A DNA stretch of 36,264 nt from NCBI GenBank assembly GCA_001873365.1, contig MNYZ01000104.1, positions 1-36,264 on the forward strand, given 5' to 3'. The notes beneath the pieces were generated by a model. It saw nothing but the letters and a program-made list of their open reading frames with translations. It searched no databases and had not been told where the DNA came from. This DNA is from Oscillatoriales cyanobacterium CG2_30_40_61. Its GTDB lineage: Bacteria > Cyanobacteriota > Cyanobacteriia > Cyanobacteriales > Microcoleaceae. The position numbers and the translations under genes were made by a program. Of the stretch, positions 1 to 36,264 are shown in pieces; positions within the stretch are counted from its first letter, which is position 1, and every line of letters begins with the position of its first letter.

Positions 1-136
1 ATTTTTGTTCGAGTTTTTTACTAAGGAACATAAATTTGATTTTCCCAAAATTCATCAGTATACTTATATATAGAAAATCATTTAGGATTGCTATATTAGG
101 ACAGACAGAAAAGATTACCTCGTATGTACCCACCCG

Positions 137-1231
137 ATGAATTATGACAACGATAAGAGGAAAAATGCTCACCCAATAACAGTCTCCCCTGAACTGTATC
201 AACAATTACGTCAAGCGTTTGACGACAAGTATAAACCAGGCAAAAGGCGTAATATTCAACAATTTTTACATGATTGGCGGGAAAAAATACCAAATATTCC
301 ATCTCCTGAACGCCAGACCGTAGATAATTTTTTAAAAGAACATAAACCGCGTGAGTGCTGGTTAATTGATGGTTTTTGTCAATTATTATTAGGAAAAACA
401 ATTGATCAAATTAATGAACATCAGAAACAATTGCCTATTGTTGAAATCAATATAAAACCCGCAATATTAGAGCCAGTTATTCAACCTGCTTCTGGGTTTA
501 TTAATAATCCCTTTCAACCTTTAAATGGATGTGTTGATGAATCTCATCTATTTTTCGGTAGAACAAAGGAAATTAGAATAATATTTGAAACCCTCAATAG
601 TGGTAGCAGCGTGGCAATTATTGGAGAAAGACAAATCGGCAAATCTTCCCTATTAATGGAAATTAGCCGACAAGCTCAAACCCAATTGTTCCAACCCCGT
701 AAACCAATTTATCTGAATTTACAAAGTATTCATAATGATCAGGACTTTTATCAGGCTTTATGTGATCATTCAGAAATAGAATTATGTCAAGGTTATCGCC
801 TCACCCGAAATCTACAAAATCATAGATTATTATTAATACTCGATGAAGTGGAAAAAATGACCTGGGACGGTTTTACTAATTATATTCACGCAGACTTGCG
901 ATGGTTAGCAGAAGGAAATAATTCAGTTCTGAAGCTAGTTGTTGCAGCTTGTACGTCTTTAGATCAATTATTTGGGAGTCAAGGTATTAAGATGACTTCG
1001 CCCTGGTGGGGAGTTTGTACCGGATATCAGTTAAACCGATGGGATGAACAAACCATCTGTAATTTTATTAAAAGTCGTCTCAATTCTCCTTTATTGAAAC
1101 CAGAATATCAAACCATCACCTTTAGCGAAGATGAAATTATCGAATTAATTAATAACAGTGAAGGACATCCCCAAAAATTAATGGCGTTATCTTATCAAAC
1201 CTTTAACCGTTACTTGGAGCAATTGCCATGA
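137..1231 (+). CDS. AAA/STAND-like ATPase, first gene of a two-gene operon
   Basis: A 364-residue protein. Residues 1-100 are a mostly helical N-terminal region of unknown role. An AAA-like ATPase domain of the type common in cyanobacteria (AAA_35-like) follows. The Walker A motif GERQIGKSS lies at about residues 163-171 and the Walker B motif LLLILDEVEK ends around D236-E237. The C-terminal part (about 300-360) resembles the helical lid of this group. No membrane segment is seen. The stop overlaps the start of the next gene by 4 bp (ATGA), so the two are probably translationally coupled. The next protein has its own ATPase domain of the same kind, which suggests they act together. No Shine-Dalgarno sequence is obvious before the ATG. 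The family is recognised from motifs; the cellular role is unknown, and a conflict or signalling role is only a possibility. Confidence 0.8.
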   Translation: MNYDNDKRKNAHPITVSPELYQQLRQAFDDKYKPGKRRNIQQFLHDWREKIPNIPSPERQTVDNFLKEHKPRECWLIDGFCQLLLGKTIDQINEHQKQLPIVEINIKPAILEPVIQPASGFINNPFQPLNGCVDESHLFFGRTKEIRIIFETLNSGSSVAIIGERQIGKSSLLMEISRQAQTQLFQPRKPIYLNLQSIHNDQDFYQALCDHSEIELCQGYRLTRNLQNHRLLLILDEVEKMTWDGFTNYIHADLRWLAEGNNSVLKLVVAACTSLDQLFGSQGIKMTSPWWGVCTGYQLNRWDEQTICNFIKSRLNSPLLKPEYQTITFSEDEIIELINNSEGHPQKLMALSYQTFNRYLEQLP

Positions 1232-3576
1232 AATCAATACAAAAACCGATTCCCAGTTTAGATTTAGCCCCCAAATTAAATCGTCCCTTATCCCTATTCA
1301 ATCCTTTAGATTATCTACGGTTATTATATTGGGTGTTCTTCTTTCCTCAAGCAATCCGGTGGTATGTGGAAACCTTTAAGCAAGAAAAAAAATTAGGGAT
1401 ACAAGGATTTTTATTAACTGTCTTAACTCCATTCTTAATCTGTTTCATCTTACAGGAATTTAGTTTTTCAGTTAATTGGGGGGGTGTGGCGTGGGGCGTG
1501 GTGTTCGGCGTGGTGTCCGGCGTGGCGTGGGGCGTGGCGTCCGGCGTGGTGTTGGGCGTGGCGTCCGGCGTGGCGTCCGGCGTGGCGTCCGGCGTGGCGT
1601 CCGGCGTGGCGTGGGGCGTGGTGTCCGGCGTGGTGTCCGGCGTGGCGTTCGGCGTGGCGATTTACCATCCTGAAGTTTGGGTGATAGGTTCCCTATTTAA
1701 TCTGGGTTCACTACAAAAGAGGACTTGGTTGTTTCCTCACAACACACCTATTCCCTTACCTTTTTTGACTTCTCGGTTAACAAATTGGTTAACACAAGAT
1801 TGGCAACTGGGACTGGAAAATGCTAATGAATTATTGAGATATAGCTATCAATTTATTCCTGTAGTCAATGCGGTCAATCAGGTTTTAGCGAAAACGCCTT
1901 CAGAATACCTAATTTTTAGAGTTTCCCAACTTGCAGAACATCCCTTTGATTGGAATTTAGTTAAATTTGCTTCTGCCAAGAAGGATTATACAAATAAGCA
2001 ACCTCGTTTAGATACTCCTGCTCATGCTGCTGCTGCGGGTTTCTGGTATTTGCATGAAAAAGAACCGGAAAAAGCAACAAAAGCGTTTTCTGTTGTGTCT
2101 TCTGTGTTGTATGGGCAGGAAATGTTAACTCTAGCCAAAATTTTAACGATTTTTAAGTTGGCTATAACTATAAATGATCTTGCAATTTTAGAATTACCCA
2201 ATCTTCCCCCAGAGCCCTATTTACGCGCTCCAACCTGGACAGCTATCAAAGCATTATATCAGGTTGTTGAAAATTTTAATTTGATTAAAAATAGTGCCTC
2301 TCGTTCTACTCGTTCTTTAACCTTAAATCGAGCATTAGGAGAAATTCAATCAATTTTAAATCAATCCGAAACCTTACCGGAAGCAGAACGAGGTTTAATT
2401 ATTGATATTGCTCAAAATTGGCAATCTGCTTTATTAGGAATTACAGAAGAAGTTGGCAATATTTCCATAACCGAGAAAGTCATAAATCCCTATATTATTG
2501 GTGATCCGGTTATCGGTAAACAGTTTATCGGACGGGAAGATATTATTAAACAATTAGAGGAATTTTGGGTTTCAACCTCTCAACTGCAATCAGTGGTTTT
2601 ATTCGGACACCGACGCATGGGGAAAACATCAATTTTGCGGAATATTTCAACCCGTTTAGATGAAAAAGTTAAACTCGCTTATGTTAACTTACTAACCGTT
2701 GGTAATAGTATTCAAGGAGTGGGTGAAGTGTTAATGGCGATCGCAGATTCCCTCTCAGATACCCTGCAAATTCCACCCCCCGATGATGAAAGCTTAATCA
2801 ATCTTCCCTATCGTACCTTTGAACGCTATCTAAAACAAATTGAAACCCAATTAGGCGATACTGGATTAATTATTGCCCTCGATGAATTTGAACAAATCGA
2901 AGAATTAATTAAAAGCGATCGCATTCCCAAAGACTTTATGGGCGTATTGCGGGGAATGGTGCAAATGAGTCCTAAAATTGCCTTTGCTTTAGCCGGACTC
3001 CACACCCTCGAAGAAATGACCGAAGACTATTTTAACCCGTTTTTTGCCAGTATTATTCCCATCCGCGTTAGCTTTTTAGAACGGGCAACCTGTCGCTATC
3101 TTCTCGCTAACCCCGGTGAAGATTTCCCCCTCGATTATAAACCCGATGCTCTTGATTATATCTATGATTTAACCGCCGGACAACCTTATTTAGTGCAACT
3201 GATCGGTTTTCTATTAGTTCGTCGCTATAATGATCAAGTTTTTGAACTGGGAAATAAACGAGATCCCATGTTTACCATTGCTGATGTCGATGGGATTATT
3301 AATCAACCCGAATTCTATCAGAATGGACGCTATTATTTTACCGGGGTTTGGCAACAAGCGGGGGAAGGTTCTCCAGGTCAACAAAATATTATAAAAGCGA
3401 TCGCACCTCACCCCACCGGACTCGATTTTAACACCCTAAAAACGGTTACAAATTTAGATCAAATTTCCTTACAAAATGCCCTCGATACCCTTTCGCGCCA
3501 TGATGTTATTCAAGAAACCGATCACCATTGGCGGATCATTGTAGAACTATTTCGCCGTTGGGTTATTAATAATTGA
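1228..3576 (+). CDS. Membrane-anchored AAA/STAND-like ATPase with glycine-zipper repeat region
   Basis: A 782-residue protein. Residues 25-75 contain hydrophobic stretches that look like membrane segments. Residues 86-145 are 15 tandem GVxx tetrapeptides, a small-xxx-small pattern expected to pack as membrane helices. Residues 190-410 form a soluble, mainly helical region. An AAA-like ATPase domain follows, with Walker A GHRRMGKTS at 460-468 and Walker B LIIALDEFE around D552. The C-terminal 60 residues look like a winged-helix module. It overlaps the preceding ATPase gene by 4 bp. The repeat section is very GC-rich, while the rest is AT-rich like its neighbours. The stop codon lies at the edge of a C/G-rich hairpin repeat. 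ATPase and membrane assignments are well supported; substrate and role are unknown. Confidence 0.8.
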   Translation: MKSIQKPIPSLDLAPKLNRPLSLFNPLDYLRLLYWVFFFPQAIRWYVETFKQEKKLGIQGFLLTVLTPFLICFILQEFSFSVNWGGVAWGVVFGVVSGVAWGVASGVVLGVASGVASGVASGVASGVAWGVVSGVVSGVAFGVAIYHPEVWVIGSLFNLGSLQKRTWLFPHNTPIPLPFLTSRLTNWLTQDWQLGLENANELLRYSYQFIPVVNAVNQVLAKTPSEYLIFRVSQLAEHPFDWNLVKFASAKKDYTNKQPRLDTPAHAAAAGFWYLHEKEPEKATKAFSVVSSVLYGQEMLTLAKILTIFKLAITINDLAILELPNLPPEPYLRAPTWTAIKALYQVVENFNLIKNSASRSTRSLTLNRALGEIQSILNQSETLPEAERGLIIDIAQNWQSALLGITEEVGNISITEKVINPYIIGDPVIGKQFIGREDIIKQLEEFWVSTSQLQSVVLFGHRRMGKTSILRNISTRLDEKVKLAYVNLLTVGNSIQGVGEVLMAIADSLSDTLQIPPPDDESLINLPYRTFERYLKQIETQLGDTGLIIALDEFEQIEELIKSDRIPKDFMGVLRGMVQMSPKIAFALAGLHTLEEMTEDYFNPFFASIIPIRVSFLERATCRYLLANPGEDFPLDYKPDALDYIYDLTAGQPYLVQLIGFLLVRRYNDQVFELGNKRDPMFTIADVDGIINQPEFYQNGRYYFTGVWQQAGEGSPGQQNIIKAIAPHPTGLDFNTLKTVTNLDQISLQNALDTLSRHDVIQETDHHWRIIVELFRRWVINN
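1483..1662 (+). repeat. 12-bp tandem repeat (15 units) inside the ATPase gene
   Basis: Fifteen consecutive 12-bp units, consensus GGCGTGGCGTCC with variants, each encode Gly-Val-(Ala/Val)-X, where X is Ser, Trp, Phe, Leu or Ile. The strand is guanine-rich and other frames are also open across it, so short overlapping frames here are by-products. The four middle GVAS units are nearly identical, which fits recent slippage expansion. Confidence 0.95.
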
Positions 3577-3608
3577 TCCCCCCTAACCCCCCTTAAAAAA
3601 GGGGGGAA
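3575..3608. repeat. C/G-run hairpin repeat
   Basis: A run of C, then CTAA, then CCCCCC is followed by TTAAAAAA and GGGGGG, giving a strong hairpin just after the ATPase stop codon. Similar sequences recur near 18627, 22473 and 22552, so it is a dispersed repeat that may also act as a transcription stop. Confidence 0.75.
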
Positions 3609-3619
3609 AGCATCTCTCG

Positions 3620-3664
3620 TTCCCAGGCTGGAGCCTGGGAATGCTATTATTGAGGCTCCGCCTC
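3620..3664. repeat. Dispersed palindromic repeat
   Basis: A perfect inverted repeat, TTCCCAGGCT-gg-AGCCTGGGAA, at 3620-3641 is followed by a second small one (GAGGC-tcc-GCCTC) at 3652-3664. From memory this is a common cyanobacterial intergenic repeat; no function is assigned. Confidence 0.75.
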
Positions 3665-3732
3665 TATTATTATTAGTAGGAAAGTAACCTTTAAGGATTT
3701 CTAGGTTTTTCCTAAAAATAAGGGAGATCGTG

Positions 3733-3761
3733 TTAAACTAAACCTATTGACTTAGTATAAT
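3733..3761 (+). promoter_or_regulatory. Probable promoter of the hicBA pair
   Basis: A perfect -10 box TATAAT at 3756-3761 follows a weak -35 (TTAAAC, 3733-3738) with a 17-bp spacer. Transcription would start around 3767-3770. This argues against the in-frame GTG at 3767 and for the ATG at 3782 as the HicB start. Confidence 0.5.
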
Positions 3762-3781
3762 AGCAGGTGATTCAGAAAACT

Positions 3782-4048
3782 ATGCTAAAAAACATTGAAG
3801 TTCGGCTAGAAATATTTCAAGAAGGTAATTTTTATGTAGCCCTTTGTCCTGATTTAGATGTTTCTAGTTTTGGTGAAACCCTAGAAGAAGCAAAACAATC
3901 TGTTCAAGAAGCATTAGAAGCTTTTTTTGAAGAATGCGAAATAATGGGAACATTAAGCATTGTTTTGGAAGAAGCGGGTTTTATGCAACAGAATGGAAAC
4001 TGGCTTCCTCGCCAACCGATATTCTCTGAATTGGTTACAATAGGTTGA
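3782..4048 (+). CDS. hicB: HicB-family antitoxin
   Basis: An 88-residue protein with the compact HicB fold: an antiparallel sheet with FYVALCPDLDVSSFGET, then a helix with the typical EEAKQSVQEALEAFFEE pattern. HicB antitoxins bind and neutralise HicA mRNA interferases, often repressing the operon as well. The hicA gene follows 6 bp after the stop, so the order is antitoxin then toxin. A GTG 15 bp upstream is in frame, but it lies only 6 bp from a TATAAT box, so the ATG is chosen. A separate DNA-binding domain is not evident in this short version. Assignment rests on the family pattern plus the partner gene. Confidence 0.8.
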   Translation: MLKNIEVRLEIFQEGNFYVALCPDLDVSSFGETLEEAKQSVQEALEAFFEECEIMGTLSIVLEEAGFMQQNGNWLPRQPIFSELVTIG

Positions 4049-4054
4049 GGAAGA

Positions 4055-4300
4055 ATGACTCCAAACTCTAAAAAAATTACACCAATTCGCTATCAAACTT
4101 TGGTTAAAGTTTTTGAATTAGAAGGCTTTATGGTGGTACGACAAAAGGGAGATCACCTGATTTTAACAAAACCAGGAGTTAACCGTCCTGTGGTTATCAA
4201 AACAAGCCCTGGCGAAGTTCCTGTGACTCATATTATGACCAATTTAAAAACAGCCGGAATTAATCGAGAGCGCTATTTTGAACTCCTGTCTCAACTTTAA
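4055..4300 (+). CDS. hicA: HicA-family mRNA interferase toxin
   Basis: An 81-residue protein of the YcfA/HicA family. It has the double-stranded-RNA-binding-like fold with the signature region VRQKGDHLILTKP, where the histidine is the residue usually needed for RNA cleavage, and a C-terminal helix LKTAGINRERYFELL. Most relatives have GSH where this one has GDH, a mild deviation. Partner of the HicB gene 6 bp upstream; the pair forms a type II toxin-antitoxin module whose toxin cleaves mRNA when free. A second, differently ordered HicAB pair sits at 27742-28148. Whether this toxin is active cannot be judged from sequence. Confidence 0.8.
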   Translation: MTPNSKKITPIRYQTLVKVFELEGFMVVRQKGDHLILTKPGVNRPVVIKTSPGEVPVTHIMTNLKTAGINRERYFELLSQL

Positions 4301-4657
4301 TCAGTCAAGAATATTATGAATTGTTTATGAAATTTTAGAAACCGATAAGGTGGTCTTGATAATTAGAACAAAAACCCATTACGGCGACTAATTTTAGTGA
4401 TCATTGCGATCGCACTTAACTTTTTATTATGGAACTATTTTACCGTTAGATTATTAATAATTAACTTACCCTAATTTCATCGGACGGGGTTGAAATGGGT
4501 TGTTCAAAATTCTTGCGAAATTAAACGGAAATGGGTTGATCTCCACCGAAAAGAATAGGGTTGTGTGCAAATACCTTTTTTCCTCTTTTTAACTTAACCG
4601 ATTTAAGAGATAAAAAGATTAAAAAAGGTGACTTTATTTAAAGTAGGAGGGATTAAA
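4301..4657. other. Intergenic stretch with a long imperfect palindrome
   Basis: No gene is seen. The main structure is an imperfect palindrome at 4573-4629. The left arm is ACCTTTTTT-cc-TCTTTTTA, the right arm is TAAAAAGA-tt-AAAAAAGGT, and an inner CTTAA/TTAAG stem lies between them. It ends 15 bp before the ribosome binding site of the hydrolase gene. It could be a bidirectional terminator or a leader structure. A HIP1 site lies near 4408. Confidence 0.6.
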
Positions 4658-5548
4658 ATGATAGTACATCCAATTTTAATAATTCTATTTAAAGCAGGAT
4701 TAATCGTTTTAGCGGTGGGTGCGATCGCTTATTTGTGTGCTTGTTTATTCATGTTTTTTCGACAAACTCGATTTATTTTTTTACCCTCCCGTTTAATTTC
4801 TATTACCCCGGATGATCTGGGTTTATCCTATCAAGATATTGAGTTAAAAATTCCTACCCCTTCAGGAAAAATAGAAATGATACATTGTTGGTGGATTCCT
4901 TCAGAAACTAATCCTAATCAAAAAGTGATTATTGATTTACATGGAAACCGCAATACTATTGAGGGAAATATCGGATATGCTGAACAATTTCACGAAATGG
5001 GATTATCGGTTTTATTAGTAGAATATCGGGGTTATGGACGCAGTACAAATCGCTTTCCCTCGGAAAAAACCGTTTATCAAGATGTAGAAGCAGCTTGGAA
5101 TTATTTAGTAAATAAACGACAAATTAATCCCGATAATATTTATGTTTTTGGTCATTCCTTGGGAGGAGCGATCGCAATTGATTTAGCATTTAAACATCCT
5201 GAAATTGCCGGATTAATTATTGAAAGTTCCTTTACTAATATTCGAGAAATGATCGATTATAAAAATAAATACTGGATGTTTCCAATTAATTTAATTCTAA
5301 CCCAAAAATTTGACTCCCTAGCTAAAATTTCTACTTTAAAAATGCCCCTATTATTCACCCATGGAACCGAAGATGAGTTAATCCCTAAAACCATGAGTGA
5401 AGACCTATTTAACGCCGCCACAGAACCCAAACAGCTTTTAATTGTTGCGGGTGCAGGTCATAATAATGTTAGACAGGTTGGAGGGAATCAATATTGGAAA
5501 ACAGTACAACAATTTTTAACTTTACAATCTCAGAAACCGGGTTTCTAA
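4658..5548 (+). CDS. Membrane-anchored alpha/beta hydrolase
   Basis: A 296-residue protein with one N-terminal membrane helix (about residues 5-30) and an alpha/beta-hydrolase domain of the Bem46/ABHD13-like kind. The catalytic triad is visible: the nucleophile elbow GHSLGG (Ser167), an acid in GTEDELIP (Asp239) and a histidine in GAGHNN (His268). An oxyanion-type DLHGN motif lies near residue 90. The start is fixed by AGGAGG at 4645-4650, 7 bp before the ATG; an in-frame GTG at 4628 lies inside a palindrome and lacks such a site. The last residues (QKPGF) and the stop come from a dispersed palindromic repeat. The substrate is unknown; a serine hydrolase or esterase facing one side of a membrane is likely. 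Confidence 0.85.
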   Translation: MIVHPILIILFKAGLIVLAVGAIAYLCACLFMFFRQTRFIFLPSRLISITPDDLGLSYQDIELKIPTPSGKIEMIHCWWIPSETNPNQKVIIDLHGNRNTIEGNIGYAEQFHEMGLSVLLVEYRGYGRSTNRFPSEKTVYQDVEAAWNYLVNKRQINPDNIYVFGHSLGGAIAIDLAFKHPEIAGLIIESSFTNIREMIDYKNKYWMFPINLILTQKFDSLAKISTLKMPLLFTHGTEDELIPKTMSEDLFNAATEPKQLLIVAGAGHNNVRQVGGNQYWKTVQQFLTLQSQKPGF

Positions 5549-5595
5549 TAGTTATCTCTTGGCTAAAATCAGTATTCCTTAGAAACCCGGTTTCT
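5532..5595. repeat. Palindromic repeat unit overlapping the hydrolase 3' end
   Basis: Two copies of the 15-bp palindrome core (AGAAACCGGGTTTCT at 5532-5546 and AGAAACCCGGTTTCT at 5581-5595) flank a 34-bp spacer. The same two-core layout recurs at 26203, 27563 and 28155. The first copy supplies the last codons and the stop of the hydrolase gene. Confidence 0.9.
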
Positions 5596-5619
5596 GACTA
5601 AATTTCTGAATAAAAACAG

Positions 5620-5647
5620 GTAAGGGTGACTAATTAGTCACCCTTAC
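5620..5647. terminator. Perfect 28-bp palindrome, possible terminator
   Basis: A 14-bp arm (GTAAGGGTGACTAA) is followed directly by its exact reverse complement, with no loop. It sits between the convergent hydrolase gene and the small minus-strand gene, so it may stop transcription from both sides. There is no clear T run, so this role is inferred. Confidence 0.5.
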
Positions 5648-5723
5648 AAATAATATTATCGAATAGAAAAATAGATAAAACTCAATAAATTGAGATTAAC
5701 TGTTTTCCTCGAACCCTAATTCC

Positions 5724-5903
5724 TTATAATTCGGATGGGGTTGTTTGAGCGTCGTTTTGAGAAAGTTCGGGAGCTACTTGGTGATTTAATGCCGCCACAA
5801 GCTGACGTCTCACTTTTGTTGCCCACAAATCAAAATCGAAACTTTCGCTGGTCGGAATATCCTCTGAAGAAGTTTCGCGCACAGTTTCTTTACTTAAAGT
5901 CAT
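5724..5903 (-). CDS. 59-residue peptide gene downstream of a glutamine-riboswitch-like RNA
   Basis: A short minus-strand gene encoding 59 residues, beginning MTLSKETVRETS and containing an amphipathic core FDFDLWATKVRRQLVAAL. A strong Shine-Dalgarno AGGAGG lies 8 nt before the ATG. There is no signal peptide or membrane helix; the protein is acidic at its N-terminus with a basic-hydrophobic helix in the middle. About 37 nt upstream lies an RNA matching glutamine riboswitches, which in cyanobacteria precede glnA, glutamine-synthetase-inactivating factors and short 'downstream peptides'. That context suggests a small regulator of nitrogen assimilation. I do not recognise IF7/IF17 sequence in it. 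The plus-strand frame across the same DNA is its antisense shadow. Confidence 0.75.
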   Translation of the reverse strand: MTLSKETVRETSSEDIPTSESFDFDLWATKVRRQLVAALNHQVAPELSQNDAQTTPSEL

Positions 5904-5940
5904 GGTTTTTCGCCTCCTGTTTCAACTCGCAGTGAAGACA

Positions 5941-6027
5941 GGCGCGTTCCTTCGGGAGAAATCCCTACTTCCGTCTTTTAGCAGTCATTTTGGTATGCGA
6001 GAATCAAAGACTACCAAGAGATGAACG
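5941..6027 (-). ncRNA. Glutamine riboswitch-like RNA (glnA / downstream-peptide family)
   Basis: Read on the minus strand, it has the family layout. P1 is CGTTC (6027-6023) with GAACG (5949-5945). P2 is TCTTGGTAGTC (6019-6009) with GACTGCTAAAAGA (5986-5974). The conserved junction is GACGGAAGTAGGG. P3 is GGGA-tttc-TCCC (5965-5954), followed by CCCGAAGGAACGCGCC. The GGAAGTA and CGAAGGAACGC strings are hallmark conserved bases of the glutamine-binding class. The 3' flank CGCCT (5944-5940) can pair with AGGCG of the downstream ribosome binding region (5915-5911), a plausible translational switch. Assigned by eye from the remembered consensus; no covariance search was run. Confidence 0.8.
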
Positions 6028-6254
6028 ATTTCACTACTCTTTCTGATCGTAGCGCTAAATCCAATTAATATCAAATTATCTTATGCTGATTTTACATAAT
6101 TATTATACGTTTTTTGCTCTATCTCTGCTAATAATCTCAATCTTTGCTTTTACATCTGTCCGATGGGATATCTTTGTTGCTCAATACCAAATAAATTGAT
6201 TACAATAGGAACACCTGGTTTGTTAATCAAAAAATATTTTAAAGTTTTCTCCTG

Positions 6255-6300
6255 AAAAATGCACCCTTCCTTCAACTTCATTCAGAAAGAGTGCATTTTT
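6255..6300. terminator. Bidirectional rho-independent-type terminator
   Basis: A 10-bp perfect stem, AAAAATGCAC / GTGCATTTTT, encloses a 26-nt loop. T runs follow the stem on both strands. It lies 25 bp beyond the stop of the HtrA protease gene on the minus strand. Confidence 0.75.
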
Positions 6301-6325
6301 TTTTGTTAAAGAAAAGCCACAATGC

Positions 6326-7546
6326 TTAATGCAAGGCGTCTTCATCCAGTTGACTCGGACGTACAGAAATTTGTTCGGTTTTTTGTCCACGATGGACAGT
6401 AATTTTTAGGGGTTGACCAATTTTGCTTTTTTCCACCAAACGCTGTAATTGGTCGGCACTACTAATAGCTTGTCCATCAATTTCTGTAATCACATCACCC
6501 CGGCGCAAACCCGCATTTGCCGACGGACTTTTGGGAATAATTTGTACCACTAATACCCCATTAACTTCAGGAATTAACATTAAGGAATTAGGGTCATTAT
6601 TCAGTTGTTTTGCCATATCCGCCGTTAAGGTTGCCATGCGAATACCAATATAGGGATGGGCAATTTTTTCTCCTCTAACTAAAGCAGCTTCAATAGCTTT
6701 TGCAGCATCAATAGGAATAGCAAAACCAATCCCTTGACCATCGGCCCGAATCGCCGTATTAATCCCAATTACTTCTCCTCTATCATTTAATAGTGGCCCC
6801 CCGGAATTACCTGGATTAATTGCCGCATCGGTTTGAATAAAATCTAATCGTTTATCGGGAATTCCCACTTGAGAACTGGGACGATTTAAGGTACTAACAA
6901 TTCCCAGGGTAACGGTATTATCTAATCCTAACGGATTTCCCAAAGCAATCGCCCAATCTCCTACTTCAACTTCACTAGAATTCCCTAAGGGAGCCACGGG
7001 TAAATTATTACCATTAATTTTAACAACGGCTAAATCGGAGGGGTCATCACTACCACGAACTTCCCCTTGAAATTGACGACCATCTTTCAGGGTAACGGTG
7101 ACTTTATCGGCTCCTTTAATAACGTGGGAATTGGTTAAAATAATCCCACTACTATCAATAATAAATCCCGAACCCTGTCCCCGTTGTTGATATTCTTGGG
7201 GAGCTTGGGGCATTCCTTCTCCAAAGAAACGGCGGAAAAAAGGATCATCAAAAACAGGATCAGAAATATTAGCAGAAACCGTCCTTTCCGTATCAATTCT
7301 AACCACTGCTGGCCCGACTCGGTTCACAGCCCCTGAGACAAAGTTTCTGGGGGAATTAGAGTTAGGAATAGCAGCAACTTTTGGGGGTTGAGTAGGAGTT
7401 ACAATAGGTTCAGCTTGGGCAGAAGTGATCAAAAAATTGGGTAAAATCTGTATACCAATTAACGTTAACCCCACACTCAAAACCGCAACTAAAAGATAAC
7501 GAATTATGGAATTAATAGTAATAGTTTTGGGCTGTATTTTCTCCAT
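6326..7546 (-). CDS. HtrA/Deg-family serine protease with one PDZ domain
   Basis: A 406-residue periplasmic or thylakoid-lumen type protease. It has a short basic N-terminus, a hydrophobic signal/anchor segment (YLLVAVLSVGLTLIG) ending near AQA, then a trypsin-like domain with the triad His in NSHVI, Asp in PSDLAVV and Ser in NPGNSGGP. One PDZ domain occupies about the last 110 residues. Size and single PDZ match cyanobacterial HhoA/HhoB/HtrA, which degrade misfolded proteins outside the cytoplasm; which paralogue cannot be decided. The frame is open to an ATG at 7642 (438 residues), but the extra 32 residues do not look like part of a signal sequence, so the start at 7546 is preferred with moderate certainty. 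It is followed by a terminator and lies next to an Hsp20 gene, another stress protein. Confidence 0.9.
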   Translation of the reverse strand: MEKIQPKTITINSIIRYLLVAVLSVGLTLIGIQILPNFLITSAQAEPIVTPTQPPKVAAIPNSNSPRNFVSGAVNRVGPAVVRIDTERTVSANISDPVFDDPFFRRFFGEGMPQAPQEYQQRGQGSGFIIDSSGIILTNSHVIKGADKVTVTLKDGRQFQGEVRGSDDPSDLAVVKINGNNLPVAPLGNSSEVEVGDWAIALGNPLGLDNTVTLGIVSTLNRPSSQVGIPDKRLDFIQTDAAINPGNSGGPLLNDRGEVIGINTAIRADGQGIGFAIPIDAAKAIEAALVRGEKIAHPYIGIRMATLTADMAKQLNNDPNSLMLIPEVNGVLVVQIIPKSPSANAGLRRGDVITEIDGQAISSADQLQRLVEKSKIGQPLKITVHRGQKTEQISVRPSQLDEDALH

Positions 7547-7780
7547 AGCTTTATCTTCAATGATCTTATTTTCAGCCTGAAGCTGAGATTCTGATTCGTT
7601 AATACTCAAAGCAACTATCCTCAATTTTAACATAAAATTCATAAGAAGAAAAGCGGAAATATTGTCATAAATCCGCTTTCCTCTTTTCTATTATAGTCGA
7701 ATTTTCAAGAAATTTCGACCTGGATTAACAATATTCTTATTTAACCTTCCCCGATAAAATGTGGGTTCTATTGCTAATCC

Positions 7781-8215
7781 CTAACCCAAGGTTATTTTCA
7801 CGACTTTATTTTTTTCTTCCTCCGCTTTCGGTAAGGTTAGGCTCAGAATTCCATCTTTATAGTCTGCCTGAACTTGGGTATTTTGAATCCGAGTCGGAAG
7901 AGGAATTATCCGGCGGAATTTTCCATAACGGAATTCACTGCGACTGATGCCTTTTTCTTCCGTCTGGTTGGTTGATTTGCGTTCTCCCGTAATCGCCACC
8001 CCATCAAGACTAACTTGGACATCCAAATCCTCTGGATTCATCCCAGGAACTTCTAGTTTTAGGATAATCGCTTCCGGGGTTTCTTCGAGTTCAGCCGGAG
8101 GAAAGAGGGACATCCCGGCTTTTTCCGAAGGCAGGGCCAAACTATCAAACAGACGGTTCATTTCTCGTTGTAGAGAATCAATTTCTTGGAAGGGTTGCCA
8201 GCGTACTAACTGCAT
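7781..8215 (-). CDS. Hsp20 / alpha-crystallin small heat-shock protein
   Basis: A 144-residue small heat-shock protein. It starts MQLVRWQPFQEIDSLQREM, the usual N-terminal arm, then the alpha-crystallin domain with LKLEVPGMNPEDLDVQV, GERK and the YKDGILSLTLPK strand, and a short C-terminal tail. These proteins hold unfolding clients as oligomers until ATP-dependent chaperones act; cyanobacterial HspA also associates with thylakoids. GGAGG lies 8 nt before the chosen ATG; the in-frame ATG 21 bp upstream overlaps that site and is unlikely. A hairpin abutting the ribosome binding site may regulate translation. It is in the same orientation as the HtrA gene 139 bp downstream but probably transcribed separately. 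Confidence 0.93.
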   Translation of the reverse strand: MQLVRWQPFQEIDSLQREMNRLFDSLALPSEKAGMSLFPPAELEETPEAIILKLEVPGMNPEDLDVQVSLDGVAITGERKSTNQTEEKGISRSEFRYGKFRRIIPLPTRIQNTQVQADYKDGILSLTLPKAEEEKNKVVKITLG

Positions 8216-8223
8216 AATCGTTA

Positions 8224-8252
8224 CCTCCATTGACAAATTATTTGATACAATG
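8224..8252 (-). promoter_or_regulatory. Leader hairpin next to the hsp20 ribosome binding site
   Basis: On the minus strand CATTG (8252-8248) can pair with CAATG (8232-8228), with an inner CAAA/TTTG stem and a three-base loop. The last G of the outer stem is the first base of the GGAGG site (8228-8224). Cyanobacterial hsp17 leaders are known RNA thermometers. Whether this weak stem does the same is inference. Confidence 0.35.
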
Positions 8253-8560
8253 TTGACATAGGCTCGACTACAGCCTTGATGATTCTAAGGATAGTAAATC
8301 GGCCGCCGGAATGAATTCGGTTTTAACGAATAAAAAACGGGAAATAGCCGTACTTAAGATAAAGATTAGAAACCCAGGACGGGTAATCAGTAGCAGGCGG
8401 GATACAGTGGTGTATTTTTTTCTGTGTATAGTCTGGGGAATTTAATCTATAAACCTCAAGTATCTGTTCTTTGTGAATGAGTACGTTATTTAAGTTTTAA
8501 TACTTCCCAAGGTTAGAACTTGTTTTAAATTTTATAAAGATTATTCGTGAATTAATCCTA
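8253..8560. other. Divergent intergenic region between hsp20 and the ClC gene
   Basis: Promoters for both genes should lie here. I see no convincing -35/-10 pair, CIRCE element (TTAGCACTC-N9-GAGTGCTAA) or additional gene. Confidence 0.4.
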
Positions 8561-10423
8561 ATGACAACCACTCTGCCCAATAATCAGGGCATTCTGCCAC
8601 AGCAACCTGAACTTATCTCTGTTTCTGACCGCCTAACCAGCTTATTAAACCGTTTACAACCTCCCCCGCAAATATTAATTTTAATCTTTGCAATTTTAAT
8701 TGGCGGGGGGACAGGATTAGTTATGGTAATGTTTCACGGATTAGTGGAACTATTACAACGGTTAACCCTAGAAGATTTTATGGGCTTAACTATGCCCTTT
8801 GGTCTGTGGACATTAGCATTAATTCCACCGATGGGCGGTCTAATTGTCGGGTTAATTCGCTATCGTTATCAGGAATTTTTTGGCGAGGGGATTTCTTCTT
8901 TAATTAATACTCAAAGAATCCAAATTATTTCTCCCTTCCGACCCTTTATTAAACTGTTAGCCGCTGCTATTTCTTTAGGTACGGGTGCTTCTTTGGGTCC
9001 CGAGGGGCCGAGTGTGGAAATTGGGGCAAATTTAGGAGCAATTTTAGGTCAAAATTTTCAAGTTTCTAAAGAGCGCTATCGACTATTATTAGGCGCCGGA
9101 GCCGCCGCCGGATTAGCTGCTGGATTTAATGCTCCCATTGCTGGAGTTTTCTTTGCTTTGGAAGTAATTTTAGGCTCAAGTTTTGCGGCTTCGGGGGTGG
9201 GTTTAGTCCTCTTATCATCGGTGGTTTCTTCTGTAGTTGCTCGAATTGTTTTTGGTGACCATCCCGCCTTTTCTCCCCCGGTTTATGAGGTTCGTAGCAA
9301 TTGGGAATTATTACTTTATTTAGGATTAGGTTGTTTAGCCAGTTTTGTTTCCTTAGCTTATACCCAAGCGATTAAATTTTCTCAACGTTGTTTTCGCGGA
9401 GAAGTTCCGGCTTTCCAATGTTTAACTAAAATTCCCCGCATTTTACATCCGATGTTGGGAGGTTTATTTGTCGGAATTGTAGCCATTCAATTTCCCCATA
9501 TTCTCGGCCCTGGTTATGGCACAATTCAAGCCCTATTACAAGAGGGGCAATTTTCTTTAGATTTATTAATGATTTTATTAGTCCTTAAAATTATTGCTAC
9601 TTCTATTAGTTTGGGCAGTGGATTAGTCGGGGGAATTTTTGCTCCGGCGATGTTTATTGGGGCGACATTAGGAGCAACCTATGGGCAAGCTTTAGCGGGA
9701 TTATTACATCCCTTTCTAACTGATATTGCTCCCCCGGCTGCCTATGCCATGGTAGGAATGGCGGCGGTATTAGCATCGAGTGTGCGAGCGCCATTAACCG
9801 CAATTTTATTATTATTTGAAATGACTCAAAATTATCTAATTATTCTACCGTTAATGGCGGCGGTGGGGGTGAGTGTTTTAATTGTGGATTTGGTGCAATC
9901 TAATCAATCGACTTCGGGATTAAATTTACAACAAATGGGGGTTTATTTAGAACGACCCAATGAGTTAGAAATCTTACAAACTATTAGAATTTCTGAGGTG
10001 ATGGGTCAATCCTATTTAAGCCTTCCCTATTCTATGCCAATTTTAGAGGCAGGTGCGGTCATGGTACAACTGAATTGTCATACGGCTTTAATCTTAGATG
10101 AAACTTCTCAATTAGCTGGATTAATCACGGTTACAGATATCCGTCGTTCAATTTTTCAAGCCACAAACCCCGATTCTTCCTTAGCATTAGGAAAGCAAAT
10201 ATTAAAGGAAATTTGTACAACAGAAATCCTCTGTGCCTATGAAGATGAACCCGTTCAGGTCGCCTTAGAACGGATGGCCGCAAGAGATTTACCCCAGTTA
10301 CCCGTTGTTACCCGGGAACACCCGCGTCAAGTTGTTGGGATTATTGAAAAAGAACATATTGCTTTAGCTTGTAATATTGCCGTTACCAAAGATGCTTTAC
10401 AACCATATTTACGCAACCCGTAG
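8561..10423 (+). CDS. ClC-family chloride channel/transporter with two CBS domains
   Basis: A 620-residue protein. Residues 35-445 hold the many hydrophobic helices of a ClC domain with the conserved LGPEGPSVEIG (glutamate gate at E148) and GLVGGIFAPAMFIGA filter motifs. The first filter motif GSGIP is not recognisable; the corresponding loop appears to read GEGISSLIN. Two CBS domains fill about residues 475-605, where adenosine nucleotides usually bind to gate the pore. The protein moves chloride or another anion across a membrane, either as a channel or as an H+-coupled exchanger; the gating glutamate favours exchange but does not prove it. There is no clear ribosome binding site. It is convergent with serS, separated by a structured repeat. 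Confidence 0.93.
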   Translation: MTTTLPNNQGILPQQPELISVSDRLTSLLNRLQPPPQILILIFAILIGGGTGLVMVMFHGLVELLQRLTLEDFMGLTMPFGLWTLALIPPMGGLIVGLIRYRYQEFFGEGISSLINTQRIQIISPFRPFIKLLAAAISLGTGASLGPEGPSVEIGANLGAILGQNFQVSKERYRLLLGAGAAAGLAAGFNAPIAGVFFALEVILGSSFAASGVGLVLLSSVVSSVVARIVFGDHPAFSPPVYEVRSNWELLLYLGLGCLASFVSLAYTQAIKFSQRCFRGEVPAFQCLTKIPRILHPMLGGLFVGIVAIQFPHILGPGYGTIQALLQEGQFSLDLLMILLVLKIIATSISLGSGLVGGIFAPAMFIGATLGATYGQALAGLLHPFLTDIAPPAAYAMVGMAAVLASSVRAPLTAILLLFEMTQNYLIILPLMAAVGVSVLIVDLVQSNQSTSGLNLQQMGVYLERPNELEILQTIRISEVMGQSYLSLPYSMPILEAGAVMVQLNCHTALILDETSQLAGLITVTDIRRSIFQATNPDSSLALGKQILKEICTTEILCAYEDEPVQVALERMAARDLPQLPVVTREHPRQVVGIIEKEHIALACNIAVTKDALQPYLRNP

Positions 10424-10428
10424 TCAAC

Positions 10429-10477
10429 TCGTAGTAACCCCTTCAGGGGTTAGAGAGCCCGGTCGGGCTCACTACGA
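10429..10477. repeat. Three-stem palindromic element between convergent genes
   Basis: An outer stem TCGTAGT / ACTACGA (10429-10435, 10471-10477) encloses two tight hairpins: AACCCC-ttca-GGGGTT at 10436-10451 and GAGCCCG-gt-CGGGCTC at 10455-10470. It fills the gap between the ClC and serS stops and may serve as a two-way terminator or be a mobile repeat. Confidence 0.8.
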
Positions 10478-10478
10478 A

Positions 10479-11795
<1,317 letters not shown>

Positions 11796-11865
11796 TCATC
11801 TTTATAGTTTACTACATTTAGGGAACATCAAACAAAAGGAAACCGAAAAGTTATAGATTGAAAAA

Positions 11866-13230
11866 CTATCTCCACCCCTCCCAAGGACTAACTTCAAGTA
11901 TTCCAGAGGGAGATAATACCACTTGAAATTGAGCCACATATTCAGACTGAGATTGAGTATCAGGTTGAAAAATAGGGGCAGTTTTTTGCATCTCCTCAAC
12001 TGCGGCTGAGTTAAAAGGTTGATAAGCAATAATTTTTCCCTGTTCGTTTAAAGTAACTTGATAAATTAATGAATCTTTAATCATCAAATTCGATTGCCAA
12101 CGTTGATCAATTATAGCATAAAGTTGTTGATTTAAACGTTGAATTAATTCGGATTTTGTGATGATTACGGGTGCTTTTTTAATTCGAGTTTGGGAAGCAG
12201 CGTAAATCGGGTTTTCCGTGGTCTTCATTGACCAAAATTTAATGGTTTCATCTCCGCTTGCACTTGCTAAAACCGTACCTTTAGGATTAAATACCAATGA
12301 CCACACTGGATTTTTATGCTCCGATAAATTGTTTAATAATTCTCCCGTATTAGGATTCCATAAATTAATTTTTTTATCATAACTCCCACTAGCTAAAATA
12401 TCCCCTTTGGGATTAAAAACAACAGACAAAACAGCGGCGGAATGATGATTTAATGTGTGTAAAACCTTCCCAGTTTTAAACTGCCATAATTTCACGGTAT
12501 GGTCTGCACTTCCACTCGCTAACATCTTACCATCGGGACTAAAAGCTAGGGATTGAACCGCCCCAGAATGCTGCATTAAAATATAGTTTCCCTCGTCAAT
12601 CAAAGACCAAATTGTAATATTGCCATTTTCGCTTCCTGCTGCTAATATATTACTATCGAGACTAAAAGCAAGAGATTTTACCCAATCTTGATTTGCTAGA
12701 GTTTTAATCAGTTTACCATTAGACAAATTCCACAGACAAATTGTTTTATCTATGCCCCCAGATGCTAGGAATTTTCCATCGGGACTAATAGCAATAGTTT
12801 TAATATCATCAGTATGACCTTTAAGGGTATGAATAAGTTCACCTGTTTTCAGATTCCAGAGTTTAATTTCATTATCCCAACTCGCACTAATAACTAAATT
12901 GCTATCAGGACTAATGGCTAAAGATTCAATTGCATCAACGTGAGCAGTTAAGGTTTTTTGTAATTGACCTGTTTTGGTATCCCAAATTTTCATGAAACCC
13001 CCATAACCTCCACTAACTAATGTTTTACCATCGGGAGTAATTGCGATCGCATAAATCCATCCTGAATCATCTCTTAAAGTTTGCATAGAGGTCAAAGATA
13101 AACTAGATTTAAGACGCGGTAATGTGGCGTTTAATCCTGATATTTTTTTGGTCAAAGCAACTCCTGTAACCATTACAGTTGTCACCAATAAAATTGTTGA
13201 AATTTTCCAATTAATTTGTTGAACAAACAT
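11866..13230 (-). CDS. Membrane-anchored WD40 repeat protein
   Basis: A 454-residue protein. A single N-terminal hydrophobic helix (about residues 8-27) is followed by seven WD40 repeats (about 50-340), enough for one closed beta-propeller, each ending with a WD/LW-type dipeptide. A C-terminal domain of about 110 residues (TRIKKAPVIITKSELIQRL onward) is not recognised. The propeller is probably extracytoplasmic or lumenal and serves protein binding. The start is the ATG at 13230, preceded by GGAG at 9 nt; a GTG five codons upstream is part of that ribosome binding site. The 5' end adjoins a block of repeats; the ferric-reductase-like gene upstream runs in the same direction. Confidence 0.88.
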   Translation of the reverse strand: MFVQQINWKISTILLVTTVMVTGVALTKKISGLNATLPRLKSSLSLTSMQTLRDDSGWIYAIAITPDGKTLVSGGYGGFMKIWDTKTGQLQKTLTAHVDAIESLAISPDSNLVISASWDNEIKLWNLKTGELIHTLKGHTDDIKTIAISPDGKFLASGGIDKTICLWNLSNGKLIKTLANQDWVKSLAFSLDSNILAAGSENGNITIWSLIDEGNYILMQHSGAVQSLAFSPDGKMLASGSADHTVKLWQFKTGKVLHTLNHHSAAVLSVVFNPKGDILASGSYDKKINLWNPNTGELLNNLSEHKNPVWSLVFNPKGTVLASASGDETIKFWSMKTTENPIYAASQTRIKKAPVIITKSELIQRLNQQLYAIIDQRWQSNLMIKDSLIYQVTLNEQGKIIAYQPFNSAAVEEMQKTAPIFQPDTQSQSEYVAQFQVVLSPSGILEVSPWEGWR

Positions 13231-13254
13231 TTGATTTAACTCCACTAATAATAA

Positions 13255-13435
13255 AAAACCGGGTTTCTAATCGTTTTCTCTGGATAGAAGATTTTTGTAT
13301 AAACCCGGTTTTTGAGATTTCTAATCGTTTTCTCTGGATAGAAATCCAGATTTTTGTATAAACCCGGTTTTTGAGATTTCTAATCGTTTTCTCTGGATAG
13401 AAATCCAGATTTTTGTAGAAACCCGGTTTTTGAGG
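13255..13435. repeat. Tandem repeat block of about 62-bp units
   Basis: About three head-to-tail units contain AAACCCGGTTTTTGA, then GATTTCTAATCGTTTTCTC, TGGATAGAAATCCAG and TTTTTGTATA. GGATAGAAATCC is an internal inverted repeat. The AAACCCGGTTT core is related to the AGAAACCSGGTTTCT family elsewhere in the window. The block lies between two minus-strand genes and forms the 3' end of the upstream one. Confidence 0.85.
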
Positions 13436-13943
13436 TTTGCTGAATAATCCATTTACGATAGAGAAATAAAACAATAACAATTAACATTGCCATCATTCCA
13501 ATTGGAGTTAAATATGTCCAATGATCAGCCATAATTGCCCAAATATGCCAAGTCAATAAAAACATCGCTAAATAGGTTAACTGTTGTAATTTCTTCCAAT
13601 TTTTCTTGAGTTTTTTCATACTCCAATTATTAGAAGTAATTGCCAACAAAGTAAAAATAGTCAACGTTGAAACCCCTTGAAAATAAAACCAATAGGTTTT
13701 AATATCCAACAAATCAAAATTTCTTTGTTTAAAATAAATATAAGCATGACCGACCGCCAAACAAAAGGATAAAAGACCAATCCAACGCCGATATTTCAAC
13801 AACCATTTAGGAATCCCGCTTTTTGTTGTCGCTGGAAAAACAATTCTTAACGTGGTCGGAAGTAACGTTAAAATATAAGCTACAACGGCTAAAAATCCTA
13901 AGAAAGCCGCCAAGGAAACCGGATTAAATTCAAGTAGTTGCAT
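13380..13943 (-). CDS. Ferric-reductase-like transmembrane (haem b) protein
   Basis: A 187-residue integral membrane protein with about five or six helices, resembling the ferric reductase-like/YedZ (MsrQ) domain. Histidines inside helices (His66 in CLAVGHAYIY, His133 in LTWHIWAI, and His141) are candidate haem ligands. The last 18 or so residues (from about 170) are encoded by the repeat block and contain the repeat-derived KTGF motif, so the ancestral stop has probably been replaced. It is divergently oriented from a two-component system 145 bp away. An electron-transfer role in the membrane is likely; no MsrP-type partner is in the window. Confidence 0.75.
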   Translation of the reverse strand: MQLLEFNPVSLAAFLGFLAVVAYILTLLPTTLRIVFPATTKSGIPKWLLKYRRWIGLLSFCLAVGHAYIYFKQRNFDLLDIKTYWFYFQGVSTLTIFTLLAITSNNWSMKKLKKNWKKLQQLTYLAMFLLTWHIWAIMADHWTYLTPIGMMAMLIVIVLFLYRKWIIQQTSKTGFLQKSGFLSREND

Positions 13944-14088
13944 GGCTTAATTCCCTAATCCTTGATATTTCTATTAACCCAAGCTATGATTACGGTTTTC
14001 CGCTTCCCTAGATTACAAATTTGTAATATTATAGAACCATTAATCAAACTATTATTAAGTAAACTCTGATCAAATTCTCATTAAAATT

Positions 14089-14772
14089 ATGAATGTTTTG
14101 TTGATTGAAGATCAACCCAAAATCGCCAACTTTGTACAAATGGGTCTGAAAGAACAGGGATTTGTTGTCAACTATTACGACAACGGCAATGATGGGTATT
14201 TACAAGCGATGAACAACGACTATGATGTGATTGTTCTCGATATTATGATTCCCGGAAAAGATGGATTAGCTATTCTCAAAAGTCTTCGCAAAGCCGGACG
14301 CAATATTCCTGTTATTCTGCTGACCGCCCGCAATGAATTAGAAGACCGACTCGAAGGACTTAATTTAGGTGCAGATGACTATATTTCCAAGCCTTTTTTT
14401 GTCGAAGAATTAATCGCTCGCATCCATGCTGTTGTCCGTCGGAATATCGGTGAACGCCAAAATATTATTGCTTATGGGCCGCTAAAATTAGATAGAATCA
14501 CTCGAGAAGTTACCTGTAATCAACAAATTGTTGAACTCACAACCAGGGAATTTAACCTATTAGAATATTTGATGCGAGCGCCCGGACGAGTATTAACCCG
14601 CACCCAAATATTAGAACACATTTGGGGTTATGATTTTAACCCGAATACAAATGTTGTAGATGTCTGTATTCAACGGATTAGAAAAAAAATTGATGGTATC
14701 GGTGGAAATGATTGTATTGAAAGTGTGCGCGGTGTCGGTTATCGCTTTCGTAAACCGGAGTCAAAATCATGA
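14089..14772 (+). CDS. OmpR-family response regulator
   Basis: A 227-residue two-component regulator. The receiver domain (1-118) has the acidic pocket E7-D8, phospho-acceptor Asp51 (VLDIMIPGKDG) and Lys101 (ISKPFF). A winged-helix DNA-binding domain (about 127-223) contains LTTREFNLLEYLMRAPGRVL and the RGVGYRF ending. The stop overlaps the start of the sensor kinase gene by 4 bp, so they form one operon. Similarity in layout to CopR/CusR and cyanobacterial RppA/NrsR suggests metal or redox sensing. The nearest candidate target is the divergent ferric-reductase-like gene. Confidence 0.92.
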   Translation: MNVLLIEDQPKIANFVQMGLKEQGFVVNYYDNGNDGYLQAMNNDYDVIVLDIMIPGKDGLAILKSLRKAGRNIPVILLTARNELEDRLEGLNLGADDYISKPFFVEELIARIHAVVRRNIGERQNIIAYGPLKLDRITREVTCNQQIVELTTREFNLLEYLMRAPGRVLTRTQILEHIWGYDFNPNTNVVDVCIQRIRKKIDGIGGNDCIESVRGVGYRFRKPESKS

Positions 14773-16283
14773 AACGCCACTCTTTTCGAGTCCGTATTGC
14801 TCTATTATCAGCAACCCTGACCGGGGCTTCTTTAATCGCTTTTAGTTTAGTATTTTGGGGTCTAATTTATCATGCTTATTTAGGTCGTTTAGACGCAGAA
14901 ATCAAAAACAAATTATTAGAAACCGACCATATAGAAGAGCAACCCTCATTACAAGTTTATGAAACTCAATTAACCCGTGATTTTAAGAATACCCCAATCA
15001 AAATTTTGGTACTTGATAGAGACGGTTATACCCGATATCAGTCAATTAATGGGTCAGACCTCAATCTCCAGATTTCTGATTTTCTCCCCTTCTTCTTACC
15101 TCCTGGCTATGATTTAGATATTCCCGATCAGAGGGACTTTCCCCATGATTTAGATATTCCCCATCAGCCAGATTTTTCGCGGGATTTAGGTGTTCCCCAT
15201 CAGCCCAATTTTCCCCATGATTTAGATATCTCTCGTCCCCCCCGCCACCGTTTTCCTCCTCAACTCAAAATCATCACCCGACGCTCTCCTACGGGACTGT
15301 GGCGCGTTGGTTTAGTCACCTTTCCCCATCAAAAAGTGGCGATCGCAGTCAATTTAAGTATTATTGATCAAGAAATGGTATCGGTTCGCAATGGTTTTTT
15401 AGTATCGATTCCGATTCTATTATTACTGATTGCTGGGGGTTCTTGGGCATTATCTGGTAGTGCATTACGTCCGATTCAACAATTAACAAAAACTATCCAA
15501 AAAGTCAAAGTTCAAGGACTAGATCAGCGTGTTCCTATCAGTACAACGGATAGGGAATTTGTAGAATTAATTCAAGTATTTAATCAAATGTTAGAACGTT
15601 TAGAACGTAGTTTCAAGCAAGCATCTCGCTTCAGTGGCGACGCCGCCCATGAACTCAAAACTCCCTTAGCAATTCTCCAAGGAGAACTAGAACAAATGTT
15701 ACAAAAAGCTGAAACAGAATCATCCACACAACAAGCTTTAAGTCATCTATTAGATGAAGTTAGACGTTTAGGAGGAACCACCCGAAAACTATTATTATTA
15801 TCCTTAGCAGATGCCGGACAAATGCGGATATATCAAACCCAGGTTAATTTATATCCTGTGTTATTAGACATGATGGAAGATATAGAATTGTTAGACCCGG
15901 ATTTAACTATTAAAACTGAAATTAATCCTGAATTAATTGTCTTAGGAGATCAGGATTTATTAACCCAGGTTATCCAAAATTTAATTAGTAATGCCATAAA
16001 ATATAATCTTCCTGAAGGTTGGATCAAAATCAAAAGCTATCATCGAGGAAAAAAGGTGATAATTAATGTTAGTAATGCCTCTAAAGATATTCCTCTCAAA
16101 GATCGAGATCATCTATTTGATCGCTTTTATCGCGGCGATCCGGCTCGAACTCACCAAATAGAAGGAATCGGATTAGGATTAAGTTTAGCACGGGAAATCG
16201 CCCACGCCCATCAAGGAGATTTGACCTTAGATCCCCCTCAATTGGGTGAAACCGCTTTCACCTTTACCCTTCCTAAAGCTTGA
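14769..16283 (+). CDS. Sensor histidine kinase, heavy-metal type, with repeated His-containing sensor loop
   Basis: A 504-residue membrane kinase. It has an N-terminal membrane helix (about 8-35), a periplasmic domain (about 36-205), a second membrane helix (about 212-232), HAMP, dimerisation domain with phospho-acceptor His294 (GDAAHELKTPLA), and an ATPase domain with the N box NLISNAIKYN and the G2 box IGLGLSLA. The usual G1 motif DxGxG is replaced by NASKDIP; related metal-sensor kinases also have N in place of D here. The sensor domain contains a 12-residue repeat (about residues 115-155) rich in Asp, Pro and His. The system probably senses a metal, with residues of the repeat as possible ligands. 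Forms an operon with the regulator upstream. Confidence 0.9.
   Translation: MKRHSFRVRIALLSATLTGASLIAFSLVFWGLIYHAYLGRLDAEIKNKLLETDHIEEQPSLQVYETQLTRDFKNTPIKILVLDRDGYTRYQSINGSDLNLQISDFLPFFLPPGYDLDIPDQRDFPHDLDIPHQPDFSRDLGVPHQPNFPHDLDISRPPRHRFPPQLKIITRRSPTGLWRVGLVTFPHQKVAIAVNLSIIDQEMVSVRNGFLVSIPILLLLIAGGSWALSGSALRPIQQLTKTIQKVKVQGLDQRVPISTTDREFVELIQVFNQMLERLERSFKQASRFSGDAAHELKTPLAILQGELEQMLQKAETESSTQQALSHLLDEVRRLGGTTRKLLLLSLADAGQMRIYQTQVNLYPVLLDMMEDIELLDPDLTIKTEINPELIVLGDQDLLTQVIQNLISNAIKYNLPEGWIKIKSYHRGKKVIINVSNASKDIPLKDRDHLFDRFYRGDPARTHQIEGIGLGLSLAREIAHAHQGDLTLDPPQLGETAFTFTLPKA
15111..15218 (+). repeat. 36-bp tandem repeat in the sensor kinase gene
   Basis: Three full 36-bp units (15111, 15147, 15183) each encode 12 residues on the pattern DLDIPHQPDFPH, followed by a diverged partial unit ending in RPPRHRFPPQ. 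All lie in the predicted periplasmic loop. Confidence 0.9.
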
Positions 16284-16409
16284 GATTAATTATAATATTG
16301 AATTGTGGGTTTAGTGAAATCTCGGACGAGTCTTATAGATATTTGCAAACCCGCCCCTACAAAAATTATGCCATTATTATCTTATAGTCAAAAATTGTAA
16401 TTATTTTTT

Positions 16410-16892
16410 ATGAATCAAAACCTAGAAACTATTAACCCATCTCGCCTAACATCAACCCCCTGGGAAATTAAACTCCTTTATGATGGTGAATGTCCCCTAT
16501 GTTTGCGAGAGGTGAATTTTTTGCAGAAACGGGACGCCGGAAGGGAATTAATTGCTTTTGTTGATATTAGCGATCTAAATTATAACCCTGAAGATCATGG
16601 CAATATCTCCTTTGAAGCCGCCATGGGACGAATTCACGCCTTACTCCCCGATGGGACAATTCTGCAAAATGTAGAGGTGTTTTATCGAGTTTACCAAGTG
16701 CTCGGACTCGGTTGGATTTATGCACCCACTCGCTGGCCCTTAATCGGGCCAATCATCAACGCAGTCTATGAAATTTGGGCCGATTGGCGCTTGGCCCTAA
16801 CCGGACGTCCCAATTTAGCCACCTTAATTCAACAGCGTCAGCAATCTTTAACCGCCCAAACCTCCACAGAATGCCGTTGTCAGCCTGAATGA
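16410..16892 (+). CDS. DCC-family thiol-disulfide oxidoreductase-like protein (DUF393)
   Basis: A 160-residue protein of the DCC family, named for its Asp-x-x-Cys-x-x-Cys signature, seen here as DGECPLC (Asp25, Cys28, Cys31). The fold is thioredoxin-like and a thiol-disulfide exchange role is assumed for the family; direct evidence is scarce. The motif and the later GLGWIYAPTRWPLIGPIINAVYEIWA region match typical members. It ends with a Cys-containing tail (TECRCQPE). It follows the sensor kinase by 126 bp in the same direction and may or may not be cotranscribed. A hairpin terminator follows at 16983. Confidence 0.9.
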   Translation: MNQNLETINPSRLTSTPWEIKLLYDGECPLCLREVNFLQKRDAGRELIAFVDISDLNYNPEDHGNISFEAAMGRIHALLPDGTILQNVEVFYRVYQVLGLGWIYAPTRWPLIGPIINAVYEIWADWRLALTGRPNLATLIQQRQQSLTAQTSTECRCQPE

Positions 16893-16982
16893 TCAAAAAA
16901 ATAAGGGGTTTTAGCAATAGGGGGTGACACCCATCATTTTATGTGTTATAGTTCAATTATTAAGTAGATGCACCCTGAATTT

Positions 16983-17016
16983 ATCTCCCGCAGTATGAAC
17001 TGATAGGGAGATTTTT
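16983..17016 (+). terminator. Hairpin terminator after the DCC gene
   Basis: A stem ATCTCCC (16983-16989) / GGGAGAT (17006-17012) is followed by a run of T. It lies about 90 bp past the DCC stop codon. Confidence 0.65.
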
Positions 17017-17021
17017 ATTTA

Positions 17022-17069
17022 GCTTCTTCCGCAAGAAGCCCCACGTCTGACCCGATAGGGCAGCGTGGG
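17022..17069. repeat. Pair of hairpins upstream of tnpB, possible IS200/IS605-type end
   Basis: GCTTCTT-ccgc-AAGAAGC (17022-17039) is followed by a long hairpin with outer stem CCCACG/CGTGGG (17040-17045, 17064-17069) and inner CTGaCCC-gata-GGGCAG. Subterminal imperfect hairpins of this sort mark ends of IS200/IS605 elements. It may be the left end of the tnpB element or the remnant of another copy. Confidence 0.5.
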
Positions 17070-17152
17070 ATGAATTGCGGTCAGGGTTTGTATACAGTTA
17101 CAAACGATTCTTGTGCTATACTTCTTTTATAGCAGATTTATTTCACTCTAAG

Positions 17153-18361
17153 ATGCTCAAGGTCTTTAAAGTCAGGTTGTATCCAGATGTCCAACAACAG
17201 CAGTCCCTAGCGCAAAGTTTTGGGAGTTGTCGTTGGCTCTGGAACTATTGCTTGGATTTGATGAACCAGACGTATAAGGAGACTGGTAAGGGATTGTCTG
17301 GATATGAAGTTAAAAAGATAATTCCTCAGTTGAAGAAAGAGTATGAGTGGTTATCACTAACTTACTCGCAGTGTTTACAACAGGTTTGCTTAAATTTGGG
17401 GGTAGCGTTTAATAATTTCTTTGAGAAAAGAGCAAAATACCCTAGATTCAAATCAAAACAGGGTAAGCAGTCAATACAATACCCTCAAAACGTTAAGATT
17501 GCAGATACTTTTTTGACTATTCCAAAAATAGGAAATGTATCAGCAATCATTCATAGACCTATTGAGGGAAAAATTAAAACTGTTACTATCTCCAAAAACT
17601 GTTCTAATCAATACTTTGCAGCTATCTTGTTTGACGATGGTAAAAGTAAGCCCGAATCAAACTCAAATGGTAAAGCCATAGGTATCGACTTAGGATTGAC
17701 CCATTTTGCTGCTACCAGTGATGGCTCTAAGTTTAATAATCCTAGAATACTAACGAAGTATGAGAAGAACTTAAAAGTTAAACAGCAACAATTGTCTAGG
17801 AAACAAAAAGGTTCTAATAATCGAATTAAAGCCAGGAAAAAAGTTGCTAGAGTTCATAGAAAAATAACTAACTGTCGTGAGGATTTTCTGCACAAACTAT
17901 CGCGTAGGATAGTTAACGAAAACCAAGTTATTGTAGTAGAAAATCTTAATGTGAAGGGTATGATGCAGAACCATAAACTAGCTAAATCTATACATCAAGT
18001 GGGCTGGGGTATGTTCTGCACAATGCTTAAATATAAGGCGGACATGGAAGGAAAGATTTATCTGGAAGTTGATAGATTTTTTCCGAGTTCAAAAACCTGT
18101 CATGTGTGTTTGAATCAAGTGGGTAGCTTACCACTGGATGTAAGATTTTGGACTTGTGAAAATTGCCAAACTCGACATGACAGAGACATAAATGCAAGTA
18201 TTAACCTCAGAGATGAGGGACTACGAATTTTGACCTCTGGAACGGGGGATAAAGCCTGTCGCCCAGATGTAAGTCGGAGTAATAGAGGACGCAAGAAATC
18301 TACTACTACGCTTTCTGTTGGACAGGAAGCCTACACTGTACCGTTAGGTCAGTGTAGGTAG
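17153..18361 (+). CDS. tnpB: TnpB RNA-guided endonuclease-like protein
   Basis: A 402-residue TnpB, the ancestor-type nuclease of Cas12. The N-terminal part starts MLKVFKVRLYPD, typical of the family. The RuvC-like catalytic residues are present: D179 in GIDLGLTHFA, E263 in VVENLNVKGM and the Asp pair of HDRDINASINL (343-345). A four-cysteine zinc motif CHVC...CENC is inserted before the last. TnpB uses a right-end RNA to cut the empty donor site and retain the element. The start at 17153 is chosen because an in-frame extension to 17075 adds 26 residues not seen in the family. The protein seems intact. It lies between the DCC gene terminator and a small membrane protein gene. Confidence 0.93.
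   Translation: MLKVFKVRLYPDVQQQQSLAQSFGSCRWLWNYCLDLMNQTYKETGKGLSGYEVKKIIPQLKKEYEWLSLTYSQCLQQVCLNLGVAFNNFFEKRAKYPRFKSKQGKQSIQYPQNVKIADTFLTIPKIGNVSAIIHRPIEGKIKTVTISKNCSNQYFAAILFDDGKSKPESNSNGKAIGIDLGLTHFAATSDGSKFNNPRILTKYEKNLKVKQQQLSRKQKGSNNRIKARKKVARVHRKITNCREDFLHKLSRRIVNENQVIVVENLNVKGMMQNHKLAKSIHQVGWGMFCTMLKYKADMEGKIYLEVDRFFPSSKTCHVCLNQVGSLPLDVRFWTCENCQTRHDRDINASINLRDEGLRILTSGTGDKACRPDVSRSNRGRKKSTTTLSVGQEAYTVPLGQCR
18330..18358 (+). ncRNA. Right-end hairpin, candidate 3' part of the TnpB guide RNA
   Basis: A perfect 9-bp stem CCTACACTG / CAGTGTAGG with an 11-nt loop occupies the last codons of tnpB and ends at its stop. In TnpB systems the guide (omega/reRNA) scaffold overlaps the 3' end of the gene and the right end, with the guide drawn from flanking DNA. 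The guide would then begin after about 18366. Confidence 0.5.
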
Positions 18362-18378
18362 TTCACTTTTCAATTCCT

Positions 18379-18618
18379 ATGCTGTCTTTCAACCTGAAGA
18401 ATAGACTCTCGAATCGACCTATCCTCCAATATGGTCTTTTGGTACTGACTGCTTGTATAATCTCTGTAACTTTAGCAAAATTACCCAATTTGGTTAATTC
18501 CCATTCCCCCACACCCGAAAAGGAAATTTTAGTGCGTCATTTCCTTTCCCATAGCTCGGAAATCGCCAGTCACTATCAGCACCTTCAAACTACTCCATCC
18601 GTTTCCACCCAAAACTAA
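18379..18618 (+). CDS. Small single-pass membrane protein, unknown
   Basis: A 79-residue protein with one hydrophobic helix (about residues 15-35, ILQYGLLVLTACIISVTLAKL) and a polar C-terminal part containing several His and Ser residues. No family is recognised. It begins only 17 bp after the tnpB stop, with no clear ribosome binding site. The tnpB element may have inserted between it and its former promoter. Codon use resembles neighbouring chromosomal genes. It is plausible but not certain as a real gene. Confidence 0.5.
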   Translation: MLSFNLKNRLSNRPILQYGLLVLTACIISVTLAKLPNLVNSHSPTPEKEILVRHFLSHSSEIASHYQHLQTTPSVSTQN

Positions 18619-18623
18619 TAGAA

Positions 18624-18656
18624 TTTCCCCTTTTTTAAAGGGGGTTAGGGGGATCA
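18624..18656. repeat. C/G-run hairpin repeat
   Basis: The CCCCTTT-ttt-AAAGGGG hairpin followed by TTAGGGGGATC belongs to the same dispersed family as those at 3575, 22473 and 22552. It lies just after the small membrane protein gene. Confidence 0.7.
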
Positions 18657-18741
18657 TATAGCGTTAATAACTAGATTTAATATAACCGCAACCAAAAACC
18701 ACCTAGGAATTTTCCTAAGTGGTTTTAAGAGTATCGGGGAA

Positions 18742-19129
18742 TGGAGCATATGGGAATCGAACCCATGTCCAGAACAAGTATTTACTCCTCGCTCATTCAC
18801 AGACTTAGCCTTTCTAATCCTCAAGGCGGGAACCCCTCATTATCCCGAAGGGTGGGATGCAATGGTTAAATCTTAACTAACTTTTCAACCAAAGAAACTA
18901 AGTTAGAGCATCCGTTGGGGGTTTGTCTATTGTCCTTAACGGAGTCAAACAGTAGACGCTCGAACCTACTAGAGGTGTTTAGGCAGCAACAGTAGCCGCT
19001 TTACGAGCAAAAGGAACGATGTTGTTCGCAGTTACGTTTTTGTTTGAGTCTTGATTTACGAGAGTTGACTCACTCTCGGCCTGCATCACTTGGTAGCTTT
19101 CCTTACCCTGTCGAAACCAGTAATGCCCC
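18742..19129 (-). ncRNA. ssrA: tmRNA (transfer-messenger RNA), one-piece
   Basis: A 388-nt RNA that rescues stalled ribosomes by trans-translation. The 5' end GGGGCAT pairs with the 3' ATGCTCC to form the acceptor stem. GGTTTCGAC follows the 5' end as in other tmRNAs. The 3' end has a T arm with GGGTTCGATTCCC. The discriminator A is at 18742 and CCA is not encoded. The tag reading frame lies at 19029-18979. The whole is continuous, unlike the permuted two-piece tmRNA of marine picocyanobacteria. Confidence 0.96.
18979..19029 (-). other. tmRNA proteolysis-tag reading frame
   Basis: Reads GCG AAC AAC ATC ... GCC TAA, giving the tag ANNIVPFARKAATVAA. The ANNIV start and AA end are typical of cyanobacterial tags and target proteins to ClpXP-type proteases. 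Confidence 0.93.
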
Positions 19130-19142
19130 TTACATATTCACT

Positions 19143-19171
19143 ATGATACACAATATTTTGGCGATCGTCAA
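19143..19171 (-). promoter_or_regulatory. Probable ssrA promoter
   Basis: On the minus strand TTGACG (19171-19166) and TATCAT (19148-19143) are separated by exactly 17 bp. The mature 5' end lies 13 nt past the -10 box, leaving a few bases for 5' trimming by RNase P. Confidence 0.7.
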
Positions 19172-19322
19172 GTTTTCTCCTCTCGTCTACTCAATTATTT
19201 GTCTTTGTAAAATTTTTATCGGTAAGGTTAGCTTCTAAACTTGAAAAATAACAGTAGCTTGTGGATGCGGGTTCTTAAAATTAAACTAGCCAACCTTAAC
19301 CCATTAAATCGGATTCAATAAA

Positions 19323-19736
19323 TTAGTCTTCATCGAGGATATCTGCTTCAGATTGAGCGCCTACTTGAATCAGATGAATGTGTTTTGAACCTAAGCGAAT
19401 TTGAAACTGATCTCCAGCTTCTAATCCCATGGATTCGGTATAATTAGCACCAATCACCAGGGAACCATTTTTATGAACGCAAGCTCGATAACTGGCTTCT
19501 CTCCCCCGTCCATCTTTGCTGGCTCCGGGCTCTAAAGCAATACCCTTAGCCGCCAATAAAGCATCGTAAAACTCTGTCATATTGGCGCGGGTTTGGTTAT
19601 CTTTTGTTGGGGTATAATACCCGCACAATTTCGCCGTTTCCCGTCGTGGTAAGTTCCCCAAATCCTTAACTTTCTGTAACAACGCCTTACCTGTTATCGC
19701 AGTGGTAGAAGGTTTTTCTTTGAATGTTTTTGGCAT
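19323..19736 (-). CDS. cyAbrB-family transcriptional regulator
   Basis: A 137-residue protein of the cyanobacterial AbrB-like family. The N-terminal region shows LTGKALLQKVKDLG-type sequence and the conserved RETAKLCGYYTPTKDNQ. The C-terminal AbrB-like DNA-binding part has YRACVHKNGSLVIGANYTESMGLEAGDQFQIRL and ends KHIHLIQV. cyAbrB proteins are global regulators of carbon/nitrogen balance, hydrogenase and other genes. The sequence looks closer to cyAbrB2 than cyAbrB1. GGAG lies about 9 nt before the ATG. A paralogue lies at 21571-21969, with a radical SAM gene and a CPBP gene between them, all in the same direction. The tmRNA lies downstream. Confidence 0.93.
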   Translation of the reverse strand: MPKTFKEKPSTTAITGKALLQKVKDLGNLPRRETAKLCGYYTPTKDNQTRANMTEFYDALLAAKGIALEPGASKDGRGREASYRACVHKNGSLVIGANYTESMGLEAGDQFQIRLGSKHIHLIQVGAQSEADILDED

Positions 19737-19836
19737 AAATATTCTCCAGATGTAACTGATATTATTGTATCATGTTTAACTTGATTTTTTATACCAAAAC
19801 AATTATGATTAAGTCGGTAATTTATAATTCATAATC

Positions 19837-20652
19837 CTATAAATTAGAAACCGGAGCATAACGAACCGGAATACCCGTTTGCTCCTGAATTTCTTGGGCA
19901 AAATTTTGTAAAACAGACGGACTCACAGATTTTAGTTTTCTGGCTTGATAAGGTAGGTTTTCCAGTGGAGAATGATTTCCCCGTCCAGCTAATTCATGTT
20001 TTAACGGTTTGGGACGGGTGGGAGTATTCAGTTGAATTTCTGCGGGTGCGATCGCTTTTACCCAACGGAAATATTCTTGGCGCTCGGATAATGACCAAGG
20101 AGATAAAAGCATGGTTTGTATTCCCAATTCTCCGGGGAAAATTCGACTAAATTCTTGAATATCACTCAGCAACTGGGTGAGATTAATTTCCCTTACGGGT
20201 CGATTTACTCGTTGCAGTTGGGCGGTAGAAATTCCATCGAGTTTTATAGAGACGCGATCGGCTAAAGCTAATTGTTTTCTAACTTGCGGATCAAATAAAG
20301 TTGTACCATTAGTTAAAACTAAAGTTGGGCGCTGAGTTAGGGTTTTAATTGTGATCAGAATTTCCCCTAAATTTGCCGCTAAAGTTGGTTCTCCACTTCC
20401 GCTTAAAGTGATCACATCCACATCCCACGGGGAAAATTCAGTTAATACTTGTAATATCCGCTCCGTCGGCACATAAATTTGGCGTTGCTCAGTTTTTAGT
20501 TCAATTTCTCCCAGTTGACAATAAACACAATTAAAAGAACAGGTGGAAATCTCGCCAATTGGATCAATTCCCAAGGATTTCCCATATCGCCATGAAGATA
20601 CAGGGCCATAAACCGGGGTAAATTCTGAGGTAGATAGTTTTGCAGTTGTCAT
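19837..20652 (-). CDS. Radical SAM protein, COG0731-like
   Basis: A 271-residue radical SAM enzyme. The [4Fe-4S] motif CSFNCVYC (Cys38, Cys42, Cys45) binds the cluster that splits S-adenosylmethionine, and the SGSGEPTLA and VLTNGTT motifs follow as in the TIM-barrel core. The family (Fe-S oxidoreductases related to wybutosine enzymes) has no settled substrate in bacteria. The ATG at 20652 lies 1 nt after the stop of the CPBP gene, so translational coupling is likely; an in-frame extension upstream by 8 codons overlaps that gene and is less likely. Confidence 0.88.
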   Translation of the reverse strand: MTTAKLSTSEFTPVYGPVSSWRYGKSLGIDPIGEISTCSFNCVYCQLGEIELKTEQRQIYVPTERILQVLTEFSPWDVDVITLSGSGEPTLAANLGEILITIKTLTQRPTLVLTNGTTLFDPQVRKQLALADRVSIKLDGISTAQLQRVNRPVREINLTQLLSDIQEFSRIFPGELGIQTMLLSPWSLSERQEYFRWVKAIAPAEIQLNTPTRPKPLKHELAGRGNHSPLENLPYQARKLKSVSPSVLQNFAQEIQEQTGIPVRYAPVSNL

Positions 20653-20653
20653 A

Positions 20654-21547
20654 TTAACCCATTTTTTGATCAACAATTCCTAATAGGCCAGCTACAAACA
20701 GCAGCATCAGGATTCCTAATAAACCCGCTAAGGGTTTACCCCCTAACCCCGTTACCCATTCTGGAACCTTCTTAGACGTTGTAACACTTCCCAGGGTATC
20801 CACACTGGTAATTCCCCAAATCCAGCCCCCGTGTAGTCCGATGGCTAGACCTAAAGAACCTCGATCACACAAACAAGCTAGGCTCAAAACCATTCCCATT
20901 AACGCTAGTCCGGGTAATTGGGGTAAGGTGTTGCGGACTTCCCAAAGCAGATGGCTGAAGGCAAAAATCAAGCTGGCGACGGTCGCGGCCACAAACCAGG
21001 AATAATCTGGCTGTAATTGTTTTTGTAAAAATCCTCGAAATATTAACTCCTCCGTACTGCTAACCCACAGAGCCATCAGCAAAATCGGCAGTAAAATAGA
21101 TACTTTTTTCCCTAACTTAATCCCCCGGTTTATAGGGGTCAGATCGGAATTTAAGGTCGATGACTGTTTATCTGTTGGTTTCGAGTCTTTTGGTAGCCAA
21201 TGACGACCACCCAGAACAAATTGAAATCCAAATAAGAGGGTCAGGCTGATAATAGCTAGACCAAAACCAATAGCAGTGGATTTAAAAAACGGCGATCGCC
21301 AATTTAAACCATAATCCCAGAAGGATTGACCCTGAACTTGGCTAATTTTCCACAAAACTATCGGGGCAATTCCATAAAGCGGCGCCAGTAACCCCAACTT
21401 TTGGGTTTCATTTAGGGGGTGCGGTGGACGCCAATTGAGAGCGATCGCAATCATAACAGCAATTGGCATCCATAAACCCATCCACACCCCAAAAAAAATT
21501 ATAATTTTAATCGGGGTTGGTGCATTTACCAGCCATGAAAACGTCAT
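20654..21547 (-). CDS. CPBP-family intramembrane metalloprotease
   Basis: A 297-residue membrane protein with about eight hydrophobic helices. The CPBP (Abi/CAAX prenyl protease-like) motifs are complete: EELIFR (Glu166, Glu167, Arg171), FAFSH (His199) and IGLHGGW (His239). These form the metal site within the membrane. Bacterial members process peptides or protect against bacteriocins, and substrates are mostly unknown. It is probably cotranscribed with the radical SAM gene downstream (stop and start 1 nt apart) and lies 23 bp after the second cyAbrB gene. The linkage to a radical SAM gene could hint at peptide modification and export, but no precursor peptide is seen. Confidence 0.88.
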   Translation of the reverse strand: MTFSWLVNAPTPIKIIIFFGVWMGLWMPIAVMIAIALNWRPPHPLNETQKLGLLAPLYGIAPIVLWKISQVQGQSFWDYGLNWRSPFFKSTAIGFGLAIISLTLLFGFQFVLGGRHWLPKDSKPTDKQSSTLNSDLTPINRGIKLGKKVSILLPILLMALWVSSTEELIFRGFLQKQLQPDYSWFVAATVASLIFAFSHLLWEVRNTLPQLPGLALMGMVLSLACLCDRGSLGLAIGLHGGWIWGITSVDTLGSVTTSKKVPEWVTGLGGKPLAGLLGILMLLFVAGLLGIVDQKMG

Positions 21548-21570
21548 TTTAATGGCTCAGGGGAAAAAAT

Positions 21571-21969
21571 TTACTCTTCTTCGTCACCGCCAGCATCTTT
21601 ACCATTTTCGACTTGAATCAGGTGAATATGCTTGTATCCGAGCTTGATATCAAACTCATCACCCGGTTTAAGTCCCATTTCTTTGGTATAGGTTGAGCCA
21701 ATCACAATTTGACCGTTTTTGTGAACGCTCACCATATAAGTTGCTTCCCGACCCCGACCATCTTTTGTACCATCGGGACTGAGCGGAATACCCCGTGCTT
21801 TGAGGACTGCGTCATAAAAATCTGTCAGATTCACACGCACTTGGTTGTCCTTTGTCGTGCTGTAATAACCGCAGAGCTTTGCTGTTTCACGCCGAGGCAT
21901 ATGAGACAGTTCTTTTACTTTTTGAAGCAGAGCCTTTCCGGTTAAGGGAGTCGGTGCAGGTTTATTCAT
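21571..21969 (-). CDS. cyAbrB-family transcriptional regulator (cyAbrB2-like)
   Basis: A 132-residue cyAbrB protein with the typical LTGKALLQKVKELSHMPRRE start, CGYYSTTKDNQVRVNLTDFYDAV, and the C-terminal domain VHKNGQIVIGSTYTKEMGLKPGDEFDIKLGYKHIHL-type region ending in an acidic tail. The sequence fits cyAbrB2 as I remember it. AGGAG lies about 11 nt before the ATG. Close paralogue of the gene at 19323-19736. It may head an operon with the CPBP and radical SAM genes. Confidence 0.94.
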   Translation of the reverse strand: MNKPAPTPLTGKALLQKVKELSHMPRRETAKLCGYYSTTKDNQVRVNLTDFYDAVLKARGIPLSPDGTKDGRGREATYMVSVHKNGQIVIGSTYTKEMGLKPGDEFDIKLGYKHIHLIQVENGKDAGGDEEE

Positions 21970-22627
21970 GTTCTTCTTAATCTCCTTACTTCTCTATGGG
22001 GTAATTTTTATCCAATTAAACTTTTTGGAGTTATAAGAAATAATATATACTTAAATACATCAATTTGACAAATATTTTTTTTATCAGTTACAAATCTTTC
22101 CCCACACCGAATCACCATCTTCCCCCAGGGAAAAAAGCAGGACGTAAAAATCCCGTTATCATTGAATCGGGCAAGATTGACTTATTCGATGGTAGTTAAA
22201 CCCATCTCTTGTTTTTGTCTTGAAATTTCTATGGCCATTCTCTTTTAGCGCTTCAGACTCACACCTAAGCAATTTTTTGAGACAGTCTTCTGTCCCTGGC
22301 AAAAATGCTCTATCCTCACCGCCCCATCCCATTAAAAAAGATCCGCCGTCAAAGCAGATCAATAAATCCGTGATCACAGTTGAGAAAATATCCCTTTCCT
22401 CCCCCCCAAGCGAGAAAGGAATTAAAAATTAGGAAATTAGCTTATAGCAGGGAATAGGAAACCGGAAAATTAAAGTCCCCCTTCCCAAGGGGGATTTAGG
22501 GGGATCTAGTCTCGGCTGTAACATGAAATTGAATTATAACCAAACCACGATGATCCCCCCTAACCCCCATTGGGAAGGGGGGAATTTGATCCCAATGTGA
22601 CCTCGCCCCTACTATTCAACCTCAACC
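21970..22627. other. Long intergenic region with an inverted pair of C/G-run repeats
   Basis: I support no gene here. Short open frames on both strands (22159-22377 minus, 22220-22432 plus) overlap each other, lack ribosome binding sites and match nothing known. Two copies of the C/G-run hairpin family face each other at 22473-22506 and 22552-22583. The promoter for the cyAbrB gene should lie just upstream of 21969. Confidence 0.5.
22473..22583. repeat. Inverted pair of C/G-run hairpin repeats
   Basis: Left copy (22473-22506) reads AGTCCCCCTTCCCAAGGGGG then ATTTAGGGGGATC. Right copy (22552-22583) is its inverted version, starting GATCCCCCCTAACCCCC. The pair with its 45-bp spacer resembles a small MITE-like element, or two independent insertions. 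Confidence 0.7.
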
Positions 22628-23674
22628 CTATGATTTATTTAAACGACGTTCTAATGCTTTTAAAGATCGGTAAAGTTCGGGTAATCGTCTGTAAATAGCA
22701 GCAGTCTTTAAATAGAGTTTATTCGCGATCGCCGGAGAACCGGAAACCACCTCCCCCGGTGCAATATTATTATGAACCCCAGATTGGGCCGTAACGATCG
22801 CCCCATCCCCTACCTTAACTTGATTAGCAATACCCACTTGACCCGCGAGTAACACCCCATTACCAACGGTGACACCTCCAGCTAATCCCACATGACCCGC
22901 AAAGGCACAATTTTGCCCCACGGTACAACCGTGACCAATATGAACTAAATTGTCTAATTTTGTGGCTTTGCCGATGCGGGTTTCTCCCACCGCCGGACGA
23001 TCAATCGTACTATTACATCCCACCTCTACCCCATCTTCTAAAACCGTAATTCCCGATTGTTCCATTTTCAGCCAACCCCCATCCGTCGGCACAAAACCAA
23101 AGCCTTCAGCACCAATTACAGCCCCACTATGAATCACGCAATCACAACCAATTTGGGCGCGTTCATGGATGGTACAATTGGCGTGTAAAATGCTGCGATC
23201 GCCAATTTTTACCCCTGGATAAATTACCACATTCGGATGTAAACAGACCCGATTTCCAATAGTAACCCCAGCTTGAATTACCACATGGGGGCCAATATAA
23301 ACTTCTGATCCAATCTTGGCACTAGGATCAATAATCGCACTAGGGTGAATTTGCGGTTGGGGTTGATAGGGTTGATAAAACAAAGCGATCGCCTCGGCGA
23401 AAAAAGCCCTAGGATTTGCTACGGAAATCCACGCCTTCCCCCCGGCGGTAGCTTGATTTTGTAAGGATTCATCTAATGGCAAAATCAACGCACTTGCCGC
23501 AGAAACGGCAACAAAAGACGCAAATTTTAACCCCTCAATATAACTGAGAGTTCCAGGAGTTGCCGTATCCACCGCCGCCACCCCTTGAATATCGGGATTA
23601 AGGGTGGGGTCATGGATCAAACTATGAGCATCAATTCCAGCGTTAAGTTTTTCAACCAGTTCACTAAATTTCAT
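22628..23674 (-). CDS. lpxD: UDP-3-O-acylglucosamine N-acyltransferase
   Basis: A 348-residue LpxD, which adds the N-linked acyl chain to UDP-3-O-acylglucosamine in lipid A synthesis. The N-terminal uridine-binding domain (1-100) precedes a left-handed beta-helix built of hexapeptide repeats (about 105-300, with many [I/V]Gxx[V/C] units such as IGSEVYIGPHVVIQAGVTIG). The motif GAEGFGFV and His in NLVHIGHGC, near the expected catalytic histidine, are present. The chosen ATG gives MKFSELVEKL; a TTG four codons upstream is in frame but less likely. In many cyanobacteria lpxD sits apart from other lpx genes, as it does here. Confidence 0.95.
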   Translation of the reverse strand: MKFSELVEKLNAGIDAHSLIHDPTLNPDIQGVAAVDTATPGTLSYIEGLKFASFVAVSAASALILPLDESLQNQATAGGKAWISVANPRAFFAEAIALFYQPYQPQPQIHPSAIIDPSAKIGSEVYIGPHVVIQAGVTIGNRVCLHPNVVIYPGVKIGDRSILHANCTIHERAQIGCDCVIHSGAVIGAEGFGFVPTDGGWLKMEQSGITVLEDGVEVGCNSTIDRPAVGETRIGKATKLDNLVHIGHGCTVGQNCAFAGHVGLAGGVTVGNGVLLAGQVGIANQVKVGDGAIVTAQSGVHNNIAPGEVVSGSPAIANKLYLKTAAIYRRLPELYRSLKALERRLNKS

Positions 23675-23915
23675 TATTAAGAACAATGCCAGGGGTAGGA
23701 AATTTTAATTTCACCGCAGTGGAATCTGATCGATTATATTATTAATCCGATCTCCTGTTAACAAATTTTGATTAAAAAAAATAAACCAAGACTCCGGGTG
23801 CTAGTCACACAGTTTCAATGGTTTACACTGCTCCATAGGTAGAAAGAATCGGGAGTGTAGAATTGTTTTTATAGAAGGCGATCGCCTAAGTTCTCCTCCA
23901 TCTAAACTAATAACC

Positions 23916-24626
23916 ATGAATAATCCCCTGGAAAATGGCTCTCAATATGACCTAGATTCTATTTTTGATCATCTGATCCAATCCCTAGAAATCGACCCCC
24001 ATCAACCCCCTATTCCCGAACAGACACACCATAATATTATGTCTGTCGCTGATTTCAACGGTTACGACCCCCATCATCCTCATTTTGATGTCTCTAACTC
24101 CTTTGAAAATGGGGAATATTATCAAGGTTTGCACCCATCTTTTATCTCTGACCTTGACCCTCAAACTCCAGAATTTCATCCAGGTGGGACGGACTTAGAA
24201 CAATTTAATCCCTATCAACTACCCGAACAGACGGACTACTCCACAGGATATCAAACCGATCACCATTTTGGAGGCATGGAAGATCACTCGCAACAAATGT
24301 CTACCTTTTCCGTAATGCAAAGTTCTGATCCTGTAGAAAAGGGAGATTCTAATAGTGTCACAATTTATTCAAATGGTGATGTTTATTGGGATAGAAGTGG
24401 CGGACAAGCTGGACATATTGATGGGCAGAAATTTTATAATACTGGCGACCATTATATTGGGCATTTAGGTGCTGATATGAAAGTCTATGATGCCCATGAA
24501 AAATGTATTGGTTGGGTGGATGCCAAAGGTCATGCTTATACCTTAGATGGGGCAGTTTTTGCCGAAGGAAAGACACCCATTTGGGCGGCGACGGTGTTAG
24601 TTTATAACACTTGTAGTCCAGGTTAA
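23916..24626 (+). CDS. His-rich protein with C-terminal beta-repeat domain
   Basis: A 236-residue protein without signal peptide or membrane helix. Residues 1-140 are low-complexity, rich in His, Pro, Asp and Gln and probably disordered. Residues 145-236 contain short repeats with the pattern xxGDVYWDRSGGQAGHIDG / YIGHLGADMKVYDA / CIGWVDAKGHAYT, which suggests a small beta-propeller or '4-fold beta flower'-type domain. I do not recognise a named family with certainty. It is followed 112 bp later by the coiled-coil/TPR/FGE-fold gene in the same direction, and both look like accessory genes. Function unknown. Confidence 0.7.
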   Translation: MNNPLENGSQYDLDSIFDHLIQSLEIDPHQPPIPEQTHHNIMSVADFNGYDPHHPHFDVSNSFENGEYYQGLHPSFISDLDPQTPEFHPGGTDLEQFNPYQLPEQTDYSTGYQTDHHFGGMEDHSQQMSTFSVMQSSDPVEKGDSNSVTIYSNGDVYWDRSGGQAGHIDGQKFYNTGDHYIGHLGADMKVYDAHEKCIGWVDAKGHAYTLDGAVFAEGKTPIWAATVLVYNTCSPG

Positions 24627-24738
24627 TTTCAACAAAAACTCTGTAGGGGTGAGGCGCGCCTCACCCCTATGCCCGAAATTGATTTCAGGGGTTGATTATA
24701 GAGATAAACCCTATAATTTATTAACAGGAGATTAACTG

Positions 24739-27552
24739 ATGACACGCTTATTACCAGGAGATGCAAAAATGGGATTTTGGGGTAAAATTAAAAGAGGGTT
24801 TGAATCTGTATTTCTTCCTCAGAAATACATTGCTGATACCCAAGCGATAAATACAAAAATAATGGTAGCTAATCAAGCTGAAATGGAGGAAAAACGACAA
24901 CAAATTCAATTAGCACAGTACAAATTACAATGTGTACAAGTAGCGAATAGTGCTATAATAGAGGAAAAAAGACAGGAAATTCAATTAGAACAAATTAAAC
25001 TACAATATATCGAAAATCAAAAAAATCGAGAATTTCAAAAAGAATTACAAGAATATATCCAAAGCGTTAATTTGGCTATTCAAAAAAGCAATATCGATTT
25101 CCAACGCTGGCGTTTTGAACAGGAAAAAACCCTGCAATCAGAATTAGCAACCTATGGTCGAGAAACTCAATTAATGGTGGCTCAATATCACCGAGAAACG
25201 GCGCTAAAAGTTGCCCATGACCAAGCAGAAGTTCAGAAAATTTTTGCTAATTGGCCGTTAACCTTACCTCCGGCGCAAATTTTAGAATCCTACAATAATA
25301 GTTTAATTCCCCTGCGAGTTTTTATTGCTCCTCCTAAAGTTCAGTTTGAAAAGGTTGTCACCACTCCGCAAAATTTCCCCGATATTGAATTAACTATAAA
25401 TCAAAAAATGCGCGATTTTTTTGATCAGTATTCTCAACAGGGAAGACCTATAGAATTTTTAGCCGGAGCTTGGGAAAGTAAACGTTTTCATAGCGAAGCC
25501 AGTATTAAAGCATTATTCGGGATGCTAAAATCAGAGCCGACATTAATATTAGAGTCGGAATTTGATGGAGATTATATCAATTTCAGAATCGCCTATTGGA
25601 CAATAGGACAACCTAACTATTCCTATCAAACGATTATTTCTCAAATGTCCTATCGGGATATTTTATATGATTCTGCTAAAACTCGCGCCCGGAAATGGAA
25701 AGTTACAAAAGACAAACTATTAGCACTCGGAAAAACCCAAGCTGATATTGATAAACGAGGCGGGGATAATGAAATTAATCTCAAAATTTGGGAAGAAGAA
25801 CAAAGTTTACGAGAGGAGGGAATAGACGATGATGAGTTAGAAATTCACTATAAAATTAATAGCAAGCATTTTGAAGATTTGTACCAGTTTTTAATTACCT
25901 GTCATTGTTTGGTTGCAGGTTGGATAGCTGACACTCATCATTTATTTCTCCATGATTTCACGCCTTTATTACCGCAACTCCTCCCAGATTTAACTCAGAA
26001 TATCCCCGAAGGAGAAGTTGCAGATTCAGTCATAGGTATGGTCATTTCTGGCTATGAACAAATCTACAAAATCCTAGAAGCAGAAAGTTCTCACCGTCTT
26101 CCTGAATTAATCCTAGAATTAGCACAGGGTTTAGTCAATTTACCCAATAAATCCTGGGCTAAAAATCAATTAATTAATTCTGTAGAATCTTGGTTGAAGT
26201 TAAGAAACCGGGTTTCTCAAAGAAACCCGGTTTCTGAGGTTTCTGAATTATGGGATACCGTTAATTCTGTAGTCATGGCTGAGGATTTAGACTATATTGA
26301 AAAAATCAATAATTTGTTAGAATCCTTGGGAGAAACTCACCGCGTTAATATTGTTAAAACTTGTTATCAACGGGGACAAAACCATTGTCAACAGGGAGAA
26401 TATACGACCGCCATTGATGACTTTACCCAAGTCTTGTTACTCAAACCTAATTCCGCCGATGCTAATTATAATCGCGGATTAGCCTATAGTAAATTAGGGG
26501 AATATTCCGCCGCCATCGAAGATTATCACCAAACCTTGCGACTGAATCCTCATTATGTCGAGGCTTACAATAATCGCGCTAATGCCTATTATAAATTAGG
26601 GCAATATGAAAAAGCGATCGCCGATTATAATTCCTGTCTCGCCCTTAATCCTAATTTACCCGATGTCGCCCATAATCGAGATGTTGCTCAAGGAGTTTGG
26701 GATGAAAAACGCCGTCAGGAAGGAGATAAAAAACGTCAGGAAGAAGCAGAAAAACGCCGTCAGGAACAAGAATTTGAGTTTGATGTAATTACCGTTAACG
26801 CCAAAGGAGAGGAAACCAAACGAGAACACTGTCGGGCTGAATTTTTTAAAGAGGATTTAGGCAATAATATCAGTTTAGAAATGGTATCCATTCCTGGGGG
26901 AACTTTTATGATGGGTTCAGCCCAAAATGAAGCCCATGCTAGTAGTGACGAATATCCCCAACATCCCGTTAATATTGCTGCATTTTCTATGGCAAAATAT
27001 CCCATTACTCAAGCTCAATGGAAAGCTATTATGGGAAATAATCCTTCTATTTTTGAATACACAAACCGACCCGTTGAGAGTGTAACCTGGCATAAAGCAC
27101 AGGAATTCTGTCAGCGACTTTCCCAAAAAACAGGTAAAACCTATCGTTTACCTTCTGAAGCGGAATGGGAATACGCCTGTCGTGCTGGAACTACAAGTCC
27201 TTTCCATTTTGGCGAAACCATTACAGCCGATTTAGCTAATTGTGGCGGTAATTGTGGGCAGGCCACCGATGTCGGTAGTTTCCCGCCAAATGCCTTTGGA
27301 TTATACGATATGCACGGCAACGTTGGGGAATGGTGCGCTGACCCTTGGCATGAAAATTATACTGGTGCGCCGGATGATGGAAGTGTTTGGGAGTCGGGCG
27401 GAGATACTCGATACCGGGTGATACGCGGAGGTTCGTGGAACTTCATTCCCTGGGATTGCCGCAGTGCTGGTCGTCACCGGTTAGAGCCGGACTGTCGGTT
27501 CTGGTACTACGGTTTTCGTGTTGTTTCCCTCCCGCCTGCGTGGACTCTCTAG
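24739..27552 (+). CDS. Coiled-coil / TPR / FGE-fold protein with DGR-like variable C-terminus
   Basis: A 937-residue multidomain protein. Residues 35-165 are a Gln/Glu/Lys-rich coiled coil. Residues 165-530 are an unrecognised globular region. Three TPR repeats lie at about 540-640, then a charged linker. Residues 705-937 form a formylglycine-generating-enzyme (FGE-sulfatase, C-type-lectin-like) domain with MVSIPGGTFMMGS, RLPSEAEWEYACRAG and MHGNVGEWC. The paired active-site cysteines of true FGE are not both present in the RGGSW region, so ligand binding is more likely than catalysis. The last 50 codons look like a DGR variable region. AGGAG precedes both the first ATG and an in-frame ATG at 24769, so either could be the start. 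An in-frame palindromic repeat lies at 26203. Confidence 0.85.
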   Translation: MTRLLPGDAKMGFWGKIKRGFESVFLPQKYIADTQAINTKIMVANQAEMEEKRQQIQLAQYKLQCVQVANSAIIEEKRQEIQLEQIKLQYIENQKNREFQKELQEYIQSVNLAIQKSNIDFQRWRFEQEKTLQSELATYGRETQLMVAQYHRETALKVAHDQAEVQKIFANWPLTLPPAQILESYNNSLIPLRVFIAPPKVQFEKVVTTPQNFPDIELTINQKMRDFFDQYSQQGRPIEFLAGAWESKRFHSEASIKALFGMLKSEPTLILESEFDGDYINFRIAYWTIGQPNYSYQTIISQMSYRDILYDSAKTRARKWKVTKDKLLALGKTQADIDKRGGDNEINLKIWEEEQSLREEGIDDDELEIHYKINSKHFEDLYQFLITCHCLVAGWIADTHHLFLHDFTPLLPQLLPDLTQNIPEGEVADSVIGMVISGYEQIYKILEAESSHRLPELILELAQGLVNLPNKSWAKNQLINSVESWLKLRNRVSQRNPVSEVSELWDTVNSVVMAEDLDYIEKINNLLESLGETHRVNIVKTCYQRGQNHCQQGEYTTAIDDFTQVLLLKPNSADANYNRGLAYSKLGEYSAAIEDYHQTLRLNPHYVEAYNNRANAYYKLGQYEKAIADYNSCLALNPNLPDVAHNRDVAQGVWDEKRRQEGDKKRQEEAEKRRQEQEFEFDVITVNAKGEETKREHCRAEFFKEDLGNNISLEMVSIPGGTFMMGSAQNEAHASSDEYPQHPVNIAAFSMAKYPITQAQWKAIMGNNPSIFEYTNRPVESVTWHKAQEFCQRLSQKTGKTYRLPSEAEWEYACRAGTTSPFHFGETITADLANCGGNCGQATDVGSFPPNAFGLYDMHGNVGEWCADPWHENYTGAPDDGSVWESGGDTRYRVIRGGSWNFIPWDCRSAGRHRLEPDCRFWYYGFRVVSLPPAWTL
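26203..26235. repeat. Palindromic repeat inserted in-frame in a coding sequence
   Basis: Two 15-bp cores (AGAAACCGGGTTTCT, 26203-26217; AGAAACCCGGTTTCT, 26221-26235) separated by CAA lie inside the TPR/FGE gene and encode RNRVSQRNPVS in an otherwise ordinary helical linker before the TPRs. The intergenic members of this family have a longer spacer. Confidence 0.9.
27404..27552 (+). other. Candidate DGR variable region (VR) at the FGE-domain C-terminus
   Basis: The segment encodes RVIRGGSWNFIPWDCRSAG and GFRVV, the form seen at the end of C-type-lectin-fold targets of diversity-generating retroelements. Aromatic or small residues (F, I, W, D, G, H, C, W, Y, Y) stand where template copies usually carry AAC/AAT asparagine codons, and the third bases (TTC, ATT, GAT, CAC, TGT, TAC, TAC) fit adenine replacement. 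A 33-nt adenine-free tract (27511-27543) follows, as expected for the mutagenic-homology boundary. The stretch is GC-rich against an AT-rich gene. No template repeat or reverse transcriptase is in the window. Confidence 0.6.
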
Positions 27553-27562
27553 CCCTTTTGCC

Positions 27563-27716
27563 GAGAAACCGGGTTTCTGCAATAACTATTGCTGAATACA
27601 AGAAATCTCGTTAAAGAAACCCGGTTTCTGAGCCCCTATAAGTATTCCGAGAAACCGGGTTTCTGCAATAACCTTTGCTGCATAATAGAAAGATTGCTAA
27701 AGAAACCCGATTTCTG
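27563..27716. repeat. Two palindromic repeat units before the second hicAB pair
   Basis: Units at 27563-27631 and 27649-27716 each have a palindrome core at both ends (AGAAACC-type and AGAAACCCGRTTTCT) and a spacer with TTTGCTGCATAATAGAAAGA or a variant. Same family as 28155-28371. Confidence 0.9.
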
Positions 27717-27741
27717 ACCGAGCACTTGACTTTTAGGAAAA

Positions 27742-27936
27742 ATGAAAGTTCGTGAGCTACTCAAAAGATTAGAAGTAGATGGATGGTATGAAGCAAGAAT
27801 GCGAGGAAGTCATCGAGTGCTAAAACATCCTAAAAAATCCGGTATCGTTGTTGTACCGGGTAATTTTTCTGATGAAGTTGCCATTGGAACCCTCAAAAGT
27901 ATCTGGAAACAAGCACAATTAGAGGATAAACCATGA
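27742..27936 (+). CDS. hicA: HicA-family mRNA interferase toxin
   Basis: A 64-residue YcfA/HicA-like toxin. It has the usual start MKVRELLKRLEVDGW, the catalytic-type MRGSHRVLKHP (with GSH) and the ending GTLKSIWKQAQL. The last codons overlap the start of the HicB gene by 4 bp (ATGA), the classic toxin-first order. The module is flanked on both sides by palindromic repeats, which suggests this small region tolerates insertion. It is a closer match to canonical HicA than the copy at 4055. Confidence 0.92.
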   Translation: MKVRELLKRLEVDGWYEARMRGSHRVLKHPKKSGIVVVPGNFSDEVAIGTLKSIWKQAQLEDKP

Positions 27937-28148
27937 AAGAATATATTGTCATTTTTGAATGGGCTGGGAGTAACTATTCTGCTTATGTTCCCGACTTACC
28001 CGGTTGTATTTCTACAGGAAAAACTTTAGAAGAAACCGAAAATAATATTAAAGAAGCGATTGAATTGTATATTGACACTCTGCGGGAAGATGGTCAACCC
28101 ATTCCCGAACCTATCCTAAAGGTTAAAGCAATTTCTGTAGCCGCTTAA
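27933..28148 (+). CDS. hicB: HicB-family antitoxin
   Basis: A 71-residue HicB-like antitoxin with the standard core YSAYVPDLPGCISTGKTLEE and a helix NNIKEAIELYIDTLREDG, ending in PEP-type residues. It has no separate DNA-binding domain, so it is the short form of HicB. It overlaps the HicA start by 4 bp and is presumably its neutralising partner. The order (toxin then antitoxin) is opposite to the pair at 3782-4300. Confidence 0.92.
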   Translation: MKEYIVIFEWAGSNYSAYVPDLPGCISTGKTLEETENNIKEAIELYIDTLREDGQPIPEPILKVKAISVAA

Positions 28149-28154
28149 CGAGTC

Positions 28155-28371
28155 GAGAAATCGGGTTTCTGACTTAACTTTTGCTGCATAATAGAAAGAT
28201 AGCTAAAGAAACCCGATTTCTGAGCAGTTAGAAATCGGGTTTCTGACTTAACTTTTGCTGGATAATAGAAAGATGACTGAAGAAACCCGATTTCTGAGCA
28301 GTTAGAAATCGGGTTTCTGTCTTAACCTTTGCTGCATTATAAAAAGATGACTGAAGAAACCCGATTTCTGA
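28155..28371. repeat. Three tandem palindromic repeat units (about 74 bp each)
   Basis: Units at 28155-28223, 28230-28297 and 28304-28371 each run AGAAATCGGGTTTCT, a spacer with TTGCTG-ATAATAGAAAGAT, then AGAAACCCGATTTCTGA. The ends are complementary so each unit can fold on itself. They lie between hicB and the convergent methyltransferase gene and may stop transcription. The regular spacing could be mistaken for a CRISPR, but the 'spacers' are alike. Confidence 0.92.
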
Positions 28372-28379
28372 GTACATAC

Positions 28380-29771
28380 TTATAAACGCTGTAAGAATGC
28401 CATAGATTCAACATGGGAAGTTTGTGGGAAAAAATCCGCAGGTTGTACCCGCACTAATTCATAAACTCCAGTTTCACATAAAATCTTCAGATCTCTTGCT
28501 AGGGTAGCGGGTCTGCAACTAATATAAATCAGTTGTTGCGGTTGCATTTCCAACAAAGTTTCTAAGACCGTGCGATCGCATCCTTTTCGGGGTGGATCAA
28601 GCAAAACCACATCCGGTTGATATCCTAACTTGGGTAATAACTTTTGCACCGTTCCTAATTTAAACTCAACCTGATCAAGCTGATTAAAAATCGCATTTTG
28701 TCGGGCTTGATCTATGGCGGTTTCTTGGACTTCTAAACCCATAACTTGGGGAAGATCGGAGGGCTTAATTGAACCTCCTTGTTTTTTCAATAAATAGGAA
28801 GCTAGGGGTAAAGTAAAGGTTCCAATCCCACAATAGGCATCAACAATTCGTTCAGTTCCTTTTAAATTAAGTTCTTGTAGCATTATTTCTAATAACGCTT
28901 CCGCCACTTCCGTATTCACTTGAAAAAACGTATCGGGGCCCAGAAAAAACGTTAACCCCCCAAATTCTTCCTTTAAATAGGGATCACCCGCTAAACATCG
29001 GGTTTCCTGACCAAAAATAACATTAGTTTGATCGGGATTTAGATTTAAACAAACCCCTTGTAACCCCGGATATTGTTCTAACCAGGTTTCCGCCTGTTCC
29101 GTCAGTCCGGGTAAACTAGGTTGGGTAGAAATTAAGGTTAATAACATTTCCCCGGTACGCCGTCCAATTCTTAGGGATAGATGGCGAAGTTTGCCCCGAT
29201 GTTGAGCCTCATCATAAATCGACCAGCCTCGGTTTTGAATATCCTGTTTCACATTAGCCAGTAAAGGATTTAGCCGTTGATCCTGTACCGGACATTGATT
29301 TAAGTTAACTAAACGATGGCTATGTTTTTGAAAGTAACCCGCTTGTACTTGACCCGTTGCCGAGCGTCCTAGGGGATAGGTAACTTTATTACGATAACCT
29401 AATTCCGACGCTCCTGCTAACACCTGAGCCACCGGAGGATCGATAAATCCTCCAATTTTTTCTAAGGTTTTAAACACTAAATTTCGCTTACTTTGCAGTT
29501 GCAGCCCATAATCAATATGTTGCCACTGACATCCCCCACATTTATCGGCCACAATACATCGAGGGGAAATCCGATCGGTTGATGGGCTTAAAACCCGGTC
29601 TAACTTGCCTTCTGCATATTGGGTTTTTACCCGCACTAACCGCACCCGCACCCGATCGCCAGGAACCGTATCAGGAACAAAAATAACCCGCTCTTGGTAA
29701 CGACCAACGCCACTACCTTCATCGGTCAAATCTGTGATTTCGACTTCAACTTGTTGCCCTTGCTGCCACAT
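28380..29771 (-). CDS. rlmD: 23S rRNA (uracil-5-)-methyltransferase, RlmD/RumA-like
   Basis: A 463-residue TrmA-family enzyme that transfers a methyl group from SAM to C5 of uridine in rRNA. An N-terminal TRAM domain (1-60) precedes an iron-sulphur cluster motif with Cys72, Cys78, Cys81 (CGGCQWQH) and a further Cys near 159. The SAM-binding domain shows IVDAYCGIGTFTLPLA and LLDPPRKGCDRTVLE, and the catalytic cysteine is in IYISCRPATLARDL. Members include RlmD, RlmC and RlmCD, and the exact target uridine cannot be told. The ATG at 29771 lies next to heptamer repeats. The stop is just beyond the palindromic repeat block. Confidence 0.93.
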   Translation of the reverse strand: MWQQGQQVEVEITDLTDEGSGVGRYQERVIFVPDTVPGDRVRVRLVRVKTQYAEGKLDRVLSPSTDRISPRCIVADKCGGCQWQHIDYGLQLQSKRNLVFKTLEKIGGFIDPPVAQVLAGASELGYRNKVTYPLGRSATGQVQAGYFQKHSHRLVNLNQCPVQDQRLNPLLANVKQDIQNRGWSIYDEAQHRGKLRHLSLRIGRRTGEMLLTLISTQPSLPGLTEQAETWLEQYPGLQGVCLNLNPDQTNVIFGQETRCLAGDPYLKEEFGGLTFFLGPDTFFQVNTEVAEALLEIMLQELNLKGTERIVDAYCGIGTFTLPLASYLLKKQGGSIKPSDLPQVMGLEVQETAIDQARQNAIFNQLDQVEFKLGTVQKLLPKLGYQPDVVLLDPPRKGCDRTVLETLLEMQPQQLIYISCRPATLARDLKILCETGVYELVRVQPADFFPQTSHVESMAFLQRL

Positions 29772-30238
29772 TATTAATCAGTTATCAGTTATCAGTTATC
29801 AGTTATCAGTGTAGAGACTACCTTCACGCTATGGGGGCGTTTTTACCAGTTATCAGTCATCAGTGGGTTGATCAAGATTTTAGTTAATTTTAAAAAAAAT
29901 CTCTCCAGAACCTGCCTCTACACAGTAAACAATAAAGTATAGATTTATTTTACTGTAAATAACTGCCAACTACCTCTTAACTGATAACTGATAACTGATG
30001 ACTGATAACTGATTAACCGTTGGCGGTTAAAAATTAAGAATTGTTAAGGGTATTCATACTGAACCTGGACAGATAACTCTTGACTTTGCCCGATCTCCAC
30101 GACTTTGCACAGGTGTTTCCACCCCACTTTGATCAGGATGGGTGAAAGTTTACAAAGGTTATGACTTCCCCTGATCCCCTCAAGTCGCTAAACTACTTAA
30201 TGGTATCTTGAAAAACTTTAATAGCTCTGAGGTTTTAG
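29772..30238. repeat. Intergenic region with heptamer arrays (CAGTTAT)n and inverted (ATAACTG)n
   Basis: Direct arrays of CAGTTAT lie at 29778-29810 and 29847-29864, and the reverse-complement form (ACTGATA-type) at 29980-30014. They could pair across about 115 bp. These are short tandemly repeated sequences typical of filamentous cyanobacteria. The rest, 30015-30238, should hold the apcD promoter; no clear box pair is seen. Confidence 0.8.
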
Positions 30239-30724
30239 ATGACAGTAGTTAGCCAAGTTATTCTCAAAGCTGACGATGAACTCCGTTATCCTAGCGTTGG
30301 TGAACTCAAAAACATCAATGACTTTTTAAAAACGGGTGAACAGCGCGTGCGAATTGCTTCGACCCTTGCGGATAATGAAAAGAAGATTGTAGAGCGTGCT
30401 AGTAACCAACTGTGGAAAAAGCGCCCTGATTTTATTGCCCCCGGTGGTAATGCCTCTGGATCAAGGGAACGGGCCCTATGCCTTCGGGACTATGGCTGGT
30501 ATCTGCGGTTGATTACCTATGGAGTTCTTTCGGGTGATAAAGATCCCATTGAAGACATTGGTTTAATCGGTGTCAAAGATATGTATAACTCTTTGGGTGT
30601 TCCGATGCCTGGGATGGTGGAAGCGGTTCGTTGTCTCAAAGAAGCGTCTCTGGCGTTACTTGATGACGAAGATGCTAAGGAAGCAGCCCCCTACTTTGAC
30701 TTTATCATTCAAGCCATGTCCTAA
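30239..30724 (+). CDS. apcD: Allophycocyanin-B alpha subunit
   Basis: A 161-residue phycobiliprotein and minor core component of the phycobilisome that acts as a terminal emitter passing energy to the photosystems. The chromophore-binding cysteine is Cys81 in [17 protein letters not shown], and the globin-like helices and ending [10 protein letters not shown] match ApcD rather than ApcA. GAGG lies 6 nt before the ATG. It stands apart from the apcABC operon, as usual. A hairpin terminator follows. Residues 67-79 ([13 protein letters not shown]) are slightly unusual compared with the common GQR variants, but the fold residues are kept. Confidence 0.95.
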
Positions 30725-30749
30725 TTTTCAGCCTGGTTTTCAGGTGTCT

Positions 30750-30787
30750 GTGAAGATGTACTTAGTGTTCGTCTTCACGGATTTTTT
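30750..30787 (+). terminator. Rho-independent-type terminator of apcD
   Basis: A stem GTGAAGA (30750-30756) / TCTTCAC (30772-30778) is followed by GGA and six T, starting 26 bp after the apcD stop. Confidence 0.8.
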
Positions 30788-30806
30788 ATATGTAGCAGGG
30801 AATGAG

Positions 30807-30956
30807 TAATGGGTAATGGGTAATGGGTAATAGGTAATGGGTAATGGGTAATGGGTAATAGGTAATAGGTAAAACTTGACTCCCCCTGCTCCCCCTGCTC
30901 CCGGTGCCTCCCGGTGCTCCCTATTCCCTATTCCCTATTCCCTATTCCCTATTCCG
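30807..30956. repeat. Composite heptamer repeat: (TAATGGG)n, GTAAAACTTGAC, (CTCCCCCTG)n, (CTATTCC)n
   Basis: TAATGGG/TAATAGG heptamers at 30807-30871 are followed by GTAAAACTTGACTCCCC, then 9-bp CTCCCCCTG-type units, then CTATTCC heptamers to 30955. The same order of the first three parts returns at 36109-36264. It lies between apcD and the convergent HEAT/phosphatase gene. Confidence 0.9.
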
Positions 30957-30964
30957 GTGTTCCC

Positions 30965-32578
30965 TCAAGAATTTGGAAAAGAACGCCGATAATTGCGCAG
31001 GGTTTGAATTAATCTGCCTCCTCGTTTTAGGGCGATATCAGCTAATTCCACAATCCATTGATTCGGTATAGCTTGGGGTTGCACCGCTACAATATAATTG
31101 AGGGCTTCTCCTTCTTTTCCGATTCCTAAACCATAGGCATATAGGGTAAAGGCGATCGCAGTTGCTCGGCTAATTCCCGCTTGACAATGAATTAATAAAT
31201 CTCCTTGATGGGCATGAACAGATTTCATAAAATGAATGGCTTTTAAAATATGTTGAAGACTGGGTAAAACATATTCAGGATCATGGCAGGGAGTATCAAT
31301 ATCATCAAATTCTAATCGTAATCGATGGGGAACTTGATCAAACCCTTCAGGCAGTTCACTCCCCAGATTACCAATAGAAATTAAATAGCGAATATTTGCT
31401 CCTCGATATTTTTGTAAAATATAATCACCGACTTCTGCCCTAGAAGCAATCCAGAGTTTAGGTAAATTAGCCTGGGGGGAAGTAATATCAGAATCAAATA
31501 ATATTTTTAATAGGGTTGTTGGTGAGGGGGAATCTAATTTTTCTAAGGCCGTTTCTGCCCAGGAGCGCACATAAAGATCCGTATCATTCAAGGCGGTTTT
31601 TAGCCCCCCAATAGCTAAGGGAGTATTCATAGATTGAATCGTTTCCACCACTTTTGCCCGCACAAACGGATCGGGATCATGAATTTTATTCAGTAACTTA
31701 TTAATAATAAAATCCCCTCCAATTCGACCTAAAACTTCAACAACACGGATTCTAACATCTGAATTACCATGATTAAGAGCTTGTAAAAGTACCTTAATGG
31801 CAAAGGAATCCCCAATGGTTTCTAATCCATAAACGGCATTAGTATAAACATAAAATTCCTGATCATCCAGGGCATTTTTTAACCCAATAATTGCCGCGGC
31901 TCCGCCTAAATTCCCCAAGGCAGTTGCCGCCCGACCTCGGACATAATGATCGGGATCTGAGACTAAAATTTCTCTTAATTTTGTGGTAGCTAAACGATTG
32001 TTGATTTTACCTAAACCGGTGGCGGCTCGCCAACGAACTTGACTATCTTCATGGTGCAAAGCCATAATTAATCCTCGAATTGCCCGATCGCTGCCTATTT
32101 GCCCTAGCCCCCAAGTTGCCCAGAGACGGACTTTTTGTTGGGGATCTTTTAAAGCTTTTAATAGAGAAGATTCAGCAGCTTGACCGATTTGAGCGATCGC
32201 CCAAGCTGACCAAGCATTGACAGATTCATTCTGATGATTTAATCCTTTGAAAAACCAAGAAAGTAATAGGGGTGAACGGGTTTGTCCCAACAGACGAATT
32301 TTTAAAGCCAGGGAAATGTTTAACTGGAGTACCAGAGAAAAAGCCTTGATTTGAAATTCAGGTTTAACGATTTTTGTTAATAGTATTCCTTGAATGATAT
32401 TCAATTTCAAACCCAAACTTACCAGTTGCAGAATTAATTCTTCTGACTCAAGCTCCCCCAATACCTCTGCGAGAAAATCAGGGGTCAATGCACCCCGCAA
32501 ATAGTCTTGTTTGAGTTGTTCATCACTCAACTGATGCAGCCGTTTTTTTAAAATTTCAATATCGTAGGAAGGAGTCAT
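30965..32578 (-). CDS. HEAT-repeat protein fused to a Cys-based protein phosphatase domain
   Basis: A 537-residue protein. Residues 1-120 are helical. About eight HEAT-like repeats, of the type found in phycobilin lyases (CpcE/F) and IaiH-like proteins, cover about 120-360 (units such as DPQQKVRLWATWGLGQIG and DPDHYVRGRAATALGNLG). Residues about 385-537 form a dual-specificity/tyrosine phosphatase-like domain with the P-loop HCQAGISR (Cys465, Arg471) and an upstream DIDTPCHDPE segment that may hold the general acid. The fusion suggests a phosphatase directed by the HEAT scaffold to a partner protein. There is no signal peptide. It is divergent from ruvB. The exact substrate is unknown. Confidence 0.85.
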   Translation of the reverse strand: MTPSYDIEILKKRLHQLSDEQLKQDYLRGALTPDFLAEVLGELESEELILQLVSLGLKLNIIQGILLTKIVKPEFQIKAFSLVLQLNISLALKIRLLGQTRSPLLLSWFFKGLNHQNESVNAWSAWAIAQIGQAAESSLLKALKDPQQKVRLWATWGLGQIGSDRAIRGLIMALHHEDSQVRWRAATGLGKINNRLATTKLREILVSDPDHYVRGRAATALGNLGGAAAIIGLKNALDDQEFYVYTNAVYGLETIGDSFAIKVLLQALNHGNSDVRIRVVEVLGRIGGDFIINKLLNKIHDPDPFVRAKVVETIQSMNTPLAIGGLKTALNDTDLYVRSWAETALEKLDSPSPTTLLKILFDSDITSPQANLPKLWIASRAEVGDYILQKYRGANIRYLISIGNLGSELPEGFDQVPHRLRLEFDDIDTPCHDPEYVLPSLQHILKAIHFMKSVHAHQGDLLIHCQAGISRATAIAFTLYAYGLGIGKEGEALNYIVAVQPQAIPNQWIVELADIALKRGGRLIQTLRNYRRSFPNS

Positions 32579-32821
32579 TAGGTTGGATGAGACCAGAAAA
32601 ATGATTGGATCTTGGAGTTTAAAGTTAAGAACTAGAGTAATTAGATTAATCTCATCTTATCTTGATCTGGATTCAGATAACAGTTTAAAAGGCTCTGGTT
32701 TTGAGCTCCAACTTCTTGATCCGAGTATGAAAGTTTAAATATTTCAGGGAGGATCAGACCCGATTCATCCCAAAACCTGCTAAAGTTGGAACCTGTAGCC
32801 CCGGTATGGCATAAGTCTATT

Positions 32822-33955
32822 ATGGCGATTATTTCTTCAAAAAAGCAGTTTCCTGAACCCGAACCCTCCAATGAATTTTCTGGGTTGGCGACTCCGATGG
32901 CTAAAAAATCCCGAAAATCTAAGAATAGTGAGCCAACGGATGAATTGGATTATTTGTTAGCAGCCGAAGCAACGCCCCAGGAAGAAATTAATCGTCAACA
33001 GGATGAGAAAATTCGACCCCATCGTTTGGCAGATTATGTGGGACAAAAGGATTTAAAAGAGGTTTTATCGATTGCGATCGCCGCGGCAAAATCCCGTCAG
33101 GAACCTTTAGATCATTTGTTATTATATGGCCCGCCGGGATTAGGAAAAACCACCATGTCCTTAATTTTAGCCTCGGAAATGGGAGTAACTTGTAAAATTA
33201 CCACGGCTCCAGCCTTAGAAAAACCTCGGGATATTGCGGGATTATTAGTCAGTTTGAAACCTGGGGAAGTTTTATTTATTGATGAAATTCATCGGTTATC
33301 TAAAGTGGCGGAAGAAATTTTATATCCAGCCATGGAAGATTGTCGATTAGATATTACTATTGGTCAGGGAAGATCGGCAAAAACTCGGAGTATTCCTCTA
33401 AAACCTTTTACGATTGTTGGTGCTACAACTCGGGTGGGTTCCCTAACTGCTCCCCTGCGCGATCGCTTTGGCATTATTCAACGGTTACGCTTTTATGAAG
33501 TGGACGAATTAAGTTTAATTATTCAACGAAGTGCTAAGTTATTAAATACTCCGATCACTCCAGAAGGGGCGATAGAAATTGCTCAACGGGCTAGGGGAAC
33601 ACCTAGAATTGCTAATCGTTTATTACGTCGAGTTCGAGATTATGTGCAGGTTAAAAGTACGGGGGAAATTGATGCAGAAGTGGCGAATATTGCCTTAGAA
33701 TTATTTAATGTTGATCCCTTGGGATTAGATTGGACGGATCGAAATATGTTAACAGCTATCATTGAAAAATTTAAAGGCGGGCCAGTGGGATTAGAAACCA
33801 TGGCGGCAATTACGGGGGAAGATACCCAAACTATTGAAGAAGTTTATGAACCCTATTTAATGCAAATTGGGTTTATTCAACGGACAAATCGGGGTCGTCT
33901 AGCAACTCCGGCGGCTTGGAAACATTTAGGATTAGATTATCCTCAAGATAGTTAA
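32822..33955 (+). CDS. ruvB: Holliday junction branch migration helicase subunit
   Basis: A 377-residue RuvB, the hexameric AAA+ motor that with RuvA drives branch migration in recombinational repair. After a variable basic N-terminal extension of about 60 residues it has Walker A GPPGLGKT (103-110), Walker B FIDEIHR (Asp154), sensor GATTR and a C-terminal winged helix ending at [15 protein letters not shown]. The start [13 protein letters not shown] agrees with cyanobacterial RuvB; an upstream in-frame ATG at 32786 would add 12 residues. No ruvA or ruvC is adjacent. The next gene begins about 40 bp downstream in the same direction. Confidence 0.97.
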
Positions 33956-33994
33956 ATTAGCTATACTAATAATTGCAATAATCATGGGTGAATT

Positions 33995-35359
33995 ATGTCA
34001 GGGAAGATTTTCCTTTTAGCTGATGAGACTGAGCAAAAAACTCTGGTGGACTTTGTAACTCAACACGCGAATATTCTGTCCCATCATCATCTAGTTGGTT
34101 TAGAAAATATCGCAACGGCTTTAACTCAACAGACCTGGTTAAAGGTTGAGACGGTTTTGCCTTGGCGACAAGGGGGAGATATGGTGATCGCGTCTAAAAT
34201 CATCGCCGGAGAAGAAATTGTAGCTGTTATTTATTTAGTAGAATCCAGCCAAACCCACCTTGATGAATTGCCCCTTTTAAATTTATTAAGAGTTTGCAAT
34301 ATCTATAATATTCCGATCGCCACTAATATTGGAACCGCCGAAGCAATTGTTGTACAATTGCGACGAACTCGTTCCGCTCATTTAATTTTTAATCCCGTTG
34401 CTGGAGTAGGCAATGCCAATCAAGATTTATTATTAATTCGACAATTATTAGAACCCTATTTTCACTTGAAAGTTTGCTTAACAACAGCAGAAATTGATCC
34501 AACACAATTAGCAAAAGATGCACTAGAACAAAATGTGGATTTAGTGATTGCATCGGGGGGAGATGGTACGGTTTCCGCCGTAGCTGGAGCCGTGATTAAT
34601 AGTAATATTCCCTTGGGAATTATCCCTAGGGGAACTGCCAATGCGTTTTCGGTGGCTTTGGGAATTCCGACTAATGTTCAAGGAGCTTGTGAAGTCATTA
34701 TTGCCGGATTAACCCGTACCGTTGATATGGCTTATTGTAATAGTTTACCGATGATTTTATTAGCAGGCATTGGCTTTGAAGCGGAAACAGTAAATAAAGC
34801 GGATCGAGATGCGAAAAAACGTTGGGGGCCCTTAGCTTATATTATGGCGGGATGGCAACAATTAAATGAACAAAAAGACTTTGAAACGACAATTGAAATT
34901 AATGGCGAAATTAATCAAGTCGAAGCCGCCGCCATTACCATTGCTAATGTGGCCCCTGCTACTTCAGTATTAGCTCAAGGTTTGGGACAAATTGTTCCTG
35001 ATGATGGATTATTAGAGGTTTTAATCTATACGTCTCCGGTGAATAAAATACAGGCCGTAGCAGGAATGATGGGTTTATTGGGGGCGGGTTTACTGAAAGT
35101 TGAAATTCAACGGGATAATATGATCGGATTTAGAGCTCAACGGATTAAAATTGCTACAAATCCCCCTCAAAAAGTGGTGGTAGATGGGGAAATTATTGGG
35201 ACTACACCGATAGAAGTGGAATGTGTTCCCCGGGGATTAACAATTATGACTCCAGCTTTTTTATCCCTATCAACAGTTGAGAATATAGAAAATATTGAGG
35301 CAATTACTATTGATCAGATAGAAAAGCAGGAGCCCATATTGGGATCGGAGTTACTTTGA
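33995..35359 (+). CDS. Methylglyoxal-synthase-like / diacylglycerol-kinase-like fusion protein
   Basis: A 454-residue two-domain protein. Residues 1-120 resemble methylglyoxal synthase, with a GGDMV segment (Asp62) corresponding to the catalytic GGDQ and the VCNIYNIPIATNIGTAEAIV ending. Residues 128-425 are a YegS/BmrU-like lipid (diacylglycerol or sphingosine-type) kinase with IFNPVAG, GGDGT (188-192) and PRGTANAFS. The fusion is a pattern I associate with cyanobacteria. The kinase half probably phosphorylates a lipid; whether the first domain still makes methylglyoxal from dihydroxyacetone phosphate is open. The C-terminal 40 residues are an acidic tail. The stop abuts the convergent gene at 35360. 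Confidence 0.9.
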   Translation: MSGKIFLLADETEQKTLVDFVTQHANILSHHHLVGLENIATALTQQTWLKVETVLPWRQGGDMVIASKIIAGEEIVAVIYLVESSQTHLDELPLLNLLRVCNIYNIPIATNIGTAEAIVVQLRRTRSAHLIFNPVAGVGNANQDLLLIRQLLEPYFHLKVCLTTAEIDPTQLAKDALEQNVDLVIASGGDGTVSAVAGAVINSNIPLGIIPRGTANAFSVALGIPTNVQGACEVIIAGLTRTVDMAYCNSLPMILLAGIGFEAETVNKADRDAKKRWGPLAYIMAGWQQLNEQKDFETTIEINGEINQVEAAAITIANVAPATSVLAQGLGQIVPDDGLLEVLIYTSPVNKIQAVAGMMGLLGAGLLKVEIQRDNMIGFRAQRIKIATNPPQKVVVDGEIIGTTPIEVECVPRGLTIMTPAFLSLSTVENIENIEAITIDQIEKQEPILGSELL

Positions 35360-36055
35360 TTAGTTCTTAATCTTTTCTACATAACCCCATAAACTATAAT
35401 CTCGACTTAACCAACCGTGAAAAAATGCCATTTGACTGGGATTTTCCTGTACCCGTTTATAACGATATAAAATTCGTTCATTAATAATTTGTAGGGCTGT
35501 ATATTGATTATTTCCGCGTTCTAAAGCTTGCCGGGTTTCTTGATCAAATACCCCAGTTTGAGGCAGCCCTAATGCTTGTTGTAAAAAAGTAATGGAGTTA
35601 TTAATTCCAAAGTTTACCGAAGTATCAAACATCACAATAGCCAAAGATGGGTGCATTTTTGCGGCTTCACTTCCCTGCCAGTAACTATTATAAATTTCAA
35701 TTAATTCTGTCTCCGACATTTGACTAACATCTAAGCCAGGTAAGCCTCGATTAGAACGATAGACATTATATTCTGCTTGGGTAATTCCGCGATAAGTTCT
35801 CCCCCCAATATCCGAGGGATGGTCGCTAAATCCTCCTTCAAAATAGAGGGTAAATCCTAAAGCCGCATTAAATAATTTGGTTTCATAATCACTTCTAATT
35901 TTATTTCTTGCCCAACTTTGGCTCCCAATTACAACTGAAAAAGCTAGGGTTAATAACACCATTCCGGCGATCGCCCGCGGCTTAAATTTGGTTTTCAGTT
36001 TTCCAGGGAGCATTTGCTGCCAATTCATAGGTTTAGAGGAGATGAAATTTACCAT
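35360..36055 (-). CDS. GH108-type lysozyme-like protein with membrane anchor
   Basis: A 231-residue protein. A hydrophobic helix (about residues 28-46) after a basic N-terminus serves as signal or anchor. The rest is a glycoside hydrolase 108-type domain: the catalytic-type Glu73 lies in YFEGGFSDHPSDIGGRTYRG, matching the EGG...DxGGxTxxGIT motif, and a peptidoglycan-binding-like segment (GLPQTGVFDQETRQAL) follows. It probably cuts or binds peptidoglycan in the periplasm. An ATG at 36055 is chosen; the frame is open to a TTG at 36085, and no ribosome binding site decides it. It is convergent with the kinase fusion, the stop codons being adjacent. Confidence 0.85.
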   Translation of the reverse strand: MVNFISSKPMNWQQMLPGKLKTKFKPRAIAGMVLLTLAFSVVIGSQSWARNKIRSDYETKLFNAALGFTLYFEGGFSDHPSDIGGRTYRGITQAEYNVYRSNRGLPGLDVSQMSETELIEIYNSYWQGSEAAKMHPSLAIVMFDTSVNFGINNSITFLQQALGLPQTGVFDQETRQALERGNNQYTALQIINERILYRYKRVQENPSQMAFFHGWLSRDYSLWGYVEKIKN

Positions 36056-36108
36056 GGGGCTATTTACCACACTTGACACTAACAAGCCAAAGTCTAGGAT
36101 AGCAGATT

Positions 36109-36264
36109 TGGGTAATAGGTAATAGGTAATAGGTAATAGGTAATGGGTAATGGGTAATGGGTAATGGGTAATGGGTAATTACGAATTACGAATGGGTAAA
36201 ACTTGACCTCCCCTGCTCCCCCTGCTCCCCCTGCCTCCCCTGCTCCCCCTGCTCCCCCTGCTCC
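36109..36264. repeat. Composite heptamer repeat, second copy
   Basis: GGTAATA/GGGTAAT heptamers at 36109-36179 are followed by an ACGAATTACGAATGGGTAAA link with ACTTGAC, then CTCCCCCTG-type units to the window end. The layout matches 30807-30920. Confidence 0.9.

Follow-up and report, generated by a model that had tools for sequence, protein, structure and literature searches.

The 3' end of a lectin-type-fold gene in the window (the whole analyzed stretch of 36,264 nucleotides, corresponding to contig C1 of genome G000; 4.82 Mb, 119 contigs, 99.07% complete) raises the question of whether this segment is the variable region (VR) of a DGR target and, if so, whether it is presently being rewritten. 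A preliminary description of the same DNA had proposed both a DGR VR at the C-terminus of an FGE-fold protein and its diversification in trans from elsewhere in the genome. These two claims fared differently in the analysis reported here.

The target gene and its variable region

The features of the target gene and its immediate upstream neighbor are as follows:

23916–24626, + strand: upstream ORF (236 aa), conserved alongside the target gene in congeners; sub-threshold beta-flower match only
24739–27552, + strand: target (variable protein) gene, 937 aa, with TPR repeats and a C-terminal FGE/C-type-lectin-fold domain (ORF list, Pfam)
26878–27525, + strand: FGE-sulfatase (C-type-lectin-fold) domain, residues 714–929 (PF03781, E = 5.5e-50)
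27414–27513, + strand: VR core, 100 bases aligned to the template, with 17/30 template adenines and 3/70 other bases changed
27510–27543, + strand: adenine-free GC-rich tract by base count, conserved in congener VRs and templates, presumed to act in homing (IMH-like)

The whole VR (27414–27549) ends at the stop codon, i.e., at the very 3' end of the gene. The 90 bases from 27421 to 27510 contain exactly 14 adenines, in agreement with the earlier by-eye count of about 14, and reach 57.8% GC in a gene that is AT-rich as initially stated (39.7% GC, 32.8% A). The closing adenine-free tract was also correctly noticed, except that it spans 34 rather than 33 nt; it is the longest such tract in the target gene (the runner-up has 16 nt) and the fourth longest in the window, where the three longer runs are of low complexity. 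We take this tract to be the DGR homing tract (IMH, as opposed to IMH* in the template). A 184-nt adenine-free run at window positions 1476–1659, made of the 12-nt repeat GGCGTGGYGTNN, is located within the ORF at 1228–3576.

Catalytic formylglycine-generating enzymes are marked by a catalytic cysteine pair; for the window protein, the FGE assignment is one of domain homology. Its FGE domain is homologous to TvpA (PDB 2y3c; E = 1.4e-24), the alignment extending up to the C-terminal variable end. PADLOC returned nothing for this protein, its upstream neighbor or the C119 protein introduced below, and an AlphaFold model of the target, built from five sequences (mean pLDDT 40), was not relied on.

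Adenine-confined variation relative to congener templates

The template used for the adenine test originates from a congener, G004 (Planktothrix sp. PCC 11201), and not from G000 itself. Over the 100-base core, the window VR differs from this template at 17/30 adenines vs. 3/70 other bases (p = 1.3e-8). A second G000 VR, on contig C119, shows 15/30 vs. 3/70, and an adenine excess is observed in all 20 VRs compared (p from 1.0e-18 to 6.7e-3), persisting for G002 and G004 when templates from within the same genome are used. At core position 91, the window VR has a non-adenine change that is common to most VRs and to the G002 template, so that the G004 template is probably derived there.

At the codon level, each of the two G000 VRs has changes in 8 of the 9 template Asn codons (at the first or second base, as expected from the adenine-substituted AAC/AAT codons that the preliminary description had pointed out), compared with 8/59 Asn codons changed outside the VR between the G000 gene and its G004 orthologue. 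In the gene bodies of the same pair, 26/245 adenines vs. 46/625 other bases differ at first codon positions and 10/349 vs. 27/521 at second codon positions; adenines of the gene body are not special to the degree seen in the VR. The presumed homing tract reads GCGCTC in both templates (G002 and G004) and GGACT or GGATT in 18 of the 20 VRs (of the remaining two, one alignment row ends earlier and the other has another reading at this site). An IMH vs. IMH*-type difference is present here, the GC-rich VR tract being unlike its template counterpart.

The C119 VR, situated at the end of another FGE-domain gene (Pfam shows FGE only in its protein), is the single near-copy of the window VR in G000 (84% identical), and two of the three FGE genes found in this genome possess a VR. 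Outside the VR, the window and C119 genes differ at 410/652 aligned third positions; inside it, only 5/31 non-adenine third positions differ (p = 2.4e-7 vs. outside). A direct comparison of the two VRs yielded differences at 16/30 template-adenine sites vs. 4/70 others. Common non-adenine bases combined with scrambled adenines are the pattern predicted by copying from one template. Taken as a comparison of sequences, the congener template and the adenine-confined differences in both G000 VRs strongly support 27414–27549 as a genuine DGR VR on a C-type-lectin-fold target, which bears out the first of the two initial claims.

The third FGE gene of G000 (contig C80) has no match to VR or template DNA queries. 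A 39-nt match at C99:26146–26184 (L003, about 1480–1545) was considered as a template and rejected, as it reads GGACTC (VR-type) and not GCGCTC (template-type); this homing-tract-like stretch with a VR-type ending is located outside any FGE gene and appears to be a remnant of a VR gene tail, the gene itself having been lost. A 22-nt template-like match is present at C84:11069, where a filter of at least 90 bases left nothing in common with window positions 23001–32000.

DGR cassettes of Planktothrix and the state of the G000 target

The G000 assembly yielded no match to the RVT_1 profile at E <= 0.001 and none to a congener DGR RT query at E <= 1, while its best match to avd (E = 0.38, 29% identity) is unconvincing. 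DNA searches for a template with VR and template queries returned nothing beyond the two VRs and some short, weak matches, and a homing-tract pattern allowing up to 3 mismatches recovered only the two VRs. In the window itself, the DGR RT query produced chance matches only (best E = 0.91 among the matches listed), as the preliminary description had it. The second initial claim, that of diversification in trans from elsewhere in the genome, found no support: the proposed genome-wide search for an adenine-rich near-copy next to a DGR RT revealed neither a template nor an RT in G000, nor a convincing avd. This result, named beforehand as one that would contradict the whole proposal, speaks against present activity, and diversification in trans in G000 today is not supported; it does not refute the DGR origin of the VR. 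With respect to a phage origin of the VR, no VR match was found among 50,697 phage records and no exact match to the homing-tract pattern in viral contigs.

A comparison across the genus (one genome per species; including G007, P. paucivesiculata PCC 9631, and G006, a metagenome-assembled genome) identified VR copies in seven of the nine other genomes, none coming from G001 and the 73%-complete G005. A complete avd-RT-template cassette is present in G002 and G004, with avd followed by a 352-aa RT and, directly behind the RT, an adenine-rich template that is non-coding; about 1.5–1.8 kb lie between the end of the window-gene orthologue and the RT start, and the tested Avd protein, that of G002, scores 141 bits against NF033474 (cut-off 80). 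In G009, an RT with 73% identity is found at a different locus, accompanied by another template and by a VR gene of its own. Altogether, a DGR RT of this type was detected in 3/8 VR-bearing genomes (G002, G004 and G009); other RT matches in the genus are 24–34% identical. Beyond Planktothrix, weak VR matches were also observed in five genomes (G018, G023, G028, G031 and G036).

Remnants of the cassette are found as well. Thus, G008 has kept avd (93%) at the shared locus (L129, G008:C57, 8461–8845), where the match breaks off immediately ahead of the RT and picks up again past the RT (among the matches listed), and RT and template searches of G008 found no RT of this type and no template, which indicates that cassette loss does happen in this genus. 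Fragments of avd are left in two further genomes, G001 and G007, the one in G007 containing a stop codon. Compared with the template of G004, that of G002 (L064, G002:C36, about 7566–7721) is shortened by a 4-nt deletion, and the same deletion, with a shifted reading frame (among the matches listed), is present in the G002 VR on contig C11 (L135, about 7324–7469), though not in the other two G002 VRs. In the core, the C11 VR differs from the G002 template only at template adenines (six, plus position 71, which is A there). Judging by the shared deletion, trans homing appears to have carried the defective template sequence into a remote target. A frameshifted template such as this one would make each homing event a damage, and such damage could be a driver of cassette losses.

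Some other observations concern the FGE domains of the genus. Those at L066 (G009, about 10129–11102) and L007 (G000, 7778–8872) are 79% identical at the DNA level, yet their VRs do not share a template type, as though the target had changed from one DGR to another. At L140 of P. paucivesiculata PCC 9631 (3462–5228), a single ORF encodes two FGE domains in tandem. Both have VR-like tails, and the inner tail lies away from the 3' end of the gene.

Both positions at which congeners have a cassette are located inside G000 contigs, and neither holds one there. The site of the G009 cassette, beside a gene that is presumably lpxB-like, was found within contig C90. The site of the G002 and G004 cassettes, downstream of the target gene, is occupied in the window by the following features, after which a methyltransferase-type gene follows:

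27564–27723, no strand assigned: two copies of a 74-nt repeat directly 3' of the target gene (repeat family D2)
27742–27936, + strand: hicA toxin gene, within the interval taken up by the DGR cassette in G002 and G004 (PF07927, ORF list)
27933–28148, + strand: hicB antitoxin gene, in the same interval (PF15919, ORF list)
28156–28377, no strand assigned: three more copies of the 74-nt repeat (repeat family D2)

Dispersed repeats with the near-palindrome AGAAACCCGGTTTCT occur at window positions 27564–28377, 13238–13433 and 26203–26242, both in intergenic DNA and inside the target gene.

Together, the evidence from these sites, the avd gene of G008 and the avd fragments favor cassette loss in G000 over an assembly gap. 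That the change at the window locus was a loss is our inference. G006 and G009 have a common cassette-free arrangement there (among the matches listed), so that other lineages may instead have gained the cassette at this locus, and its movement between loci is also possible.

The extent of non-adenine divergence between VRs provides an additional, suggestive indication. Within each of the cassette-bearing genomes G002 and G004, VR pairs differ at 0–1 of 68–70 non-adenine sites, and in genomes without a detected RT the values range from 0/70 (one pair each in G003 and G008) up to 12/70; such counts would fit ageing after cassette loss. At third codon positions, the non-adenine part of the VR is no different from the gene body for orthologues of G002, G004, G008 and G009 (p = 0.11–0.68) or with inclusion of G003 (C26) and G006 (C249) (p = 0.11–0.76); a single low value (p = 0.007 for G007, C160) comes from a tandem-duplicate gene with poor body alignment and was given no weight. 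Third positions give no sign of rewriting later than the split from most congeners and cannot date the last rewriting.

On balance, we consider it quite probable that 27414–27549 is the VR of a DGR target whose cassette was lost in the G000 lineage, and that the window and C119 VRs are now most likely frozen. In the proposed scenario, an Avd-aided DGR RT in an ancestor would have copied the template with random bases introduced at template adenines, and the resulting cDNA would have replaced the 3' end of the target gene, with the adenine-free GC-rich tract serving in homing. This would have given a C-type-lectin-fold domain, attached to TPR repeats, a variable face that probably engages in ligand binding. 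The avd-RT-template cassette would then have been lost (rather than hidden in an assembly gap), and the G000 target gene probably carries the frozen last product of this DGR.

Among the alternatives, a DGR still rewriting both VRs in trans, with its RT and template hidden in a gap of the assembly or on a replicon absent from it, deserves the most attention, even if we regard it as rather unlikely. With an assembly of 119 contigs, such a location is possible, and remote targets are known in cyanobacteria (PMC7517822). The VR pairs with 0/70 non-adenine differences in G003 and G008, both without a detected DGR-type RT, make a hidden or recently lost RT conceivable in the genus. These points have to be weighed against the lack of an RT, template or convincing avd in an assembly of such completeness, against the two known cassette sites, which lie within contigs and hold no cassette, and against the 4/70 non-adenine differences between the G000 VRs, as compared to 0–1 in RT-bearing G002 and G004.

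A transfer of the gene, or just of its 3' end, already diversified, from a DGR-bearing Planktothrix into a lineage that never had the cassette appears improbable. Acquisition of the target gene alone was named as an alternative for Treponema denticola (PMC4891356), and downstream neighborhoods do vary between congeners (among the matches listed); nevertheless, synteny with G009 extends to either side of the window gene and synteny with G004 to its upstream side, and two non-allelic G000 VRs have one template type in common. Least likely by far is an explanation without any DGR, in which an ordinary lectin-fold surface evolved under diversifying selection and was homogenized by gene conversion between paralogues. 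Although the RGGSW...GFR frame is seen widely in FGE-fold tails, those of enzymes included, gene conversion alone would not scramble adenine sites selectively, whereas the changes are confined to template adenines in 20/20 VRs, the bias holds against the own-genome templates of G002 and G004, and the template lies directly behind an RT and an Avd gene. We retain the reading of both G000 VRs as most likely frozen products of a lost cassette. Its extension to the entire genus, in which the Planktothrix DGR would be transient and then discarded, RT and template being lost repeatedly and the diversified receptors kept as a frozen repertoire, is offered as a tentative and, at present, rather doubtful conjecture.

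Relation to known systems and significance

Overall, this analysis illustrates that a DGR product can be recognized from one genome, with support from congeners, even though its own RT and template were not found; RT-first surveys would miss genes like the G000 target. Limits of RT-adjacent surveys have been discussed (PMC8144416), along with the uneven distribution of DGRs in cyanobacteria (PMC8867640) and the existence of inactivated RTs and of DGRs with several VRs (PMC3521204). Orphan VRs as such are a kind already known, from Treponema denticola and Nostoc, and the G000 instance and the genus-wide Planktothrix picture were not found in the literature searched. In our opinion, this genus-wide picture, with a DGR RT in only a part of the VR-bearing genomes and a template deletion of G002 reappearing in a remote VR, is more interesting than the G000 VR. 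As the genus spans the full cassette, avd without a detected RT, and VRs alone, the fate of orphaned hypermutation targets becomes testable.

Among the closest known systems are the cyanobacterial DGRs described in PMC7517822, with lectin-fold VRs at the 3' ends of multidomain genes and with remote targets; Planktothrix is not named in the main text of that paper. It reports remnant TR-VR homology in the Nostoc paralogue all3226, with no nearby RT or pseudogene, and presents the idea that diversification components may go once a good variant has been selected. The G000 target likewise has a lectin-fold VR at the 3' end of a multidomain gene, and it differs from the cases described there in that neither RT nor template was detected anywhere in its assembly, the template coming from congeners instead. 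A similar situation is described in PMC4891356 for Treponema denticola isolates, which keep VR genes without RT and TR; these orphan VRs, read there as leftovers of lost DGRs, differ from the templates of other isolates mostly at adenines, as do the VRs of G000 from the templates of congeners. The Treponema denticola orphans belong to another phylum, are of another target type (many lipoproteins) and are found within one species, whereas the Planktothrix case extends between species of a genus.

Hypervariable FGE/FGS domains in cyanobacteria are also represented by the FGS effectors of VMAP-ternary conflict systems, which, according to PMC7159879, are DGR-linked. Effectors of this kind have a vWA domain either fused to the FGS domain or encoded next to it; a Pfam search of the proteins themselves finds no vWA in the window protein (TPR and FGE) or in the C119 protein (FGE only). 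Finally, the window protein has its C-type-lectin fold in common with TvpA, the Treponema DGR variable protein, and, in contrast to it, combines this fold with TPR repeats and a long N-terminal part.
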